Source: Synechococcus sp. WH 8101
GTDB taxonomy: Bacteria; Cyanobacteriota; Cyanobacteriia; PCC-6307; Cyanobiaceae
DNA length: 64,000 nucleotides
Assembly: GCF_004209775.1 (NCBI RefSeq)
Contig: NZ_CP035914.1
Location: 1,922,001 to 1,986,000, forward strand
Direction: 5' to 3'
In this document: positions 1 through 64,000 of the stretch, one piece after another
Layout of the letters: each line of letters opens with the position of its first letter
How positions within the stretch are numbered: the first letter of the stretch is position 1
Notes under the pieces: model-generated
Seen by the model: the letters and a program-made list of their open reading frames with translations, nothing else
Told to the model about the DNA's origin: nothing
Database searches by the model: none
Position numbers and translations under genes: made by a program

Positions 1-290
1 GGTCGCGCACCCGCCATCGCCAGATCGTTGGCGGTGCCGGTCACCGCCAGGCTGCCGATGTCTCCGCCGGGAAACTCCAGGGGCTGCACCACATAGCCAT
101 CGCAGCTGAAGGCCAAAGGAGCGGCAGCAGACGGCAGAACAGCCGCATCGTGGAGAACCACGGCAGCCTCATCGCCTCCTCCCGAACGATCGAGCGCCTG
201 ACCTGGCAACAGCGGCCGTAACTCCTGCTGGATCAGGTCGCGCATCAGGGCGCCACCGCCGCCATGGGCCAAGCGGATGCAGTCCGTCAT
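1..290 (-). CDS. hypE: Hydrogenase maturation protein HypE, N-terminal part (runs off the window edge)
   Basis: About 96 residues of the N-terminus are present; the gene continues past base 1. The translation opens MTDCIRLAHGGGG, the glycine-rich opening typical of HypE, followed by an SCDGYVVQPLEFPGGDIG stretch that fits the PurM-like ATP-binding fold. HypE dehydrates the carbamoyl group received from HypF to give the cyanide ligand of the NiFe site. Its ATG at 288-290 overlaps the hypD stop as ATGA, so it is translationally coupled to hypD. The catalytic C-terminal cysteine lies outside the window and cannot be checked. Confidence 0.9.
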   Translation of the reverse strand, partial: MTDCIRLAHGGGGALMRDLIQQELRPLLPGQALDRSGGGDEAAVVLHDAAVLPSAAAPLAFSCDGYVVQPLEFPGGDIGSLAVTGTANDLAMAGAR

Positions 291-1363
291 CGCCGATAGC
301 GGTGATAGGCCGCACAGGCTCCCTCGCTCGACACCATCGGCGCCCCCAGGGGCCGCTGCGGAGTGCACGCCCCACCAAAGGCCGGGCACTCCGGCGGCAG
401 GGCCAGACCCCGCAAAATGCGGCCGCTGATGCAGAGCCTGGGGTCGGAGTCATCGCCAGCGGCGACGGCAGGCTCCAGGGCTGCGGCATCGAGATGCCGG
501 TAAGCGGGTCGCAGGGCCAGCCCCCCCTGGGGCAGAACTCCCAGGCCACGCCAAGGACGATCCGCAGGTTCAAACACCGCATCGATCAACGCCTGCGCCG
601 CCCGATTGCCCTCCGGCGTCACCACCCGGGCGTAGGCATTGCTGAGACGCGCTTCGCCCGCCTCCAGTTGTCGCACCGCCTCGAGCACGCCCGCCATCAA
701 CTCCGCGGGATCGAAGCCGCTCACCACCACCGGCACCCGATGGCGCTCCACCAGCTGCTCCAGCTGCCGTGTGCCCATCACCGCCGCCACATGACCGGCG
801 GCCAGAAAAGCCTGCACCTCGCTGGCCGGATCGGCAAGGATCGCTTCCATCGCCGGCACGACGCGCACGTGGGCGACCAGCAGCGACAGATTGGGGAGCG
901 CCAGGGCCTTGGCCTGACGCGCCAACAGGGCCGTGGCGGGAGCGGTGGTCTCAAACCCCACCGCCAGAAACACCACGCGGCGATCGGGATGGCGCCGGGC
1001 CAGCGCGATCGCCTGAAGCGGCGAAGTGAGCAGCTGCACATCCCCTCCGGCCGCCCGCACCGCCAATAGATCCTGGCCGGGATCACTTCCCGGCACCCGC
1101 AGCATGTCGCCGTAGGAACAGAGCACCACATCGGGACGCCGCGCCAGCTTGAGGGCGAGATCAATGCAGGCGGCCGGTGTGACACACACCGGGCAACCGG
1201 GACCATGGATCAGACGCACCACTGGTGGCAGCAGCTGATCAAGGCCCCAGCGGAGGATGGCGTGGGTCTGGCCGCCGCAGACCTCCATCAGGGTCCAGGG
1301 GCGACGGGTCAGGGCAGCGAGGGTGTCAGCCAGCTGCGCCGTTTGGGCATGGGCGTGGATCAA
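287..1363 (-). CDS. hypD: Hydrogenase maturation protein HypD
   Basis: 358 residues, usual HypD length. HypD is the scaffold on which the Fe(CN)2CO unit is assembled with HypC and HypE. Visible signatures are MEVCGGQTHAI near residues 27-36, GPGCPVCVT near 54-62, GFETTAPATA in the middle, and a cysteine-rich C-terminus (CISGRIL, PECPAFGGACTPQRPLG, SSEGACAAY) that should bind the 4Fe-4S cluster. It starts 4 bp downstream of the DHOD-like gene stop and overlaps hypE by ATGA, so it belongs to the same transcription unit. Confidence 0.96.
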   Translation of the reverse strand: MIHAHAQTAQLADTLAALTRRPWTLMEVCGGQTHAILRWGLDQLLPPVVRLIHGPGCPVCVTPAACIDLALKLARRPDVVLCSYGDMLRVPGSDPGQDLLAVRAAGGDVQLLTSPLQAIALARRHPDRRVVFLAVGFETTAPATALLARQAKALALPNLSLLVAHVRVVPAMEAILADPASEVQAFLAAGHVAAVMGTRQLEQLVERHRVPVVVSGFDPAELMAGVLEAVRQLEAGEARLSNAYARVVTPEGNRAAQALIDAVFEPADRPWRGLGVLPQGGLALRPAYRHLDAAALEPAVAAGDDSDPRLCISGRILRGLALPPECPAFGGACTPQRPLGAPMVSSEGACAAYHRYRR

Positions 1364-1367
1364 CCGC

Positions 1368-2381
1368 TCACCTCCAACCCGTCAGGCCACTGAGGGCACG
1401 GATGTACTGGGCCCGTTCGTAATCCGCGGGCGTGGCGCAACGCTGCTGACTCATGCAGCCGATCAGATCGGCGACCGCGCCGTAGTCGTGCGCCTCCAAC
1501 CACTGACTGAGTTCCAGCTCGATCGCCTGCAACCGGTCCGGACCGTGGCGCAAGAGGCTGGCCACCAGCTGGGTGCCACTCGCTCCGGCCATTAATAGGC
1601 GCACCACATCGGTGGCGCGCTGCACCCCGCCGCTGGCGGCGAGCTGCAGCGGTTCCCTGCCGTGCAACAAGGCGATCCAGCGCAGGGGCAGATGGAGATC
1701 GTGAGGGGTGGAGAGCAGTGGATTGGCCTGCAGCTCCAGCCGCTCGATGTCGATATCGGGTTGATAAAAACGATTGAACAGCACCAGACCATCGGCGCCG
1801 GCTGCGGCAAGACGATGGGCCAGCCCCCGGAAGTTGGTGAAGAAAGGGCCGAGTTTCACCGCCAGGGGAAGCCTCACCTGCGCCCGCACACCACGCACGA
1901 TCGCTTCAATCTCCGCCTCGATCTCACCGCTGCTCAGCAGGGGGTCGGTGGGGAGGCTGTGAATGTTGAGCTCCAGCGCCTGGGCGCCGGCGCTCTCGAT
2001 CCGGCGCGCCGTCTCCACCCAGCGGCCGGGATGGGTGCCATTGAGACTGGCAATCACCGGGATCGTCAGTTGCTGCCGGGCCCGCTCGATCAGGCGCAGA
2101 TAGAGATCCACCCCCTCATGCACCACGGCACAATCGGGGAGGTAACTGAGGGCCTCGCCGTAGCTATCGCTGCCCAGGGTGGCGTGATCATGGAGCGCGA
2201 GCTGTTCCTGTTCGATCTGCTCCTCAAACAACGAATGCAGCACAATCGCTGCAGCGCCATGACGCTCGAGCTCCAGCATCGGGCCGACATGGTCGCTGAG
2301 GGGCATGGCCGCTCCCACGATCAGGGGCGATCGCAACGGCAGCCCGAGCCAATCGCATCGCAGATCCGGATGGCTGGTCAT
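1368..2381 (-). CDS. Dihydroorotate dehydrogenase-like flavoprotein coupled to PFOR
   Basis: 337 residues with a PyrD-type TIM barrel: substrate and FMN loops resembling class 1 dihydroorotate dehydrogenases (ASLNGTHPGRW near 110-120, ALELNIHSLPTD near 135-146, LAVKLGPFF near 173-181, AASGGVQ near 247-253). Genes of this type are commonly found directly after nifJ in cyanobacteria and anaerobes, but their reaction is not established; the true pyrimidine-pathway role is unlikely here. The start overlaps the nifJ stop by ATGA and the stop is 4 bp before hypD. A redox partner or accessory role for PFOR is inference from this coupling. Confidence 0.85.
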   Translation of the reverse strand: MTSHPDLRCDWLGLPLRSPLIVGAAMPLSDHVGPMLELERHGAAAIVLHSLFEEQIEQEQLALHDHATLGSDSYGEALSYLPDCAVVHEGVDLYLRLIERARQQLTIPVIASLNGTHPGRWVETARRIESAGAQALELNIHSLPTDPLLSSGEIEAEIEAIVRGVRAQVRLPLAVKLGPFFTNFRGLAHRLAAAGADGLVLFNRFYQPDIDIERLELQANPLLSTPHDLHLPLRWIALLHGREPLQLAASGGVQRATDVVRLLMAGASGTQLVASLLRHGPDRLQAIELELSQWLEAHDYGAVADLIGCMSQQRCATPADYERAQYIRALSGLTGWR

Positions 2382-5300
2382 GACGCGCCCTCCTGATGGC
2401 TGGCCGCCAGATTGCGATAGACCGCCCAGCGCCGATCGAGATCCGCCTGGGCCGCTTCCACAAGGGCCCGGGCATGCTCCGGCTGGCTGAAGCGCAGCAT
2501 CCGGAAGCGGTTCTCCTGATCCATCGCCTCCGCCAGGGGGCGCCGGGGACCGGCACTGTCGAGCTGAAGCGGCGTTTCACCGCGGGCCAGCCGCCGGGGG
2601 TCGTAGCGGTACAGGGGCCAGCGACCGCAATCAACTGCGAGCTTCTGATGGCCCATCCCTTCGGCCATGTCGATGCCATGGGCGATGCAATGCGAATAGG
2701 CCAAGATCAACGACGGCCCCGGGTAGCTCTCCGCCTCCAGAAAGGCGCGGATCGTGTGTTCATCCCGGGCCCCCATCGCCACGCTGGCCACGTACACACT
2801 GCCGTAAGTCATCGCCATCAAGCCAAGATCCTTCTTGCCGGCTGGCTTTCCTGCCGCAGCGAATTTGGCGACCGCACCGAGCGGCGTCGCCTTGGAGGCC
2901 TGACCGCCAGTGTTCGAATACACCTCCGTGTCGAGCACCAGCACATTCACGTCGCGGCCGCTGGCGAGCACGTGATCCACGCCGCCGAAGCCGATGTCGT
3001 AAGCCCAGCCGTCGCCTCCCACCAGCCAAATGCTGCGCTTCACGAGGGCATCCGCCAAACCGAGCAGGGCCTCGGCCCGCTGGCGATCGGGGTGGCCCGC
3101 CAGCAGTCGGCGCAGCTCCTCCACCCGCTGCCGCTGCTCGACAATCCCGGCCTCCTCCTCCTGCTCCGCACCGATCAAGTCCTCCACCAGGGCAGGGGGG
3201 AGTGGCGGATCCAGCGCGCGCAGCAGGTCCTCAGCCATCTGCCGCTGCTGATCCACCGCCACCCGCATGCCGAAGCCGAATTCGGCGTTGTCTTCAAACA
3301 GGGAATTGCTCCAGGCGGGTCCGCGTCCGTCTCGATTGGCGCGCCAGGGCGTGGTGGGAAGGTTGCCGCCGTAGATCGAACTGCAACCGGTGGCATTCGC
3401 CACCAACATGCGATCGCCGAACAGCTGGGTGGCGAGCTTCAGGTAAGGGGTCTCACCGCAACCGGCGCAGGCACCGGAAAATTCGAACAGGGGTTCCTGC
3501 AGCTGCTGCTGGCCGATCTTGTGCAGGTTGAGGTCGGCGCGCGGCACCTCGGGGAGATGCAGAAAGAAGTCCCAGTCGGCGCGTGCCTGCTCCCGCAGCG
3601 GTCGCTGCGGTGCCATGTTGATCGCCTTGCGCTTGGGCTCACTGCGATCCCGCGCCGGACAGACGTTGACGCACAGGGCACAGCCGGTGCAGTCTTCGGC
3701 CGCCACCTGGATCGTGAACGTCTGGCCCTGGAAGGCTGGATCGCGAGCGGGGGCGGTGCGAAACCCCTCCGGGGCCTCAGCGAAGGCGGGCCCAGGAGCC
3801 ACCTTGGCGCGGATCACCGCATGGGGGCAGACCATCACGCATTTGCCGCACTGCACGCAGAGGTCGCTTTCCCACACCGGAACCGACTCAGCGATGTTGC
3901 GCTTCTCCCATTGGCTGGTGCCCACCGGCCAGGTGCCATCACAGGGAAGAGCGCTCACCGGCAGCGCATCACCACAGCGCGCCAGCATCGGTGCGATGAC
4001 GTCGCGCACAAACACCGGCGCCTGCTGCAGTCGATCCTCCCCTGCTGCTCCAGAGGTCTCCGGCCCTGCTTGGGTTTCCAGCGGATCCACCAGGTGTGGC
4101 CAGGGCACGGCATGGAGCTGATCCAGGCTGGCGTCCAGGGCGCGCAGATTCATCGCCACCACGGCCTCACCCTTGCGGCCATAGGTCTTGGCGATCGACT
4201 GACGAATGCGCTCGATCGCCTGCTCCCGCGGCAACACCCCACTGATGGCAAAGAACCCGGCCTGCATCACGGTGTTGATCCGCGACCCCATGCCGCTGGC
4301 TCGGGCCACACGACTCGCATCCACCACCCAGAGCTGCAGATGGCGCTCGCGGATGGTGCGGCGCATCGCCCCAGGCAGGTGACTCCAGGTCTCCTCCGGT
4401 GAATAGGGACTGTTGATCAGCACGGTGCCGCCGGGCTGGATGCCGGCCAGCAGATCAAAACGACCGATGAAATCCCACTGATGACAGGCCACGAACGTGG
4501 GGCGCTGAATCAGATAAGTGGAGCGAATCGGCCGCGGCCCGAAGCGCAGATGGGAGACGGTGACGGCTCCCGATTTCTTCGAGTCGTAAACGAAATAGCC
4601 CTGGGCGAAGAGATCAGTGCTTTCGCCGATGATTTTGATGGCGGCCTTGTTGGCTCCGACGGTGCCATCGGAGCCGAGGCCATAAAACACCGCCCGCACT
4701 TCGCCATCATCCCGCGACCCCTCGGTGACGATCGAGGCATCCACCGGCAGAGACGTGTGGCCCACATCGTCTTCGATTCCCACGGTGAAATGGTTGCGGG
4801 CCGGCTCCCCGGCGAGCAGCGCCTGCAGATGGCGATCCACGGCATGCACCATCGCCGGGGTGAACTCCTTCGACGACAGGCCATAGCGCCCGCCCAGCAC
4901 CCGGGGTGGTGCAGCCCCCGGCCACTGCTCACTCAAGGCCGTCACCACGTCGAGATAGAGCGGTTCGCCGCTGGCACCGGGATCCTTGCAGCGATCGAGC
5001 ACGGCGATCGCCCGGGTGGTGGCGGGCAGGCTCTCCACCAGAAGTCGGGCACTGAAGGGGCGGAACAGTCGCACCTTCAACAGCCCCACCCGCTCGCCCG
5101 CGGCCAACAGGGGCTCCAGGCTCTCTTCAGCGGTTTCGCAGCCGGATCCCATCAGCACCAGCACCCGTTCAGCATCGACGGCGCCGCAGTAGTCGAAGGG
5201 TCTGTAACGGCGACCGGTGAGCGCCGCGAACGCGTCCATCGCCTCCTGCACCAGACCTGGTGCGGCCTCAATGAAGGGATTCACGGTCTCCCGCGCCTGG

Positions 5301-5974
5301 AAATAGACATCGGGGTTCTGAGCAGTGCCACGCACCACGGGGTGATCGGGACTCAGGGCCCGGGCGCGATGCGCAGCGATCGCAGCCTGAGGGATCAGCT
5401 GCTGGAGCACCGCATCAGGAATCGCAGCCACCTTCTGGATTTCGTGGGAGGTGCGAAAACCGTCGAAACAGTGCAGGAACGGCAACCGACTGCACAGGCT
5501 GGCGCGGCTGGCGATGGCGGCGAAATCAGCGGCTTCCTGCACAGACGCCGAGGTGAGGATGGCACAGCCACTGCCGCGTGTGGCCATCACATCACTGTGG
5601 TCACCAAAGATCGACAACCCCTGCGCTGCGAGTGAACGGGCGGCCACATGCAGCACCACCGGTGTCAGCTCACCGGCGAGTTTGTAGAGGTTGGGGATCA
5701 TCAACAGCAATCCCTGGCTGGCCGTGAAGGTGGTGGTGAGGGTTCCGGCCTGGAGGGCGCCATGCACCGTGCCGGCCGCACCCGCCTCGCTCTGCAGCTC
5801 CACCACCGACGGCACCGAGCCCCAGAGGTTGGGGCGATCCGCTGCTGCCCAGGCATCGGCCCACTCCCCCATCGGCGACGCCGGCGTGATCGGGTAGATG
5901 GCGATCACCTCATTGAGGCGATAGGCCACGCGGGCAACGGCCTCATTGCCGTCGACGGTGATCATCTCCGTCAT
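2378..5974 (-). CDS. nifJ: Pyruvate:ferredoxin (flavodoxin) oxidoreductase
   Basis: 1198 residues, full length for the single-chain PFOR. It decarboxylates pyruvate with CoA to acetyl-CoA and CO2 and reduces ferredoxin or flavodoxin. N-terminal pyrimidine-type TPP domain (YPITPASPMGEWAD at 27-40), central CoA/gamma domain, two 4Fe-4S motifs (Cys706/709/712/716 and Cys762/765/768/772), then a C-terminal TPP-binding domain with GDGWAYDIGFGG at 987-998 and DTEVYSNTGGQ at 1015-1025. Cys836, Cys839, Cys864 and Cys1096 match the ligands of the third, TPP-proximal cluster. All cofactor residues look intact. It is ATGA-coupled on both sides, to hypC and the DHOD-like gene, an unusual position inside hydrogenase maturation genes. 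Confidence 0.97.
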   Translation of the reverse strand: MTEMITVDGNEAVARVAYRLNEVIAIYPITPASPMGEWADAWAAADRPNLWGSVPSVVELQSEAGAAGTVHGALQAGTLTTTFTASQGLLLMIPNLYKLAGELTPVVLHVAARSLAAQGLSIFGDHSDVMATRGSGCAILTSASVQEAADFAAIASRASLCSRLPFLHCFDGFRTSHEIQKVAAIPDAVLQQLIPQAAIAAHRARALSPDHPVVRGTAQNPDVYFQARETVNPFIEAAPGLVQEAMDAFAALTGRRYRPFDYCGAVDAERVLVLMGSGCETAEESLEPLLAAGERVGLLKVRLFRPFSARLLVESLPATTRAIAVLDRCKDPGASGEPLYLDVVTALSEQWPGAAPPRVLGGRYGLSSKEFTPAMVHAVDRHLQALLAGEPARNHFTVGIEDDVGHTSLPVDASIVTEGSRDDGEVRAVFYGLGSDGTVGANKAAIKIIGESTDLFAQGYFVYDSKKSGAVTVSHLRFGPRPIRSTYLIQRPTFVACHQWDFIGRFDLLAGIQPGGTVLINSPYSPEETWSHLPGAMRRTIRERHLQLWVVDASRVARASGMGSRINTVMQAGFFAISGVLPREQAIERIRQSIAKTYGRKGEAVVAMNLRALDASLDQLHAVPWPHLVDPLETQAGPETSGAAGEDRLQQAPVFVRDVIAPMLARCGDALPVSALPCDGTWPVGTSQWEKRNIAESVPVWESDLCVQCGKCVMVCPHAVIRAKVAPGPAFAEAPEGFRTAPARDPAFQGQTFTIQVAAEDCTGCALCVNVCPARDRSEPKRKAINMAPQRPLREQARADWDFFLHLPEVPRADLNLHKIGQQQLQEPLFEFSGACAGCGETPYLKLATQLFGDRMLVANATGCSSIYGGNLPTTPWRANRDGRGPAWSNSLFEDNAEFGFGMRVAVDQQRQMAEDLLRALDPPLPPALVEDLIGAEQEEEAGIVEQRQRVEELRRLLAGHPDRQRAEALLGLADALVKRSIWLVGGDGWAYDIGFGGVDHVLASGRDVNVLVLDTEVYSNTGGQASKATPLGAVAKFAAAGKPAGKKDLGLMAMTYGSVYVASVAMGARDEHTIRAFLEAESYPGPSLILAYSHCIAHGIDMAEGMGHQKLAVDCGRWPLYRYDPRRLARGETPLQLDSAGPRRPLAEAMDQENRFRMLRFSQPEHARALVEAAQADLDRRWAVYRNLAASHQEGAS

Positions 5975-6165
5975 GGCGCGTGCTCCGTCACAAGACTGAG
6001 GGCGATCCCCACATGCACCAGCACCCGATCGCCCACCATCGCCTCGGGCAGGCAGGCCAGGCTCACCTGTTGATGCACGCCACCGAAGTCGACCTCGGCC
6101 ATCCGGAACAGGGGGTCCGCCGTCTCCTCAATCGTGCGGATCACTCCGGGGGTGGCCAGGCACAT
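5971..6165 (-). CDS. hypC: Hydrogenase maturation chaperone HypC
   Basis: 64 residues starting MCLATPG; Cys2, exposed after Met removal, is the residue that binds the Fe(CN)2CO unit and contacts HypD. The remainder is the small OB-fold with DFGGVHQQVSLACLPEA and VGDRVLVHVG, standard for HypC/HupF. The longer reading frame upstream lies inside hypF, so the internal ATG at 6163-6165 is the start. It overlaps the hypF end by 25 bp and the nifJ start by ATGA. Confidence 0.95.
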   Translation of the reverse strand: MCLATPGVIRTIEETADPLFRMAEVDFGGVHQQVSLACLPEAMVGDRVLVHVGIALSLVTEHAP

Positions 6166-8588
6166 GGCGCATGGATCTCGCCTGTTCTCGGTATAGCCAT
6201 GCTCTGGCGAGCGGCCCAGAGCTGCCCCAGGGCCAGGCCTCCATCGTTGCAGGGGAGCTGTTCCGGCCAGAACACCTCCAGGGAGGCCGCCCGCAACAGG
6301 GTGATGCAGCGCTGCAACAACCACCTGTTCTGAAAACAGCCCCCACTCAGGGCCACCTGGCGGCAGCGGTGACGCCGTGCCGTGGTCACGAGCGTGGCGG
6401 CCAGCCCCACCGCGATGGCCTCATGGCAAGCGGCCGCCAGGGCGGCAGGCGTATCCCCTCTCCCACCCGGGTCAGCGGCAAGCACAGCGAGCACTCCATC
6501 CAGCAGCGGCTGCCAGTCGAGCCAACCAGCCGCCTGATCCCAGCGCAAGGGAGCCAGTGCCAGCGGCGCTTCGATGCCATCATCCGCATCGCCGTGGCGG
6601 TGGGCCAGCGCCTCCAGCCGCATGGCCGCTTCCCCTTCATGGCTCTGGAGCTCCACTGCCGCCACCAGGGCGGCAAGACCATCAAACAGACGGCCGAGGG
6701 AACTGCAGAGCGGCGACTGCACACTTCGATCCAGAGCCTGCTCGATCAGCTTGAGATCGGCTGGAGCAAAGCGCTGCCGTAACGCGGAAGCGCCTGGATG
6801 CGCCGACTGCTGGGCTTCAGAAAGAAGCCCGAGGGCGCAGCGGCGTGCATCGCGCACAGCCAGCTCGGAGCCGGGGAGGGGAAAAGAGCGCAGGCTGAAC
6901 AGCCGTTGCGGTGGAGCGTTGCCCTCCATCAGGAACAACTCGCAGCCGCGGCCATGGGGTGGTGTGGCGCTGTAGCCCAAGCCATCGGCGGCCCATGCCA
7001 ACACCGGACCGGCCAGACCATGCTCCGCCACCACCGCCAGGGCGTGGGCGGGATGGTGCTCCACCCGGTAGAGCGGCAAGTGCTGGCGCTCGCTGAGTTC
7101 TACAGCCAACTGCGCACTCACATAGCCGGGATGGGCATCGCAGACCACCGCCTCCAGATCGCCGGCGCAACGTGTTGTGATCTCCTTCAGGCCCTGCTGC
7201 AGATCGCTCTGTTGGTCGGCGTCGGCCAGATCACCGCGGAAGGGCGCCGGCCAGACCGCTCCCCGATGGGCCAGCACGGGCGCCGACTTGAGATCGCCGC
7301 CCAGCGCGAGCAGACACTGATCCGGCGCGAGGCCGACAGGAAGATCCAGGGGGGCCGGCGCGTAACCCCGGGCACGGCGCAGCAGCATCGGTCGTCCATC
7401 CACCAGCCGCAGCAGGGAATCATCCAACCGCCGGGCGATCGGTCGGTCGTGAATCAGAAAGGCATCAGCAAGGTTGCCGAGCCGTTCGCGGGCTTCGTCG
7501 GGATCGCGGCACTGGGGTTCACCACTGCGGTTGCCACTGGTGGCCACCAGCGGGGCGGCAATGGCCTGGGCCAACAGATGATGCAGGGGAGAAGCCGGCA
7601 GCATCACCCCCAGCCAGGGGCTGCCTGGCGCCACCGGATCGGCGCCGTCGGCCTCCATCGACGGAGGGATCCGTCGCCGTTTGAGCAACACGATCGGCGC
7701 CGCAGGGCCGCTGAGCTCCCGACGCTCCTCTGCATGGCAATGCACCTGATCGTCAAGCCGATCGATGCGATCCACCAGCAGGGCGAACGGCTTGTGGGGC
7801 CGATGCTTACGCAAGCGGAGCCGCCGGACGGCCGCAGCGTTGCCGGCCTCCACCAGCAGCTGAAAACCGCCCACCCCCTGCAGTGCCAGGATCTTCCCCT
7901 GCTGCAGGATCGCGATCGCTGCAGCCAACGGCTCCTGCCCGGAGCCATGCCGACCAGCAGCACAGAGATCCTCACCAGCGGCGTCCACCAGCTGCAGCCT
8001 CGGTCCACAGGCTGGACAACTGATCGTTTCGGCATGGAAGCGCCGCTGTCCTGGGGTTTCGAACTCGTGCCGGCAGGCCTCGCAGAGGGGAAAACAACCC
8101 ATCGTCGTGTGGGCCCTGGCAAAGGGCTCCGCCACAGCGATCGAGTAGCGGGGACCACAGCGACTGCAACTGATGAAGGGATAGCGATGGCGGCGATCAG
8201 CGGGATCAGCCAGTTCCGCCAGGCAGTCGGCACAGGGGGCAAGATCCGGCACCAGGGCCGGAGCGATCAGGCCCTGACCGAGTGGCAGTGGAGCGCTGGC
8301 GGCGATGCTCAACTGCCGTGGTGGCGCTGGCGACGGCGGCAACCAGACTGGATCCAGGCCATCGAGACGGGCAGGAGGCCGCAGGCGCTGGGGCAGCAGC
8401 TCCAGCAGACGCTGCAGCTGCCGACGCGACCCATGCAGATCCAGGCACACCGCTCCAGCCTGGTTGTCCAGTCGACCGGTGAGATCAAGCTCCCGAGCCA
8501 ACTGATGCACCTGGGGGCGAAACCCCACCCCCTGCACCAGGCCGCGGCAGAGCAGCCGCAGGCGCACCCGGGACTCCGCCGTGCTCAA
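6141..8588 (-). CDS. hypF: Carbamoyltransferase HypF
   Basis: 815 residues, near the usual 750-820. HypF turns carbamoyl phosphate and ATP into a thiocarbamate on the HypE C-terminal cysteine. Domain order: acylphosphatase (RGLVQGVGFRP at 15-25), two zinc fingers (Cys119/122/141/144 and Cys169/172/191/194), a YrdC/Sua5 fold around 205-390 and a Kae1-like carbamoyltransferase to the end (EHHPAHALAV, WAADGLGY and LSGGCFQNR motifs). The start overlaps hypB by ATGA; the last 25 bp overlap hypC. Confidence 0.97.
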   Translation of the reverse strand: MSTAESRVRLRLLCRGLVQGVGFRPQVHQLARELDLTGRLDNQAGAVCLDLHGSRRQLQRLLELLPQRLRPPARLDGLDPVWLPPSPAPPRQLSIAASAPLPLGQGLIAPALVPDLAPCADCLAELADPADRRHRYPFISCSRCGPRYSIAVAEPFARAHTTMGCFPLCEACRHEFETPGQRRFHAETISCPACGPRLQLVDAAGEDLCAAGRHGSGQEPLAAAIAILQQGKILALQGVGGFQLLVEAGNAAAVRRLRLRKHRPHKPFALLVDRIDRLDDQVHCHAEERRELSGPAAPIVLLKRRRIPPSMEADGADPVAPGSPWLGVMLPASPLHHLLAQAIAAPLVATSGNRSGEPQCRDPDEARERLGNLADAFLIHDRPIARRLDDSLLRLVDGRPMLLRRARGYAPAPLDLPVGLAPDQCLLALGGDLKSAPVLAHRGAVWPAPFRGDLADADQQSDLQQGLKEITTRCAGDLEAVVCDAHPGYVSAQLAVELSERQHLPLYRVEHHPAHALAVVAEHGLAGPVLAWAADGLGYSATPPHGRGCELFLMEGNAPPQRLFSLRSFPLPGSELAVRDARRCALGLLSEAQQSAHPGASALRQRFAPADLKLIEQALDRSVQSPLCSSLGRLFDGLAALVAAVELQSHEGEAAMRLEALAHRHGDADDGIEAPLALAPLRWDQAAGWLDWQPLLDGVLAVLAADPGGRGDTPAALAAACHEAIAVGLAATLVTTARRHRCRQVALSGGCFQNRWLLQRCITLLRAASLEVFWPEQLPCNDGGLALGQLWAARQSMAIPRTGEIHAPCAWPPPE

Positions 8589-9301
8589 CGGGGCTGCAGC
8601 GCTCCCAACCGCAGCTGCTGCATCAGGGCATCCATGCCGGCGCCAGTTCTGGCTGACACCTCGAGCACCGTCGCATCCGGAGCCACCTGGGCGATGTGCT
8701 GCAGGGCGAGCGACCGGTTGAATCCCACCGCTGCCGCCAGATCGCTTTTGCTGATCACCACCAGATTGGCGCTGTAAAAGGTGGCTGGGTATTTCAAGGG
8801 CTTGTCCTCACCCTCGGTAACCGACAGAAGAACGATGCGCTGGGTCTCGCCCAGGTCGTAGGCGGTGGGGCAGACCAGATTGCCCACGTTTTCAATCACC
8901 AGCAGCTGGAGCTCCGGCAGGGGAAGCGCATCCACAGCAGCGCCGAGCATCGCGGCCTCCAGATGACAGGCCTGTCCTGTGGTGATCTGAATCGCCTGCA
9001 CACCGGAGCGTTGCAGGCGACGGGCATCGTGGTCGGTGGCGAGATCGCCGACGATGACCGCCATGGCCGCGGGATCGCAACGGCTGGCCAGGGCTTCAAG
9101 CAGGCTGGTCTTGCCCGATCCCGGCGACGACAGCAGGTTCACCACATGAACGCCGGCCTGCTCGAAGCGTTGGCGCAGCAACGCAGCACCAGCGTCGTTC
9201 TGGGCGAGCAATGCGGTGTGCAGATGCAGCATCCGCTGGTGTTGATGCTGATGCTGGGGAGCCTGCAGGGAGGTGAGACTGCAGCCGCAATCAGTGCACA
9301 T
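8585..9301 (-). CDS. hypB: Hydrogenase nickel incorporation GTPase HypB
   Basis: 238 residues. HypB is the SIMIBI-class GTPase that, with HypA, delivers nickel to the large subunit. It has an N-terminal CTDCGC nickel motif at 2-7, a short HQHQHQ stretch at 17-22 that may add metal binding, a P-loop (SSPGSGKTS, 58-66), and the G-domain metal residues Cys112-His113 and Cys144. The start is the ATG at 9299-9301. The 65 bp separating it from hypA is the only sizeable gap in the cluster, so an internal promoter there is possible but none is clearly visible. Confidence 0.96.
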   Translation of the reverse strand: MCTDCGCSLTSLQAPQHQHQHQRMLHLHTALLAQNDAGAALLRQRFEQAGVHVVNLLSSPGSGKTSLLEALASRCDPAAMAVIVGDLATDHDARRLQRSGVQAIQITTGQACHLEAAMLGAAVDALPLPELQLLVIENVGNLVCPTAYDLGETQRIVLLSVTEGEDKPLKYPATFYSANLVVISKSDLAAAVGFNRSLALQHIAQVAPDATVLEVSARTGAGMDALMQQLRLGALQPR

Positions 9302-9366
9302 GACTGCATCGCAATGGTCTCAGGTTAGACAGCACAGCGCGACTTGACCGTGGCCAATGGCGAGCC

Positions 9367-9705
9367 TCACGTGACGTCGAGTGAGACCAACTGCAACTCC
9401 CGTCCTCGCTCCAATGAGGCGGGACCGCCGCAAACGGGACAGACCAACAGACCGGCTCGCACCGCAAACACCTGGCCACACGAACGACAGCGCCCCTCCG
9501 CCGGCACCGACTCGATCTGAAGCCGGGCGCCGGCGGCGAGGCTCTCCGCCATCACCACCTCAAAGGCCATGGCGAGACAGTCGGGCTCAACGCCAGCCAG
9601 GGCACCGATGCGCAGCGTGATCGCAACGATGCGCTCGCCGCCATGGCGATCCAGCGCCTCCAGCGCCTGCCGTCGCACCGCCTCCATCAGGCTCAACTCA
9701 TGCAC
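9367..9705 (-). CDS. hypA: Hydrogenase nickel metallochaperone HypA
   Basis: 112 residues from a GTG start at 9703-9705, chosen because it gives the invariant MHELSL N-terminus whose His2 binds nickel; a GGAGG ribosome-binding site lies just upstream. The zinc site is Cys73, Cys76, Cys89 and Cys92. HypA hands nickel from HypB to the hydrogenase large subunit. The first 13 bp overlap the end of hoxW. Confidence 0.95.
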   Translation of the reverse strand: MHELSLMEAVRRQALEALDRHGGERIVAITLRIGALAGVEPDCLAMAFEVVMAESLAAGARLQIESVPAEGRCRSCGQVFAVRAGLLVCPVCGGPASLERGRELQLVSLDVT

Positions 9706-10214
9706 AACGCTGTTGCCTCCAGCCATTGCCGCACGAGCCGGCGCGCTGCCGGCAACTGCAACTCCATCGCCGCCGACAACCGGGTGCCATGGGCGATCTC
9801 TGTGGCGGGGATCCGGAGCATCGCCGCTTCCGGTTCGGCATGCCACAGCGATCGCGCCAGGGCCAGAAGCTGCGCAGCCGTCAGGTGATGGCTGTTCAAG
9901 ACCGACTCGCCGCAGGCCACAGGGCGAGACACCGATACGAGCAGACGCTGCAACACCGGTGCCGCGGGCGCCGCAGGCGACAGCCAGGCATCGATGAACA
10001 GCACCCGATCCACGCCGGCCAGATCGGCCACAAGTTCCGGCGTCAATTGGTGGACGCTGCGCACCCTGAGGGCAGCATCAACAGCCTTGTCATCCACAAC
10101 AGCCTCCCATTCCTCCGCCAACAGCCGCCCCACCCCGTCATCGCCCCGCAGCGGATTGCCGATACCGATCAGAAGGTTCCGGGCCACCCCGGTGGCCATC
10201 GCTGCATCAAGCAT
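9693..10214 (-). CDS. hoxW: Hox hydrogenase maturation endopeptidase HoxW
   Basis: About 173 residues if started at the ATG at 10212-10214, which has a GGGGGA ribosome-binding site 9 nt upstream; an ATG at 10197-10199 would give 168. The opening LLIGIGNPLRGDDGVG is the HycI/HupD-type protease signature, including the first metal-sensing Asp; an FIDAWLSP strand and an SHHLTA motif follow. The enzyme trims the C-terminal extension of HoxH after nickel insertion. It lies 14 bp after hoxH, as expected for the dedicated protease. Confidence 0.92.
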   Translation of the reverse strand: MLDAAMATGVARNLLIGIGNPLRGDDGVGRLLAEEWEAVVDDKAVDAALRVRSVHQLTPELVADLAGVDRVLFIDAWLSPAAPAAPVLQRLLVSVSRPVACGESVLNSHHLTAAQLLALARSLWHAEPEAAMLRIPATEIAHGTRLSAAMELQLPAARRLVRQWLEATALCMS

Positions 10215-10228
10215 CCATCGACATCCCC

Positions 10229-11686
10229 CTACCGCGCTCGCTCCGCCAACACGGTGCCCCGGTGATCCAGCACTTGCAGATGCAGCGGCATCTGCCCAGC
10301 GGCATGGGTACTGCAACTGAGGCAGGGGTCGTAGCAACGGATGCCGGCCTCCACCCGGTTCAGCAACGCCTCGGGAATCGTGGCGTCCGCGGGAACGGGC
10401 TGAGGGATGAACTCCCGGGCGATCTGGGCCACGGTGCGGTTCATGGCCAGATTGTTCTGGCCCGTGGCGATGATCAGATTCACGGCGGTGATCAGACCGT
10501 TGTCGTCCACGCGGTAGTGGTGGAACAGGGTGCCCCGGGGCGCTTCACTGACGCCGATCGCTTCATTGGCGTTGAGCTGGGCCCGGGCCCGGATCCGCCC
10601 CGACAGCAGGCTGTCATCGGCGACCAGCTGTTCCATCCCCTCCAGACAGGCCACGATCTCCACCAGACGCGCCTGGTGATACGCGAACGATGAGGTGACG
10701 ATCCGACCGCCACTGGCGGCGGTGCCGTTACGGGAGCGGAACGCCTCCAGTTCGCGATCGGCCCAGGGGGTGCCGATCCGCTCGCAGACGTTCAGGCGGG
10801 CCAGGGGGCCCACCCGATAGAGGCCCTGGGGATAACCCAGGGGCCGGTAATAGGGGAATTTCAGATAACTCCAGCTCTCCACCGCTTCGCCCACCACGGC
10901 GGCGTAGTCCTCTTCCCGCACGCCATCGGCCACCACCGTGCCGTCACTGTCGATGAAGCGAAGCCGTCCCTCGATGCACTCCCAGCCGCCGTCGTCTGCA
11001 ACCAGAGCCATGAACAGGGAGGGGAAGTCGCCGAAGCTGCGCTGCTCCCGCTCCAGCGGTCCATCCAGCAGACGATTGAGCAGATCAAGAGCCAGGCGCA
11101 CCGTCTGCTTTGCCTCCGGCAGGTTGGCCAGGATCCAGTCGCGCGCCTCCGGCGACAGCGCACTGCGCACTCCACCGGGTACGGCCCAGGCGCTGTGAAT
11201 CTTGCGCCCACCGAGCAGCTCCAGCACCTGCTGTCCGAACTGACGCAAACGGATCCCCGCACGGGCCAGGTCGGGATCGGCGGCCATCAGACCGAACACA
11301 TTGCGGCGATCGGGGTCGCTCTCCCAGCCGAGCAGGAAATCAGGGCTGCTCAGGTGAAAAAACGAAAGCGCGTGGCTCTGGCAGATCTGCGCCAGGTTCA
11401 GCAAGCGCCGCAGTTTCCGAGCTGCCGGCGGGGGCTGCACCGCCAGCAGCTTGTCGCCGGTCTTGGCGGCGGCAAGCAGATGACTGACCGGACAGATGCC
11501 GCAGATTCGGGCGGTGATGCCCGCCATCTCCGTGAAGGGGCGGCCTTCGCAGAAGGTCTCGAAGCCCCGGTATTCCACGACGTGAAAGCGGGCATCGGCG
11601 AGCTGGCCCTCGTCATCGAGATGGAGGGTGATCTTGGCGTGACCCTCAATCCGGGTCACCGGGTCGATCGTGATCGTGCGCATCAT
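10229..11686 (-). CDS. hoxH: Bidirectional NiFe hydrogenase large subunit HoxH
   Basis: 485 residues from the ATG at 11684-11686, which overlaps the hoxY stop as ATGA. HoxH carries the NiFe active site. The N-terminal L1 motif [10 protein letters not shown] supplies Cys62 and Cys65; the C-terminal L2 motif DPCLSCSTH supplies Cys455 and Cys458. About 24 residues follow His461 and should be cleaved by HoxW. All four nickel cysteines are present, so the enzyme looks catalytically intact. Confidence 0.97.
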
Positions 11687-12291
11687 CCGAAACGGGGTGG
11701 CTGGGGCGGGATGGGCTCGGCCCGGTCCTGGACCACCGATGGCGACCCATCGCCTTGCAACAACGGAGCGATCGCCTCCCGGATGCGCGTCGCCGACGGT
11801 GGGCAACCCGGCAGCCACACGTCCACGGCAATCACCTCATGCAATGGCAGCACCCGCTCCAGCAGCTCCGGCACGATTCCAGGCGCTTTTGGGAGCATTC
11901 CGGTCGCATCCGCCAGTTCCAGATAGCCCCGCTGCAACACAGCGGCACGGCTTCCACCCTCCTGCCGCTCCTGCCAGAGATTGCGCAGGGCGGGCACATT
12001 CCCGGTCACGGCGCAATCGCCGAACGACACCACGCAGCGGCTGCGGGCTCGTAGCTTCAGGGCCAGCTCCAGGTTGTCGGTGTTGGCCACCGCTCCTTCC
12101 ACCAGGCAGACATCCACCTGCTCGGGGAAGTCCTTGCGGTCGTTGGCGACCGGCGAGTAGACGACGTCGGCCAGAGCGGCGAGCTCAAACAACCACTCGT
12201 CGAGATCGAGGAAAGACATGTGGCACCCGCTGCATCCCGCTAACCAGACGGTGGCGAGACGGCAACGATCCGTGGGCGGGCTGGTGGTCAT
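11683..12291 (-). CDS. hoxY: Bidirectional hydrogenase small subunit HoxY
   Basis: 202 residues, a short small subunit with only the proximal 4Fe-4S cluster, as in the NAD(P)-linked group 3d. The four ligands are visible: WLAGCSGCH (Cys20, Cys23), GDCAVTGN (Cys93) and PGCPPS (Cys163). It pairs with HoxH to form the hydrogenase moiety. It is ATGA-coupled to hoxU upstream and hoxH downstream. Confidence 0.97.
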
Positions 12292-13022
12292 GACAGGGGG
12301 TCTCCGGTGGGATGCCAGCGATGCTGCTCGCGGGCCTGTCGCAACAGCAGCGGGCGCTCACGGTGGGGATGTTTTTCCGCCGTCGTGTCGTCCTTGCGGA
12401 CGATGGCGCCGGTGGGGCACACATCCACGCACTTGCCGCAGGAGGTGCAGGCGCTGACCTCGCCCCAGGGCTGATCGAGTCCGGCGATGATGCGGCACTG
12501 TTCGCCTCGGTCGGCCACATCCCACACGTGGGCGCCTTCGATCTCGTCGCAGACGCGCACGCAGCGGGTGCAGAGAATGCAACGGTGATGGTCGATGCTG
12601 AACTGGGAGTGGGAGCTGTCGACGCAACGATCGGGGTAGCGGTAGGGAAAGCGGGAGTGATCCATGCCCACCTCGCTGGCCACATCCTGAAGTTCACAGG
12701 CGCCATTGGCGACGCAGAAGGCACACACGTGGTTGCCTTCTGCAAAGAACAGCTCCACTGCCATCCGGCGGTAGGTCTGCAGGCGTGGCGTGGCGGTGAG
12801 AATCGCCAGGCCCTCCACGGCTTCGGTGGCGCAGGCGGGCAGTAGGCGTTGGCTATCGACCTGCTCCACCAGGCACAGGCGGCAGGCACCCACAGGCGTC
12901 AGGCCATCCAGATGGCAGAGCGTGGGCACGCGACTGCCAGCGGAGCGGATCGCCTCCAGCAACGTGGCACCGGCTGGCACCGCCACCTCGACGCCATCAA
13001 CGCTCAGGGTGAGAACGCTCAT
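12288..13022 (-). CDS. hoxU: Bidirectional hydrogenase diaphorase subunit HoxU
   Basis: 244 residues, NuoG-like N-terminal domains only. Ligands in order: 2Fe-2S (Cys36, Cys47, Cys50, Cys64), the His98/Cys100/Cys103/Cys109 4Fe-4S site, and two CxxCxxCxxxC clusters (Cys148-158 and Cys192-202). HoxU relays electrons between HoxF and HoxYH. It has ATGA overlaps with hoxF and hoxY. Confidence 0.97.
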
Positions 13023-14641
13023 CGGCCTAGCTCAGGAGTATCCAGGCACTGGGAGGGCTGGCGGCAGGCGGCCTGATACTCCTGACGGAAGTAGCGCAGC
13101 GTGCTGAGCACCGGATTCGGGGCGGCCTGACCGAGACCGCAGAGGCTCATCGCCTGCACCATCCCGCAGAGCTCTTCCAGTCGTGCCAGATCGGCGAGGT
13201 CGGCGCGACGTTCGACGAAGCGATCGAGCAAAGCGGCCAACTGCACCGTGCCGGCGCGACAGGGAATGCATTTGCCGCAACTCTCGTTGCAGCTGAACCG
13301 CATGAAATGGCGTGCCACCTCTGGCATCGAGGTGGTTTCACCCATCACCACCATGCCCCCGGACCCCATCATCGACCCCAGGGCCCTGAGGCTTTCGTAG
13401 TCGACCGGCGTATCGAGCAGATGGGCAGGGATGCACCCCCCCGAGGGGCCGCCGGTCTGCACAGCCTTGACGCCCCCGTTGGGTCCATCGGCGCCTGGAA
13501 CGCCACCTCCCATGGTCTGAACCACGGTGCGCAGACTCGTGCCCATCGGCACTTCCACCAGACCGGTGCGCTCCACAGCCCCGGAAAGGGCAAACACCTT
13601 GGTTCCCTTGCTGCCCTCAGTGCCGATCGCAGCGAACCAGTCGCCGCCTTCGCGCAGGATCGTCGGCACGGCCGCGAAGGTCTCCACGTTGTTGATCAGC
13701 GTTGGCGCGCCGGCCAGACCGGACTGGGCCGGGAACGGAGGCCGGGGGCGCGGCGTGCCGCGCCGTCCTTCGATGGAGGCCATCAAAGCGGTCTCCTCAC
13801 CGCAGACATAGGCACCGGCGCCGACTCGCACCTCGAGCTGCAAGCGAAAGCCGCTGCCGGCGATCGCAGGCCCCAGCCAGTGCTGGCTGCGGGCCTGACG
13901 CAGGGCCAGGCGGAGGCGATCAATCGCCAGCGGGTATTCAGCACGCACGTAGATGAAGCCGTGATCAGCGCCAACGGCGTAGGCGGCGATCGCCATGCCC
14001 TCGATCAGGCGATGGGGGTCACTCTCGAGCACGCTGCGGTCCATGAAGGCGCCGGGATCACCCTCATCGGCGTTGCACACCAGGGCCCGCGGGCCGGGCG
14101 GTTGCAGGGCCACCGTGTCCCACTTCAGACCGGTGGGGTAACCGGCTCCACCCCGACCGCGCAGACCGCTGCGCTTCACCTCCTCCCGCACCTCCGCAGG
14201 CGTCATCTCCGTCAACACGCGCTGCAGCTGGCTGTAGGCACCGTGGGCCACGGCATCGTCGATCGATTCCGGATCGATGCGACCACAGGAGGCCAGCACC
14301 ACCGACTGCTGCAACGCAAAGAAGGGATGGTCGAGATCGAGGCGTTGCCCCCGCAAGGACGAACCCTCCTGGTGCGGGAGATCCGCGGCCAGACGCAGCA
14401 GATCCGCGGCCTGCTCCGGGCGTAGACCGGCATACACGGCGGAGGGGCGATCGTCTATCGGATCAAGGGCCACCAGCGGACCACGCCCGCACAGACGCAG
14501 GCAGCCCACCGATTTGATCTCGACAGCTTCCGCAGTGCCACCGAGCTGATCGCGGGCCTGAAGCAAGGCCTGCTGAACGGCAGCGGCACCTGCCGAGCGA
14601 CAGCCACTGGCACTGCAACAACGCAACTGAGTGGCCGTCAT
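13019..14641 (-). CDS. hoxF: Bidirectional hydrogenase diaphorase subunit HoxF
   Basis: 540 residues. An N-terminal thioredoxin-like 2Fe-2S domain (Cys9, Cys14, Cys47, Cys51) is fused to a NuoF-type flavoprotein. GRGGAGYPTG at 162-171 and YVCGEETAL at 278-286 form the NAD(P)/FMN site; Cys455, Cys458, Cys461 and Cys501 bind the 4Fe-4S cluster. It exchanges electrons with NAD(P)H, and ferredoxin or flavodoxin have also been proposed as partners in cyanobacteria. ATGA-coupled to hoxE and hoxU. Confidence 0.97.
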   Translation of the reverse strand: MTATQLRCCSASGCRSAGAAAVQQALLQARDQLGGTAEAVEIKSVGCLRLCGRGPLVALDPIDDRPSAVYAGLRPEQAADLLRLAADLPHQEGSSLRGQRLDLDHPFFALQQSVVLASCGRIDPESIDDAVAHGAYSQLQRVLTEMTPAEVREEVKRSGLRGRGGAGYPTGLKWDTVALQPPGPRALVCNADEGDPGAFMDRSVLESDPHRLIEGMAIAAYAVGADHGFIYVRAEYPLAIDRLRLALRQARSQHWLGPAIAGSGFRLQLEVRVGAGAYVCGEETALMASIEGRRGTPRPRPPFPAQSGLAGAPTLINNVETFAAVPTILREGGDWFAAIGTEGSKGTKVFALSGAVERTGLVEVPMGTSLRTVVQTMGGGVPGADGPNGGVKAVQTGGPSGGCIPAHLLDTPVDYESLRALGSMMGSGGMVVMGETTSMPEVARHFMRFSCNESCGKCIPCRAGTVQLAALLDRFVERRADLADLARLEELCGMVQAMSLCGLGQAAPNPVLSTLRYFRQEYQAACRQPSQCLDTPELGR

Positions 14642-15126
14642 GGCGCTTCTCCCAGACCGAGCTGCTGCAGGCGCTGATCCAGGCCTGCAGGATCATCCAG
14701 CGGCAGCTTCGGCTCCAGCGCACCATCCACCACCAGCACCGGCGCCTGGCCGCAAGCTCCGAGACAACTGACGTGTTCCAGCGCCCACTCGCCATTGCCG
14801 GCCGGATCATCCAGACGCACACCCAGACGGCGTTCCAGGAGGCTGGCCAACTCCGCCCCGCCTTTGACGAAACAGGCGGTTCCGAGGCAGATGGCGCAGC
14901 GATGGGCCGTGGGGGCCTTCAGACGGAACAGGTGATAGAAACTGGCAACCCCCATCACGGTGGCGTGGGGCAAGTGCAACTCCTGCGCCACCTGATCCAG
15001 CGCCGAACGCGGCAGGTAGCCATGCATCTCCTGCACCTGATGCAGCACCTCGATCAGGGCATCAGCCCGCCCCCGATGCTGGCGGATCAGGCGGGAGGTG
15101 CGGGTTGTTGCGGATCCTTCCACCAT
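14638..15126 (-). CDS. hoxE: Bidirectional hydrogenase subunit HoxE
   Basis: 162 residues, NuoE-like thioredoxin-fold 2Fe-2S protein: Cys80 and Cys85 in CLGTACF and Cys121 and Cys125 in CLGACG. It is the first gene of the supercluster. Its ATG at 15124-15126 is preceded by GGGAG about 8 nt away. It reads divergently from the deacetylase-family gene, leaving about 56-65 bp for both promoters. HoxE is the subunit that marks the five-subunit cyanobacterial form of the enzyme. Confidence 0.96.
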   Translation of the reverse strand: MVEGSATTRTSRLIRQHRGRADALIEVLHQVQEMHGYLPRSALDQVAQELHLPHATVMGVASFYHLFRLKAPTAHRCAICLGTACFVKGGAELASLLERRLGVRLDDPAGNGEWALEHVSCLGACGQAPVLVVDGALEPKLPLDDPAGLDQRLQQLGLGEAP

Positions 15127-15182
15127 CCCAATGCTCCCGGCTCGACCGTCCCCGATCCTTCTGGTAGCTCTGATGCAGGTCG
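15127..15182. promoter_or_regulatory. Divergent promoter interval of the hox supercluster and the deacetylase gene
   Basis: Only 56 bp separate the hoxE ATG from the earliest start (TTG at 15183) of the divergent deacetylase gene. The large minus-strand unit probably starts transcription here, or within the neighbouring coding sequence. I see no clear -10/-35 pair and no obvious LexA-like CTA-N9-CTA element; assignment is positional. Confidence 0.35.
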
Positions 15183-16136
15183 TTGTCAGTGATGAGGGCA
15201 GCTTCGCCGGATCAGGCCCGGGTGGGATTGGTCTTTGATCACAGGCTGCAGGGACACGACACGGGCCCGGGCCATCCGGAGCAGCCGGAACGGGTGCGTG
15301 TTGTGGAGCAGGCCCTGCGGCAACGGGGCCTGCTGCAGCGCTGCCGGCGAATCGACGCCCGACCGATCACCGATGCGGAACTGCTGCGCTGCCACAGCCA
15401 GCGCTATCTCAACACCGTGCGCCGCGATGTGGCCTATGGCCGCGGCCAGCTCTCCACCGGCGATACCGCCATCGGTGACGACAGCGAGGATGTGGCGCGC
15501 CTGGCTGCCGGTGGCACCCTGGCGGCGGTGGATGCGGTGCTGCAGGGTGCGGTGGATCGGGTCTTCGCCCTGGTGCGACCTCCCGGACATCATGCCGAGG
15601 CGAATCGGGGCATGGGCTTCTGCCTGTTCAACAACATCGCCCTGGCGGCCCGCCATGCCCAGGCCGCTCATGGCGTCGAGCGGCTGCTGATCCTCGACTG
15701 GGATGTGCATCACGGCAATGGCACCGAAGCGATCCTCGGCGCCGATCCATCCGTGCTGCTGGTGGGCGTCCATGAACGAGGCAACTATCCCGGCAGCGGC
15801 GAGAGCAGCACCGCATCGTCGATCAACATCCCCTTGCCGAGCGGGAGTGACGGCCCGCCCCTGCTCCAGGCTCTCGAACACACCCTCGTCCCGGCTGCTG
15901 CCCGCTTTCAACCGCAACTGGTGTTCATCTCGGCGGGATTCGATGGCCATGCCGACGATCCACTGGCTGGGTTCCAGCTGCAAGCGGCCGACTACGGCGC
16001 CCTCACCCAACTGGCCCTGGCCGTAGCCCGAGACCACGCCGACGGCCGCTTGGTGTCAGCGCTGGAAGGGGGTTACAACCTGCCGGCGTTGGCCAGCAGC
16101 TGCTGCGCTCACGTGGAAGCCTTGCTCAAGGCCTGA
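15183..16136 (+). CDS. Class II histone-deacetylase-superfamily amidohydrolase (AcuC/acetylpolyamine amidohydrolase type)
   Basis: Up to 317 residues; the start may be TTG 15183, GTG 15189 or ATG 15192. Zinc-hydrolase signatures are complete: RPPGHHAE with the His136-His137 dyad, [11 protein letters not shown] with Asp174 and His176 as metal ligands, AGFDGH with Asp254, and EGGYN with Tyr298. Family members remove acetyl groups from lysines or polyamines; the substrate here is unknown. It diverges from hoxE and its last 28 bp overlap, tail to tail, an acyl-CoA synthetase/acetyltransferase, which suggests a paired acetylation function (inference). Confidence 0.9.
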
Positions 16137-18934
16137 TCGGTGGGATGATCGCGGGTCCAGCGGCGCAGATCAACCCTGGCCTCCACCACGTCGCCGGCGT
16201 CACGGAGGCTGAAACCGAGCTTTCGGCAGATCTGCCGCATGCCGTGATTCTCCGGAAGAACCTCGGCCAGCACATGATCAATGCCCTCCTGGCGCCCGAT
16301 GTGAAGAAGCTGGAATAACAGCGATGTGCCAAGCCCACGCCGCTGGTGGGAGTCGCGCACCAACAGGGAGAACTCAGCATCGTTGCAGCCGTGGAGTCGA
16401 CTCAGTCGGGCCACCGCCAGCACCTGCCGTTCCTCCTGCCCGCCCCTGCCGTCGACCATGGCGGGATGCTCGGCCACCAGGGCCATCTCCCGGTCGTAAT
16501 CGGTGCAGCAGATACGCACCAGACGCTCATGGGCGGTGCGATGCCGCAGCGACATCTGGTGGAAATAGCGCAGATGCACGCTGTCGCCCGACAACTGACC
16601 GTGAAAGGCCACCAACAACGCCTCATCCTCCGGACGGATCGGGCGGATCAACACCTCGGTGCCATCGGAAAGTTCCATCCGACGGATGTAGTTGGTGGGG
16701 TAGGGGCGAATGGCAGGCCTGGGCAGATGGCAGCTGGCCCCGGCGCCCGGCTGCAGCACGATGCGGGCATCCAGAGCCACCAGGGGACGCACCGGATCCC
16801 CCGGCAGCACCAGCAGGGGGTTGATGTCGACCTCACGGATCGATGGCTGCTCGAGCACCAGCTGACTGAGGCGTACCAGCAGCTGCTCAATGGCAGCCTG
16901 ATCAGCGGGCGGGCCGCCACGCACACCGGCCAGGGCCGCAAACACTCGCGTCTGTTCCATCAGACGCCGCGCCAGGGTGGTGTTCAGGGGCGGCAGGGCA
17001 ACGGCGCTGTCGCGTTGCACCTCCACCAGCGTGCCGCCGCTCCCGAAGAGGATCACCGGGCCGAACTGGGGGTCAAGGCTGCTGCCCACGATCAGTTCCA
17101 AAGCCCCATGGCTCGGCAGCATGGCTTGCACGCTGACGCCAGCGAAGGCCTCCGGGCCGCACCGCTCCGGGATCGTGCACGCCATCGTCTCCCAGGCATG
17201 GCGGACCGCCTCCGGCCCGCCTAAATCCAACCAGACGCCGCCCACATCGCTTTTGTGGGTGATCCGTTCGCTGTGGAGCTTGAGCACCACCGGATAGCCG
17301 ATGGTCGCCGACGCGTCCAGGGCTTCTTCAAGGCTCTTGGCCAAGCGAGTTTCCAACACAGGGATGCCGTGGCTGGCGAGCACCTGTTTGGCCTCTACTT
17401 CGCTCAACAGCTCCCGGCCCTGGCGTCGCGCCTGCTCCAACACCGCCACACCGCGGCTGCGGCCACCATCGTGATGGGCCGGATCGCGCTCGTCCTCCGG
17501 CAGCAGGCTCGGCGTCTCATACACCCCCCGCAGGTTGTAAGTGTGTTGCCAGAGCGTGGTGAACAAGCGAGCGGCGGCGTCCGGGTAGTCGTTGGTGGCG
17601 ATCCCGGCCTCATTGAGCAACTCCACCGCTCCGGTGACGTCGGCGCCTCCCATCCAGCTCGCCACCAGGGGCTTGCGGCTGCCAGCGGCAAGCTGGCGCA
17701 GACGCTCGGCCGTGGCGAGCGGATCGGTCATCGCCTGTGGAGTGAGGATCACCAGCAGGCCGTCGCTGCCGGGATCGGCAAGGGCGATCTCTACAGCGCG
17801 GGCATAGCGCTCCGGATCGGCATCGCCAAGGATGTCGATCGGATTGGCATGGCTCCACTGCGGCGGCAACACCTGATCAAGCGCTGCGATCGTGTCGCCC
17901 TGAAGGGAGGCCAGGGTGCCACCACTGAGCACCAGCGCATCGGTGGCCAGCACGCCTGGACCGCCGGCGTTGGTAACGATCGTGAGCCGTGGCCCCTGGG
18001 GGCGAAGCGGTTGCTTGCCGAGCACATCCGCAAGCTCGAACAGATCGGAGAGCTGGTTGACCCGAAGCACACCGCAACGGCGGAGTGCGGCATCGAGAAC
18101 CTGATCGCTGCCCGCCAGGGCACCGGTGTGGGAAGCGGCCGCCCGGGCCGCCTCGCTGCTGCGCCCGCCCTTGATCAACACGATCGGCTTGGTGAGAGCC
18201 ACCTCCCTGGCTGCGGAGAGAAAGGCGCGAGCATCACCGATCGCCTCCATGTAGATCACGATGCTGTGGGTCTCCGGGTCATCGCCCAGATGGGTGATCA
18301 GATCGCCCCAGTCCACATCGAGCATGGACCCCATCGACACAAAGGCGCTGAACCCGACCTTTTCACGCCGACTCCAATCGAGAACGGCCGTGCAGATCGC
18401 TCCGGACTGGCTGAGAAAACCCACATGACCTGGCTCCGCGATCGTCGAGGCAAAGGTGGCGTTCAAGCCGAGGCGGGGGTTCATCAGGCCCAGGCAGTTG
18501 GGACCGAGCACTCGCATCCCCGTGCCGCGCACCAGATCCATCACCCGAGCTTCGCGGGCCAGCCCCTCCGCTCCCACCTCGCGGAAACCAGCGGAGATGA
18601 TGATCACGGCCTTGACGCCGGCGGCGACGCATTCAGCGATGCGATCGGGGACTCCCGGCGCCGGGGTGGCGATCACCGCCAGGTCGATCGGTTCAGGCAC
18701 TTCAGCCAGCGCGCTGCAGCAACGCACTCCCAACACGCTGTGCCGCCGTGGGTTAATCGGGTAAACCGTGCCGCCGAAGGGCGAGCGGATCAGATTCCAG
18801 AACAGAGTGCGTCCGACGCTGCCAGGCCGTTCACTGGCTCCAACAACGGCGACGCAACCGGGCTCAAACAAAGCCCGCAGGGGCATCGAGCCGCTGCGCA
18901 GGATGTCGGCCGTGGGGTCAAAAAGCCTGGGCAC
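16109..18934 (-). CDS. ADP-forming acyl-CoA synthetase / GNAT acetyltransferase fusion (Pat-like)
   Basis: 941 residues from a GTG start; an ATG at 18884-18886 is an alternative. Domain order: CoA-binding Rossmann domain ([14 protein letters not shown], 28-41), succinyl-CoA-ligase-like flavodoxin domains, ATP-grasp domain (about 500-725) and a C-terminal GNAT domain (about 752-925, with RRGLGT at 866-871 and Glu854 on the preceding strand). Pat/PatZ lysine acetyltransferases share this layout, but their synthetase part is reported inactive because the catalytic His is lost. Here His269 in [11 protein letters not shown] and His560 in THKSDVGGV are both kept. It could therefore make ATP from acetyl-CoA, acetylate proteins, or both. 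Confidence 0.88.
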
Positions 18935-19009
18935 ACCCGACGGAACCTCGCTTCCCGGGTTGTAGCCAGACCCAGTGCAATTGGCGCTAGCAAGGCAACC
19001 GAGCGAGCG

Positions 19010-19249
19010 TCAGTCGAGCGCGTCGCAGTATTCATCAATCATTTCGACCTTCGACACCGTGGAGGTGTGCGCATCGGTGAGCTGCAGACGCTCCATCGCC
19101 GTGGTGGTTGTGATCTGGTGCGCGCCGTACTGAGCACAGACGAGATGGTGACGCTCATAGGTGCTTTCACAACCGCTCAGCGCAGCCGCGACAACAGCGG
19201 TGCTGAGGAGCGCTGCTACTTGACCAAAGACCCTCGCATTAACCGTCAA
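19010..19249 (-). CDS. Small predicted lipoprotein, unknown function
   Basis: 79 residues from a TTG start at 19247-19249; no in-frame ATG precedes the signal region. The N-terminus is a type II signal peptide (hydrophobic VAALLSTAVVAAALSGC with the lipobox LSGC near residue 27), so the mature part would be a lipidated peptide of about 53 residues containing three further cysteines if the lipid-bearing one is included. No family recognised. It stands alone between the synthetase/GNAT gene and repeat copy 1. The rare start codon lowers confidence. Confidence 0.55.
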   Translation of the reverse strand: MTVNARVFGQVAALLSTAVVAAALSGCESTYERHHLVCAQYGAHQITTTTAMERLQLTDAHTSTVSKVEMIDEYCDALD

Positions 19250-19297
19250 GCGTTTATGCGCACGTTGCCATCAGGTTGAATCAGCTGCAGCCCCCAA

Positions 19298-19722
19298 GCA
19301 ATGCGTGATTACACCGATTGCCGATGTGTTCCAGGCGACCAAGACTGTGGGCATCGAGATCGGAGGAACCGGATGACGGCAGACACTCCACCTGAGCAAC
19401 ACCAAGAAGCAAGCTGACTTTCTGGCCCCTGCTCCAACAGTTTTCACACCCAACGAAGGGCTCGTCACCTCATCAGGTCAACAACGCCTGAACGACCCTC
19501 CACACCGCACCGCCACAGGTGCCCTTCGGAGTTAAAAGCCCCTCACCTGGAACCATGGCCCCAGGCGCCACCAGTCAGACGCTTCCTGTTTCCTTTCGCT
19601 TCACACACTGTCCTTCGCAACGGAGTTTCTTTCTGATTCGCGTTCAGTTCAGTCGTTGACAGGAAACTGATGAACAAACGAGCGACCTAGGCCGTCTCTT
19701 CCATCCGGGAGGGGCGGCCTCC
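19298..19722 (+). repeat. 425-bp direct repeat, copy 1
   Basis: This block matches 21652-22076 base for base without indels; I count four mismatches (two near the 5' end, one near 19573 and one near 19687). It contains no long ORF on a convincing frame. Inside are a GGAGG followed by an ATGA stop/start overlap at 19373-19376 and, at its 3' end, two hairpins. The 3' boundary falls right after the terminator-like stem. It fills most of the gene-free stretch 19250-19787. Confidence 0.93.
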
Positions 19723-19727
19723 CTTTT
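19642..19727 (+). ncRNA. Candidate small RNA 3' region, copy 1
   Basis: Two consecutive hairpins read on the plus strand. The first pairs 19642-19646 plus 19649-19652 with 19667-19675 (2-nt bulge), with a 14-nt loop at 19653-19666 containing GACAGGAAA. The second is a 14-bp stem (19689-19702 with 19707-19720, using G-U pairs) with a 4-nt loop, followed by CCCTTTT. The layout, an exposed purine-rich loop followed by a terminator, fits a small RNA and loosely recalls Yfr2-type cyanobacterial RNAs, but no family match could be made and the 5' end is unknown. Confidence 0.35.
19689..19727 (+). terminator. Rho-independent-type hairpin at the end of repeat copy 1
   Basis: Perfectly paired 14-bp stem closed by AUCC (stem arms 19689-19702 and 19707-19720), followed by CCC and a run of four T at 19724-19727. 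The same stem occurs in copy 2 without a T run. Confidence 0.6.
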
Positions 19728-19787
19728 GACAAGGCGTCACAGTTCCTGCCATGAGGCAGGCCGAGATCCGGGCTCTGAAAATGCAGA

Positions 19788-20279
19788 TCAGCGGCTGGCA
19801 GCGTGCCCCGGACAAAAGCGGTTCGCCACTGCCAGAGCCGTGGGGTCGTTGGTCACGGGCTGCCAACCTTTCGGGACTGACCGGGGGATGCGCACATCAC
19901 CGAGTCGGTCAAAGGTGCGGTCCTGACAGTCGAGGCGATAGGTGAAAAAGGAGCGGGTCGACCCCGCGGGCGTCCCGCCCGTGAAGCTCGGAGCCACATA
20001 GCCATCACGCCAACACCGGTTGCGCTCGCAGCGCACCGTGCCGGGGTTGCCTTGATTCAGTCGAGCGGGGATGGCTGGCCACTTGATCACCGTGTGGCCG
20101 ACGAATTCCAGATATCGATCACGACGACCGCTGAGCACAATCGGTCGCACGGAGGCATCGTCGTAGCTGTAGGGGCTTGGCACCGGCACGGCAACCATCT
20201 CCGCCATCGCTGCACCCTCCAGGCCGATTAGCACCTGAAGCAGGGCCGCTGCAGCGGGTATCAACGGCAAACGAGGCAT
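19788..20279 (-). CDS. Secreted hypothetical protein
   Basis: 163 residues with a clear signal peptide: a hydrophobic stretch to about residue 24 ending GAAMA before EMVAVPV. The mature part has four cysteines (CERNRCW, LDC, FCPG) that could form two disulfides, suggesting a periplasmic or extracellular protein. No family recognised. It lies in the segment bracketed by the 425-bp repeats and reads toward copy 1, so it may share that terminator region. Confidence 0.7.
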   Translation of the reverse strand: MPRLPLIPAAAALLQVLIGLEGAAMAEMVAVPVPSPYSYDDASVRPIVLSGRRDRYLEFVGHTVIKWPAIPARLNQGNPGTVRCERNRCWRDGYVAPSFTGGTPAGSTRSFFTYRLDCQDRTFDRLGDVRIPRSVPKGWQPVTNDPTALAVANRFCPGHAASR

Positions 20280-20384
20280 CGGTCTTCGCTTGGGCCCTCA
20301 CTGTCGATGGCACAGAGCCCGAAGATCTCCCCCAAATGGGGGAGGGTTGTGACCAGCTGCAACTCAGGCTGCGGTATCAAGGCA

Positions 20385-20624
20385 ATGACGTTCGGCAGCA
20401 CGGCATCGATGGCAAGCGCAGGGGGACCGACGCCGAATCCGATCGGCCATGCGGTGGAGCAACTCTCGAACGCAGTGTTTCCCCAGGCATCGCTCGGACA
20501 ACTGCTGTTCACCCTGCTGTTACTCGGCCTCGTCGCGCTGTTGATCGGCGTCCCCATCGCCCACCAACGTCGCCACGTGCAGCAGTTTCAGAAGCGCGTT
20601 CAGGAGCGCGACAAACCGGACTAG
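20385..20624 (+). CDS. Small single-pass membrane protein
   Basis: About 79 residues from ATG 20385; an upstream ATG at 20307 would give 105 and one near 20410 would give about 70. The recognisable part is a membrane helix (SLGQLLFTLLLLGLVALLIG) followed by a basic, charged tail (HQRRHVQQFQKRVQERDKPD), so the C-terminus should be cytoplasmic. No family assignment. Divergent from the secreted protein at 19788-20279. Confidence 0.55.
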   Translation: MTFGSTASMASAGGPTPNPIGHAVEQLSNAVFPQASLGQLLFTLLLLGLVALLIGVPIAHQRRHVQQFQKRVQERDKPD

Positions 20625-20637
20625 AGCTCAAACGCCC

Positions 20638-20793
20638 TTACAGCTCAAACACCGTGCCCAGCAGGCTGGCCGGATGATCCACCCCATCCGTGCACAGCAA
20701 TTCCAACTGCAGCAGCAGGACGACATGAGCCGAGAAGCGAAGCGCCGAAACGATCGCGAGGCCGAGGCAGAGAGGGCAGTGCATCAATCCCAT
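20638..20793 (-). CDS. Possible small hydrophobic protein
   Basis: 51 residues from the ATG at 20791-20793: a hydrophobic N-terminal two thirds (ALRFSAHVVLLLQLELL) ending LLGTVFEL. Codon third positions are GC-rich on this strand, which favours coding, but a basic ORF on the opposite strand overlaps and no family is recognised. Confidence 0.3.
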   Translation of the reverse strand: MGLMHCPLCLGLAIVSALRFSAHVVLLLQLELLCTDGVDHPASLLGTVFEL

Positions 20794-20891
20794 GGATGCA
20801 GCTTCGAGCGGTTCTCCCTCCGCTGACGAGAACCGTGCGATTTCTTGACCTTGCGGTGAAGCAAGGAGGCCACAGGGTCTCCGCACTGCGG

Positions 20892-21128
20892 TCAGTAGTA
20901 ACGCCCTGGATACTCCCCGGGATGGTCCACCCGCGTCACCCGCACGCCGGCCACGGATCGCCCTGAAAGGCGCAGAAGGTCGCTCCCCGAAACGGCATAA
21001 CCCAACTCCTGGGCGAGCATGGCCACCTGATCCGCAGTGATCGCCTCCTGCACCTGCCGCCGCAACTGCGGATCGCGCGCCAGCCGCTGAAGAAACTGCT
21101 CGAGCGGATTCAGAGGCCTGCCATGCAA
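20892..21128 (-). CDS. Nif11-domain small protein
   Basis: 78 residues from a TTG at 21126-21128 with AGGGT upstream. Residues 6-55 read as a Nif11 domain: a helix-rich FLQRLARDPQLRRQVQEA, then ITADQVAMLAQELGYAVSGSDLL. Nif11 domains serve as leaders of some cyanobacterial RiPP precursors and also occur in stand-alone small proteins. The 23-residue tail here has no double-Gly site and no Cys/Ser/Thr-rich core, so a RiPP precursor role is not supported. No modification enzyme is nearby. Confidence 0.65.
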   Translation of the reverse strand: MHGRPLNPLEQFLQRLARDPQLRRQVQEAITADQVAMLAQELGYAVSGSDLLRLSGRSVAGVRVTRVDHPGEYPGRYY

Positions 21129-21293
21129 TCGAGGCAGACCCTACAGGCAGCGATCAGCCTTAATCCTTTCTCCCTTGCGCAGCAGCCGCTGCGCCAGCGT
21201 CTATTGCCCCAGGGAGACCATCTCAGCCGCACCTGTTCGTTCTGGGCCCCCACCTGGCAGCAACAGGCGGGTTGGGCACCGGAGGTGGCCTGA
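21123..21293 (+). CDS. Possible 56-residue protein, unknown
   Basis: ATG at 21123 to TGA at 21291-21293, divergent from and overlapping by 6 bp the TTG start of the Nif11 gene, and ending 4 bp from the converging membrane-protein gene. The sequence is Gln- and Trp-containing (SFWAPTWQQQAGWAPEVA at the end) and fits neatly between neighbours. No family is recognised and a competing minus-strand frame exists. Confidence 0.3.
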   Translation: MQSRQTLQAAISLNPFSLAQQPLRQRLLPQGDHLSRTCSFWAPTWQQQAGWAPEVA

Positions 21294-21297
21294 GGAG

Positions 21298-21579
21298 TCA
21301 GCGCTCTCGCCAGCGATTCCAGGCCTTTCGATGCCATGGGGTGACGTCCTGCAGGGGAGGCGGAGGCCCTTGCTGGACCCGTTCCATCCGCTCCAACTCC
21401 GCACGCAGCTCACGCAACACGGGGATCAAAAGTAGCGCTGCAACGAGTCCCACCACCAGCAGCAGCGGCAGCAAAGTGACCAGCCAGATCGCAGCCACGG
21501 TCGCAGCCACAATCCCGGCGAGCATGGCACTCAGTCGCCGCAGCCATCGCGGCCGGCTTCGCCCAGGAAGTTGCTTCAT
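21298..21579 (-). CDS. Small membrane protein with basic N-terminus
   Basis: 93 residues from ATG 21577-21579 (a start 24 bp upstream is possible). A basic N-terminus (MKQLPGRSRPRWLRRL) precedes about 40 hydrophobic residues that could form one long or two short membrane helices. A charged coiled-coil-like RELRAELERMERVQQ and a Pro-rich soluble tail follow. No family recognised. It is the last gene before repeat copy 2, oriented away from it. Confidence 0.6.
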   Translation of the reverse strand: MKQLPGRSRPRWLRRLSAMLAGIVAATVAAIWLVTLLPLLLVVGLVAALLLIPVLRELRAELERMERVQQGPPPPLQDVTPWHRKAWNRWRER

Positions 21580-21651
21580 GACAGCACCGCTCTCGAGCTG
21601 CACTCTGCCGCGGGCACGCCAGATTCAACCTGGACCAGCGTCAGTCGTGAG

Positions 21652-22076
21652 GCAATGCGTGATTGCACTGATTGCCGATGTGTTCCAGGCGACCAAGACT
21701 GTGGGCATCGAGATCGGAGGAACCGGATGACGGCAGACACTCCACCTGAGCAACACCAAGAAGCAAGCTGACTTTCTGGCCCCTGCTCCAACAGTTTTCA
21801 CACCCAACGAAGGGCTCGTCACCTCATCAGGTCAACAACGCCTGAACGACCCTCCACACCGCACCGCCACAGGTGCCCTTCGGAGTTAAAAGCCCCTCAC
21901 CTGGAACCATGGCCCCAGGCGCCACCAGCCAGACGCTTCCTGTTTCCTTTCGCTTCACACACTGTCCTTCGCAACGGAGTTTCTTTCTGATTCGCGTTCA
22001 GTTCAGTCGTTGACAGGAAACTGATGAACAAACGAGCGACTTAGGCCGTCTCTTCCATCCGGGAGGGGCGGCCTCC
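21652..22076 (+). repeat. 425-bp direct repeat, copy 2
   Basis: Same length and orientation as copy 1, 2354 bp downstream. It is bordered by the hexamer TCGTGA at 21645-21650 and again at 22078-22083, each one base outside the repeat, resembling a target-site duplication. Copy 1 shows no such flanking repeat. The block fills most of the gene-free stretch 21580-22138. Confidence 0.93.
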
Positions 22077-22081
22077 TTCGT
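21996..22081 (+). ncRNA. Candidate small RNA 3' region, copy 2
   Basis: Same two hairpins as copy 1: the loop with GACAGGAAA at 22007-22020 and the 14-bp stem 22043-22056 with 22061-22074. The single C-to-T difference near 22041 falls just before the second stem and leaves both helices intact. The stem is followed by CCTTCG, not a T run, so termination may be weaker here and read-through toward the GH57 gene is possible. Confidence 0.3.
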
Positions 22082-22138
22082 GAATGGTCATCGCAGCCAG
22101 CCTGGACCATGCTTTGAACAAACGGAGCAGCTGCCACC

Positions 22139-23584
22139 TTGATCACCACCACTGCTCCACCGCCGATCGCCGGCCGCGAAGACGAGCTCCGGGCCCTGAT
22201 GGAACAGTCCGCGCTCAGACCACTCATCTCCTCAGAGCGACCGCTGGCGTCGAGCCGCTCCGCCTTTGCCTGTGCGCTGCACATGCATCAGCCCACGATC
22301 CCAGCCGGGCCCGATGGAGCGCTGATCTCCCACCTGCAATACATGCTCGACCACCCCGGCGAGGGGGATAACCACAACGCCGAGCCATTTGCCCATTGCT
22401 ACCGGCGAATGGCCGAGCTGATTCCCGAGCTGATCGGTGAGGGCTGCGAGCCGCGGATCATGCTCGATTACTCCGGCAACCTGCTCTGGGGTGCCACCCA
22501 GATGAGGCGTGAGGACATCACTGGCGCGCTCCGATTCCTGGCCTGCGACCAGCAGATGCAGCGCCATGTGGAGTTCCTCGGCACCTTCTGGAGCCATGCA
22601 GTGGCCCCCTCCACGCCGATCCCGGATCTGAAGCTGCAGATGAGCGCCTGGCAGCATCAGTTTGCGGCGATGTTCGGTGATGAGGCGCTGCAGAGGGTGC
22701 GCGGCTTTTCGCCACCGGAAATGCATCTGCCCAACCATCCCGACACCCTGTTCAGCTTCATCACCGCTCTCCGGGAGAGCGGTTATCAGTGGCTGCTGGT
22801 TCAGGAGCACAGCGTGGAAACCCTCAGCGGTTCCCCCCTGAGCAGGGAGCAGTGCCTGCTGCCCAATCGCCTGGTGGCCCGCAATGCTTGCGGTGAGGAG
22901 ATTGCGATCACAGCGCTGATCAAGACCCAGGGCTCCGACACCAAGCTCGTGGGTCAGATGCAACCCTGCTATGAGGCACTGGGGCTTGATCGCCTCCCCC
23001 TCGGCACCACAACGGTGCCCGCCCTGGTGACACAGATTGCCGATGGTGAAAACGGGGGCGTGATGATGAACGAATTTCCCGAAGCCTTCCGGCAGGCCCA
23101 TCGCCGTCTCCGTGAGAACGGAAACGGTTGTATCGCCATCAACGGCACGGAGTATCTGGCGCAGCTGGATGCCGCCGGAATCGACACCAGTGCATTCCAA
23201 ACCATTCAGGCGATGGGTCAGAGCCGGCTCTGGGAGGTGGTGGGATCGGCCCCGACGCCGGCAGCTGTGCAGGCTGCGATCGAGCGACTGCAGCAGGCCG
23301 ATCCCTCCTTTGCGATGGAGGGATCCTCATGGACCAACGATCTCAGCTGGGTGCAGGGTTACGACAACGTGCTGGAGCCGATGCAGGAACTCAGCGCCCG
23401 TTTTCACGCCCGCTTCGGTCCACTGCGCGATCAGGATCCAACGATCACCTCAACAGCCCCTTACCAGGAGGCCCTCCTGCATCTACTGCTGCTGGAAACC
23501 AGCTGCTTCCGTTACTGGGGGCAGGGCACCTGGACCGACTACGCCAAGGAGATTCACCGGCGCGGCATGGCGCTGCTTGGCTGA
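22139..23584 (+). CDS. Glycoside hydrolase family 57 protein
   Basis: 481 residues. The frame is closed by a TGA at 22115-22117, so a TTG at 22139 is the only early start; GGAG lies upstream. The GH57 hallmark HMHQP is at 48-52, and the MPNHPD-like, MNEFPE and WEVVGS segments fit a GH57 catalytic barrel. GH57 enzymes act on alpha-glucans (amylase, branching, pullulanase types); specificity cannot be told. It may work in glycogen turnover, which would supply fermentation. A DM13 lipoprotein gene follows about 50 bp later. Confidence 0.82.
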   Translation: MITTTAPPPIAGREDELRALMEQSALRPLISSERPLASSRSAFACALHMHQPTIPAGPDGALISHLQYMLDHPGEGDNHNAEPFAHCYRRMAELIPELIGEGCEPRIMLDYSGNLLWGATQMRREDITGALRFLACDQQMQRHVEFLGTFWSHAVAPSTPIPDLKLQMSAWQHQFAAMFGDEALQRVRGFSPPEMHLPNHPDTLFSFITALRESGYQWLLVQEHSVETLSGSPLSREQCLLPNRLVARNACGEEIAITALIKTQGSDTKLVGQMQPCYEALGLDRLPLGTTTVPALVTQIADGENGGVMMNEFPEAFRQAHRRLRENGNGCIAINGTEYLAQLDAAGIDTSAFQTIQAMGQSRLWEVVGSAPTPAAVQAAIERLQQADPSFAMEGSSWTNDLSWVQGYDNVLEPMQELSARFHARFGPLRDQDPTITSTAPYQEALLHLLLLETSCFRYWGQGTWTDYAKEIHRRGMALLG

Positions 23585-23637
23585 TCCCGGCGGTTCCGGC
23601 AGATCCAATCAAAATGGATGGTGTGTGGGTCACCCCG

Positions 23638-24063
23638 ATGCTTCAGCGCACCTCGCTTGCGGCGGCCGCCCTTGGCCTGAGCCTGATTCCGCTCCAGGCC
23701 TGCGCCCAGCCCATCCAACGCAGCGGCCGGTTCCTGGCGGCAGAACACCCTGCCGCCGGGGAGGTGCGCCTGGAGCAGCGAAACGGCAACGCCACGCTGG
23801 TGTTCAGCCAAGACTTCCGAACCACTGATCAGGCACCGGACCTGTTCGTGGTGGTGAGCCCCATGGCCATGCCGCTGGAGAACAGCCCAGCACCGGCCTA
23901 CCCGCTGACGCCAGGAACATTCCGCGTGGTGGCGCCACTGAAGGCAACCAGCGGCAGCCAGCGTTACGGGCTGCCTGCTGATCTCAAGACCAGCGAGCAA
24001 CGGTCAGTCTTGATCTGGTGTCGCCAGTACAACGCCACCATGAGCTGGGCTCAGCTGGAGTGA
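23638..24063 (+). CDS. DM13-domain lipoprotein/secreted protein
   Basis: 141 residues from ATG 23638 (ATG 23614 would add 8). The N-terminus is a signal peptide ending LQAC, a plausible lipobox. The mature part matches the DM13 fold: GRFLAAEHPAAGEVRLEQR, LVFSQDFRT, APDLFVVVSP and a terminal VLIWCRQYNATMSWAQLE. The conserved cysteine in IWCRQY is typical of DM13. These domains are proposed to be redox or cytochrome-like surface proteins; the function here is unknown. Confidence 0.8.
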   Translation: MLQRTSLAAAALGLSLIPLQACAQPIQRSGRFLAAEHPAAGEVRLEQRNGNATLVFSQDFRTTDQAPDLFVVVSPMAMPLENSPAPAYPLTPGTFRVVAPLKATSGSQRYGLPADLKTSEQRSVLIWCRQYNATMSWAQLE

Positions 24064-24081
24064 GGCTTGCCGATGCAGCGC

Positions 24082-24384
24082 TCAGCCGGCTGAGCTGGAG
24101 CGTCGCCGCACAACACGTCGCCCATCCGGGGTCTGTTCCACCTTGGGTGAGGATTCAGCCGTCGAGGTGACGTCGTCCCCCTTCGGTTCGTCTTCGGGAG
24201 GTTCCATTTCAGCCACGAGGCCCACGATCACCGCCGCCTGCACCTGATCAGCCAGATCGCCGATCACCATCAGGGCTTTGAGTGTGAGCTCCAGGCGGGA
24301 ATCGCGGGGAAGGCCCGGACGCAGCTTCTTCACGCTGGACCAGAGCTCCTGGGCCACTTCCTTCAACAGCGCCTTATCGGACAT
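24082..24384 (-). CDS. Conserved cyanobacterial hypothetical protein
   Basis: 100 residues. An alpha-helical N-terminal half (MSDKALLKEVAQELW, LELTLKALMVIGDLADQVQAAV) is followed by an acidic, Ser/Thr-rich linker and a basic RRVVRRRSSSAG tail. No catalytic motif. A perfect 10-bp-arm palindrome begins 4 bp upstream of its start codon and could control it. Confidence 0.6.
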   Translation of the reverse strand: MSDKALLKEVAQELWSSVKKLRPGLPRDSRLELTLKALMVIGDLADQVQAAVIVGLVAEMEPPEDEPKGDDVTSTAESSPKVEQTPDGRRVVRRRSSSAG

Positions 24385-24387
24385 CCT

Positions 24388-24409
24388 TTGATGCGATCAA
24401 TCGCATCAA
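24388..24409. promoter_or_regulatory. 22-bp perfect palindrome, possible operator
   Basis: Arms TTGATGCGAT and ATCGCATCAA are exact reverse complements around a 2-base centre. It sits 4 bp before the start of the minus-strand gene and 45 bp before the DCC gene, so a dimeric repressor bound here could affect both. Identity of any regulator is unknown. Confidence 0.4.
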
Positions 24410-24453
24410 CCTACCGCTCAGCGACTCCCTGCTCATGCCGTCAGAATCGCTGG

Positions 24454-24831
24454 ATGTCCCTGACCCTCGTCTACGACGGCGGCTGCCCGTTCTGCCGCCA
24501 TTTCGCCCTGCGGAGTGAACTTCTGGGGGGAATCCCAGACCTGCAGATCCGCGATGGTCGCGCCGACCACGGGCTGCGCCGAGATCTGCGCCAACGGGGT
24601 TTCGACCTCAACAACGGGGCCGTTCTGCTCGACGGCGAGCAGGTCTGGCACGGCAGTGAAGCGATTGCCGTGCTTTGCCGTCAGCTCACGCCCACCGATC
24701 CGATGCTGCAGCTGCTCCACGGCCTCTTTCGCAATCGAAGACGCGCCAATCTCCTCTACCCAGGCCTTCTGGCCGCCCGCCAGCTGGCCCTCGGCCTTCG
24801 CGGCCTGCCCCTCGATCCGGACTCCCCTTGA
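24454..24831 (+). CDS. DCC-family thiol-disulfide oxidoreductase (DUF393)
   Basis: 125 residues from ATG 24454, chosen because it puts the family opening LTLVYDGGCPFC at the N-terminus. Cys11 and Cys14 form the CxxC of a thioredoxin-like fold; RDGRADHGLRRDL and GSEAIAVL are further family landmarks. The substrate is unknown. The stop is one base before the end of the converging membrane-protein gene. Confidence 0.85.
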   Translation: MSLTLVYDGGCPFCRHFALRSELLGGIPDLQIRDGRADHGLRRDLRQRGFDLNNGAVLLDGEQVWHGSEAIAVLCRQLTPTDPMLQLLHGLFRNRRRANLLYPGLLAARQLALGLRGLPLDPDSP

Positions 24832-24832
24832 A

Positions 24833-25342
24833 TCAATTCAGCCGACTGTCGCGAAGTGGTGACTCGGCGGTTTGCTGCTCCGAAGCCATGGGCCAGAGAC
24901 TGAGAACCAGCAGAACCAGAGCCGCCACAGCCATGGGCAGATTTGCGATTGCGCCGGGGGCCGCCGCCGTGGTGGGAATCGTTTTAAGAGCGGGGATTAC
25001 CAGACCGCGCATCGAATATTCAAACGCGGTGAGCAGATAAAACAGGGGGATCAGGGCGCGGTAACGCACCAGAACTAACAGCTCCAGCAAGGCCAGGATC
25101 AACTGGGATAACCCCCAGAGCGCAAAGATCCCCACGATCGTTTCCGCTGCAGCGGGCGAATAGGCATCAAGAGGAATGTGGGCAATCGTCTGGGCCCCAC
25201 CATCTGGCGCGAAGAGGTGGTGCTGGCTGCGCCAGAGCGTGACCAGCGTCAGCGGCGCAAACATCCAAAGAGCAATGGGATGGCCGGGAAACGCCGCAGT
25301 GATTGTGACCGGGAGAAGACGACTCAGCCATCCGAATGTCAT
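24833..25342 (-). CDS. Multi-pass membrane protein, unknown
   Basis: 169 residues with about four hydrophobic segments (ITAAFPGHPIALWMFAPLTL, TIVGIFALWGLSQLILALLE, ALIPLFYLLTAFEYSMRGL, NLPMAVAALVLLVLSLWPMA). No catalytic motif and no family recognised. It converges with the DCC gene and lies 61 bp from a divergent microprotein gene. Confidence 0.65.
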   Translation of the reverse strand: MTFGWLSRLLPVTITAAFPGHPIALWMFAPLTLVTLWRSQHHLFAPDGGAQTIAHIPLDAYSPAAAETIVGIFALWGLSQLILALLELLVLVRYRALIPLFYLLTAFEYSMRGLVIPALKTIPTTAAAPGAIANLPMAVAALVLLVLSLWPMASEQQTAESPLRDSRLN

Positions 25343-25403
25343 TGCTGCACTGCTCAGCGATCCCGATCATCATCAAGGCTGAACACCTCGGGCGCACCTG
25401 TCA

Positions 25404-25499
25404 ATGAACGGCAAATGGCTGGTTCTCACCATTCTGCTGGCCCTGGCTGGCGTCGCCGCCTACGAATACGTGCTCCTGCAGGGGCTTGCACCTGCCTGA
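25404..25499 (+). CDS. 31-residue single-pass membrane microprotein
   Basis: ATG 25404 to TGA 25497-25499. The product is one membrane helix (WLVLTILLALAGVAAYEYVL) with short polar ends. Codon use is GC-rich and the stop lies 9 bp before the ATG of the next secreted-protein gene, suggesting co-transcription. No name can be assigned. Confidence 0.5.
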   Translation: MNGKWLVLTILLALAGVAAYEYVLLQGLAPA

Positions 25500-25508
25500 T
25501 TGGCTCCC

Positions 25509-26027
25509 ATGGTTTCGCGTCTGTTCTTCGCCCTTCTGCTGGTCGCAGCATTGCTTCTGGCCCCTTCAACGGCCTGGGCCGCCGACCTCAAACTCAGCGC
25601 CGTGGAGCTGGCCCCCTGCGACGCCGCCGATCCCGGTGCCCAGCCGGGAGCGACAAGCGCCGGCAACCGCGGCAGCATCAGCAGCCCGGAGGGAGCGAGC
25701 TGCTACGTGCTCACGGGCACCGTTGAAAACCCCGGCCGCCGTCCCGTGGTCGACACCGACGTCTACGCGCGCATCCTCGACAGCAGCGGCGAACCGGTGT
25801 TGCAGAACCGCACACGGGTGGGGTCCATCGGCGATGTGGAACCTGGCTCCCATCCCTTCGCCTTGCGTCTGGCCGTGCCCACCGGCACCCCAGGCCCCTT
25901 TGTAGTGAAGAACGCCCGGGCGCGCGGCTTCAGCGCCCCGGTGCGCAGCCGTGCCGGCGACGACGAAGAGCTGCTGCCCCTGGAACAGGGCGTGATCAGC
26001 AGTCAACCCGACCCCGGCCCCCGCTGA
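25509..26027 (+). CDS. Secreted hypothetical protein
   Basis: 172 residues from ATG 25509, which places a strong signal peptide (SRLFFALLLVAALLLAPSTAWA) at the N-terminus. The mature part has a beta-rich, FxLYD-like core (YVLTGTVENPGRRPVVDTDVYARILDSSG) with two cysteines and an acidic tail. A periplasmic ligand-binding role is possible but unproven. It ends 7 bp before the phosphatase-cupin fusion, so the two are probably co-transcribed. Confidence 0.7.
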   Translation: MVSRLFFALLLVAALLLAPSTAWAADLKLSAVELAPCDAADPGAQPGATSAGNRGSISSPEGASCYVLTGTVENPGRRPVVDTDVYARILDSSGEPVLQNRTRVGSIGDVEPGSHPFALRLAVPTGTPGPFVVKNARARGFSAPVRSRAGDDEELLPLEQGVISSQPDPGPR

Positions 26028-26034
26028 CGTCTCC

Positions 26035-26979
26035 ATGGACCGCGTTCTGTTTCTCTGCACCGGCAACTACTTCCGCAGTCGCTTTGCGGAGCAGTGGTTC
26101 AACCACAGGGCACGTCAGCTCGGACTTGATGACCAGGTGCAGGCCTGCTCAGCCGGCCTGGGGGTGAGGCCTGACAGCGGCAACATGGGTCCGATGGCCA
26201 AGGAGGCTCTGGCGGCCCTGCAGGAGCGCGGATTGGAGCTGGATCCAGCGGAGCTGGCCCTGCCGCATCAGGTGAGCCGCCAGGAACTGGAACAAGCCAC
26301 ACTCGTGGTAGCGGTGGACGCCGAAGCCCATCGACCCATGGTGCAGGCCCAGTGCCCTGACTGGGAGGAACAGATCAGCTTCTGGAGTGTGAAGGACCTG
26401 GGCGAGGGGGAGGCTGATGCCGACCCGATCGTCCAGCTGCAGGGGCGGGTGGAGCAGGTGCTGCAGCGCTGGCAGGTGCAGCTGAAACGGATTGACCAGC
26501 CCCTGCTCGATGCGGTCGCCACCGAAGCGCGCCAACGCAAACGCCTGCGACGCAACCACAACCTGCACCAGGAGAGCGACCTGGTGCAGAGGTTTCTCAA
26601 TGCACTCCAGCCTGGCACCTACGTGCGTCCCCACCGCCATGTGCGAGCCGAGGCGGGCAGCGGCTTCGAGTGCTTCCTGGTGCTGCAGGGGGCGCTCGGC
26701 CTCCTGGTGCTGGATGCTCAGGGCCACGTGCTGAAGCAGGAACGATTGAGCGCCAAGGGCTCCCTACGGGGTGTGGAGCTGGCAGAGAACCAGTTCCACA
26801 CCCTGGTGGCACTGGAACCCAACACGGTGATGTTCGAACTCAAGCAAGGCCCCTACATCCCCACCGCCGACAAGGACTTCCTGCCGATGTTCCCGCTCGA
26901 GGGGACCCCAGAGGCCCAGGACCAGGAGCAGCGCTGGCGGGATCTGTTTAACGGAAACGGCCCCGACTCAGAACAGTGA
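26035..26979 (+). CDS. LMW tyrosine-phosphatase-like / WbuC-type cupin fusion protein
   Basis: 314 residues combining two folds. Residues 1 to about 145 are a low-molecular-weight protein tyrosine phosphatase: FLCTGNYFRSR at 6-16 gives the C(X)5R loop with Cys8 and Arg14, though the usual Cys-Arg-Ser end is Phe-Arg-Ser and the Asp-Pro general acid is uncertain. Residues about 153-300 match the WbuC cupin family (RFLNALQPGTYVRPHRH, then GRGxE-like ECFLVLQGALGLLVLD and FELKQGPYIP). WbuC proteins occur near polysaccharide gene sets. The fusion is unusual and may link dephosphorylation to sugar metabolism (inference). Confidence 0.8.
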   Translation: MDRVLFLCTGNYFRSRFAEQWFNHRARQLGLDDQVQACSAGLGVRPDSGNMGPMAKEALAALQERGLELDPAELALPHQVSRQELEQATLVVAVDAEAHRPMVQAQCPDWEEQISFWSVKDLGEGEADADPIVQLQGRVEQVLQRWQVQLKRIDQPLLDAVATEARQRKRLRRNHNLHQESDLVQRFLNALQPGTYVRPHRHVRAEAGSGFECFLVLQGALGLLVLDAQGHVLKQERLSAKGSLRGVELAENQFHTLVALEPNTVMFELKQGPYIPTADKDFLPMFPLEGTPEAQDQEQRWRDLFNGNGPDSEQ

Positions 26980-27615
26980 TCCCTGCACCGCCGACCCCGC
27001 TGGAGCGCGCACCGATGTGAGCGGCCGGGCCTGCCAGCCGCATGGGGCCCAACCACTCAGCAAAGGCTCGAGAGCACGCAACTCCGCACCGTCACTGGGC
27101 GCCATCCAGGCCTCCTCCAGGCCCGCGGGAATGAGCACGGGCATCCGGTCGTGGAGGGGCCTGATCAAGGCATTGGCCTCGGTGGTGAGCACGGTGCAGG
27201 TGTCCACCTCACTGCCATCCGCCCCGAGCCAGCGCTCCCAGAGGCCGGCGATCCAGAAGGGCTCACCGTTGTCCCGGGCGATCCGATGCCCCTTCTCGAA
27301 AAACGAGGTGGCCGGTATCAGGCAGCGCCGGTGTCGCCAGGCGCCACGGAAACTGGCCTTTTCGGCCACGGTTTCGGCACGGGCATTGAACGGCCTGGGG
27401 CCGGTGGAGGGATCCTTGACCCAGGAGGGAATCAGCCCCCAGAGCATGAGGGACGCCTCGGTATTGCCCTCGTCGCGCCGCAGGGCCAGCAGAGGTTCAC
27501 CGGGGCGGATCAGATCCCTGGGGGCGTATTGGCGCCGGTGCTCCCCATCCAACCGATCCCGCAGCGGCGCAGGCAGACCGTTGACCTCGGTGCTTAAGGC
27601 AAAACGACCGCACAT
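26968..27615 (-). CDS. SRAP-domain abasic-site-processing protein (HMCES/YedK)
   Basis: 215 residues from ATG 27613-27615; this start makes Cys2 (MCGR) the N-terminal residue after Met removal, which the family needs to crosslink to abasic sites in single-stranded DNA. Other conserved motifs are PFNARAET, RCLIPATSFFE, FWIAGLWERW and HDRMPVLI (catalytic His). The start overlaps the GNAT gene stop by ATGA and the last 12 bp overlap the converging phosphatase-cupin gene. Confidence 0.93.
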   Translation of the reverse strand: MCGRFALSTEVNGLPAPLRDRLDGEHRRQYAPRDLIRPGEPLLALRRDEGNTEASLMLWGLIPSWVKDPSTGPRPFNARAETVAEKASFRGAWRHRRCLIPATSFFEKGHRIARDNGEPFWIAGLWERWLGADGSEVDTCTVLTTEANALIRPLHDRMPVLIPAGLEEAWMAPSDGAELRALEPLLSGWAPCGWQARPLTSVRAPAGSAVQGSLF

Positions 27616-28505
27616 CAACCGAGCTCCAGGCAGGCCAAACCAAACACGTCATCCAGAGGAACCGCAGGACAGGGGCCTCGGTACATCCTCAGGGTTCCGC
27701 CCACCCGCTCAAAACCCAGATCAGCCAGGAGCGGCCCAGCGCCGGGATTGGCCCCGGGCGAATCGATCAGCACCACTCCCGGATGCTGACTCAGAAGCTG
27801 TTGGATCAGCAATGCCGCCAAGGCAGGCGTATCAGCGAGAAGCGGCCCGATGCGCCACCCCTCCCCCCGCGGCAACAGGCAGGGGCGGATGCGGCCGAAG
27901 CCATGGCAGCGACCCTCGTCATCGATCAGGGCCTTGACGGTGCCAGCGCGATGGGCGAGCCAATCAGCGAGAAAGTGGGGGCGCGGACTCAGTTCCCGCT
28001 GAGCGTCGTAGAGCTGCACAGAGGCCTGGGGAATCGCCGCTCCCTCCAGCAGGCGCAGCCCCTCCGGCAGGGCAGGGCCCACAAGCGAATCAACCTCGCC
28101 ACTGATCTGCTGACTGATCCGCTGCCAGCGACTTGTGGGTGACGCCGGACGGAACCCCCAGCCGGCGTAATCCTCAATCCGGTCGCTCGCGGCTTCCAGA
28201 CCCACACAGGGGAGAGCGGCGAGATGGTCGAGGGCGTGCTGCCAGAGCTGTCGCCCATAGCCCTGCCCCCGGTGCTCAGGCACAACGATGTACAGCCCGA
28301 TGAAGCCGTACTCGAGGTTGTATTTGACGCCAGCGATGCAGCCCACCGGCTCGCTGCCCAGCCAACCGATCCAGAGTCCCTGACGATCGGTGTGGCGATA
28401 AATCTCCACATCGCCAAGGCCTGGCGCGAATCCCTCACGCCGGGCCCAATCCGTGAGCCGATCCACCTGATTGGGCTGGAGGGGCCGGATCTGCAGCGTT
28501 GACAT
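27615..28505 (-). CDS. GNAT-family N-acetyltransferase, double domain
   Basis: 296 residues from ATG 28503-28505 (MSTLQIRPL); an upstream in-frame extension lacks coding character. The N-terminal GNAT domain has IGLYIVVPEHRGQGYGRQLW, with the acetyl-CoA loop RGQGYG. A second, more diverged GNAT-like half contains SVQLYDAQRELSPRPHF and GRIRPCLLPRG and ends with LGFERVGGTLRMYRG. The substrate is unknown. Coupled by ATGA to the SRAP gene. Confidence 0.85.
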   Translation of the reverse strand: MSTLQIRPLQPNQVDRLTDWARREGFAPGLGDVEIYRHTDRQGLWIGWLGSEPVGCIAGVKYNLEYGFIGLYIVVPEHRGQGYGRQLWQHALDHLAALPCVGLEAASDRIEDYAGWGFRPASPTSRWQRISQQISGEVDSLVGPALPEGLRLLEGAAIPQASVQLYDAQRELSPRPHFLADWLAHRAGTVKALIDDEGRCHGFGRIRPCLLPRGEGWRIGPLLADTPALAALLIQQLLSQHPGVVLIDSPGANPGAGPLLADLGFERVGGTLRMYRGPCPAVPLDDVFGLACLELG

Positions 28506-28601
28506 CCAATGGCGCCCAAGCGCGATGACCCCATTTAGGCATGCACGCACTCAAGCCCACGACCTGCCAAGATTGGTCAAGAAATGCAACGCATTGTTGA
28601 C

Positions 28602-28709
28602 ATGACCACGGAATCTTTTCTCACCCTGATGCTCGGCTTCGGTGCTGCGGCCACCAGCCTGGCCTTCTGGAAGATCAGCCAGGCCGGATCGGGCTCCAGC
28701 GAAAGCTGA
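28602..28709 (+). CDS. 35-residue membrane microprotein
   Basis: ATG 28602 to TGA 28707-28709. One hydrophobic helix (FLTLMLGFGAAATSLAFW) with a Ser/Gly-rich C-terminus. It sits 29 bp before a high-light-inducible protein gene in the same direction, so a thylakoid association is conceivable. Size resembles small photosystem or cytochrome subunits, but it matches none I can name. Confidence 0.5.
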   Translation: MTTESFLTLMLGFGAAATSLAFWKISQAGSGSSES

Positions 28710-28738
28710 ATAGGCTCGCTGTCCCCGTCAGTGTTCCG

Positions 28739-28960
28739 ATGACCCCTGATCCCTTCCTCTACGAGCCGTTAGAGGGCTTCGGGGACAGCCTCACGAGCCG
28801 GCGGCCATGGAACACCTCCGCCCTGATTGGCGTCGAGCGACTCAATGGACGTGTCGCCATGCTCGGCTTCGCCGCCGCCGTGATCGGCGAATGGATCAGC
28901 GGAGTAGGACCGGCCGGCCAAGTGATGGCACTGCTGCGCTGGTACCTCAGCCTCGGGTGA
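28739..28960 (+). CDS. High-light-inducible chlorophyll-binding protein (Hlip)
   Basis: 73 residues. The single chlorophyll-binding helix carries ERLNGRVAMLGFAAAVIGEW, the ExxNGRxAMxGF signature with Glu and Asn as chlorophyll ligands. Hlips dimerise in thylakoids and dissipate energy or protect nascent chlorophyll proteins under light stress. The N-terminal 30 residues are polar. The gene ends directly against the ATG of the fibrillin-like gene, indicating an operon. Confidence 0.93.
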   Translation: MTPDPFLYEPLEGFGDSLTSRRPWNTSALIGVERLNGRVAMLGFAAAVIGEWISGVGPAGQVMALLRWYLSLG

Positions 28961-29440
28961 ATGATGCATCCACCCAGCATCGGTGAGCTGCTCAAGCTTG
29001 AACAACAGGTCCGCTGTGAGGGAACTGGCCTCAGAAACACCGATCTGCAGGGGTCCTGGCGCCTGCAGAGTGTCTGGTCTCGCAGCGGCAAGGAAGCCAG
29101 CGCTATCAGCAGTTGGATGCTGCGCCTTGTCAAGGCCCGACTTGAGCTGACCGACACGCGTGATGGATCGCTCTCCATCAGCAACGTAGTGAATCTGGGA
29201 GCTCTGGAGCTTCGTTTTCGAGGCAGCGCTCAACTCCATGGCCCACGGCCCCTGTTGCGCTTTCAGTTCGACAGCCTCTCCCTGACCTTCGGCAAGCAAA
29301 CGCTGCTGCAGCGCCCGCTCACCCCAACAACAGAGCCACGTCGTCAGCCTTTTTTTGCCCTGATCCGGCGTGATCCCTCCGGCTGGCTAGCCGCCCGCGG
29401 CCGGGGTGGTGGATTGGCGCTCTGGAGCCTCAAGGGTTGA
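28961..29440 (+). CDS. PAP/fibrillin-like (plastid-lipid-associated) protein
   Basis: 159 residues from ATG 28961 or 28964, immediately after the Hlip stop. The lipocalin-like fibrillin pattern is visible: L(Q)GSWRLQSVWS, VVNLGALELRFRGSAQL, and LLRFQFDSLSLTFG, ending GWLAARGRGGGLALW. These proteins associate with thylakoid or carotenoid-rich membranes and respond to light stress, consistent with the Hlip neighbour. No signal peptide. Confidence 0.75.
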   Translation: MMHPPSIGELLKLEQQVRCEGTGLRNTDLQGSWRLQSVWSRSGKEASAISSWMLRLVKARLELTDTRDGSLSISNVVNLGALELRFRGSAQLHGPRPLLRFQFDSLSLTFGKQTLLQRPLTPTTEPRRQPFFALIRRDPSGWLAARGRGGGLALWSLKG

Positions 29441-30008
29441 GGTGCTGTTCCAGCCAGCCCTGATCCCGCAACCAGCAGCGACGGAGATGGGGATGGGGCT
29501 TGAGATCGAGCTGCTCCACCCGCTCCAGTTTTACCCGGATCAAAGCCAGCACCTCCGGCTTGGGGGCACCATCAGGGATCTGCTCAGGCCAGGGGCCCTC
29601 CGGATTGAAGCCTTCTCCTGGCTGAGGCCAGCCCCAGACCGCACGCCCCCGAGGCGTGAGCCGCTGCCAGTGCTGTTCAAGGGCCTCGCGACCCTGCTCG
29701 CCGTCGATGATTCGGGCAAGGCCGCGCAGTCGAAATTGCTCGCGGGTTTTTCGAAACAGCCAGCACAATTCCACCCTGGGCTGATGCAGAAGATCGCTGG
29801 GCTTCTCACTGCGCGTGTCGGTGAGCAACTCCAGCTCCCCTTGGGCACTCCAGCCGCGAAACACCAACGTCCTCACCCGAGGACAGCCCTCCGCGGACAT
29901 CGTGGCCAGTTGCAGCCAACCGCTCCCAGGGGCGCGACCCTCCCGTTGCCGAGCGGCACGCAGGAGGAGGCGCCAGGGAGGCAAGCCCACACCGGCTTCA
30001 TCGGCCAT
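29430..30008 (-). CDS. PPOX-class FMN flavoprotein (pyridoxamine oxidase family, alr4036/Npun_F5749 type)
   Basis: 192 residues from ATG 30006-30008, one base after the upstream stop; ATG 30021-30023 is an alternative. The split-barrel FMN-binding core is recognisable: WLQLATMSAEGCPRVRTLVFRGW, LLTDTRSEK, RVELCWLFRKTREQFRLRG, then a C-terminal W-P-rich FNPEGPWPEQIPDG. Cyanobacterial members have no established substrate. Third gene of a minus-strand operon with the AhpC/TSA-like gene and a 54-residue protein. Confidence 0.88.
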   Translation of the reverse strand: MADEAGVGLPPWRLLLRAARQREGRAPGSGWLQLATMSAEGCPRVRTLVFRGWSAQGELELLTDTRSEKPSDLLHQPRVELCWLFRKTREQFRLRGLARIIDGEQGREALEQHWQRLTPRGRAVWGWPQPGEGFNPEGPWPEQIPDGAPKPEVLALIRVKLERVEQLDLKPHPHLRRCWLRDQGWLEQHLNP

Positions 30009-30009
30009 C

Positions 30010-30750
30010 TCAGGCTGCAGCATCAGCCTGCAACCAGGGATCAAGGAAAGCCAGGGGCCGATGCATGGTGGCCGAGAAGCCGAGGATCCCCCTGTCCCGG
30101 TGGACGTAGAGCGGGGAATTATCGGCAGCCAACAGAAACGTTCCGCCCCGTTGGGTGATGAAACGGTCATCGGGCACATAGGTGCGCCAATGACGCAGCA
30201 CCTCATTCATGTTGCGCAAGCGCACAGTGGCCAATTCGAACGGACGCTGAAAGCCACGACCGCCAGCCCGTTGAAAGAGAGCCGCAGGAAACGCTGGCAA
30301 CACCCCGGTTTCAACCACCGCCTCGTCATCGAAGCACTGCGGTGCTCTGCGGTCGCCGGTGTAACCACGCACCACCTCCGCCAGCGTTCCGGGTGACCCG
30401 ATGCCCGCGCACATCAAGAACAGCGCAGGCCAAGGGCCGCCTGGCAGCTGCAGACCGGGAGAGCAGCCCAGGGCACGATGCAAAGAGGCATCCGCCTCAA
30501 CCTGAAGCCGTTCGCGAGGGAAGCCTGTGAAAGCGCAGAAGCGATCAGCTCCAGCGCCATCGCCGATAGCGATCGCCAGCACCTGGATGCCGACCCGGTC
30601 AAGCTGGGGAAGAACCGGCACCAACGCCTGGGCGTATTCAAGCGAATCGAAGTCCCCAAGCTGGCTGAGCAGGATCACGAGTCGGGGTGCCCCAGCTTCC
30701 ATGCCAGGAAGCAATGCCAGGCGCGACAGCAACGGCTGCAGATCTGTCAT
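30010..30750 (-). CDS. AhpC/TSA-like (peroxiredoxin-fold) protein
   Basis: 246 residues with a thioredoxin-like core: LVILLSQLGDFDSLEYAQAL, then IQVLAIAIGDGAGADRFCAFTGFP and LHRALGCSPGL. This pattern is shared by cyanobacterial proteins annotated AhpC/TSA family. The peroxidatic cysteine is not in the usual PxxxTxxC place; Phe-Cys near residue 72 and Cys near 95 are the candidates. Redox activity is therefore uncertain. Coupled by ATGA to the small upstream gene. Confidence 0.72.
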   Translation of the reverse strand: MTDLQPLLSRLALLPGMEAGAPRLVILLSQLGDFDSLEYAQALVPVLPQLDRVGIQVLAIAIGDGAGADRFCAFTGFPRERLQVEADASLHRALGCSPGLQLPGGPWPALFLMCAGIGSPGTLAEVVRGYTGDRRAPQCFDDEAVVETGVLPAFPAALFQRAGGRGFQRPFELATVRLRNMNEVLRHWRTYVPDDRFITQRGGTFLLAADNSPLYVHRDRGILGFSATMHRPLAFLDPWLQADAAA

Positions 30751-30911
30751 CCCAGGGGAGGCAGCAACTCAGGCTCCGAGGTCGCCAGGGCCGTAAAGGG
30801 CTCAACAGCGGCGACGTCAACCTGAAAAGCGAATTCCTGCAATTCCGCATCCAACTCCAGCAGCATCAGGGCCAACGACTGAGCCAGATCTCTGCTGAAG
30901 GATCGCGACAT
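30747..30911 (-). CDS. Small hypothetical protein coupled to the AhpC/TSA-like gene
   Basis: 54 residues from ATG 30909-30911 (MSRSFSRDLAQSLALMLLELDAELQEFAF), an amphipathic, acidic helical protein. Its stop overlaps the next start by ATGA, which supports it being real and co-expressed. No family recognised. Confidence 0.55.
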   Translation of the reverse strand: MSRSFSRDLAQSLALMLLELDAELQEFAFQVDVAAVEPFTALATSEPELLPPLG

Positions 30912-31012
30912 GCCAGGTCTCACGCGGGACTCATCCCTTGTAGAAGGCCGGCAGCCACCGCCGTGGCTGCCGTCGCAGCTCAGACACAAAACGTGCCGGA
31001 GCCGCGGATCGA

Positions 31013-31186
31013 TCACTGGTGCTCTCGCTGCCAGCGGGTCAGGTTCGCTGGAGAAAACTTGTGACCGTGACGGAGGGCAACCTTGGCAACACAGGTGTTG
31101 TCGGTGCCGCAGCTCTCCACTTCACGACGGATCGTGTCGTTGCTTTGAGCCTTGGCGAGGAAAGTCTCCAGTTGTTTCATCGACAT
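31013..31186 (-). CDS. Nif11-domain small protein
   Basis: 57 residues from ATG 31184-31186. MSMKQLETFLAKAQSNDTIR then VAKVALRHGHKFSPANLTRWQREH is a canonical Nif11 domain covering the whole protein, with an unusual internal CGTDNTC pair. There is no C-terminal core peptide, so it is a stand-alone Nif11 protein rather than a RiPP precursor. Function unknown. It lies 101 bp upstream of the 54-residue gene. Confidence 0.8.
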   Translation of the reverse strand: MSMKQLETFLAKAQSNDTIRREVESCGTDNTCVAKVALRHGHKFSPANLTRWQREHQ

Positions 31187-31264
31187 GGGCAAGCAGGCGA
31201 TGGGACTCCCCACCGCTAGGCACCAACCCGTGGGTATGGAGCGACACATCGCTTTTTCTTCGGC

Positions 31265-32812
31265 TCAGCAGCTCCCTGACAGCGCCGGAGACAGCCTGCT
31301 GATTTTCGCCTCGAGATAGGCGAGAAACGGCTCGGCCGACAGGGGGCTTCCACTCACTTGCTCCACCAGCTGCTCCGCATTGAGGGCACGGCCGATCGGA
31401 TGCACATGCTCGCGCAACCAGGCGAGCATGCTGCTGAGATCGCCTCGAGCGACATGGTCTTCCGGGGCACCGATCGCCGCGGTCATCGCCTCGCTGAGCT
31501 GGGCACTGATGAGATGGCCGAGCAGATAGGAGGGGAAGTAACCGAACAATCCCTCGCTCCAGTGCACATCCTGGAGGCAACCCTCGGCGTCGTCGGCGGG
31601 CTTGACCCCAAGCAGCTCCCCGTAGCGACGGTTCCATTCCTGCGGCAGATCGTCCACCGCCAGCCCCTGCTCCAGCAGCGCCAGCTCCAGATCCGTGCGA
31701 ATCAGGATATGTAGCCCGTAGCTGAGTTCATCCGCTTCCACGCGATTGCAGCCTGGCGCCATCGGATTCATCGCCCCCCAGAACTCCCTGGCCGACCCAA
31801 GCGGGGCACCCGCCGCGGCGAACCGCTGCCACCAGCGTTCGGCGAAGGGCAGGCTGCGGGCCACCCGGTTTTCCCAGAACAGCGACTGGCTTTCATGCAC
31901 GGCCATCGACGTGGCCTGCCCCAGGGGCCAGGCAAACCACTGATGGCTGGCGGTGGGCAGCCCCTGTTCATAGAGCGAATGCCCCCATTCATGCGCCGTC
32001 GCCAGGAAACAGGAGAGCGGCTGACCGGCCACCACCCGGGTGGTGATCCTGAAATCCCTGGGGCCCAGGGTGATCGAGAACGGATGCGGGGATGCGGCCA
32101 CGCAGGTGATCGCCGGATCCCGGCCCCAGTCCTCCAGGAGCTGATCACAGAGCTGCTGCTGGGTGGCCGCAGGCAGATCCCAGCTGAGGGACGTGGGCCT
32201 TGGGCCGCTGCGCAGCTGATCCAGCAGTTCCGGCAACCGCTGACGCAGGGGCGCGAACAGCTGCCGAAGTCGCTCCAGGCTGAGATCGGGCTCAAAGGGC
32301 TGGGCCAGGGTCTCCCAGCAGCTGCGCGGTTCCGCCAGCTGCCGCGCCTGCTCCTGTCGCAGGGCGACCATTCGGGTCAGAGCCGGCGCGAACAGGCTGA
32401 AATCGGCGCTGGCTTTGGCCTGCTGCCAGCGGTCGTAGCCTTCAGCCTTGGCCGTGGCCAGGGCACTCACCAGATCGGGGTCGAGAGCCTGCTGGCGGCG
32501 CAGATCCTGCTCCAGCAGATCGAGATTGCGGCCACGGGCCACCAGATCGGGAATGGCCGCAGCTCCCGCTGCCGCGATGGCGACACGCCAATCCTGCCGG
32601 GCTTCGGCGATCAGGTCGGCATAGGAGGCAGCGCTCTGGCGGGCATGGAGCTGACGCGCCAGCAGGGCCAGCTGCTCACCACGCCAGGCGGCTCCCCCGC
32701 TGGGCATGCGCGTGTTCTGATCCCAGTAGAGCGTGCTCTGGATCGAACCGAGCAGATTGGTCTCCCTCAGATGGCGTCCTAGTCGCTCCCAGGCAGTGTC
32801 TCCAGCGCCCAT
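31265..32812 (-). CDS. Carboxypeptidase M32 (thermostable carboxypeptidase Taq type)
   Basis: 515 residues, normal for M32. The zinc motif is HEWGH at about residues 273-277 within ATAHEWGHSLYEQGLP, followed by ESQSLFWEN with the third ligand Glu, and DELSYGLHILIRTDLE, a family-specific motif. It removes C-terminal residues from peptides in the cytosol; no signal peptide. A small Trp-rich protein gene ends 10 bp upstream, so they are probably co-transcribed. Confidence 0.94.
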   Translation of the reverse strand: MGAGDTAWERLGRHLRETNLLGSIQSTLYWDQNTRMPSGGAAWRGEQLALLARQLHARQSAASYADLIAEARQDWRVAIAAAGAAAIPDLVARGRNLDLLEQDLRRQQALDPDLVSALATAKAEGYDRWQQAKASADFSLFAPALTRMVALRQEQARQLAEPRSCWETLAQPFEPDLSLERLRQLFAPLRQRLPELLDQLRSGPRPTSLSWDLPAATQQQLCDQLLEDWGRDPAITCVAASPHPFSITLGPRDFRITTRVVAGQPLSCFLATAHEWGHSLYEQGLPTASHQWFAWPLGQATSMAVHESQSLFWENRVARSLPFAERWWQRFAAAGAPLGSAREFWGAMNPMAPGCNRVEADELSYGLHILIRTDLELALLEQGLAVDDLPQEWNRRYGELLGVKPADDAEGCLQDVHWSEGLFGYFPSYLLGHLISAQLSEAMTAAIGAPEDHVARGDLSSMLAWLREHVHPIGRALNAEQLVEQVSGSPLSAEPFLAYLEAKISRLSPALSGSC

Positions 32813-32822
32813 GCCATGCCCT

Positions 32823-32999
32823 TTAACGGGGCACGTTACGGGTGCGGCGGCGGGCTTGCTGCTCGCTGGTCCAGGTGGCCCAATGGCGCCACTCCACTTC
32901 GCTGGCGGGTTGCACCGCAGCCACCAGAGCGTTGTCCGTCCAGTAATCGGGAGAATCCAGTGTGCCCAGATGAATCGGGCAGGAGGGTCCGGCTTTCAT
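32823..32999 (-). CDS. Small Trp-rich hypothetical protein
   Basis: 58 residues from ATG 32997-32999 to TAA at 32823-32825. Five tryptophans are present in WTDN, WRHW and WTS contexts, with a basic RRRTRN tail. It reads like picocyanobacterial small Trp-rich proteins of unknown function, though I cannot match it to a named family. It ends 10 bp before the M32 start. Confidence 0.6.
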   Translation of the reverse strand: MKAGPSCPIHLGTLDSPDYWTDNALVAAVQPASEVEWRHWATWTSEQQARRRTRNVPR

Positions 33000-33073
33000 G
33001 GCCGTTCTTTCGATTGTCTTAAGACTGGCTCAATCTGGGACGGATCGGCAAGGGGCGCAGCCCGCCGCAACCG

Positions 33074-33325
33074 TCAGTCGATCACCTCACCGTCGACGGT
33101 GATCTCGAACTCGATCCCAAAGCGATGGGCAGTGGCGCGAAAACGCCGCGCCAGCTCAATGAACAGACGACGCACCAAGGCATCATCGAAGTCGTAGATC
33201 TCGAGATTGGCCGTCTTGGCCACAGCCTGCAGAGAGTCGATCAGCTTTTCCACCCGCGGCGCGAATACCTTGCCGAAACGGGCTCGCTTCTCGGCGGCAC
33301 TATTGAAATCAGGCGTTGCCGCCAT
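33074..33325 (-). CDS. Conserved hypothetical protein, helical
   Basis: 83 residues from ATG 33323-33325; sequence upstream in frame is not coding-like. The protein is mainly helical (SAAEKRARFGKVFAPRVEKLIDSL, DALVRRLFIELARRFRATAHRFG) with a C-terminal strand FEITVDGEVID. No family or motif recognised. Divergent from the second deacetylase-superfamily gene by 65 bp. Confidence 0.65.
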   Translation of the reverse strand: MAATPDFNSAAEKRARFGKVFAPRVEKLIDSLQAVAKTANLEIYDFDDALVRRLFIELARRFRATAHRFGIEFEITVDGEVID

Positions 33326-33390
33326 CTCACTCGGAATCTGGAAGGATCGAGGCAGTCTGGTGCACACCCTTCGCCTCGACCGAGCCGCCG

Positions 33391-34305
33391 GTGCCCCTGC
33401 CGATCGTTTATCACCCGCGCTACTCGGCTCCACTGCCCAGCAGCCATCGCTTCCCGATGGCGAAATTCCGCCTCCTGCATGACCTGCTGCTGGATCGCGG
33501 CTGGATCAGGCCCGATGCGGTGATAAGGCCTGTGAGCATCGCCCGCCGCGACCTCGAACGCATCCACGAGCGTTCTTATCACCAGGCCTTCAGCCTGGGC
33601 CAGCTCGGCCGGGCTGAACAACGCCGGATCGGTCTGCCAAACAGCAACGCCCTGGTGCAACGCACCTGGTTGGCGGTGGGTGGCACCCTGCTGACAGCGC
33701 GGCTGGCCTTGCGTCATGGCATCGCCTCCCACCTGGCCGGTGGCACCCATCACGCGCACCCTGGCTTTGGTAGCGGCTTCTGCATCTTCAACGACTGTGC
33801 TGTGACCGCCGCCGTGCTGCTGGCCGAGGGGGCCGTGAAGCGACTGATGGTGGTGGATCTGGATGTGCATCAGGGCGACGGCACCGCGGCCTGTTTCGCG
33901 ACGGATCCCAGGGTGTTCACCCTCTCGGTGCACGCCCAGAGCAACTTTCCACTCCGCAAGGGCCGCAGTGACCTGGATCTGCCCCTGGCCGATGGCACGG
34001 GCGATGCGACCTACCTCAGCACCATCGGCGATCGCCTTCCCGATCAGCTCGATACCGTTCGCCCCGATCTGGTGCTTTACAACGCCGGCGTGGATCCCCA
34101 CAGAAACGACCGACTCGGGCACCTGGCTCTCAGCGATGAAGGGCTGCTGCATCGCGATCGCCTCGTCCTCGATGCCTGCCTGCGCCGCAACATTCCAGTG
34201 GCGACGGTGATCGGTGGTGGATACGACGCACTCGAGCCTCTGGTGCAACGACACGCCCTGATCATTCGCGCCGCACTCGAGCAGGCCCGTTTGTATGGAC
34301 TCTGA
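33391..34305 (+). CDS. Class IV-type histone-deacetylase-superfamily protein
   Basis: 304 residues from GTG 33391, giving the family start MPLPIVYHPRYS. Active-site signatures are present: GGTHHAHPGFGSGFCIFND with the His dyad, DLDVHQGDGT for metal binding, YNAGVDPHRND with the second Asp, and IGGGYD with the Tyr. This is the short bacterial branch related to HDAC11. The substrate is unknown. It is the second deacetylase-fold protein in the window and only distantly similar to the one at 15183-16136. Confidence 0.9.
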   Translation: MPLPIVYHPRYSAPLPSSHRFPMAKFRLLHDLLLDRGWIRPDAVIRPVSIARRDLERIHERSYHQAFSLGQLGRAEQRRIGLPNSNALVQRTWLAVGGTLLTARLALRHGIASHLAGGTHHAHPGFGSGFCIFNDCAVTAAVLLAEGAVKRLMVVDLDVHQGDGTAACFATDPRVFTLSVHAQSNFPLRKGRSDLDLPLADGTGDATYLSTIGDRLPDQLDTVRPDLVLYNAGVDPHRNDRLGHLALSDEGLLHRDRLVLDACLRRNIPVATVIGGGYDALEPLVQRHALIIRAALEQARLYGL

Positions 34306-34314
34306 AGGCTGCGG

Positions 34315-34560
34315 TCATTTTTTGCGGCAATAGCCGCCTCCCACATTCATCCAGCCACTCGGACAGGCTTTGCCGTTGGTGGGCTGCACCGTGTAGCTCA
34401 TCACACCCAGGGTGCTGCACTTGCCGTTGAAGGTGTCGACATACCCCATGGGGCAGAGGTCGGCGATCTTGGGAACCACCCGCTGCGCCCGCGCCGACGC
34501 AGGAACAGAGGCAAGGCCGACGCCGACCAGCACAAGAGCGAGACTGCTTGGGCTCTTCAC
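34315..34560 (-). CDS. Small secreted Cys-containing protein
   Basis: 81 residues with a signal peptide ([21 protein letters not shown]). The mature part has four cysteines (LCPMG, GKCST, KACPSGW, YCRKK) in two similar half-repeats of the form CPxG...GKC/GYC, so two disulfides are likely. Periplasmic location expected. No family recognised; it converges with the class IV deacetylase gene. Confidence 0.7.
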
Positions 34561-34616
34561 ACCAGGCTGGGCGCAACGGCTTCAAGATTAAGGCTGAGAT
34601 CCCGACAGACACAGCC

Positions 34617-34907
34617 ATGCCTGCCACCCTGCTGAGCCCCGAGGAGCGTGCGGCCCTGAGCACGGAGCTGCCCCTCTGGGCAGTGGTGGACGGACAGCTG
34701 GAACGGCGCTGGCAGTTCAAGGACTTCAATGAAGCCTGGGGCTTCATGAGCCGGGTGGCGCTCCTGGCTGAGGCGATGAACCACCACCCCGATTGGAGCA
34801 ATGTGTATGCCACGGTGACCATTCGGCTCCAGACCCACGATCTGGGAGGGCTCTCAAACCTGGATCGCACACTGGCTCAGGCGATCGATCAAATCCAAAG
34901 GGAGTAA
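34617..34907 (+). CDS. Pterin-4a-carbinolamine dehydratase
   Basis: 96 residues from ATG 34617. The PCD/DCoH signature is clear: [24 protein letters not shown] with the catalytic His-His, then [17 protein letters not shown] with the second His region. The family dehydrates 4a-hydroxytetrahydropterin; in cyanobacteria without aromatic hydroxylases the role may be in molybdopterin or biopterin metabolism. The CobW-type GTPase follows 47 bp later in the same direction. Confidence 0.93.
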
Positions 34908-34954
34908 TACCTGCCAGCATGGAGGGCTGTGGCCTGGCCTTCCCCAACGCGACC

Positions 34955-36040
34955 ATGACAGTCTCAACGACCAGCGGCGTTCCGGTGACCATCCTCACCG
35001 GTTTTCTTGGGGCCGGCAAAACCACCCTTCTGAACCACATCCTCAGCAACCAGGACGGCGTCAAGACCGCCGTTCTCGTGAATGAATTCGGCGAGATCGG
35101 CATCGACAACGACCTGGTGGTGAGCACCGGTGACGACATGGTGGAGCTGAGCAACGGCTGCATCTGTTGCTCGATCAACGGAGAACTACTGGAGGCAGTG
35201 GACCGCATCCTGGAGCGTCCGGACCCCATCGATTACCTGGTTGTCGAAACCACGGGCCTGGCAGATCCACTCCCCGTGGCCATGACGTTTCTTGGCAGCG
35301 AGCTGCGGGATCAGACCCGGCTCGACTCAATCATCACGCTCATCGACGCCGAGAATTTCGGTGCAGAAGTGCTCGAGACCGAAGTGGGCCGCTCGCAGGT
35401 GATCTACGGCGACATCCTCCTGCTCAACAAAACCGATCTGGTAAGTGAAGACCGGCTGCAAGCGATTGAAGCCAGTTTGAAAGAGGTCAAAAATGATGCC
35501 CGCATTTTGCGCGCTGTGAAAGGTGGCGTGCCGCTGCCCCTGCTCCTGAGCGTGGGACTGTTCGAATCCGATCGAGTGGTGAACACTGCCGATGATCCAA
35601 GCCTCGATCACAGCGACTGCGACCACGACCATGGTCACTGCAGCCATGACCATGACAACGATCATGGGCACAGCCATCACCACGGGCACAGCCATGACCA
35701 TGGACACAGCCATGACGCTGGTGACCATCTAGCAATCGAGGGATTCACCTCTTTGTCCTTCAGCAGTGATGGGCCCTTCGCCCTGCGCAAATTTCAGAAT
35801 TTCCTCGACAACCAGCTGCCGGCCTCCGTATTTCGGGCCAAGGGCATCCTCTGGTTCAACGAAAGTGAACGCCGCCACGTGTTTCATCTGGCCGGCAAAC
35901 GCTTCTCGATCGATGACAGTGACTGGCCTGGCGCCCGCAAGAATCAACTGGTGCTGATCGGCCGTGATCTGGATCACGCCACCCTGCGCCGGCAACTCCA
36001 GGCCTGCGTGGCCAAGGACGCCGGCAAAGGATTCGCCTGA
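34955..36040 (+). CDS. CobW/COG0523 GTPase metallochaperone with His-rich linker
   Basis: 361 residues from ATG 34955 (ATG 34919 possible). P-loop GFLGAGKTT at 16-24, the metal-binding CxCC motif GCICC with Cys69/71/72, guanine motif LNKTDL, and a C-terminal CobW domain (AKGILWFNESERRHVFHLAGKRF). Between them, about residues 213-258, lies a stretch dominated by His, Asp and Ser-Gly that should bind several Zn, Ni or Co ions. The target enzyme is unknown. No convincing Zur box was seen upstream. Confidence 0.92.
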   Translation: MTVSTTSGVPVTILTGFLGAGKTTLLNHILSNQDGVKTAVLVNEFGEIGIDNDLVVSTGDDMVELSNGCICCSINGELLEAVDRILERPDPIDYLVVETTGLADPLPVAMTFLGSELRDQTRLDSIITLIDAENFGAEVLETEVGRSQVIYGDILLLNKTDLVSEDRLQAIEASLKEVKNDARILRAVKGGVPLPLLLSVGLFESDRVVNTADDPSLDHSDCDHDHGHCSHDHDNDHGHSHHHGHSHDHGHSHDAGDHLAIEGFTSLSFSSDGPFALRKFQNFLDNQLPASVFRAKGILWFNESERRHVFHLAGKRFSIDDSDWPGARKNQLVLIGRDLDHATLRRQLQACVAKDAGKGFA

Positions 36041-36110
36041 GATTCCGATGCAACAGGCACAGGCGAAAGGGCTCGGACGTGATTAGGGTGACGGTTCAAC
36101 GGGAGAGGGC

Positions 36111-36260
36111 ATGGTTGAAGTTCTCGCGGCAAGCACGCTTCTAACCGTGCTGGGGCTTGCCCTTTGGTTCCTGGCAGATTCCGATGACGACAACAGCGGC
36201 GGCGGCCTGATGGAACCCGCCCTGGTGCCCATCCCCGTACGACACCAGCGTCGCTCCTGA
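36111..36260 (+). CDS. 49-residue membrane microprotein
   Basis: ATG 36111 preceded by a good ribosome-binding site (GGGAGAG). One N-terminal helix (VLAASTLLTVLGLALWFLA), then an acidic DSDDDNSGGG linker and a basic tail. It is followed 20 bp later by a strong terminator, which supports a real transcription unit. No family recognised. Confidence 0.6.
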   Translation: MVEVLAASTLLTVLGLALWFLADSDDDNSGGGLMEPALVPIPVRHQRRS

Positions 36261-36280
36261 CCAGGCCTTCATGACTCCGC

Positions 36281-36304
36281 AACCCCGCGAAAGCGGGGTT
36301 TTTT
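36281..36304 (+). terminator. Rho-independent terminator
   Basis: Stem AACCCCGC / GCGGGGTT with a GAAA tetraloop, running into six consecutive T that begin within the 3' arm. It closes the transcription unit of the CobW GTPase and the 49-residue protein, and isolates it from futA. Confidence 0.9.
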
Positions 36305-36326
36305 CATGCCCGCCCACAGACGCCAA

Positions 36327-36345
36327 GCTATTGCGTATCATTCTC
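36327..36345 (+). promoter_or_regulatory. Candidate Fur box upstream of futA
   Basis: The 19-mer beginning GCTATTGCG and ending ATCATTCTC matches the classical Fur consensus at 13 of 19 positions, including the whole right half ATCATT. It lies 19 bp before the futA start. Iron-responsive repression of futAB would be expected; binding is untested. Confidence 0.55.
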
Positions 36346-36364
36346 AGCCAGTCACCGCTCGCAA

Positions 36365-37402
36365 ATGCGGATCACTCGCAAAACAGCCGGTCGGAATGCC
36401 GGCCTGCTCGCCCTGCTCCTGGCATCATCCGGGCTGCTCGCCGCCTGCAACACATCGGGCCGCCAAGAGATCGGCGTCTACTCCGGACGGCACTACAACA
36501 CCGATCAGGAGCTCTACGACCGCTTCACTGCCGAGACCGGCATCAAGGTGAAACTCCTGGAGGCCAAGGATGATGCCCTGATTCAGCGTCTCCGCTCCGA
36601 AGGCTCCAACTCCCCCGCCGATGTGCTGATCCTGGCCGACGCCGCCCGCTTGGACCGCGCCGCCCATCTCGATCTGTTTCAGTCCGTGGATTCGGCCGCG
36701 CTTGAGGCCGCCGTTCCCGCCGATCTGCGCGATCCCAACAACCGCTGGTTCGGGCTGACGCGCCGGCTGCGTGCACCGATGGTCAATCCAGCCCAGGTGC
36801 AACCAACCGAGGTGAACAGCTACCGCAAGCTGGCGGATCCAGCCCTCAAGGGCCGGCTCTGCCTGCGCAATCGCCGCAGCGTTTACAACCAGTCACTGGT
36901 GGCGTTCATGCTCGACCGGGAAGGGGAGGCAGCGACCGCGGCCTGGATCCGCGGCATGGTCGCCAACCTGGCCCAGCCCGTCTACGGCAGCGACACGCCG
37001 ATGATCCGTGCGGTCGCCCAGGGCCGTTGCGGTGTGGCGCTTGCCAACAGCTACTACCTCGGACGCCTACAGGCCGGCGACAAAGGCGCCGATGACCAGA
37101 AGCTGTCCGCTGCGGTGCAGGTGGTCTGGCCTGACCCCGTCCACGTCAACATCACGGGCGGCGGCATCACCCGCCACAGCCAGCACCCCAAAGAAGCGCG
37201 TCGCTTCCTCGAATTCCTCGCCTCCAACCAGGCCCAGGGTGGCTATGCGGCCGCCAACCATGAATACCCAATCCGCGGCTTCGGCAATGATCCGGTGTTG
37301 AGCGCCTGGGGGCCGTTCCGGCAAGCTGATGTGTCCGCCGCCCGGCTCGGCGAACTGAATGGCAAGGCCCTCGATCTGATGACAGCCAACGGCTGGCAAT
37401 GA
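36365..37402 (+). CDS. futA: Iron(III) ABC transporter substrate-binding protein (FutA/IdiA type)
   Basis: 345 residues. The signal peptide ends LLAACN, a lipobox, so it may be a lipoprotein. The mature protein follows the ferric-binding pattern: EIGVYSGRHYNTDQELYDRF, then ADVLILADAARL, SYRKLADPALKGRLCLRNR and GVALANSYYLGRL with the conserved Tyr pair that binds iron, and a VNITGGGITRHSQHP ending. It captures Fe(III) in the periplasm. Coupled to futB by ATGA; a Fur box precedes it. Confidence 0.92.
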   Translation: MRITRKTAGRNAGLLALLLASSGLLAACNTSGRQEIGVYSGRHYNTDQELYDRFTAETGIKVKLLEAKDDALIQRLRSEGSNSPADVLILADAARLDRAAHLDLFQSVDSAALEAAVPADLRDPNNRWFGLTRRLRAPMVNPAQVQPTEVNSYRKLADPALKGRLCLRNRRSVYNQSLVAFMLDREGEAATAAWIRGMVANLAQPVYGSDTPMIRAVAQGRCGVALANSYYLGRLQAGDKGADDQKLSAAVQVVWPDPVHVNITGGGITRHSQHPKEARRFLEFLASNQAQGGYAAANHEYPIRGFGNDPVLSAWGPFRQADVSAARLGELNGKALDLMTANGWQ

Positions 37403-38967
37403 GTATGTCCCCCCTGGCCGCCGGCGACCGCCCGACCTGGCAACCGGGGCGCCGCCTGCTCAGCAGCGGCGCCCTGCTGCTCGCCCTGCTCGCTCTCTGG
37501 CCGATCGGAGGGCTTCTGGGCGAAGGCCTTCAGGGACTGCTGACTGGCTCTGCCCAACTGGGGCCTGACGGCGGTGCCCAGCTGCGCGGCACGACCCTGC
37601 TGCTGCTGGGCACCGCCCTACTCGGTGGTACACTCGGCACCGCCAACGGCTGGCTTCTGGCCAACTGCCGCTTCCCGGGCCGGCGCCTGCTCCGCGTTGC
37701 CCAGCTGCTACCCCTGGCCAGTCCCTCCTATCTGCTGGCCGCCACACTGGTCGACCTCGGCAGCCGTCAGGGGCTGCGCATTCACGGCCTGGGCTGGGGG
37801 GTGCTGGTGATGGCCGTGAGCACCTACCCCTATGTGTTCCTGTTGAGCACCGAAAGTTTCACCATTTGCGGCAGGCGGCAGCTGGAAGCGTGCCGCTGCC
37901 TCGGCGTGGGTCCCTGGAACAGCTTTCGGCGCATCGCCCTGCCCCTGGCTCTGCCTGCGATCGGTGCCGGCATCGCCCTGATGGGGATGGAAGTGGTGAA
38001 TGAACTCGGCGCCGTGCAGTTGCTCGGCATCCCCAGTCTGTCGGCCGGCATCCTCCAGGCCTGGCAGGCCGAAGGCAATCCCGCCGGTGCCGTCGGCCTC
38101 GCCCTGATCACGCTGTGCATCGTGATGGTGCTGCTGGTGGGGGAACGCCGGCTGCGCCGGCGCAGCCGGCGCTGGACTGAGGGGGTAGCCGGGGGTGAAT
38201 CGCCTGCCTGGCCGCTGCAGGGGCAACGGGCTCTTGGCGCCCAGGTCCTTGGCCTCGTGCCGCCTCTGCTCAGCCTCGGCATTCCCCTGCTCTGGACCGC
38301 CCGCAACTTGGATCAACTCCGGGCCGGATTCAGCGGGGAATTGCTGCAGCTCACCGGCCGCAGCCTCGGACTCGGCCTGGCGGCCGCGGGACTTGCGGTG
38401 GCCGCCGCACTTGTGCTGGCGATCGCCAAACGCTGGAGCAGCGCAGCCTGGTTGCGCAGCCTCACCTTTTTGGCCGGAATGGGCTATGCCGTTCCCGGCG
38501 CGGTACTCGCCCTGGCCCTGCTCTTGCTCGGCTCCCCCTGGCGGCTGGCCCCCTTGCTGCTGCTGCTTTGGGGCTACAGCGATCGCTTCCTCGCCGTGGC
38601 CAAGGGGGGCTTGGACGCCGCACTGGAGCGTTTGTCACCGAGCCTGGATGAGGCGGCCACCGGCCTGGGTTGCCGTTGGCCCGCCGTGCTGCAACGCATC
38701 CACCTTCCCCTGCTGCGCGGCCCCCTGGCGGTGGGCGCCCTGCTGGTGTTCGTCGACACCGTGAAGGAACTACCCCTCACCTTCGCCCTGCGTCCCTTCG
38801 ACTTCGACACCCTGTCGGTTCGGGTGTTCCAGTACGCCAGTGATGAACGCCTGGCCGCCGCACTCTGGCCAGCGCTGATGATCCTGACGCTTGGACTGAT
38901 CGCCGCCCTGGCCCTGATCCCTGGTCTGGAGCGACAGGGCCAGGATCAGGCACCCAGCAGGGGCTGA
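37399..38967 (+). CDS. futB: Iron(III) ABC transporter permease (FutB)
   Basis: 522 residues, duplicated-permease type with about 12 membrane helices. Two EAA loops are visible, one in each half (ACRCLGVGPWNSFRRIALPLALPAIGAG and DEAATGLGCRWPAVLQRIHLPLLRG). It pairs with FutA; the ATPase FutC is not adjacent and must be encoded elsewhere. Start overlaps the futA stop by ATGA; the last 22 bp overlap the end of the converging phoX gene. Confidence 0.93.
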   Translation: MSMSPLAAGDRPTWQPGRRLLSSGALLLALLALWPIGGLLGEGLQGLLTGSAQLGPDGGAQLRGTTLLLLGTALLGGTLGTANGWLLANCRFPGRRLLRVAQLLPLASPSYLLAATLVDLGSRQGLRIHGLGWGVLVMAVSTYPYVFLLSTESFTICGRRQLEACRCLGVGPWNSFRRIALPLALPAIGAGIALMGMEVVNELGAVQLLGIPSLSAGILQAWQAEGNPAGAVGLALITLCIVMVLLVGERRLRRRSRRWTEGVAGGESPAWPLQGQRALGAQVLGLVPPLLSLGIPLLWTARNLDQLRAGFSGELLQLTGRSLGLGLAAAGLAVAAALVLAIAKRWSSAAWLRSLTFLAGMGYAVPGAVLALALLLLGSPWRLAPLLLLLWGYSDRFLAVAKGGLDAALERLSPSLDEAATGLGCRWPAVLQRIHLPLLRGPLAVGALLVFVDTVKELPLTFALRPFDFDTLSVRVFQYASDERLAAALWPALMILTLGLIAALALIPGLERQGQDQAPSRG

Positions 38968-41087
38968 CCATTGCGCCGCTGCACCGCCACCACACCCGGT
39001 CGTGGTGGCCGTCCTGGCGCCTGGGACGGCCAGTTCGACCCCAGCGGCACCCGGCGCAACTGCTCGATCGTGCCCCCCTGCCGATCCTGCAGACGATGGG
39101 CCTGAAACTCCTCGGAGCCCAGTTGGCGCCGGCCCTGCACCTCGCCGGGATGCTGCACCGCCAGGAACAGGGCCCGCTCCTGCTGATCGAGGCTCACCCC
39201 GCAGAGCTCGCATTCCATCGGACCGGTTGCAAAACAGGCGGCTGTCTCCCCATCCCCAGCACGGGGAACGAACCAGCAACTGTTGTTGCCGAACTGATCG
39301 CTGGCCGCTGACTTGGCGGAACGATCCGTGACGATCCAGAGGTTGCCCTGCCGGTCGATCGCCAGGTTGTCGGGATTGGTGAAACCGAGCCCTCCAGCCC
39401 AGGGCTCACCACCGGTGACAGCCATACGCCAACGAAAACCACGGCCTGGGGCTGGATCGTCACCCAGGCGCATGACCCAGCCGTGCTCCCAGCTGGCTTC
39501 ACCCGTAGGGCCACGGAAAATCGCCGGATCCGCTCCCCCTCGGCTGCCAGGTGCCCCGGAGGTGAACGCCACCAAAAGGTCACCGCTCACCGGATCAATC
39601 TCAGTGTCCTCCGGTCGGGCCGTGGGAGTCGCGCCAGCGGCGGAGGCCGCCAGATGGGCATCGATCAGGATCGCCCCCTGCAACGCTTCTCCGTCTCCCC
39701 GATACAGGGCCGCCAAGGTTGGGAAGCGCTTGGCGTAGGCCATCACGGCCGCATCGTCGCGAAACAGTTCCCCTCCCGCCTGAAGTCGATCGGAATGGGG
39801 CAAATCCACCGGGCAGGTGAGCCCGGCCGCCTGATAGCGGCCAGGACGGAACGGCTGCACGGGGGTCTCAGGACGCAGGGGCAACCACTCACCCGTGCCA
39901 TCGGCGGCGAAACGGGCCACCTGCAGCTCACCGACTTCGAGCAGCTGGGAATTGGCGGGATCTTCCGGCCGGCTCACCCGGCCGGAACTGACGAATCGAT
40001 AGAGATGGCCGCCGCGACGGTCGCAGCCGGAATACACCACGAGGGGCTCACCAGCGACCGCGCGCACAGCCACCGCCTCATGGCGAAAACGGCCGAGGGC
40101 GCTGTGCTTCCGCACCGGGGCCGCCGGATCCTTCGGATCGATTTCCACCATCCAGCCGTATTTATTTCCGGCAAGCCCATAGGGATTGCCGAGACCGGCC
40201 AGGGTCGTGGCCCGGCAAACGAAGGGCATGGTCGAAGGTGGCGCAGCACTGCCATCGGCAAACACCGCCTCCGGCACCTGCGACTGGTAGTTCTCCTCGG
40301 CGCTGAGCACCGTGCCCCAGGGGGTGGTGCCGCCGGCACAGTTGGCGAATGTGCCCACCGCTGCCGCCCCCAGGCCATCGTCGTAGCCCAAACACTGCGG
40401 CGCCATGAACACCGCCGTGGCGGGACCTGTGATCGGCAGACGCGCCCCGGGGTCGCGCCAACCGGCCAGACCATCCACGCGACGCTCGCGCCGGTCGGGT
40501 GTCCGCTGCCAGATCCCGCCCTGGCGTTGCAGGTGAATCACACCAAGCCCGAGATCGGCCATGGCCTGATCGCTGACGGCCCGGATCGTTGCCAGCAGAG
40601 GATCGCTGGCCGCCAGGGTGCTGCAGTCGATCACGCCCTGGCGTGACGCCAGGGCCGCCACAAGCTCGCCCCAGGGCAGGGGCTGACCCACCACCTCCGC
40701 GAAACCGTCGCTCCAGGGGATCGGACTGATGTATTCGAAATTGACGCTGAGCAGAGCCTCGTTCAAGCCGAGGGGAACGAAGCCGAGGTAATCGTTGTTG
40801 AAGCCGAAACGCCCCGTCGCCAGGGGATCCCCCCAGGCGGCCAGCAGGTCACTGCGGAAGCCCTCCGGAACGACCAGCCGATCCTCCACCGCCACCTCCC
40901 GATAGGCACGCTGCTGCTGGGCCGCCGACAGGCCATCGCTGTTGACGGGCAGCGGTGTGGCCACGGGGTCAAACGGCCAGGGTCGTCCTGTCTCCTGGGC
41001 TGAAGCCGCCAGCCCATCGGCGGCGCGGCTGGCGATCCAACCGGCGCCGCCAAGACCGAGGAGGCTGAGCACAGAGCGGCGGCGCAT
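38946..41087 (-). CDS. phoX: PhoX-type alkaline phosphatase, Tat-exported
   Basis: 713 residues. The N-terminus MRRRSVLSLLGLGGAGW is a twin-arginine signal. The PhoX signature NCAGGTTPWGTVLSAEENY places Cys250 and nearby Glu residues as Fe/Ca ligands; later motifs are KYGWMVEIDP, RHEAVAVR, DTEIDPVSGDLLVAFT and DNLAIDRQGNLWIVTD, and a final CELCGV. The enzyme releases phosphate from organic esters in the periplasm and needs iron and calcium. It follows a phytase-like gene by 28 bp (operon) and converges with futB. Confidence 0.92.
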   Translation of the reverse strand: MRRRSVLSLLGLGGAGWIASRAADGLAASAQETGRPWPFDPVATPLPVNSDGLSAAQQQRAYREVAVEDRLVVPEGFRSDLLAAWGDPLATGRFGFNNDYLGFVPLGLNEALLSVNFEYISPIPWSDGFAEVVGQPLPWGELVAALASRQGVIDCSTLAASDPLLATIRAVSDQAMADLGLGVIHLQRQGGIWQRTPDRRERRVDGLAGWRDPGARLPITGPATAVFMAPQCLGYDDGLGAAAVGTFANCAGGTTPWGTVLSAEENYQSQVPEAVFADGSAAPPSTMPFVCRATTLAGLGNPYGLAGNKYGWMVEIDPKDPAAPVRKHSALGRFRHEAVAVRAVAGEPLVVYSGCDRRGGHLYRFVSSGRVSRPEDPANSQLLEVGELQVARFAADGTGEWLPLRPETPVQPFRPGRYQAAGLTCPVDLPHSDRLQAGGELFRDDAAVMAYAKRFPTLAALYRGDGEALQGAILIDAHLAASAAGATPTARPEDTEIDPVSGDLLVAFTSGAPGSRGGADPAIFRGPTGEASWEHGWVMRLGDDPAPGRGFRWRMAVTGGEPWAGGLGFTNPDNLAIDRQGNLWIVTDRSAKSAASDQFGNNSCWFVPRAGDGETAACFATGPMECELCGVSLDQQERALFLAVQHPGEVQGRRQLGSEEFQAHRLQDRQGGTIEQLRRVPLGSNWPSQAPGRPPRPGVVAVQRRNGQPLLGA

Positions 41088-41115
41088 GGGAAGCGAAGGA
41101 GCGGGGAGCGGAGGG

Positions 41116-42123
41116 TCAGGACGGGTTCGGAGCCGGAGTGGTCTGATCCCGGCACCTGGCTTGACGACGTGGCGCCAGCACCGCCACCCAGCTTCGCTGA
41201 AGCGGATTGAAGTTGTCGTCGCTCACGAGCACAAGCGTCGAACGTCCATCCGCCAGCCCTGGCCCCCAGGTCATGCCCTCCCAGTTGTCGGCCGGCAGCC
41301 CGACCTGAAGCAGATCCCAGCCGGCCAGAGGACGCAACGGCGGCTGCGCGCTTCCCTCGGGCCAGGGCAGCCACTGGAGTTGAGCCGTCCACTCCCCTGG
41401 CGGGGTATAGCTGCGGAGCAGCGCCAGCACACCGCGGGAGGGCGCCAGGCTGAGCAACTCGGTGAGGCCCTGGGAGCGGGCCAGGGCGCTACCAGCCGGA
41501 CCGATCGCCAGCCGCCCGACCTCCCGGATCGTGCCATCGGCAGCCCGCAGGGCCAGCCTCACCAGATCACCATTGGCCCCGGAGGCGTCCTGACGCAGGG
41601 GCGCTTCCGCCGCCAACAGCAGACTGCCGGCAGGCCCGGCACTGAGCGATTCCGGCCCCTTGTTCGACTCCAGACCGCGACCGGGGCCAAAACGCCAAGC
41701 CGGAGGCAGCGGTTGCTCGGCCTGCTGACGACCACTGCGCAGCGAAAAGCGGAGCAGCTGGGGCGGCCGTTGGGATCCCAACCGCCGATTGCGCCGTCCT
41801 TCACTCACGATCCAGGCCTGATCGCCATTGAGCACCAGACCCTCGCCGTCGAAGCGAGCCGGCAGGAGCTGCCCGGCTCCATCCCGCAGGAGCAGCCGGG
41901 GCCCAGGCGCAAGCGGCGCCATTCCCCTCAGCCATGGCGTCACACCCGCTAGAGGCACGAGATGCCCCTGGGGAGAATCGCTGAGCAACCAGAGCCGGTC
42001 GGTCGACTGCTCATAGGCCACAGCCGAAAAGCCCCCGAGCGGACGGCCATCCTCGGCTCGGCGCGGCAGCTCCTGACGGCGGATCAGCTCCCAGCCGGCA
42101 TCTGGCGGACAGGGAACCATCAT
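41116..42123 (-). CDS. Phytase-like esterase (PF13449 type)
   Basis: 335 residues (start ATG at 42121-42123 or 42118-42120). It has the beta-propeller pattern of the esterase-like/phytase family: GGFSAVAYEQSTDRLWLLSDSPQG, ALVLNGDQAWIVSEGR-like, KGPESLSAGPAGSLLLAAEA, and NWEGMTWGPGLADGRSTLVLVSDDNFNPLQ with the conserved DDNF. No signal peptide is visible, which is odd for a family that is usually exported. First gene of the operon with phoX; a role in organic phosphate use is inference. Confidence 0.82.
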   Translation of the reverse strand: MMVPCPPDAGWELIRRQELPRRAEDGRPLGGFSAVAYEQSTDRLWLLSDSPQGHLVPLAGVTPWLRGMAPLAPGPRLLLRDGAGQLLPARFDGEGLVLNGDQAWIVSEGRRNRRLGSQRPPQLLRFSLRSGRQQAEQPLPPAWRFGPGRGLESNKGPESLSAGPAGSLLLAAEAPLRQDASGANGDLVRLALRAADGTIREVGRLAIGPAGSALARSQGLTELLSLAPSRGVLALLRSYTPPGEWTAQLQWLPWPEGSAQPPLRPLAGWDLLQVGLPADNWEGMTWGPGLADGRSTLVLVSDDNFNPLQRSWVAVLAPRRQARCRDQTTPAPNPS

Positions 42124-42143
42124 GAAAGCAACGGCCGGCGAAC

Positions 42144-43004
42144 GTGAGCCATCATCACCACCACTCCAGCCACGCCTTTCGCTGGACCGTGCTGCTCAAC
42201 GCCGGCCTCAGCGGCCTGCAGATCGTCGTGGGAAGCGCCTTCGGATCGATCGCCCTGATTGGTGATGCCCTGCACAACCTCGGCGATGTGGCAGGACTGC
42301 TGCTCGGCTGGGGGGCGGACCATCTCAGCCGCAGGCCAGCCACGGCTCGCTTCACCTATGGCTTTGGCCGCTCCACCCAGCTGGCGGCCATCAGCAATGC
42401 GGTCTTGATCCTGATGGCCTCGGCCGTGGTGTGCGTGGAAGCACTGCAACGCTTCCAGCGGCCGGAACCCCTGGTGGCCGGACCGGTGGCCTGGGCGGCA
42501 GCGGCGGGGCTGGTGGTGAATCTGCTGTCGGCCCGGTTGTTCGGCCATGGGCATCAACACGACCTCAACCGCCGTGCTGCCGTGCTGCATCTGCTGAGCG
42601 ATGCAGCAGTCTCGGCCGCGGTGCTGATCAGCGCCCTGCTGGCGGCCGCCACCGGTTGGCTCTGGCTCGATCCACTCACAGGCCTGGGGGTCGGGCTGAG
42701 CGTGGCCTGGCTTGGCGTGGAGCTCCTGAAGGACGGCCTGGCCGAAAGCCTCGATGCGATCCCCCAACGAATCGATCCCGATGCCGTGCGCTCGGGCTTG
42801 CTTGGCCTGGATGGAGTGGACGACGTGCATCACCTGCATGTGTGGTCGATGGGAACCTCCCGGGTGGCCCTGACCGTCCATCTGGTGCGGGCACCTGAAA
42901 GCGCGGACAACGACGCGACGCTGCTGATGGAAGCGAATCGGGCGATGGCCACCCTGGGCATCGATCACTGCACGTTCCAGCTGGAGTGCCGCTCCTGCGA
43001 TTGA
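42144..43004 (+). CDS. Cation diffusion facilitator metal exporter
   Basis: 286 residues from GTG 42144. A His-rich start (MSHHHHHSSH) precedes six membrane helices. Metal site residues are visible in HN(L)GD of DALHNLGDVAGLLL (helix 2) and HLLSDAAVSAAVL (helix 5), the HxxxD pattern typical of Zn/Co/Cd exporters; a short C-terminal cytoplasmic domain follows (VDDVHHLHVWSMG). It exports divalent metal by proton exchange. Divergent from the phytase-like gene by 20 bp. Confidence 0.93.
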   Translation: MSHHHHHSSHAFRWTVLLNAGLSGLQIVVGSAFGSIALIGDALHNLGDVAGLLLGWGADHLSRRPATARFTYGFGRSTQLAAISNAVLILMASAVVCVEALQRFQRPEPLVAGPVAWAAAAGLVVNLLSARLFGHGHQHDLNRRAAVLHLLSDAAVSAAVLISALLAAATGWLWLDPLTGLGVGLSVAWLGVELLKDGLAESLDAIPQRIDPDAVRSGLLGLDGVDDVHHLHVWSMGTSRVALTVHLVRAPESADNDATLLMEANRAMATLGIDHCTFQLECRSCD

Positions 43005-43019
43005 CGAGCGGCGCTGAAT

Positions 43020-44462
43020 TCAGATGCTCTCCATGTCGCGGCCCTTGGGCTCGATTCGGTAGATCCAGGTGACCACGGCACCCAATAGAGACGTCACCAC
43101 CAGCACCATCAACAGCTTCTCCGTACCCCACACCTGCAGCAGAGTGGGGAAAAAGAAGGCGGTCAACACGGCTCCCACCTTGCCGCTGGCCGCGGCAAAA
43201 CCAGCGCCGAGGCCACGGATCTTGGTGGGAAACACCTCGCCCGCCAACAGATAGGTGGTGGCGTTGGGGCCGAAGTTGGTCATGAACTGGAAGAGCAGGA
43301 AACCGGCGACCACCAGCGGCAGGTTGATGCTGGAGCCGCTGCCGCCAAGGCCGGCGATGAACAGTCCGGCCGCACAACCGATAAACCCTGTCACCTGCAG
43401 CGGGATGCGACCCCAGCGATCGGCCAGCACGATCGCCACGGCGATGCCCACCAGGAAGCCCACATCGATCAATGCGGTGCCCCGGGCCCCGATCATGTCG
43501 TTGTGGATCAGGGCCGCCACCGTGTGCTCATGGCTCTGGGCGCCGAAGGCGGTGGCGATGATCACCGGCGTGAAGATGCCGATCCCATAGGTGGAGAGAT
43601 CCTGCAGGAACCAGGGCACCGAGGTGAGGATCGTGGAGCGGAGATATTTGCCACGAAACAGCTTCGACCAGTCATTGCTGCGCTGCTCAGCATCGATTTC
43701 CTGCAGCCGATCCACACCAGCCAAGGTCAGGTTCTGCCGGTTGAGCAGTTTGCGCAACTGCTTCTCCGCCTTCTCCGGCAGACCGCGACTCACCAACCAA
43801 TGACTGCTTTCCGGCAGGAAGAGCCGTCCCCAGATCACGGCAGCCACCGGCACCACCGGCACTAGGAAGAAGATCCGCCAGGCATCGAGCGCATCCGGGG
43901 AGGAGGCCATGCTGCTCAACACCACCGAAGCAATCGCCGTGCCCAGCACGGCCCCGATCGCCTGGAAGCTGAAGGCACCCAACACCAGTCGGCCTCGGAT
44001 CGCGGCCGGGATGCTCTCGGAGATCACCAAATGGGCCGTGGGGTAGTCGGCCCCCAGCGCCAGACCGATCACGAACAGGCTCACGATCAAGACCCCCTTG
44101 GAGGGGGCGGCTGCCGCCACCAGCAGAGCCACCAACAGCAGCACCATCTCGCCGATGAACACCGGCTTGCGTCCGAGCCGATCGGCCAGACCACCGAGAA
44201 AAAGGGCACCGAAGAGAATGCCGGCCAGGGTGGCCGCGGTCACCAGTCCTTTGTCGAAGTCGGTGAGGGAGAACTCGCGGGTGATGAGAGGGAGGCCCAC
44301 CCCCTGCATGAACACGATCATGCCCTCGAAGAACTTGCCGGCGGTGGCCAGGCCCCACACCAACCACTGCATGCCCGACAGCGGTGGATTGGCGAGGGGA
44401 GAGCCGTCATCCCAGACCGGAACGTCTTCGATGTAGGCCTGGACGGAGTGCTTGTGCTTCAC
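43020..44462 (-). CDS. MFS transporter with phosphate:H+ symporter (PHS) family signatures
   Basis: 480 residues, 12 membrane helices, MFS loops GGLADRLGRKP (90-100) and the related ADRWGR loop (347-352). TNFGPNATTYLLAGEVFPTK at 395-414 and AASGKVGAV at 424-432 strongly resemble the PHO84-like PHS family, as do GADYPTAHLVISES at 137-150 and WFLQDLSTYGIG at 284-295. Phosphate is therefore a reasonable substrate guess, supported by the nearby phoX operon; organic solutes remain possible. Converges with the CDF gene (15 bp gap). Confidence 0.82.
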   Translation of the reverse strand: MKHKHSVQAYIEDVPVWDDGSPLANPPLSGMQWLVWGLATAGKFFEGMIVFMQGVGLPLITREFSLTDFDKGLVTAATLAGILFGALFLGGLADRLGRKPVFIGEMVLLLVALLVAAAAPSKGVLIVSLFVIGLALGADYPTAHLVISESIPAAIRGRLVLGAFSFQAIGAVLGTAIASVVLSSMASSPDALDAWRIFFLVPVVPVAAVIWGRLFLPESSHWLVSRGLPEKAEKQLRKLLNRQNLTLAGVDRLQEIDAEQRSNDWSKLFRGKYLRSTILTSVPWFLQDLSTYGIGIFTPVIIATAFGAQSHEHTVAALIHNDMIGARGTALIDVGFLVGIAVAIVLADRWGRIPLQVTGFIGCAAGLFIAGLGGSGSSINLPLVVAGFLLFQFMTNFGPNATTYLLAGEVFPTKIRGLGAGFAAASGKVGAVLTAFFFPTLLQVWGTEKLLMVLVVTSLLGAVVTWIYRIEPKGRDMESI

Positions 44463-44492
44463 AAGGTGCGAAACAGATCACCCGAATCCTGA

Positions 44493-45473
44493 TCACACAC
44501 CGCCGGGCTGTCGGAAACGGACGGTTAAGGCTTGGCGTCGATCCAGAACCACGGCACCGGCGGCAAGGGCATCGGCGCCCGTGACGATCAACCGATAGGT
44601 GAGTGCCACCGCCAGCAGGGGCGCTTCCGGCACCAGCGCACCGAGCCGCAGGATCAGCACCGCTTCAAACACCCCGAGGCCTCCTGGCGCGGCGGGCACC
44701 ACCAAACCAACGGCCCAGGCGAGCGCAAAGCCGGCCAACCAGAAGCCAGGCGCATGACTGAAGCCCAGACCGAAGGCCTGCACGCAACACCAGAAACCGG
44801 CGAAACGGCAAAACACAAACAGCATTTCCATGCCCAGGGGCGCCCAGGGGTAGCCACTGCGGCCACTGCCCAGATGCTCAGGATCAGGAGCCTCCAGGCC
44901 TTCAGCACCAAAAAAACGCTGCAACCGCTTCCACTTCCCCCGCTCCAGACGCTGGAGCAGCGGCTCCCGCCAACGGGGCAGCAGCAGCAGGGCGGGGAGG
45001 GGCGCCAGCAGGCCCAGTCCTGCCTGCCAGCCACCGGCGGGCAGCCAGAGCAGGGCGGCCACGGCCATCAGCAGGGGCTCCAGCAGCACCGAGACAAGAG
45101 CCCGATTCGTGCCGATCCGTGGCTGCAGCGCGCGCAGGCGATCCACGAAATGCCAGACACCGCCGGGGAGGTATTTGAGGAGGTTGCTGCGCAGATGCAA
45201 GGCCACCAGATCCACAGACTCGGCGCCATGGCCAAGCCAGGCGACCAGGACGCACCAGGCCAGGGCATTGACCACCAGGCTGGCCCAGCTGAGCCCCAGA
45301 CCAAGCAGGAGCCACCACCAACCGCGCCCATCGATCGAAAGCTGCTGAAGCCCGCTGAGATGGCCCGCCAGCGCCCAGGTCACGAAGGTCAGGCTCGCCA
45401 GGGTGATCCACAGGCGCAGCCCGCCCGGAAGCGCCGGCTTCCAATCCCGCAGCTTCCACCTCACCATCGCCAC
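44493..45473 (-). CDS. UPF0104 / lysylphosphatidylglycerol-synthase-like membrane protein
   Basis: 326 residues, about eight hydrophobic segments. The family core is present: LRSNLLKYLPGGVWHFVDR and GLVVPAAPGGLGVFEAVLILRLG, the PGGLGxFE motif of the UPF0104/AglD group. Such proteins are flippase- or aminoacyl-lipid-synthase-like; no aminoacyl-transferase domain is attached. Last gene of a four-gene minus-strand run, overlapping larC by 13 bp. Confidence 0.85.
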   Translation of the reverse strand: MAMVRWKLRDWKPALPGGLRLWITLASLTFVTWALAGHLSGLQQLSIDGRGWWWLLLGLGLSWASLVVNALAWCVLVAWLGHGAESVDLVALHLRSNLLKYLPGGVWHFVDRLRALQPRIGTNRALVSVLLEPLLMAVAALLWLPAGGWQAGLGLLAPLPALLLLPRWREPLLQRLERGKWKRLQRFFGAEGLEAPDPEHLGSGRSGYPWAPLGMEMLFVFCRFAGFWCCVQAFGLGFSHAPGFWLAGFALAWAVGLVVPAAPGGLGVFEAVLILRLGALVPEAPLLAVALTYRLIVTGADALAAGAVVLDRRQALTVRFRQPGGV

Positions 45474-46705
45474 GCCTCCGTGGCTTCAAACCGCGCCGCC
45501 TCAGCCAGCACGGTCAGGCGCACCTGATCGATCGACTGACCGGCTGTCTTGCTCAGGCGCTGCAACTCGTCGTGTTCCACCTTCACGGTGCACTCGCCCC
45601 CCGGGCGCCGCACCTGCTTGACGCGCACCGGGCCCCAGGGGGAAGGGCAATGCCCACCGCGGCGCGGCAGTACCCAACGGCCCTGGCGACGCTCCCGCAT
45701 CCCAAGGGTGGGACTACGAGCCAGCCAGATTCTCCGCAGGGCCTCGGCATCCTGCGGCCAAAGCAAAGCCGCCAGTGCCAAGCCCGGACGCCCCTTCTGC
45801 ATCAGCGCCGGGGTGGTGGTCACCTCCAGGGCCCCAGCCTGACGCAGCGACTCCGCCAGGGCAGCGACATCTTCGGGGCTGGCATCGTCGAGCCAGGCCT
45901 CTTGCAGCACCAACTCCTGCCACTGAGCCTCCGCAGCATCCATCAACGGCAGGGACGGCGGCTCCAGCCCAACGGCTCGATCGCTGCGGATCAGCCTCAA
46001 CAGATTGGGGCGGTCGAGCTGCCGATGCCCGAGCCCGACCCCAAGACCATCCACCGCAAAGGACGGCCAAGGCTCAAAGCTGTCGGCAAGAACCGCCATC
46101 AGCGCCAGACCGGTGGGGGTGGTGAGCTCTCCCTCCGGCTGATCCTCACCCCCCCGGAAGGGCAGGCGACGCTGACGGGCGAGCTCCAGGACGGCGGGAA
46201 CGGGCACTGGCAGGACGCCATGGGCGGTGGCCACCGTCCCCCGGCCGGCGGGTGGAGGCTGACACAGCAAGCGATCCGGAGCCAGATGGGTGATGGCCGC
46301 GCAGACACCCACCACGTCCACCAGGCTGTCGATCGCACCCACTTCGTGGAAATGCACCGCCTCTTCAGGCATGCCATGCACCCGCGCTTCTGCCGCCGCG
46401 AGGGCAGCGAAAACGCGCAACACCCGTTGCCGCAAGGGCTCCGCCAGGGCGGCCGCCTCAATCTGGGCGCGCAGGTCGCCCCAACGGCGATGGGGCTGGG
46501 GGTCGCGGCTGGCCGCCACCTGAAGGCGCAGACCGCGCAAGCCGCCACTGCTGGCCTCCTCCACCGTCAGTTGATACGCCCCCGCCAAGCCCAGCAAGGC
46601 CAGGGGCTCCTCCACCACCTCCCGGGGCACACCCAGGTCGAAACAGGCCGCCAGCAGCATGTCTCCAGCCAGGCCGGTCGGGCAATCGACCAGCAGATCA
46701 GCCAT
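45461..46705 (-). CDS. larC: Nickel-pincer cofactor biosynthesis protein LarC
   Basis: 414 residues, full-length LarC. The family start DCPTGLAGDMLLAACFDLGVP, then VHFHEVGAIDSLVDVVG, PAGRGTVATAHGVLPVPVPA, GELTTPTGLALMAVLAD and the C-terminal LGMRERRQGRW are intact. LarC uses CTP to insert nickel into the pyridinium dithiocarboxylate precursor of the NPN cofactor. LarB, LarE and LarA are not in this window. Located between an M41-like protease gene (8-bp overlap) and the UPF0104 gene. Confidence 0.93.
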   Translation of the reverse strand: MADLLVDCPTGLAGDMLLAACFDLGVPREVVEEPLALLGLAGAYQLTVEEASSGGLRGLRLQVAASRDPQPHRRWGDLRAQIEAAALAEPLRQRVLRVFAALAAAEARVHGMPEEAVHFHEVGAIDSLVDVVGVCAAITHLAPDRLLCQPPPAGRGTVATAHGVLPVPVPAVLELARQRRLPFRGGEDQPEGELTTPTGLALMAVLADSFEPWPSFAVDGLGVGLGHRQLDRPNLLRLIRSDRAVGLEPPSLPLMDAAEAQWQELVLQEAWLDDASPEDVAALAESLRQAGALEVTTTPALMQKGRPGLALAALLWPQDAEALRRIWLARSPTLGMRERRQGRWVLPRRGGHCPSPWGPVRVKQVRRPGGECTVKVEHDELQRLSKTAGQSIDQVRLTVLAEAARFEATEAWRW

Positions 46706-47330
46706 GGGCCGTCTCCGTCAGCAGCTGATCACGCAACTGCTCGAGCTGGTCACGCTCCCGCCGAAGCTGCTGATCCACCTCCCGCCTGGCGCGCCGCTGC
46801 TCTCGCTGGGCCGTAGGCACATCATGGCCGGAGAGTCCCCAGAGTCGGCCGAGCAGGGCCCGGTCATCGGCGCCACCGCGAGCCTGGCCGTACACCAGGG
46901 TCTCCGCCGCCATGCCCGCCTGGAGCACCCGGCTCCAGCGGCGCAGATCCTCGAGCGACAGGCGCACGGATTCGGGAAGTTCGAATTCCGTGGCACCGTT
47001 GCTGCGCAGCCCGGCCTGCAGACAAGCTTTCGTGCCCACCAGCACACGCCGGACGGGCATCGCTTCCGCCTGGGCCACCAGCAGGTGCCCCGCTTCATGG
47101 CAGGCGATTCGCTGCAGACGGGCCCGGCCACCCGGCAGGGTTTCCGCCAGAAGGTGGCCGCCCAGCCCTTGCCATTGATAGGCATCCAGGGTGAGCCCGA
47201 GCAATCCGGCCCCGAGCCCCAGGGCAATCCAGGCCGTTGACAGACCAAGCAAAGGCCCGAACACGGCCAGACCGGTGGCTCCGGCCACCGCCAGACCCGC
47301 ACTGGTGGCAGACACGGGCGATGAGGCCAT
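46698..47330 (-). CDS. M41 (FtsH-like) protease domain without ATPase
   Basis: 210 residues. Two membrane helices (about 12-50) precede a zinc site CHEAGHLLVA with His78, Glu79 and His82; YGQARGGADDRALL supplies the likely third ligand Asp, as in the FtsH GxxxD region. There is no AAA domain, so energy would have to come from elsewhere or it may act on unfolded or membrane peptides. A coiled-coil RERDQLEQLRDQLL forms the C-terminus. ATGA-coupled to the upstream gene. Confidence 0.75.
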   Translation of the reverse strand: MASSPVSATSAGLAVAGATGLAVFGPLLGLSTAWIALGLGAGLLGLTLDAYQWQGLGGHLLAETLPGGRARLQRIACHEAGHLLVAQAEAMPVRRVLVGTKACLQAGLRSNGATEFELPESVRLSLEDLRRWSRVLQAGMAAETLVYGQARGGADDRALLGRLWGLSGHDVPTAQREQRRARREVDQQLRRERDQLEQLRDQLLTETAHG

Positions 47331-47974
47331 CAGGCGCGGGCCTGCGGGCGACTGCTGCGCCCTCCCCCTTTGCGAGCCCCACCCCGCCCCTTGCCACCGC
47401 GGGTAGGCATGGGGGCAATCAGCTCATGGGACTCCACGTGCAGCTCCTGCCCCTGACGCCGCACATCCAGGCTGACGAAATGACGCAGCTGATCCAGGGG
47501 GATCTCCCCTTTGAGCTGCAGCTTGAACGGCAGGGGGCGACTGCCATCCGCCCGTGGCTTCTGACGCACTTTCACCACCAGATCACCCGTTTCCGGGCGG
47601 GTGTAAATCAACTCGCCGCGAATCGAGAAATAGTTGTCGCCCTCAGGCAGCGCATCGTCCGAAGCCCCCGGCTGCAGGGTGCTCGGCTCCCAGATGCCGG
47701 TGATCTGCAGATGGAGATGGCCCGCATCGCGGCAGCGGGGGTACACCACCCACAGATGGGGTGCATCCATGGCGAGATGGCGACGCATGAGCGTGAGCAT
47801 GCGCCCCAGCACCACCGCCTCCAGCTCCTGCCCTTCAGCGTCGACCAGCACACCACGGGTGAACTGGTCGGCATCCTCTGGCCTGTAGGTGCCGCGCACG
47901 ACACCGATGGCCCGGTATTGGAGCGGCTCGGTGACCGGGGGAATCGGATGGTCGCGCATCAGGAAAAGGGGCAT
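47330..47974 (-). CDS. Conserved picocyanobacterial hypothetical protein with basic RG-rich tail
   Basis: 214 residues from ATG 47972-47974; a longer start at 48022 is possible. The core reads as a soluble alpha/beta protein (YRAIGVVRGTYRPEDADQF, VVLGRMLTLMRRHLAMD, HLWVVYPRCRDAGHLHLQITG). The last 25 residues are RGGKGRGGARKGGG-type, suggesting nucleic-acid contact. No family name can be given. It heads the operon with the M41-like protease, larC and the UPF0104 gene. Confidence 0.7.
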   Translation of the reverse strand: MPLFLMRDHPIPPVTEPLQYRAIGVVRGTYRPEDADQFTRGVLVDAEGQELEAVVLGRMLTLMRRHLAMDAPHLWVVYPRCRDAGHLHLQITGIWEPSTLQPGASDDALPEGDNYFSIRGELIYTRPETGDLVVKVRQKPRADGSRPLPFKLQLKGEIPLDQLRHFVSLDVRRQGQELHVESHELIAPMPTRGGKGRGGARKGGGRSSRPQARA

Positions 47975-48053
47975 CCACAAGCCCGGATCAACTGTAGCCA
48001 GGCCGGGGTGACCATCCCACACTGGTTGGCGTCAGCGATGCGAATCAACTGTT

Positions 48054-48899
48054 GTGGCAGGAGGGAGTGGGCGGACGCGTGTATGGAGCCGCTGGATGCT
48101 GGTGGCGGGCCTGGCGATCACCGCTGGCGTTGGCTGGTTGCTCCTCCAGATGGTTCAACCCCCGTCCTTGCAATCCGCCACCCGGGCCCAGCTCGACCAG
48201 CAGGTGCAGGACCTGCTGCGACGTCGACGCCGCGACGCCCTGCCTCCGGACGAGGAACGGCGCTTGCTGGAACGCCTGATCGGGCTGGGCCGCAGCCGCG
48301 ACGCCATCGCATTGGTGCAAGACCAGCTCAAGCAGCACCCAAAAGATTGGCGCTGGCGCCTGCTGCGCAGTGAACTGATGCGACGCTCCGGACAGCAGAA
48401 CGCCGCCGACCGCGAACTGGCCCTGTTGCTGCGCCTGCATCCCGAGCAGGAGGAGGTTCTCAAGGTGGCGTCTCTGAACGATCTCAACCGCGGCCGCAGC
48501 AAGGTGGCGATCGAACGGGTGAAGAGCCGCTTCGACGCCCGCCCACCAGGGCAACGCCTCAAACTCGGCCTGCTGCTGGCAGATCTGCAGCGCCAATCTG
48601 GTCAGGTGAAGGACGCCACCACCACCTATCAGCAGTTAGCCAAAGAGAATGGTTCGGATCCACAGCCACTCCTGGCCCTGGCCTTGATACGCCAGGAGCA
48701 GGGCCAGGGCGCGGCAGCCCAGGAGCTGCTGGCTCAGGCACAACGGCGGCAGAGCCCCGAGCAAGCCTCCGAACGCCCCTTGGCCGGCTTGGCCGCGCGC
48801 TGGGCCTTGCTGTCGGCGCGGAGCACCACAAATCTGAAGACGCTCAAGGCTGGGGCAACGGGCCAGGCTGGGCAGGCGCCTCCGTCTGATACCCCTTGA
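48054..48899 (+). CDS. Membrane-anchored TPR-like protein
   Basis: 281 residues from GTG 48054. An N-terminal membrane helix (WMLVAGLAITAGVGWLLLQM) is followed by Arg-rich helical repeats resembling TPR/tetratricopeptide units (RDAIALVQDQLKQHPKDWRWRLL, NAADRELALLLRLHPEQEEV, GQVKDATTTYQQLAKENGSDPQPLLALAL). Probably a scaffold on the membrane face. The last 56 bp overlap a converging secreted-protein gene. Confidence 0.75.
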   Translation: MAGGSGRTRVWSRWMLVAGLAITAGVGWLLLQMVQPPSLQSATRAQLDQQVQDLLRRRRRDALPPDEERRLLERLIGLGRSRDAIALVQDQLKQHPKDWRWRLLRSELMRRSGQQNAADRELALLLRLHPEQEEVLKVASLNDLNRGRSKVAIERVKSRFDARPPGQRLKLGLLLADLQRQSGQVKDATTTYQQLAKENGSDPQPLLALALIRQEQGQGAAAQELLAQAQRRQSPEQASERPLAGLAARWALLSARSTTNLKTLKAGATGQAGQAPPSDTP

Positions 48900-49170
48900 G
48901 GGCAGCATCGATCGCGTCGGAGGGATCGGTGGCATCACTCATGGAGGTCGCCCGCCGCAGACGGTTGATCAGATCCATCGGATTGGTGGCATCCAGTGGA
49001 CTGGTGCTGTCGTTCTGCCCGGGAACCGTGTTGTAGATCTCCCGTTCCTGCGGTGTCTGATAACCGCCCATGGGGCTCTGGGCACGAGCGGCCTCCACGG
49101 CCACAGTCAGTCCCGTCAGGGCGAGTCCCAGGAGCATGCCGGTCCTGGGCAGCATCTGAACCGCGCGCAT
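48844..49170 (-). CDS. Small secreted hypothetical protein
   Basis: 108 residues from ATG 49168-49170 with a signal peptide ending AARA before QSPMGGY. The mature part is Asn/Asp/Thr-rich with the repeated motif TSPLDATNPMD / TDPSDAID. No family recognised. The 3' end overlaps the TPR gene on the opposite strand by 56 bp. Confidence 0.6.
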   Translation of the reverse strand: MRAVQMLPRTGMLLGLALTGLTVAVEAARAQSPMGGYQTPQEREIYNTVPGQNDSTSPLDATNPMDLINRLRRATSMSDATDPSDAIDAALKGYQTEAPAQPGPLPQP

Positions 49171-49228
49171 TGTTCTCTGCTTCAGGGGCCGCGTAATGCT
49201 AGGGGTCACCCAACGAGCCTGAACCTCC

Positions 49229-50059
49229 GTGCGGATCGCCAGCTGGAACGTCAATTCCGTGCGCACCCGCCTCGATCATGTTTTGCACTGGTTGGACGCT
49301 GCCCAGCCCGATCTGCTCTGCCTGCAGGAAACCAAGGTGGACGACCCCCAGTTCCCGCTGGAGGCCTTCACCAGCCGAGGCTGGCAGGCGTCCATTCACG
49401 GCCAGAAGGCCTACAACGGTGTCGCCCTGGTGAGCCGGACGCCCCTCGAGGACGTGCGCCTTGGCTTTTCCGGTGAACTGGCTGACGAGGAAGCTCAGGA
49501 GCTCGGCGCGCAGAAACGGGTAATCAGCGCTCTGCTCGATGGCGTGCGCGTGGTGAATCTCTATGTGCCGAACGGATCAAGCCTCAAATCGGAGAAATAC
49601 CCCTACAAACTGCGTTGGCTCGCCTGCCTGCAGCGCTATCTCCAGCAGCCGCAGCAGCGGGGTGAGCCCCTCTGCGTGGTGGGCGACTTCAACATCGCCC
49701 GCGAATCGCGCGACATCCACGACCCGGATCGGCTCACCGGCGGCATCATGGCGAGTGAGCCGGAGCGGGCCGCCCTCAACAGCGCCCTCTCCGGCAGCCT
49801 GCACGATGTTTTCCGGGTGTTTGAACCCGACACGGGGCACTGGAGCTGGTGGGATTACCGCAGCGGCGCCTGGGATCGGGACCGGGGCTGGCGCATCGAT
49901 CACATCTACCTCTGCGAGGAGCTTCTCGCCCAGGCCCGGGGCTGCGTGATCCACAAACAGGAGCGGGGGCGGGATCAACCCAGTGACCATGCGCCAGTGG
50001 TGGTGGATCTCTGCTGGCCCCCAGAGGAGGACGGCGACAGCGACGACTGGGACCTCTAG
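49229..50059 (+). CDS. xth: Exodeoxyribonuclease III (AP endonuclease family 1)
   Basis: 276 residues from GTG 49229 (MRIASWNVNSVRTRL). Active-site motifs are complete: CLQETKVDD (Glu), VNLYVPNGSS, GDFNIARESRDIHDP, WSWWDYR, RIDHIYLC and PSDHAPVVVDL (Asp-His). It removes 3' blocks and cleaves abasic sites in base excision repair. Divergent from the small secreted-protein gene by 58 bp. Confidence 0.95.
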   Translation: MRIASWNVNSVRTRLDHVLHWLDAAQPDLLCLQETKVDDPQFPLEAFTSRGWQASIHGQKAYNGVALVSRTPLEDVRLGFSGELADEEAQELGAQKRVISALLDGVRVVNLYVPNGSSLKSEKYPYKLRWLACLQRYLQQPQQRGEPLCVVGDFNIARESRDIHDPDRLTGGIMASEPERAALNSALSGSLHDVFRVFEPDTGHWSWWDYRSGAWDRDRGWRIDHIYLCEELLAQARGCVIHKQERGRDQPSDHAPVVVDLCWPPEEDGDSDDWDL

Positions 50060-50070
50060 ATCGGAAATCT

Positions 50071-51555
50071 CTAGAAAGCGACGAGATTCGGATCAGTGAT
50101 CGCTAGCTCCACTCGGCGACGGGCCGACTCCGCGCAGCTGGTGGGAGTGGGAAAGATCTTGCCAGGGTTGGCCAGTCCACAAGGATCGAAGGCCAGGCGC
50201 ACCCGGCGCATTGTTGCCAGATCATCCGGACTGAACATCCAATCGAGGTAGCAGCGCTTGTCGGCGCCGACGCCATGTTCTCCGGTAATGCTGCCTCCGA
50301 CATCCAGGCAGGCCCTCAGGATCGCCGCCGCCAGCTCCTTGACGCGGCCCCCGACACCGGGCTCATCCCGTTTGTAGAGGATCAACGGATGGAGATTGCC
50401 ATCGCCGGCGTGGAACACGTTGGCCACCGGCAGGTCATGGTCACGACTGAGGGCGCCAATCGCCGCCAACACGGCGGGCAGGCTGCTGCGGGGCACGACG
50501 CCGTCCTGAACGTAATAGGTAGGAGAGATCTGGCCGACAGCGGCAAACGCTGATTTACGCCCCTTCCAGAGCTGGGCGCGATCGGCCGCGTCGTCAGCCC
50601 GACGCACGCCACGGGCCCCCGCCTGACGGCAGAGCGCGGAGGCTCGCTCCGCCGCCACGGCCACCTCGGCTGCCTGACCATCCAGCTCGATCAGGAGCAC
50701 CGCCGCCGCATCGCGGGGGTATTCGTCATGGCCGAACAGGTCATTGACGGCCTGAATCATGAAGTTATCCATGATCTCCATCCCCGCCGGCAGAACGCCC
50801 GTCGCCGTCACCTGCCGCACTGCTTCCCCGGCCGCCTCGGTGGTGGGGAAGTCAGCCAACAGCACACACACCGTTTCCGGTGCCCGCAGCAGGCGCAGGG
50901 TGATGGCCGTGGCGATGCCAAGCGTGCCCTCACTGCCGATGAAGGCACCACGCAGATCCAACTCCGCCGCCTCCACCAGGCCATTGCCCAGATGGGTGAG
51001 CGTGCCATCGGGAAGGACCACCTCCAGCCCGAGCACGTGATTGCTGGTGACGCCGTATTTGAGGCAATGCACCCCACCGGAGTTCTCCGCCACATTGCCG
51101 CCGATGCTGCACACCACCTGGCTGGAGGGATCCGGCGCGTAGTAAAAGCCCTCGCCGGCCACTGCCCGGGTCACCCAGCTGTTGATCACCCCCGGTTCCA
51201 CCGTGATCGTCTGATTGGCCAGATCCACCGCAAGGATGCGACGCATGCGGCTGGTGATCACCAGCAGCGCCTCCTCCTCCACGAGGGCGCCGCCGGAGAG
51301 ACCGGTGCCACTGCCCCGGGCCACAAAAGGAATGCGGTGGCGATGGCAGCAGGCCAAGATCTCAGCCACCTCCTCCCGGGTGCGCGGCAAGACAGCCAGG
51401 GGCGGCGCATGGCGATCCAGCGTCAGCCCGTCGCAGTCGTAAGCGAGGAGCTCCTGCCGGCGTCGCACCACAGCATTGGCGGGGAGCCGACGGCTGAGAT
51501 CACGGTCCAGGGCAGCCCAGTCGTGCGGCAAGGACGTCACCGATGTCTGGCTCAA
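50071..51555 (-). CDS. glcD: Glycolate oxidase/dehydrogenase FAD-binding subunit GlcD
   Basis: 494 residues from TTG 51553-51555 (GTG 51538-51540 is an alternative). FAD-binding PCMH domain: [63 protein letters not shown]-terminal FAD-linked oxidase domain with [11 protein letters not shown] and [10 protein letters not shown]. It oxidises photorespiratory glycolate, or possibly D-lactate, to the keto acid. GlcE/GlcF are not adjacent. Confidence 0.93.
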
Positions 51556-51667
51556 CTTAGGGAGAAGCGCGCCTGGAGAGCCAGGTCTCGGTCACAGATC
51601 GGACGCATCTGTCCGTTTTGGGTCAGGATGGCGCACGGTTTGCATCAGCCCTTTGGCTCCCGTCCCC

Positions 51668-52969
51668 GTGACAGCTCCCACCCTGAACACCTCCCGCTCC
51701 CAGGCCATCTTCAGTGCCGCCCAGGCCCTGATGCCCGGTGGTGTGAGCTCTCCGGTGCGGGCGTTCAAGTCGGTGGGCGGCCAGCCAATCGTGTTCGATC
51801 GGGTGAAGGGCTCCTACGCCTGGGACGTGGACGGCAATAAATACATCGACTACATCGGCAGTTGGGGACCTGCCATCTGCGGCCATGCCCACCCCGAGGT
51901 GATCAGCGCCCTGCAGGAAGCGATCGAGAAAGGCACCAGTTTCGGAGCCCCCTGCGAACTGGAGAACACCCTGGCCGCCATGGTGATCGACGCCGTACCC
52001 AGCGTTGAAATGGTGCGCTTCGTGAACAGCGGCACCGAGGCCTGCATGGCGGTGCTGCGACTGATCCGCGCCTTCACTGGACGCGACAAGGTGATCAAGT
52101 TTGAAGGCTGCTACCACGGCCATGCCGACATGTTCCTGGTGAAGGCCGGCTCAGGTGTGGCCACCCTGGGCCTTCCCGACTCCCCAGGGGTGCCGCGCAG
52201 CACCACAGCCAACACCCTCACCGCCCCTTACAACGACCTGGAAGCGGTCAAGCAGCTATTTGCAGAGAACCCTGAGGCCATTGCCGGCGTGATCCTTGAG
52301 CCGATCGTCGGCAATGCTGGCTTCATCACACCGGAGCCCGGTTTCCTGGAAGGTTTGCGCGAAATCACCAAGGAGCACGGTGCTCTGCTGGTGTTCGATG
52401 AAGTGATGACCGGCTTCCGCATCAGCTACGGCGGTGCCCAGGCCCACTTCGGCGTCACACCCGACCTCACGACCATGGGCAAAGTGATCGGCGGCGGCCT
52501 GCCTGTGGGTGCCTACGGCGGCCGCAAAGACATCATGGAGATGGTCGCCCCTGCCGGACCGATGTATCAAGCCGGCACACTCAGCGGCAACCCTCTGGCG
52601 ATGACGGCCGGCATCAAGACCCTCGAGCTGTTGAAGCAACCCGGCAGCTACGAGAAGCTCGCTGCCACCACAGAGCGCCTGATCAGCGGGATCATCGAGG
52701 CCGCTGGTGCTGCTGGCCTACCGATCACCGGTGGCAGCGTCAGCGCCATGTTCGGGTTCTTCCTCTGTGAAGGCCCGGTGCGCAACTTCGAAGAAGCGAA
52801 AACCGCCGACACGGAGCGTTTCGGTCGCCTTCACCGGGCCATGCTCCAACGCGGTGTGTATCTGGCACCCAGTGCCTTTGAAGCCGGTTTCACCTCGCTG
52901 GCCCACAGCGAAGCCGACATCGATGCCACTCTGCAGGCCTTCCGGGACACCTTTGCCGAAATCGCCTGA
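51668..52969 (+). CDS. hemL: Glutamate-1-semialdehyde 2,1-aminomutase
   Basis: 433 residues from GTG 51668, the family length. It isomerises glutamate-1-semialdehyde to 5-aminolevulinate, the tetrapyrrole precursor. Motifs: [65 protein letters not shown], and Lys272 in [18 protein letters not shown] as the PLP lysine. It is separated from glcD by a 112-bp divergent region. Confidence 0.97.
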
Positions 52970-53007
52970 GGGCTGACATTCTGGCGCTGCCGTTCGTCAC
53001 CCACGGA

Positions 53008-54261
53008 ATGCAGCGCCTGCTGACCCGCCTTTTGGCCTCCGCCTCAGCTGGCCTGCTCGGCATGTGCGGCCCGGCTCAGGCTGGGCCGATTCAGACCCTG
53101 CTCGGCCTGCCTGACTGGATGGATCTGAGTGTGGACTACACCACCGAGCCGATGGGGGGCATGCTCGGGGGCCTCAATCCCGCCGCCACCTCCTGGTTCC
53201 AGGAAACGGTGGTGGGCTTGTCGATGAGCAGCGGCCTCAACAAGGAGGAATCCACCTGGCAGGAGATTGACCATTGGCAGGTGAATCTGGAACTCACCAA
53301 TGCTGCCGGTGACCCGAATCTGAACACGGAGCTGGGATCCGCCTTCACCCTGCAGACCCTGGTGATCCCGGTGGGAACCTGGATCACAGAAGCGAACATC
53401 AGCCGCAACCGTGGCGAGAGCTGGTGGGATGCCCAGGCCGGCCTGATGTCGATGGATCCGGAATTTCTGGTGGCACCGGCCTACAACAACTACATCAACT
53501 CCACCCTCAACAACACCCTCAATCTGCTGGTGGTGGGGCTGCCGATCAATCCCTTCGTGGCTCCGGGTGTGAAGCTCGGTGCCCACTCCGAGAACCTGGG
53601 GTCGATCAAATATGGCTACTTCTACCTCAATCCGGAAACCAGCATTGCCGCCAGCCTGGGCACTGACCCGGAACAGCCCGATGTTCAAGGAAGCCTGCAG
53701 GCGCTGCAATGGCAGATCAACCCGTTGCGCAAACGCAAGGATCTGTTTGAACCGATCCGGGTGCGAAACAGCCGAGTGACGGTGGCCCGCCAACTGCCCC
53801 TGCCCCTGATGCAGTTGGGCGGCTATTACGCCACCACCAAATTGTTGATTGAAGGCGCTGGCGAGATCGGGGATGGTGCCAACCGGGGCCTCTATGCCTC
53901 ATTGACCTGGCCGATCGAGTTACCGGTGGGGCTCGACAATCGCATCTGGTTGGCGGGATCACTTGGCCTGGATCCCGACAACAACCCGGTTCCCACCTTT
54001 GGCGCCGGTGGCTGGCTCTCCCAGGGGGTGCTGCCCAACCGCCCCCTGGATGTGCTCGCCCTGGGCCTGACCCGTAGCAGCTTCAGCCCCACCCTCACAC
54101 CCGGACTGACCTATGAAGGCGTGATCGAACTGAATTATTCGATCTACATCTCCGACGTGGTGCAGGTGCAGCCCGTGATGCAATGGCTGATCAATCCGTC
54201 AGGCACCGGAGAGGTTCCGGGAGTCTGGGCCGGCGGCGTGCAGGTGAATCTGAACCTCTAG
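53008..54261 (+). CDS. OprB-like carbohydrate porin
   Basis: 417 residues with a signal peptide (LLGMCGPAQAG). The mature sequence is beta-strand-rich with alternating polar and hydrophobic residues, starting LPDWMDLSVDYTTEPMGGMLGG, and ends in a short strand AGGVQVNLNL typical of outer-membrane barrels. It resembles small picocyanobacterial OprB-type porins; no SLH domain is present. Substrate selectivity cannot be told. Confidence 0.75.
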   Translation: MQRLLTRLLASASAGLLGMCGPAQAGPIQTLLGLPDWMDLSVDYTTEPMGGMLGGLNPAATSWFQETVVGLSMSSGLNKEESTWQEIDHWQVNLELTNAAGDPNLNTELGSAFTLQTLVIPVGTWITEANISRNRGESWWDAQAGLMSMDPEFLVAPAYNNYINSTLNNTLNLLVVGLPINPFVAPGVKLGAHSENLGSIKYGYFYLNPETSIAASLGTDPEQPDVQGSLQALQWQINPLRKRKDLFEPIRVRNSRVTVARQLPLPLMQLGGYYATTKLLIEGAGEIGDGANRGLYASLTWPIELPVGLDNRIWLAGSLGLDPDNNPVPTFGAGGWLSQGVLPNRPLDVLALGLTRSSFSPTLTPGLTYEGVIELNYSIYISDVVQVQPVMQWLINPSGTGEVPGVWAGGVQVNLNL

Positions 54262-54270
54262 AGGTTCAGA

Positions 54271-54768
54271 TCAACGATAATTTTCAAACTGCAAGGGAAC
54301 ATCGAGTTCGTCTTCCTTTGTTTTGAGCAGCTGAATCGCCTGTTGCAGGTCGTCTTTGCTTTTACCGGTGATGCGCAGGCTTTCCCCCTGAATCGCCACC
54401 GTCACCTTCTTGAGCTCATCGCGCACGATCTTGCTGAGCTTCTTGGCAAGCTCCTGACTGAGCCCCTTGCGCAGCTTCACCACCTGCTTCACCCGGTTTC
54501 CACCCACGGCCTCCGGCGTCTGGAAATCAAAGATTTTGAGAGACAGATTTCGCTTCGTCGCTTTGGTACGCAGCACATCCTCCACCGCCTGCAGGGTCAT
54601 GTCGCTGGCCGTGGTGATCACCACTTCGGTTTCCTCCAGCTCGATCTCCGTTCCGGAATCCTTGAGGTCGTAGCGCTGACTCACATCCCGCCGCACCTGA
54701 TCCAGGGTGTTCACCAGCTCCTGACGGTCGAAATCCGAAACCACGTCGAAGGAGTAGGTGCTGGCCAT
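54271..54768 (-). CDS. YajQ-family nucleotide-binding protein
   Basis: 165 residues from ATG 54766-54768 (MASTYSFDVVSDFD). The two-ferredoxin-fold YajQ pattern is clear: ELVNTLDQVRRDVSQRYDLKD, TASDMTLQAVEDVL, GGNRVKQVVKLRKGLSQELAKKL and a terminal DVPLQFENYR. Some YajQ proteins bind cyclic di-GMP; this has not been shown for all. Converges with the porin gene. Confidence 0.95.
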   Translation of the reverse strand: MASTYSFDVVSDFDRQELVNTLDQVRRDVSQRYDLKDSGTEIELEETEVVITTASDMTLQAVEDVLRTKATKRNLSLKIFDFQTPEAVGGNRVKQVVKLRKGLSQELAKKLSKIVRDELKKVTVAIQGESLRITGKSKDDLQQAIQLLKTKEDELDVPLQFENYR

Positions 54769-54822
54769 GGCGTCTGTACTGGTTGCCCGCAGCTTAGAAA
54801 AGGGCACTTCAGCTGGCTGCCG

Positions 54823-55275
54823 ATGGCTTTGATCAACCTGTTCACCGCGTCCGACGCGGCCCCTTTCGCCTGGTCTCTGGTGCTCGCCGGAGCCGTGGTG
54901 GTGCTGAGCATCGTGCCCCTGGGCGCCGCCCGCTCCCAGGCGGATTTCACCATGGCCGACATGGGCGCTCCCCGGGCGATGTTTGATCGCCTCCCCGCCT
55001 GGGGCCAACGGGCCAGCTGGGCCCATCAGAACAGCTTCGAAGCCTTCAGCCTCCACGCCCCCGCTGCCCTGCTCGCCCTGATCGCCGCCCTGCACACCGG
55101 CCCACTTCCGGCCATCGCCATCGGCGCTGCATTGCTGCAACCGCTGCTGCGCTTCCTTTACATCGGCGCCTACGTGGGCAACGTGCCACCCCTGCGGGGG
55201 CTCTGCTGGGCCAGCGCCCTGTTCTGCTCAGGTTTGCTCTATGTGGAAGGGCTCAGGGCTCTGATCCGGGCCTAA
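54823..55275 (+). CDS. MAPEG-family membrane protein
   Basis: 150 residues with about four membrane helices. The MAPEG pattern is visible: RLPAWGQRASWAHQNSFEAFSLHAPAALLAL followed by RFLYIGAYVGNVPPLRGLCWA. MAPEG enzymes act on glutathione and eicosanoid-like substrates; the bacterial roles are poorly known. Its stop overlaps the end of the converging SPFH gene by 4 bp. Confidence 0.85.
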   Translation: MALINLFTASDAAPFAWSLVLAGAVVVLSIVPLGAARSQADFTMADMGAPRAMFDRLPAWGQRASWAHQNSFEAFSLHAPAALLALIAALHTGPLPAIAIGAALLQPLLRFLYIGAYVGNVPPLRGLCWASALFCSGLLYVEGLRALIRA

Positions 55276-56186
55276 ACCTGGCCTTGCTGGAACTGCTTCA
55301 GGGCAGCCAGCAAGGACGCCGGCGACTGGGGGTCGACCATCAACACACTGCCGGCCGGGGCATCAACCAGCTGCTCGCCCATCTGCATCCAGTCTTTGGC
55401 GAGCATCAGACGCATCGCCTCAGCCGCCTTGGGATTCGCCTCCAGGGCGCTGGCGAGCTCCAATGCCGCCTCCGCCTTGGCCTTGGCTAGCAATTCCTGC
55501 TGTTTCACCTGGGCCTCCGCCTCCAGAAGCAACGCCTCCTTCTGGGCCCTGGCATCCAACACCAGCGCCTCCGCCCGGCCGCGCGCTTCGTTCAACTGGG
55601 CTTCCTTTTCACCCTCCGAGCGCAGAATCGCCGCCCGTTTCTCCCGCTCCGCCGTCATCTGTGCCTCCATCGCCTGCTGCACTCCTGAAGACGGATTGAT
55701 ATCGCGCATCTCCACCCGGGTGACCTTCACCCCCCAGGGATCGGTCGCTTCATCCAGCTCCTTCAGCAGCAGCTCGTTCACCTCACTGCGCGTTGTGAAG
55801 GTCTGATCGAGATCGAGCTTGCCCATCTCGGCACGGATCTGGGTCAGCACCAGATTCACCATGGCCGCCTGCAGATTGTCCACGGCGTAGTACGCCCGAG
55901 AGTGCTCTAGGAGCTGCCAATACACCACGGCATCCACTTCGATCGAGACGTTGTCGCGGGTGATGCAGAGCTGGGGAGGGATGTCCAGCACCCGCTCCTT
56001 GAGCGATTCATGGCTCACCACCTTCTCCACCACAGGCAACACGAAGGAGAGACCCGGTTGCAGCTCGCGGTCGTACTTGCCCAACCGCTCCACCAACCTG
56101 GAGCGACCGCCGCTGGTGACCTTCACACTGCCGCCACCCAGCAGGGCGAGCAGCACCAAGGCAGGCAGTCCAAAAAACACTTCCAT
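55272..56186 (-). CDS. SPFH/Band 7 membrane protein (paraslipin/stomatin type)
   Basis: 304 residues from ATG 56184-56186. One N-terminal hairpin (VFFGLPALVLLALLGGG), the SPFH domain (RLVERLGKYDRELQPGLSFVLP, QLCITRDNVSIEVDAVVYWQL, VNLVLTQIRAEMGKLDLDQTF), then an Ala/Glu-rich coiled coil (EGEKEAQLNEARGRAEALVLDARAQ). Such proteins form membrane microdomain scaffolds. It is divergently paired with an NfeD gene, a widely conserved partnership. Confidence 0.93.
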   Translation of the reverse strand: MEVFFGLPALVLLALLGGGSVKVTSGGRSRLVERLGKYDRELQPGLSFVLPVVEKVVSHESLKERVLDIPPQLCITRDNVSIEVDAVVYWQLLEHSRAYYAVDNLQAAMVNLVLTQIRAEMGKLDLDQTFTTRSEVNELLLKELDEATDPWGVKVTRVEMRDINPSSGVQQAMEAQMTAEREKRAAILRSEGEKEAQLNEARGRAEALVLDARAQKEALLLEAEAQVKQQELLAKAKAEAALELASALEANPKAAEAMRLMLAKDWMQMGEQLVDAPAGSVLMVDPQSPASLLAALKQFQQGQV

Positions 56187-56293
56187 GACGCACTCCATCC
56201 GTATCCGGACCCTACGGATGGCATCGCACAGGGGCAACTGCCTGCCGATCGCTGCCCCAGGCAGCAGAGTGTGAAGGCCTGGCTCCCCTCCCA

Positions 56294-56746
56294 ATGGCTG
56301 CGTTCTGGGTGCCCCTGATCTGGCTCCTGCTAGCCGGCGTGCTGCTCATCCTGGAACTGGTGCAACCCAGCTTCGATGGGCTGATGTTTGCCGCCCTAGC
56401 AGCACTGCTGCTCTCGCTGCTCACCGCACTGGCCTCCGTGCCCATCGGGATCCAGATCGGGCTGTTCGTGCTGTTCACCGTGATCGGCACCGTGTGGCTG
56501 AGCCGCTGGTCGGCCCGGCGCAATCCTCGTCCGGGACAGGCGCGGCAACGGGAGGATCTGGCTGAAGTGATCACGCCGTTTCCAGCCGGCGGTGAAGGGC
56601 GGGTGCGCTGGCATGGCCAGAGCTGGGCCGCCAGCTCCCTCGACCTCGACCGACCGATTGCCGTGGGCGATCACGTGGTGGTGGCCGGCCGCGACGGCAA
56701 CCGACTGCAGGTGATGGCCCGTCTGCCGAGGCCCTCAGACCCCTGA
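56294..56746 (+). CDS. NfeD-family membrane protein
   Basis: 150 residues: two to three membrane helices, then a C-terminal OB-fold (GGEGRVRWHGQSWAASSL, IAVGDHVVVAGRDGNRLQVM). NfeD proteins partner Band-7 proteins, matching the divergent SPFH gene 107 bp away. The short form lacks a ClpP-like protease domain. It ends one base from the converging DprA-like gene. Confidence 0.92.
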   Translation: MAAFWVPLIWLLLAGVLLILELVQPSFDGLMFAALAALLLSLLTALASVPIGIQIGLFVLFTVIGTVWLSRWSARRNPRPGQARQREDLAEVITPFPAGGEGRVRWHGQSWAASSLDLDRPIAVGDHVVVAGRDGNRLQVMARLPRPSDP

Positions 56747-56747
56747 A

Positions 56748-57260
56748 TCAGTCGAAGAAGAGAAGACTCACCACCTTGCCCATGTCCTCCGCACTGCGGC
56801 AGCTGTTGAGCAGGGTCTCGCTGTCATGAAACGCCAGGCAGATCAACTGATCACAGCGGCTGATGATGTCTTGATTGCAGCGGCTGCTCGCCATCGGCAG
56901 AGGCAGGTCATCGTATTCAGGTTTCTCAATGAGATGCAACACCCGGTCGAGCTGATCACGGATCTCGGGGGCTTGCCTCTCCAGGCTCTGGGGCAGCAGC
57001 ACGGTGAGACGGGCTGGATCCACTTCGAGAACACCGCGGATCACGGCCGCATTCACCCCCTGGGCCCCGGAGGTAATCAAGGAATGGCCTTCTTGCGCCA
57101 GGGAACGGGCGATCAATTCGATCAGATGGATCGCCACCACCGGCACATGGCGGCTGCCAAGGATGGCGATCCGTCGTTTGCCCTTGTCCTGAAGCAGGGC
57201 CAGTTCCTGGGCGAGGGTGTCAACCCGATCGAGGGCAGGAAGGTCTAAGGAGCGGCTCAA
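56748..57260 (-). CDS. DprA/LOG-like Rossmann-fold protein
   Basis: 170 residues with a single Rossmann domain: RRIAILGSRHVPVVAIHLIELIA, SLAQEGHSLITSGAQGVNAAVIRG, and DQLICLAFHDSETLLNSCRSAEDMGK. The TSGAQGVN loop matches the GxxG substrate loop of DprA/LOG families. It lacks the extra domains of true DprA, so natural-transformation function is doubtful. Conserved in cyanobacteria as a stand-alone protein. Confidence 0.72.
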   Translation of the reverse strand: MSRSLDLPALDRVDTLAQELALLQDKGKRRIAILGSRHVPVVAIHLIELIARSLAQEGHSLITSGAQGVNAAVIRGVLEVDPARLTVLLPQSLERQAPEIRDQLDRVLHLIEKPEYDDLPLPMASSRCNQDIISRCDQLICLAFHDSETLLNSCRSAEDMGKVVSLLFFD

Positions 57261-57296
57261 TGACTTCCCGCCGATGTGAATCTGAAGCTAGCAGTG

Positions 57297-58391
57297 TCAG
57301 CGGGATGGCAAGCCAAGGGCGGAGCACATCTGCTCAAGCTGACAGTGCTCTTCCACGAGTCGGAAGGCATAGGTGGCCTTGACCGCCTCATGCAGACGCA
57401 CATGTCCAAAGGCCTGCTCGATCACCTCCACAGTGGCCAGGGTGTCGTGGTCGACCTTCAGCAACGGCACCTCGAGCTCATCGGCACGACTGATCAACTG
57501 GGGCAGGGGTTCGCCCGCACCGGTGAGGATCAGGCACTGAGTGGAGGCCTCTAAGGCCGCCAACTGAATATCGGTGCGATCAGCGCCGGTCACCACTGCC
57601 ATGTTGCGGCGACGCCGGAAAAACTCCATCGCCGAATTCACGTTCATGGCGCCGATGCTCAGGGTCTCGACCAGCAGCTCCAGGCGCTCCTCACAACAGA
57701 TCACCCGCGCATCAAGGCGGCGCACCAACTCGCCCACCGTGACACTGCGCAGCAGAGGTGATCGGGGCATCACCCCGAACACCACGAGCCCTAAGGCTTC
57801 CAGTGCTGGCACCACATGACGCTGCAGCTCGTCCACCTCATCGGGGGTCACCGCATTGAGCACGATGCCCACCAGGCGCTCACCCAATTGATCCCGGGCG
57901 GCGAGCAGCGCCTCCACACTGCGGCTGTCTTGCCAGAGATGCACCAGCACCACCGGAGCGTCAAGGCCATGGGCCAGCTGCACAAGGCTGAGCCCGTAGA
58001 GCAGGCCCTCGTGAAGGCTGCCGGCCGCTTCGAGCAAGGTCACACCCTCTCCGCCTTGAGCCAGATCCTGTCGGAGCCGCTGGAACCCATCGCCCGCATC
58101 GAGCTCGGCCTGAGCGAGGCGGGACTCAGCGGTGATGGGTGAGAGCAGGTGGAGCGAGGGAATGAGCTGATGCTCCGCCAAACCAAGCGTGCTGCCTACG
58201 AAGCGGACGTCGTCGTCAATCAAGGGGTCGGGCAGAGCCCCATCGGCCGGAGTCCAGTCGAAGCTGGTGGCCAGTGGCTTGCCGAAACGGACGGAATGGC
58301 CGCCAGCGGCCAGGTGTCGGGCCAAGCCCAGAACCAAGGCTGACTTGCCGCTGAAGGGTTCACAGGATCCGATCAGCAAGGTGTTGCCCAT
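57297..58391 (-). CDS. BioD-like/DRTGG-domain protein (phosphotransacetylase N-terminal family)
   Basis: 364 residues. The N-terminal half is a BioD-like P-loop domain (LLIGSCEPFSGKSALVLGLAR); the C-terminal half is a DRTGG domain (VGELVRRLDARVICC, NMAVVTGADRTDIQLAALEAS). It corresponds to the N-terminal regulatory part of long phosphotransacetylases but has no catalytic PTA domain, so it cannot be a phosphotransacetylase on its own. Function unknown. Confidence 0.85.
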   Translation of the reverse strand: MGNTLLIGSCEPFSGKSALVLGLARHLAAGGHSVRFGKPLATSFDWTPADGALPDPLIDDDVRFVGSTLGLAEHQLIPSLHLLSPITAESRLAQAELDAGDGFQRLRQDLAQGGEGVTLLEAAGSLHEGLLYGLSLVQLAHGLDAPVVLVHLWQDSRSVEALLAARDQLGERLVGIVLNAVTPDEVDELQRHVVPALEALGLVVFGVMPRSPLLRSVTVGELVRRLDARVICCEERLELLVETLSIGAMNVNSAMEFFRRRRNMAVVTGADRTDIQLAALEASTQCLILTGAGEPLPQLISRADELEVPLLKVDHDTLATVEVIEQAFGHVRLHEAVKATYAFRLVEEHCQLEQMCSALGLPSR

Positions 58392-58424
58392 GACCGGCCC
58401 CAGATGCGCGTTCAGCCCGTCAAT

Positions 58425-58862
58425 TTAATGGCCCTCTGCGTCCCCATTCCGTTCAAGAGCACTGGAATCAGCCAAGCAGCGTTCCACCGAAGCCTCCAGA
58501 AGCAGCCACTGCCAGAAGCGATCCGAGAGATCGGGCGCTCCGTCGCCTTCGGAGTGGAGCTCCATCAACCAGACCATGAGCTGATGGGCCGCCAGGCTGA
58601 AGCGAAAACAACATGTTGGCTCGACCTGCAGCGTCAGGGTGCAGGCGCTGACCAGCAGGGGAGCCTCCACCACCTGCCACTGAAGCCGAAAGTGATGGCC
58701 GGGCGCCCCCGCCAGCGGCCGAACCCCGTTGATATGACCACTGGGCCACAGCTCCAGGGCCCTACGCAACTCGCCTTCCACACGGCGACCGCCGCAGTAG
58801 GGCGCATACAGCGCCACCTGGGCATCGATCGAAGGGGTGAGCAAGGATTCCGCCAATCCCAC
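58425..58862 (-). CDS. Conserved hypothetical protein
   Basis: 145 residues from GTG 58860-58862, chosen because it avoids overlap with the divergent SDR gene; a TTG at 58910 would give 161. The sequence is an alpha/beta protein rich in Leu, Trp and Cys (VALYAPYCGGRRVEGELRRALELWPSG, HHFRLQWQVVEAPLLVSACTLTL, FSLAAHQLMVWLMELHS). No motif recognised. Confidence 0.65.
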   Translation of the reverse strand: MGLAESLLTPSIDAQVALYAPYCGGRRVEGELRRALELWPSGHINGVRPLAGAPGHHFRLQWQVVEAPLLVSACTLTLQVEPTCCFRFSLAAHQLMVWLMELHSEGDGAPDLSDRFWQWLLLEASVERCLADSSALERNGDAEGH

Positions 58863-58885
58863 AAAGCATGCCCCAAGCTGGAGTG

Positions 58886-59632
58886 ATGGCCCAGAGCGAT
58901 TCCGCCCCAATCTCCCAACACCAGCAGCGCTGGCAGGGCCGAAGGGTGGGCATCACCGGCGCCCGCGGCGCCCTCGGTCAGGCCCTGGCCCGGCGCTTCC
59001 GCTCCCGGGGCGCCCATGTGGTGGGCCTCACCCACGGTGAACCACCCTCCCAGCCTGAGCAGGAATGGGTGCGCTGGCAATGCGGCCAGGAGGAGGCACT
59101 CCTACCTGTACTGCGCGACCTGGACGTGCTGGTGCTCAACCACGGGATCAATCCCGGGGGCGACCAGAGCAAGGCCAGCCTGAACAGGAGCCTGGAGATC
59201 AATGCCCTCAGCAGCTGGAGACTGTTGGAGCTCTTCGAAGCGAGTGCCGCTGAAGGTGGTGCCACACCAATGCCGCGGGAGCTCTGGGTGAACACCTCGG
59301 AGGCTGAGATCCAGCCGGCCCTCAGCCCAGCCTATGAACTGAGCAAACGCCTGATCGGACAGTTGGTCAGCCTGCGTTGGAGTGAGTATCGGCGCCAGCG
59401 CCAGTCGAACCTGATTCTGCGCAAGTTGGTGCTCGGTCCATTCCGATCCGAGCTCAATCCGATCGGCGTGATGTCGGCCGACTGGGTCGCCGGCCAGATC
59501 CTCACCCAGTCCGAGCTGGGCCTACGACTGGTGATCGTGACCCCCAATCCCCTTACCTACCTGGTCATGCCCCTCAGTGAACTGGGGCGGGCGATCTACA
59601 ACCGCCTGATCAGCCCTCCCCCCGATCGGTGA
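58886..59632 (+). CDS. Short-chain dehydrogenase/reductase
   Basis: 248 residues from ATG 58886 (ATG 58868 possible). NAD(P) motif [31 protein letters not shown] at the NNAG position, and [13 protein letters not shown] with the catalytic Tyr and Lys. The usual catalytic Ser lies in NTSEAE. Such picocyanobacterial SDRs are often annotated as sterol-desaturase-associated dehydrogenases; the substrate is unknown. The end overlaps map by 23 bp. Confidence 0.85.
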
Positions 59633-60470
59633 GGATCTCGCAGCCGTCGGAGGTCACCACGATGGTGTGCTCCCACTGGGCAGAGAGGCTGCCGTCCCGG
59701 GTGACCACGGTCCAACGATCCTTGAGGGTGCGGCACCGCTTGCTGCCGGCATTGAGGATCGGCTCCACCGCGAGGGTCATGCCGGGTCGCAGGGTGACAT
59801 TGGGCAGATCATTGGTGCGGAAATTGAACACCGACGGTTCTTCGTGGAGATTACGACCGACGCCATGGCCGGTGTAGTCCTCCACAACGCTGTAGCCATG
59901 TGCTTTGACGTGATCTTCAACAGCGCCGGCGATATCCAGCAGCGTGTTGCCCGCTTTGATCTGTCCCAGGCCGGCCATCAGAGACTCCTGCGCCACCCGG
60001 CTCAGGGTGCGGGCCTCTTCAGGCACTTCGCCCACGCAGATCGTGACGCAACTGTCGCCGTGATAACCGTCGAAGTAGGCACCCGTATCGACCTTGAGCA
60101 GATCACCAGAGCGGATGACGCGCTTGGCACTGGGGATGCCATGCACCACCTCGTCGTTGATGCTGGCGCAGATGCTCGCGGGGAAACCGTGATACCCCTT
60201 GAAGCTGGGTGTGGCTCCCATGGCGCGAATACGACTCTCGGCGATGGCATCGAGGTCGGCGGTGGTCTGCCCTGGCTCCACTGCCGCCATGATCTCCCGG
60301 AGCACCGTGGCGACGATCTTGCTGGCCTGGGCCATGATCTTGAGCTCCCTGGCCGACTTCACCTCCACGCCGCGACGTTGCTGAATGCGAGGACCGGTGG
60401 CTGTGGCTTTCGCACGGGCGGGTGCTTGCGCTCCGTTGGACGCCGCCAGTAGGTCTGCAAACAGATTCAT
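59610..60470 (-). CDS. map: Methionine aminopeptidase, type I
   Basis: 286 residues from ATG 60468-60470 (MNLFADLL), with an N-terminal extension of roughly 45 residues before the pita-bread fold. Metal ligands are in [14 protein letters not shown] (two Asp), [12 protein letters not shown] (His), AVEPIL (Glu) and QWEHTIVV (Glu); [20 protein letters not shown] is the substrate region. It removes initiator methionine cotranslationally. Converges with the SDR gene. Confidence 0.96.
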
Positions 60471-60547
60471 CAAGACGCAGGTGGTGGGGTCAGGGCGGAA
60501 TCGCCTTGGCGTCACGCTATCAATGTCGACAACCAACGTGACTGGTG

Positions 60548-60865
60548 ATGGCCTGGCTCAAGCACGTGCGTCAGTGGCACCGCTGGCTGGCCCCGTTCGT
60601 GCTGCTGCCCCTGCTGCTCACCCTCAGCTCGGGGATGGCGTATCGGCTCGCGCGCGATTGGGGTGGGGTGAGCAGGGATCAGGTGCACTGGCTGATGGCC
60701 TTGCACGAGGGAGAGTGGCTCGGCACCGATCTGGAGCCCTTTGTGGTGCTGCTCAACGCCCTCGGCCTGCTCTGGATGCTCGTCACTGGCACCACCCTTC
60801 TGATTCAGAGCTGGAAGCGAAAGTCATCAGCGCGAGCCACCGGGGCAGGAGGCGCGAAAGGGTAA
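60548..60865 (+). CDS. PepSY-associated membrane-helix protein
   Basis: 105 residues from ATG 60548 (GTG 60545 possible). Two membrane helices: one in [24 protein letters not shown] (a PepSY-TM start with the HRW motif) and one in [23 protein letters not shown], joined by an HxGEW loop (LHEGEWLG). These helices often occur in respiratory or iron-reductase-like systems. The rplS gene follows after 33 bp. Confidence 0.78.
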
Positions 60866-60898
60866 GCTGTTTGTTTGGCGTGATTACCCGGAGCTGGG

Positions 60899-61408
60899 AT
60901 GGCAGCGGACCCTAACGACACCACCGCACAGGAGACAGCCGCCGAGGTGGCAACAGCAGAAAGCGAAGCAAACGCGACTGCAGGGGATCAGAGCGGGACT
61001 CAATCCCCTGCTCCGAAGGCTGAAACGCCAGCAGCTGCAGCGGTCGCCAAGCTGGGCCCTGAAGCCCTGATTCGTGAATTTGAAGCCGCGCAGCTCAAAT
61101 CCGATCTTCCCGAAATTTATGTGGGCGACACCGTCCGCGTCGGAGTGCGCATCAGCGAGGGCAACAAAGAACGCGTCCAGCCCTATGAGGGTGTGGTGAT
61201 CGCCAAGCGTCACGGTGGCATCAACGCCACAATCACTGTGCGCCGCATCTTCCAAGGGATTGGCGTGGAGCGGGTGTTCATGTTGCATAGCCCTCAGGTG
61301 GCCTCCATCAAGGTGGAGCGCCGGGGTAAAGTGCGCAGGGCGAAGCTTTTTTATCTGCGGGAACGGGTGGGCAAGGCCACCCGCGTGAAGCAGCGCTTCG
61401 ATCGCTGA
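60899..61408 (+). CDS. rplS: 50S ribosomal protein L19
   Basis: 169 residues from ATG 60899. Residues about 52-169 are the L19 fold ([67 protein letters not shown]). The first about 50 residues are a Thr/Ala/Glu-rich acidic extension ([19 protein letters not shown]) missing from the 115-residue E. coli protein. It sits at the 30S-50S interface of the ribosome. Confidence 0.97.
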
Positions 61409-61470
61409 GGTTTCGGCCTCGTTCAATCCAGTGCCATCACCTCGATGATGGTCGAGGGGTCCATCGCCTT

Positions 61471-61543
61471 GCGCCGTTAGTTCAGTTGGTAGAACGCAGG
61501 TCTCCAAAACCTGATGTCGGGGGTTCGAGTCCTCCACGGCGCG
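61471..61543 (+). tRNA. trnW: tRNA-Trp (anticodon CCA)
   Basis: 73-nt cloverleaf. Acceptor GCGCCGT pairs with ACGGCGC, discriminator G; D-loop GTTCAGTTGGTAGAAC; anticodon stem CAGGT/ACCTG with CCA at 61504-61506; T-arm GGGGGTTCGAGTCCTCC. The 3' CCA is not encoded. Lies between rplS and a small SH3-like gene. Confidence 0.97.
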
Positions 61544-61579
61544 TCCGATGCCCCCTCATGCAGTTTCCCGGTTTTGAGC

Positions 61580-61768
61580 ATGGAGTTGGATCTTCAACCT
61601 GGTGATGTCGTCAAAGTGCTCGAGTCAGCCGCCCTCGGCTGGGTTCGTGCCCGTGTGATCCGTGTCAAATCCGGAGGTCGTGTGGTGGTGCAAAGCGACC
61701 AAGGTCGTGAGTTCACAGCCCGTGGCAATCAGGTGCGTTTGATTGAACCGGCAGGGTTTCGTCCCTGA
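61580..61768 (+). CDS. Small SH3-like conserved protein
   Basis: 62 residues from ATG 61580. Beta-rich: LQPGDVVKVLESAALGWVRARVIRV, KSGGRVVVQSDQGREFTARGNQVRLIEP, the pattern of a small SH3-type barrel like those in cyanobacterial small regulatory or NDH-associated proteins. No specific name can be given. A strong terminator follows 28 bp later. Confidence 0.72.
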   Translation: MELDLQPGDVVKVLESAALGWVRARVIRVKSGGRVVVQSDQGREFTARGNQVRLIEPAGFRP

Positions 61769-61795
61769 AGTTTCGGTTGAGCGTCATTGCGATGC

Positions 61796-61823
61796 ATCCT
61801 GCCCTTTAGGGGCAGGATTTTTT
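61796..61823 (+). terminator. Rho-independent terminator
   Basis: Perfect 9-bp stem ATCCTGCCC / GGGCAGGAT with a short TTTAG loop, followed by a T run to 61823. It ends the rplS-trnW-SH3 unit. Sequence from here to tRNA-Asp (61824-62069) shows no convincing gene; one plus-strand frame starting inside the terminator is discounted. Confidence 0.9.
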
Positions 61824-62069
61824 ATGCCGAGGTGTCGGCCGTCGCTGCCTGGGCCAAGCGGCACCAGCTCCGCATGCCGTTCCGACAGGTCCAGGCTTCG
61901 CTGCCGCAGCCTGAGCAACCAAGCCTCTTCGCGATCCGGCTCTCCACCCAACCCGGCACCTCACAGCCCATCAGTTGACGGAGGGCAGGGCGGAGGTTGA
62001 TACTTACTTGGTCGCGCAGGCGACACAGGTCAGCCGCTCGAAGCCAGACGCTTTGCTGTTGGTCAGCCT

Positions 62070-62143
62070 GGGACCGTAGTTCAATTGGTTAGAGCACCGC
62101 CCTGTCACGGCGGAAGTTGCGGGTTCGAGCCCCGTCGGTCCCG
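62070..62143 (+). tRNA. trnD: tRNA-Asp (anticodon GTC)
   Basis: 74-nt cloverleaf. Acceptor GGGACCG pairs with CGGTCCC, discriminator G; D-loop TTCAATTGGTTAGAGCA; anticodon stem CCGCC/GGCGG with GTC at 62104-62106; T-arm GCGGGTTCGAGCCCCGT. It ends 20 bp before gltX. Confidence 0.97.
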
Positions 62144-62163
62144 TTCCAGTTCCTGTTCCAGCC

Positions 62164-63600
62164 GTGTCGGTTCGCGTTCGCCTCGCCCCGAGTCCGACAG
62201 GAACCCTCCACATTGGCACGGCCCGCACGGCCGTCTTCAACTGGCTCTTCGCCAGGCGCATGGGTGGAGCCTTTCTCCTGCGCATTGAAGACACCGATCG
62301 GGAGCGGTCAAAACCGGAATTCACCGCCAACATTCTTGAGGGGCTGCGCTGGCTGGGTCTCGAATGGGATGAAGAACCAGTAGTACAGAGCGAACGACTG
62401 GACGCCCACCGTGAAGCGATCCAGACCCTGCTCGACCGCGGCCTGGCCTATCGCTGTTACACCAGCGAGGACGAACTCAACGCCCTGCGCGATCAACAAC
62501 GCGCCTCGGGCCTGGCTCCCCGTTATGACAACCGTCACCGCGATCTGAGTCCTGAGCAGGAGGCCGCCTTCCAAGCAGAGGGTCGTACGGCGGTGATCCG
62601 TTTTCGCATCGACGATGAGGAAAGCATCACCTGGTCTGACATGGTGCGCGGAGCCATGCGCTGGAGTGGGTCCGATCTGGGGGGCGACATGGTGATCGCC
62701 CGCCGGGCCGCCGCTGATGCCATCGGCGACCCCCTCTACAACCTGGTGGTGGTGGTGGACGATGCGGCCATGGCCATCACCCACGTGATCCGCGGCGAGG
62801 ACCACATCGCCAACACGGCCAAACAATTGCTGCTCTACGAAGCCCTCGGCCTCGGCGCACCCCAGTTCGCCCACACCCCGCTGATCCTCAATGCCGAAGG
62901 GCGCAAACTTTCCAAACGCGATGGCGTCACCTCGATCAGCGACTTTCGCGCCATGGGCTACACCGCAGAAGCGCTCGCCAATTACATGACCCTGCTCGGC
63001 TGGTCGGTGCCCGAGGGGATGGAGGAGCGCTTCAGCCTCACCGAAGCGGCAGCCGTATTCAGCTTTGAGCGGGTGAACAAGGCCGGCGCCCGTTTCGACT
63101 GGGACAAACTCAACTGGCTGAACGCCCAGGTCTTGCACGGCTGGGATGCCGACCAGCTGCTGACGGCACTCCAGCCCCTCTGGCAACAGGAAGGATGGGG
63201 CCTGCCTGGCGACGACCGCAGCTGGGCCAGGGATCTGGCCACTCTGCTGGGTCCTTCCCTCACCCTGGTGAACGATGGCGTGGAGCAGGCGCGTCCGTTC
63301 TTTGAGGAACCGGCGCTGGAAAGCGATGGTCTGCAGCAACTGGACCAGGACGGTGCCAAGGCAGCCCTTCAGGCCCTCAACAGCCTGCTGGAGTCGTCTC
63401 CCTGGGATGGCACCGACAACGGGCGCGGCCAGGAGCTACTGAAACAGGCGGTGGAGCAGGCCGGTGTGAAAAAAGGTCTGATGATGAAAAGTCTCCGTGC
63501 CGCCCTGCTCGGTCGCCTGCAGGGGCCCGACCTGATGACCACCTGGGGCTTACTGGCTCGAATCGGCCACGACCGGCAACGGATCCAACGCTGTTGCTGA
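62164..63600 (+). CDS. gltX: Glutamyl-tRNA synthetase
   Basis: 478 residues from GTG 62164 ([19 protein letters not shown]). Class I signatures: HIGT at the HIGH position and KLSKR at the KMSKS position; Zn-site-like and tRNA-binding helical C-terminal domain follow. In cyanobacteria the enzyme usually also charges tRNA-Gln for later amidation, and its product feeds 5-aminolevulinate synthesis used by hemL. Directly downstream of tRNA-Asp. Confidence 0.97.
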
Positions 63601-64000
63601 CCCATCAGGCGCTTCCTCAGCCCCTGGGGCGTCATCGCCCTCGTCGGCAGCGATCAAACCGAGCCAGTGAGCCAGGGGCTGGGCCGTCAATCCCTGCAGG
63701 CCCACCGTCATCAAAATTGTGAGAAACACCAGGCCCTGAAGGCGGCCAGCCCCGAGCACACCCGCCTGCTCCAGACGAATCGCGAAGAGCGAAGCCACCG
63801 CAGCTGTGACGATGCCCCGTGGCGCCAACCAACCGAGAAACAGGCGCTGACGCCAGTCCAGGGGCAAGCCAATCGTGGCGACACTCACCGCCACCGGTCG
63901 CACGAACACCATCAGCACCAACACACAACTGATCCCACCCCAACCGAGCGGGCTCAGTTCCGCCCAGGACACATCGGCCGCCAACAGGGGGAAGAGCATG
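63550..64000 (-). CDS. Sodium/proton antiporter (CPA1 type), C-terminal part
   Basis: About 150 residues of the C-terminal end; the gene continues past the right edge. Membrane helices and the motif [27 protein letters not shown] are typical of CPA1/NhaP-like antiporters, followed by [18 protein letters not shown] and an acidic tail. The apparent Met at the edge is probably internal. The last 51 bp overlap the end of gltX on the opposite strand. Confidence 0.85.

Follow-up and report, generated by a model that had tools for sequence, protein, structure and literature searches.

A histidine-keeping fusion of an ADP-forming acyl-CoA synthetase and a GNAT domain beside hydrogenase and pyruvate:ferredoxin oxidoreductase genes in Synechococcus sp. 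WH 8101

The 64-kb window of the Synechococcus sp. WH 8101 genome analysed here contains an open reading frame with a GTG start (16109..18934, minus strand) that encodes a 941-aa fusion of an ADP-forming acyl-CoA synthetase (ACD) with a GNAT acetyltransferase domain. Convergent with this gene, and overlapping it by 28 bp, is a plus-strand gene for an HDAC-superfamily deacetylase (15183..16136; PF00850, E 6e-87) in which the catalytic motifs are present. Next to these lies a minus-strand block encoding the bidirectional Hox hydrogenase, with HoxE (14638..15126), HoxF (13019..14641), HoxU (12288..13022; NF005745 above cut-off), HoxY (11683..12291; PF01058) and the NiFe hydrogenase large subunit HoxH (10229..11818), followed by HypB (8585..9301), HypF (6141..8588), a single-chain PFOR of 1198 aa (2378..5974), an adjoining dihydroorotate-dehydrogenase-like (DHOD-like) protein (1368..2381) and HypD (287..1363). 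The original prediction had noted a PFOR cluster nearby, and this block does include PFOR, separated from the fusion by about 10 kb that take in the Hox genes; the deacetylase and hydrogenase genes beside the fusion were absent from that account. Between HoxH and HypB there is also a protein without a Pfam match (9693-10337, minus strand), which is 48% identical in the related picocyanobacterial genome G358, and elsewhere in the window a protein with two GNAT domains (Acetyltransf_1, Acetyltransf_18) is encoded at 27615-28550 on the minus strand.

The domains of the fusion are well delimited, with Pfam matches above cut-off to CoA_binding_2 (residues 28-152), Succ_CoA_lig (168-305) and Ligase_CoA_2 (318-450) making up an alpha-type ACD part (17540..18880, minus strand; residues 19-465), a further above-cut-off match to ATP-grasp_5 (16754..17434, minus strand; residues 501-727), and the GNAT domain at the C-terminal end (16160..16678, minus strand; residues 753-925, Pfam match 761-908). 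In alignments with Nmar_0206, a structurally solved ACD whose two phosphorylated histidines are H256 and H535 (PMC11494057), the mobile-loop phosphohistidine position H269 (codon 18128..18130, minus strand) pairs with H256, and the second phosphohistidine position, H560 (codon 17255..17257, minus strand), pairs with H535. In the alpha chain of Korarchaeum ACD1, position 254 corresponds to H269 and position 213 to E230 (codon 18245..18247, minus strand). The earlier suggestion that His269 and His560 occupy the phosphorylated positions of active ACD enzymes is therefore borne out, for both residues against Nmar_0206 and for H269 against ACD1, and H269 does not fall off the catalytic position. 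The GNAT domain, described originally as intact-looking, has the equivalent of the PatZ glutamate E809 (E854) and a QRRGLG motif (Q864-R-R-G867-L-G869) that fits the acetyl-CoA P-loop.

Predicted structure points the same way. An AlphaFold2 model built from 47 aligned sequences reached a pLDDT of 85.9 and a pTM of 0.85, with less confidence in the H269 loop (pLDDT 53 for block 261-270 and 71 for block 271-280), as is expected of a mobile loop. Its top Foldseek matches were PatZ (9it0, 9isq), 8wzu, DddX and ACD1, and VIA-align superposed the model on 2csu (Z 44.3, rmsd 2.2, 430 aligned), on Nmar_0206 (8wzu; Z 44.1, rmsd 2.3, 609 aligned), on ACD1 (Z 42.8-43.7; 42.9 for 4xyl) and on PatZ (Z 39.4). 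Taken separately, the ATP-grasp domain matched 1wr2 (Z 29.8) and the GNAT domain that of Streptomyces lividans Pat (4u5y; Z 24.1, rmsd 1.4).

The fusion thus resembles several known systems without coinciding with any of them. With PatZ of Escherichia coli and Salmonella enterica (Pat, YfiQ), a class I-alpha type I lysine acetyltransferase (KAT; class defined in PMC6456759), it shares the full-length domain order, about 37% identity and the E809 equivalent; in contrast to the fusion, PatZ has a gap at the H269 loop and has lost 31 of 98 ACD core residues (defined below), although it keeps the second histidine. With the archaeal enzymes ACD1 (4xyl) and Nmar_0206 (8wzu) it shares both phosphohistidines, E230 and the ATP-grasp core at Z scores of 43-44, but neither of these has a GNAT domain, and ACD1 is split into two subunits. 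S. lividans Pat, a type II KAT, resembles it in GNAT fold but carries that domain N-terminally, and its synthetase domain is described as without the catalytic histidine (PMC8556138).

To ask how complete the synthetase half is, we defined a core of 98 positions whose conservation in the family is 97% or higher and which are also common to ACD1 and Nmar_0206, both of which score 98 by construction. The fusion retains 97 of these (61/61 in the alpha part and 36/37 in ATP-grasp), the sole change being Y522H, as compared with 67 in PatZ, 91 in G358 and 75 in the Cyanobium MAG L213, a clade mate of the fusion in our tree; the losses in these last three partly coincide (S268, E512, V550, V637, R672). 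Fusions occur in 193 of the 388 genomes sampled from the host's class, the best named match being that of Vulcanococcus limneticus (67%). This match, together with the place of L213 in the tree, indicates a picocyanobacterial host of the Cyanobium/Vulcanococcus/Synechococcus kind. Among 198 homologues of about 44-71% identity, drawn from cyanobacteria, Chloroflexi, Acidobacteria and Verrucomicrobia, H269 and E230 are present in all and H560 in 197, the exceptions at H560 being L213, which has a deletion across the region, and G358, counted apart, which has H560P. Near-invariant positions in these homologues number 179 in the ACD part and 16 in the GNAT domain. Nearly all the non-PatZ homologues keep both histidines, so that what the original prediction had presented as an oddity is the normal state of the group, and it is PatZ that is the exception. 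A divergent pair of fusions (L144 and L145, from genomes G266 and G271; 44% identity, 79/98 core) also has both histidines; one of the two genomes has a phosphotransacetylase (Pta) and the other does not, and a different substrate is possible. The synthetase half of the WH 8101 fusion is probably a working enzyme.

The host genome is a single contig of 2.63 Mb with 100% completeness, and in it we found neither Pta (PF01515) nor PduL (PF06130); PduL as a hidden replacement for Pta was rejected, as it is absent in seven genomes. There is one AMP-forming acetyl-CoA synthetase (Acs), with a PKTRSGK motif, and one acetate kinase (AckA), which lies beside glycogen phosphorylase and phosphoketolase (Xfp) and so can serve Xfp-derived acetyl-phosphate; it seems to work for the phosphoketolase. 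The proposal of a route independent of Pta and AckA consequently stands as regards Pta and is qualified as regards AckA, which is present but adjoins Xfp. This row of Xfp, glycogen phosphorylase and AckA (G000:C1:167389-171234 and L007) lies in a genome without Pta. Two candidates were set aside: an AAA_26-DRTGG orphan at 57297-58391 (minus strand) is 26% identical to the N-terminus of the G358 Pta and was considered as a truncated Pta, but no Pta C-terminal sequence was found in the 64-kb window, and slr0453 was wrongly taken for a Synechocystis fusion, the papers found being concerned with phosphoketolase. The orphan resembles the N-terminal part of long Pta proteins without their catalytic domain and is easily misnamed phosphotransacetylase.

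Across cyanobacteria, erosion of the synthetase core goes with the presence of Pta. Among 110 cyanobacterial genomes, cores of 95/98 or fewer occur in 5 of 18 with Pta versus 1 of 92 without it (Fisher p=0.0004), a threshold set after the data had been seen and a count drawn from related, phylogenetically non-independent genomes; a rank test gave p=0.007. The eroded cores are spread over four lineages by our own grouping, and 13 of the 18 genomes with Pta retain the core. Over the wider sample of 388 genomes, mutual exclusion of fusion and Pta was not seen (22 have both, p=0.75). The GNAT domain is kept intact in most of the eroded fusions, with 16/16 of its near-invariant residues in G358, G362, G317 and G135, and 14/16 in the pair G266/G271. 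Within the fusion's own clade, G358 is the only member of the family found with Pta in the class sample and the only one in which H560 is replaced, and a genome search found Pta in L213 as well; H560 is kept, and Pta lacking, in Vulcanococcus (L165), G302, G311 and G119. As sister fusions (support 1.0), G358 and L213 represent one lineage rather than two cases, and contamination as the source of their Pta is unlikely, as the two loci share synteny and 81% identity. That residues for making ATP tend to be lost while the GNAT domain is kept in relatives with Pta suggests that the supposedly dead half is alive in this group.

The neighbourhood of the fusion recurs beyond WH 8101. The order fusion, deacetylase, Hox, Hyp, PFOR, DHOD-like protein and HypD is collinear in G358 at 48-85% identity, and the deacetylase adjoins the fusion in four picocyanobacteria (WH 8101, L165, L213 and G358). 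More widely, at least 87 cyanobacterial genomes have both the fusion and hoxF, and in 15 of these the two are no more than 10 kb apart; by our estimate, random placement would give about 0.4 such genomes (a 20-kb target in some 4.5 Mb). Nine cyanobacterial genomes have PFOR no further than 20 kb from the fusion, and in L217, L221, L231 and L237, three of which are titled Verrucomicrobia, PFOR is the next gene after the fusion, in the same orientation. The fusion, HoxF and PFOR are all missing from eight congeneric genomes, and in several relatives PFOR and Hox are present but the fusion is not. PFOR and Hox are a recognized dark-fermentation pair in cyanobacteria (PMC3858816). Two further associations may be recorded: the DHOD-like gene is joined to PFOR here and, across phyla, in L217, L221 and L237, which makes it a recurrent PFOR partner, and a different HDAC-like gene (36% identical; L033 428-1435, plus strand) lies directly upstream of another cyanobacterial fusion, possibly an independent pairing of acetyltransferase with deacetylase.

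We favour, with moderate confidence and from sequence comparison, the view that the fusion is a bifunctional enzyme in which a working ADP-forming acyl-CoA synthetase is linked to a GNAT acetyltransferase. The first 730 or so residues would convert acyl-CoA (most likely acetyl-CoA from PFOR) and phosphate to acyl-phosphate, which would phosphorylate H269 on the mobile loop; this loop would then swing to the ATP-grasp domain and hand the phosphate to H560, from which it would pass to ADP, the net products being acid, CoA and ATP. Under dark anoxic conditions PFOR would yield acetyl-CoA and reduced ferredoxin from pyruvate, the electrons would leave as H2 or NAD(P)H via Hox, and the fusion would turn acetyl-CoA into acetate and ATP in a genome without Pta. 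The GNAT domain would act as a linked regulator and the deacetylase as its opponent, with Acs blocked during acetate production and a futile cycle thereby prevented. An active ACD downstream of PFOR, regulated by its GNAT domain and opposed by the deacetylase, is to us the most economical account. A fuller version is decidedly more tentative: that one polypeptide both makes ATP from acetyl-CoA and stops re-activation of acetate by acetylating Acs, with the deacetylase resetting the system, and that class I-alpha KATs were ancestrally bifunctional, PatZ and the Pta-bearing cyanobacterial lineages having suffered independent decay of the synthetase.

Other readings were weighed against this one. 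It is conceivable, if unlikely, that the GNAT domain acetylates a small molecule and is no protein acetyltransferase; the few near-invariant positions in this domain relative to the ACD part would fit such a role, but its best fold match is the S. lividans Pat GNAT with its Acs substrate domain (4u5y), a deacetylase gene adjoins the fusion, and the genome encodes an Acs with the PKTRSGK motif. Slightly less probable is that an active ACD runs towards acid activation (acid + ATP + CoA to acyl-CoA + ADP + Pi) or uses a substrate other than acetate. ACDs can run in either direction, the substrates of relatives include 4-hydroxybutyrate, 3-hydroxypropionate or DMSP, and the fusion scores 515.2 bits against the acetate-specific equivalog TIGR02717 (acetate--CoA ligase alpha), below its curated cut-off of 567.15, and may thus act on something other than acetate; an AMP-forming Acs is, however, already available for acetate, and the repeated association with PFOR and Hox agrees with a role in making acetate. 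Least probable of the three is a PatZ-like sensor whose synthetase half merely binds acetyl-CoA and controls the GNAT domain, its histidines persisting for structural reasons: the domain is reviewed as inactive and regulatory in type I KATs (PMC8556138) and the best full-length Foldseek match is PatZ 9it0, but PatZ has lost the H269 loop along with 31 core residues where the fusion has lost one, the ATP-grasp catalytic residues are near invariant though unneeded for sensing acetyl-CoA, and in sister fusions it is the catalytic residues that erode while the GNAT domain stays.

The energetic idea itself is not new, as acetate formation by bacterial ACDs has precedents. In the sections available to us, an ACD is reported to form acetate in Chloroflexus (PMC11187502), and a putative ADP-forming enzyme next to PFOR is reported to replace Pta and Ack in the luo operons of Desulfovibrio (PMC4481167); the route proposed here resembles both as a one-step bacterial path to acetate and ATP, and the same sections mention no GNAT fusion in either. 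What is new is a putative class I-alpha KAT that keeps its histidines, together with evidence for catalytic constraint on its synthetase half. We found no assay of a histidine-keeping ACD-GNAT fusion in the open-licence literature, and the parts of a 2025 review of cyanobacterial acetylation available to us (PMC12224894) do not mention such a candidate pair of KAT and deacetylase.

Type I KATs have been described as carrying a catalytically dead synthetase domain (PMC8556138), and this view of the domain as a dead sensor rests on PatZ and SePat; yet nearly all of some 200 homologues from several phyla have an intact catalytic core. The locus also names, for cyanobacteria, a candidate lysine acetyltransferase with an adjoining deacetylase. 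If the synthetase half is active, many cyanobacteria that lack Pta would have an unrecognized means of making acetate and ATP when fermenting in the dark, and it would be physically joined to a regulator reading the same metabolite.

Follow-up and report, generated by a model that had tools for sequence, protein, structure and literature searches.

What kind of sequence stands twice, in near-identical form, within a short stretch of the chromosome of Synechococcus sp. WH 8101, and how did two copies come to be there? The window analysed here, a stretch of 64,000 nucleotides, contains two 425-nt copies in direct orientation (19298-19722 and 21652-22076), which align at 99% identity and start 2,354 bp apart. 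As the preliminary description of this DNA had stated, the pair is nearly identical: exactly four mismatches (copy positions 14, 18, 278 and 390) and no indels separate the two, and an automated repeat search reported only a 300-nt reference copy for the 425-nt pair. The same description likened the unit to a non-autonomous mobile or retro-copied element. In this report we favor, with good confidence in the whole, an account in which the copies are a pair of genes for the RNA Yfr103, carry a translated mini-ORF and have been kept alike by gene conversion.

Anatomy of the two copies

To judge from its sequence, each copy has the look of a complete and functional RNA gene, with a palindromic upstream box, a -10-like box, a 5′ end and an intrinsic terminator. 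In copy 1 (19298..19722, plus strand, as are all features below), which matches the family profile from end to end, an imperfect palindrome, GCAATG...CGATTGCC, occupies 19298..19322 (roughly -55 to -31 relative to the predicted start of the RNA, from family alignments) and a -10-like box, AAGACT, lies at 19341..19346, with the spacing and nAnnnT pattern of most family members. The upstream box of copy 1 is weak. Beyond a 5′ end predicted near 19353 come a nearly invariant Shine-Dalgarno (SD) motif, GGAGG (19362..19366), followed by a covarying start-codon hairpin, then a mini-ORF supported by family alignment and a codon-position test (MTADTPPEQHQEAS and a stop codon, 19373..19417) and finally a terminator stem-loop (19689..19720) followed by TCCCTTTT, whose stem is maintained among relatives by compensatory changes. 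Copy 2 (21652..22076) holds the mini-ORF MTADTPPEQHQEAS with its stop, placed by family alignment, at 21727..21771 and a terminator stem-loop at 22043..22074 in which the T-run has degraded to TCCTTCGT; the loss of this T-run counts against reading the copy as a functional gene. Both predicted RNAs measure 367 nt from 5′ end to hairpin end. The same anatomy recurs family-wide: palindromic box, -10-like box, SD, covarying hairpin with start codon, mini-ORF, the blocks GGCCCCTGCTCCAAC and GGCCCCAGGCG, and terminator. The unit does end at a terminator hairpin, as first described, with a 13-bp stem at its 3′ edge. The reported lack of a terminal inverted repeat holds for the unit as a whole but not for its edges taken singly, since the 5′ edge is itself an imperfect palindrome (GCAATG...CGATTGC) and the 3′ edge is the terminator stem. 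Downstream of copy 2 lies a conserved gene of 481 aa (22139..23584, gene-neighbor cluster 1) that has no Pfam match in a protein-domain search and that may be GH57-like.

Copy 2 as a probable resident gene

The reading first put forward, in which copy 2 is a non-autonomous mobile or retro-copied element recently inserted with a 6-bp target-site duplication, draws on the precise common ends of the family at dispersed sites and on the hexamer TCGTGA, which is indeed present on both sides of copy 2 (21645-21650 and 22078-22083). A bracket of this kind can nevertheless arise by chance: among 20,000 random 425-nt stretches of the window, 420 (about 2%) have a 6-mer in common close to their two ends, within 12 nt on each side. 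Moreover, where an empty orthologous site with a single TCGTGA might have been expected, synteny shows that six relatives (G042, G018, G001, G011, G017 and G023) have a copy ahead of the same gene. In the nearest of these, G042, the left flank reads TCGTGA and the right flank TCATGA, and because of this right flank the bracket in WH 8101 is, on comparison of the flanks, a chance one that appears to have arisen by point change and not by target-site duplication. The interval between the copies, whose contents include an ORF with a Nif11 domain, holds no transposase among its predicted genes, in agreement with the preliminary description, and no transposase gene was seen beside copy 2. Likewise, searches of the phage collection (50,697 records), the plasmid collection (72,556 records) and IMG/VR gave no family match. 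Occupancy of the orthologous sites, together with the TCATGA flank, rules out an insertion element or MITE; a mobile or retro-copied origin is highly improbable, and it is almost certain from these comparisons that copy 2 did not transpose. Copy 2 would instead be a resident gene in its ancestral position.

Two direct copies at such a spacing might also suggest tandem segmental duplication of a 2.35-kb unit. Comparison of the flanks refutes this, for the flanks of the copies are not duplicated and the 1.9 kb between the copies consist of single-copy core DNA that in G042 adjoins copy 2 only; we accord this explanation next to no credence.

Family distribution and identity

Further copies exist both in this genome and in related picocyanobacteria. 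The WH 8101 genome carries eight dispersed loci of this type, and matches occur in 210 of the 251 genomes searched from its bacterial family, including every searched genome of its own genus, and in 55 of the 59 genera represented; the same search gave no family match in genus g33 (genomes of 1.6-1.7 Mb). The range extends to members of other genera that have large genomes and are probably freshwater and Cyanobium-like. Rfam returned no family at gathering score, and at E 0.5 only tRNA and one chance lncRNA match. A general cis-regulatory leader for one gene family was considered and rejected, since neighbors are mostly not shared between loci: only the 481-aa gene recurs beside several of them, together with a few Nif11-domain peptides near three.

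The family has matches in the named records of WH7803 (two copies) and RCC307, and in genomes that we take, from their lengths, to be CC9605 (2,510,659 bp), KORDI-49, KORDI-52, KORDI-100, CC9902, MIT9313 (match at G115:C1:1656087-1656178) and SS120. The presumed CC9605 genome yields seven strong matches (69-97 bits) and one weak partial match (31.9 bits), and the strong copies measure, from predicted 5′ end to hairpin end, 323-325 nt in four cases and about 359 nt in three. In the family, the palindrome GCAATG...GATTGC spans roughly -55 to -31 relative to the predicted 5′ end. These properties recall Yfr103, a multi-copy RNA of ocean picocyanobacteria, where it is extremely abundant, that was published as an ncRNA and whose function was called enigmatic (PMC5069720). 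CC9605 has seven paralogs of Yfr103, and homologs occur in WH7803, RCC307, KORDI-49/52/100, CC9902, SS120 and MIT9313, that is, in Synechococcus and low-light Prochlorococcus; the RNA is 290-328 nt long with a strongly conserved secondary structure, and upstream of its 5′ end, between -58 and -29, lies an imperfect palindrome (PMC5069720). Its expression is very high, reaching 55.2% of mdRNA-Seq reads for CC9605 in situ in the Red Sea, and has also been reported in MIT9313 (PMC5069720). Because the strain list, the seven strong CC9605 copies and the position of the palindrome agree, and the length does so approximately, both copies and their family are almost surely Yfr103, an identification made from the published description (strains, copy number, palindrome and approximate length). 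Counted against it are the three longer CC9605 copies, which at roughly 360 nt exceed the published range. Structure is supported within the family at the terminator stem and the start-codon hairpin, and the global RNAalifold consensus is weak (-8.8 kcal/mol). For annotation, it is relevant that Yfr103 genes are absent from Rfam and may be mistaken for mobile repeats, as here.

A conserved mini-ORF

Comparison of about 130 relatives revealed an SD-led mini-ORF, mostly of 13-14 aa, that begins M-x-D-T-P-P-E-Q. In all 131 of the 137 cores that could be anchored, the start codon stands 2-3 codons before DTPP, and in 112 of them the stop falls exactly seven codons after it. Counted with an alignment anchor independent of DTPP, inferred changes in the DTPP codons number 7, 3 and 55 at the first, second and third positions, respectively (55 of 65 at the third). 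The amino acids DTPP are under purifying selection. Moreover, the hairpin around the start codon has a mean stem of 3.42 bp against 2.96 ± 0.085 in 500 shuffles, not one of which reached the observed value. Given the third-position bias and this covarying hairpin, the mini-ORF of Yfr103 is very probably translated, and a conserved, SD-led and probably translated mini-ORF would be new with respect to the published non-coding Yfr103.

Were Yfr103 purely non-coding, the ORF would be a by-product of constraint on RNA sequence or structure. Such a view accords with its publication as an ncRNA (PMC5069720), with the overlap of the mini-ORF with the SD/CUCC pairing and the hairpin, and with the lack of constraint on the C-terminal codons. 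It is nonetheless unlikely in the face of the third-position bias and of an SD and start codon in every anchored copy; in the large-genome, probably freshwater forms, moreover, ACTCCACCT is replaced by ACCCCCCCT, which weakens the SD/CUCC pairing, yet TPP is kept. We regard as only slightly less unlikely the converse, that the peptide functions as such (in signaling, at the membrane or by binding protein), with the RNA serving chiefly as its mRNA. The conserved DTPP, the conserved E/G-A/V near the end of the peptide and the fixed stop position would suit a functional peptide, but codons c3, c4 and c7 are unconstrained and change freely at all positions, about one copy in eight (15/131) stops early, three codons past DTPP, and beyond the stop the RNA continues for about 300 nt that contain conserved blocks. 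Because of these early stops, and of a frameshift within DTPP in the CC9605 pair L194 and L195, translation does not appear essential in every copy. A second mini-ORF before the terminator, MHKRAS and a stop, is not claimed, as its CGA and GCG codons hardly vary and some copies lack the ATG or the stop.

Origin of copy 1

Copy 1 marks the right border of a hydrogenase/fermentation island of about 20 kb that is specific to this strain, as judged by a protein search of G042 and G018 with the WH 8101 genome as positive control. Copy 1 could have arisen as a fresh ectopic duplication of copy 2 during insertion of the island, with no older history: G042 and G018 have no Yfr103 copy at the homologous position, and the 99% identity of the two copies exceeds the 96.5% identity to the G042 orthologue. 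The surrounding sequence argues otherwise. Over the 38 nt that precede them, copies 1 and 2 agree at 20 positions, a level reached by 18 of 20,000 random pairs, and the remnant that separates copy 1 from the point where core synteny resumes (19723..19798) leads, 42 nt past the copy, into a fragment (19765-19802) that resembles the interior of the gene that follows copy 2 (38 nt at 84%, 42.8 bits, against 28.3 bits for the best of 300 random fragments). Because a diverged Yfr103-type upstream sequence and a downstream-gene fragment are both kept, they suggest traces of an old second Yfr103-plus-gene locus. Furthermore, identical dispersed copies within other strains (CC9902 and G132) show the same homogenizing process there. 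A fresh duplicate is consequently the less probable reading, although it retains appreciable weight, and gene conversion is likely the best explanation of the 99% identity. Under gene conversion, the second Yfr103-plus-gene locus would have arrived with the island or stayed beside it, and the transcribed parts of copies 1 and 2 would then have been homogenized. Such concerted evolution, like the family's reach into large-genome relatives, also bears on how its copies are annotated.

Possible mode of action and comparison with known systems

Yfr103 accounts for more than half of the 5′-end reads assigned to CC9605 in the Red Sea, and the mini-ORF and its hairpin offer a concrete handle on mechanism. 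A palindrome-controlled promoter may drive its high-level transcription; ribosomes would start at the hairpin-gated AUG and could slow at the early Pro-Pro, the remaining peptide being free to vary. In this way translation might determine which state the structured RNA further downstream adopts, and exposed CUCC-rich loops in that RNA could base-pair with the ribosome-binding sites of target mRNAs. Pausing at Pro-Pro is a tentative proposal, and as a universal mechanism it is disfavored because a CC9605 clade carries DGPT in place of DTPP and has lost Pro-Pro. Equally speculative is the composite picture of Yfr103 as a translation-gated regulator, with a hairpin-controlled AUG, pausing at DTPP as the only constrained part of the ORF, a downstream RNA that acts on mRNAs, and copies kept alike by gene conversion. 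The role of the mini-ORF is directly testable in the genetically tractable WH7803.

Several known systems invite comparison. The family resembles MITEs and other non-autonomous insertion elements as a set of short dispersed repeats with precise ends, but lacks unit-spanning terminal inverted repeats and a real target-site duplication and keeps orthologous sites between species. Dual-function sRNAs such as SgrS and RNAIII are likewise RNAs of regulatory size that also carry a short ORF with an SD, whereas in Yfr103 the ORF occupies the very 5′ end and constraint is confined to its opening codons. Proline-rich leader peptides such as mgtL share a short 5′ ORF with ribosome-slowing prolines, followed by structured RNA (PMC5021804), but most Yfr103 copies have no co-regulated downstream gene and possess their own terminator. 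With Yfr103 as published (PMC5069720), the family described here shares multiple copies of broadly similar length (about 290-360 nt), a strain range, an upstream palindrome and a stand-alone transcript with a terminator; it differs in its SD-led mini-ORF, in the covarying hairpin at the start codon and in a distribution that reaches further, to large-genome members of other genera.

A Repeated RNA Gene Bounded by Promoter and Terminator

The two 425-nt repeats at 19298-19722 (+) and 21652-22076 (+), hereafter copies 1 and 2, form a genuine pair that differs by four substitutions and zero indels, and the preliminary description was correct that the unit ends at a terminator. The unit is an RNA gene, since its copies share one anatomy in the same strand order from promoter to terminator; the ends of the repeat are those of the gene plus its promoter. 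Compared across copies, the elements run on one strand from a GCACGCC box through an imperfect palindrome (GCAATG...GATTGC) and a -10-like nAnnnT box to a predicted 5' end at CATCGAG, followed by GGAGG, a start codon, and the blocks GGCCCCTGCTCCAAC and GGCCCCAGGCG. A terminal stem, AGGCCG...CGGCCT, closes most copies, with compensatory changes that preserve pairing. In the Prochlorococcus members, as in four copies elsewhere in this genome (near 963.4, 968.0, 980.9, and 1194.7 kb), the terminators are unrelated. The GCACGCC box, a second conserved upstream box at -38 from GCAATG in most copies, with CACTNT-like sequence after it, lies outside the repeat and is weakened at copy 1. Abutting the terminator in most members is a near-invariant ATG-CAC/AAC-AAA-CGA-GCG-NNN-TAG (MHKRAS or MNKRAT, then stop; e.g., window 19669-19689), which may be an RNA motif and not an ORF.

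The earlier proposal of a mobile or retro-copied element fails, as the copy 2 site is occupied, with the same 481-aa gene lying downstream of it, in the nearest relative (G042) and in five others (G018, G001, G011, G017, and G023). TCGTGA does stand on both sides of copy 2, as first described, but it is not a target-site duplication: the flanks in G042 are TCGTGA (left) and TCATGA (right), and the direct repeat is therefore a coincidence. Among 425-nt stretches drawn at random from the window, ~2% carry the same 6-mer within 12 nt of each end. Searches of phage, plasmid, and viral collections with the element gave zero matches.

Origin of the Two Copies

Copy 1 forms the right end of an inserted stretch. 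Window 15000-19297 has no match in G042, where the left neighbor of the site corresponds to position 1,921,186 of the present genome, which indicates an insertion of ~20.6 kb in this strain. This strain-specific stretch of ~20 kb (window 1-19297; genome about 1,921,186-1,941,297), missing at that place in G042, carries NiFe-hydrogenase (large subunit, 10229-11818), HoxF-like, HypB/HypF/HypD, pyruvate:ferredoxin oxidoreductase (2378-5974), histone-deacetylase-like, and acyl-CoA-ligase genes, the ligase being absent from the other 30 genus genomes. Between the copies lies an ORF for a Nif11-domain peptide (20892-21128, -); three Nif11-type leader peptides, one of which was read as ending its leader in VAGG, lie near the 1194-kb copy (L039:281-1493).

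In the 38 bases upstream of copy 1, 20 positions match those of copy 2, a level reached by 18 of 20,000 random pairs, and 42 nt beyond its end lie 38 nt with 84% identity to the inside of the 481-aa downstream gene; this match scores 42.8 bits, and the highest score among 300 random fragments was 28.3 bits. On these remnants, copy 1 would be what is left of a second, island-borne locus of Yfr103, a published multi-copy RNA of marine picocyanobacteria, plus its gene, later homogenized with copy 2. Judged from sequence, such homogenization is general, because the four copies of CC9902 and the three of G132 are identical over the core within each strain and differ between strains. Three identical-looking copies with 24-nt spacers stand head to tail in G013 (L015; C1:2267934-2269259), a small tandem array.

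Distribution of the Family

The check for further copies proposed with the first description bore fruit: BLASTN with copy 1 gave 11 matches at eight loci in this genome, the other six near 963.4, 968.0, 980.9, 1194.7, 1253.9, and 1893.2 kb, and matches in 24/24 other genus genomes in a first search and 31/31 genus genomes in a second, with zero in 15 genomes of other families. Matching records in a GTDB contig scan were almost exclusively Synechococcus. One contig of a Rubripirellula MAG (L074) bears an almost complete Yfr103-type copy (238 bits) and is most likely a mis-binned Synechococcus contig. Within the bacterial family, a sequence-only model built on a 97-nt core matched 210 of 251 genomes, representing 55 of 59 genera, at 1-10 matches per genome.

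A Conserved Mini-ORF and Its Start-Codon Hairpin

In each anchored core (131 of 137), the start codon precedes Asp-Thr-Pro-Pro (DTPP) by two or three codons, with a stop exactly seven codons past DTPP in 112 and after three codons in 15. With the frame fixed by start and stop only, and a tree drawn from flanking sequence, parsimony across 120 sequences placed 7, 3, and 55 changes at positions 1, 2, and 3 of the DTPP codons, and DTPP is thus under selection. The seed alignment shows 0-2 nt of variation in Shine-Dalgarno-AUG spacing with the frame preserved, and codons c3, c4, and c7 after the prolines vary freely. The start codon sits inside a small hairpin with covarying arms (GCC/GGC, GCT/AGC, ACC/GGT, TCCA/TGGA, and GTCC/GGAC); its mean best stem is 3.42 bp vs. 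2.96 +/- 0.085 in 500 shuffles. Shuffle tests of this kind are inflated by relatedness, but the arm pairs (55 distinct) and the stem types are numerous.

Ribosomes slow at prolines in succession unless relieved by EF-P, and pausing of this kind can switch the structure of RNA farther downstream (PMC5021804). Because constraint is confined to the first codons, we favor translation itself, rather than the peptide, as what matters functionally in the mini-ORF; CUCC-rich conserved loops could be target-binding sites. Against a translation mechanism stand copies in a 2,510,659-bp genome that we take to be Synechococcus CC9605, where a sub-clade of three (L196, L197, and L198) has DGPT in place of DTPP and one pair (L194/L195) carries a frameshifting deletion within the DTPP codons.

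Relation to Yfr103

Seven strong matches and one weak partial match were found in the genome taken as CC9605; WH7803, RCC307, and genomes taken as KORDI-49/52/100, CC9902, MIT9313, and SS120 also carry matches. The family is absent from Rfam. Published work describes Yfr103 in CC9605 as seven paralogs of 290-328 nt that make up 55.2% of that strain's mdRNA-Seq reads, with homologs in a set of named strains, an imperfect palindrome conserved from -58 to -29, and an enigmatic function (PMC5069720). The copies are members of this known RNA family, matched through its published description. In the literature searched, the conserved mini-ORF is, provisionally, not described for Yfr103. The palindrome here agrees in position with that published (PMC5069720), and the length of the CC9605 copies falls inside the published range for four and above it for three.
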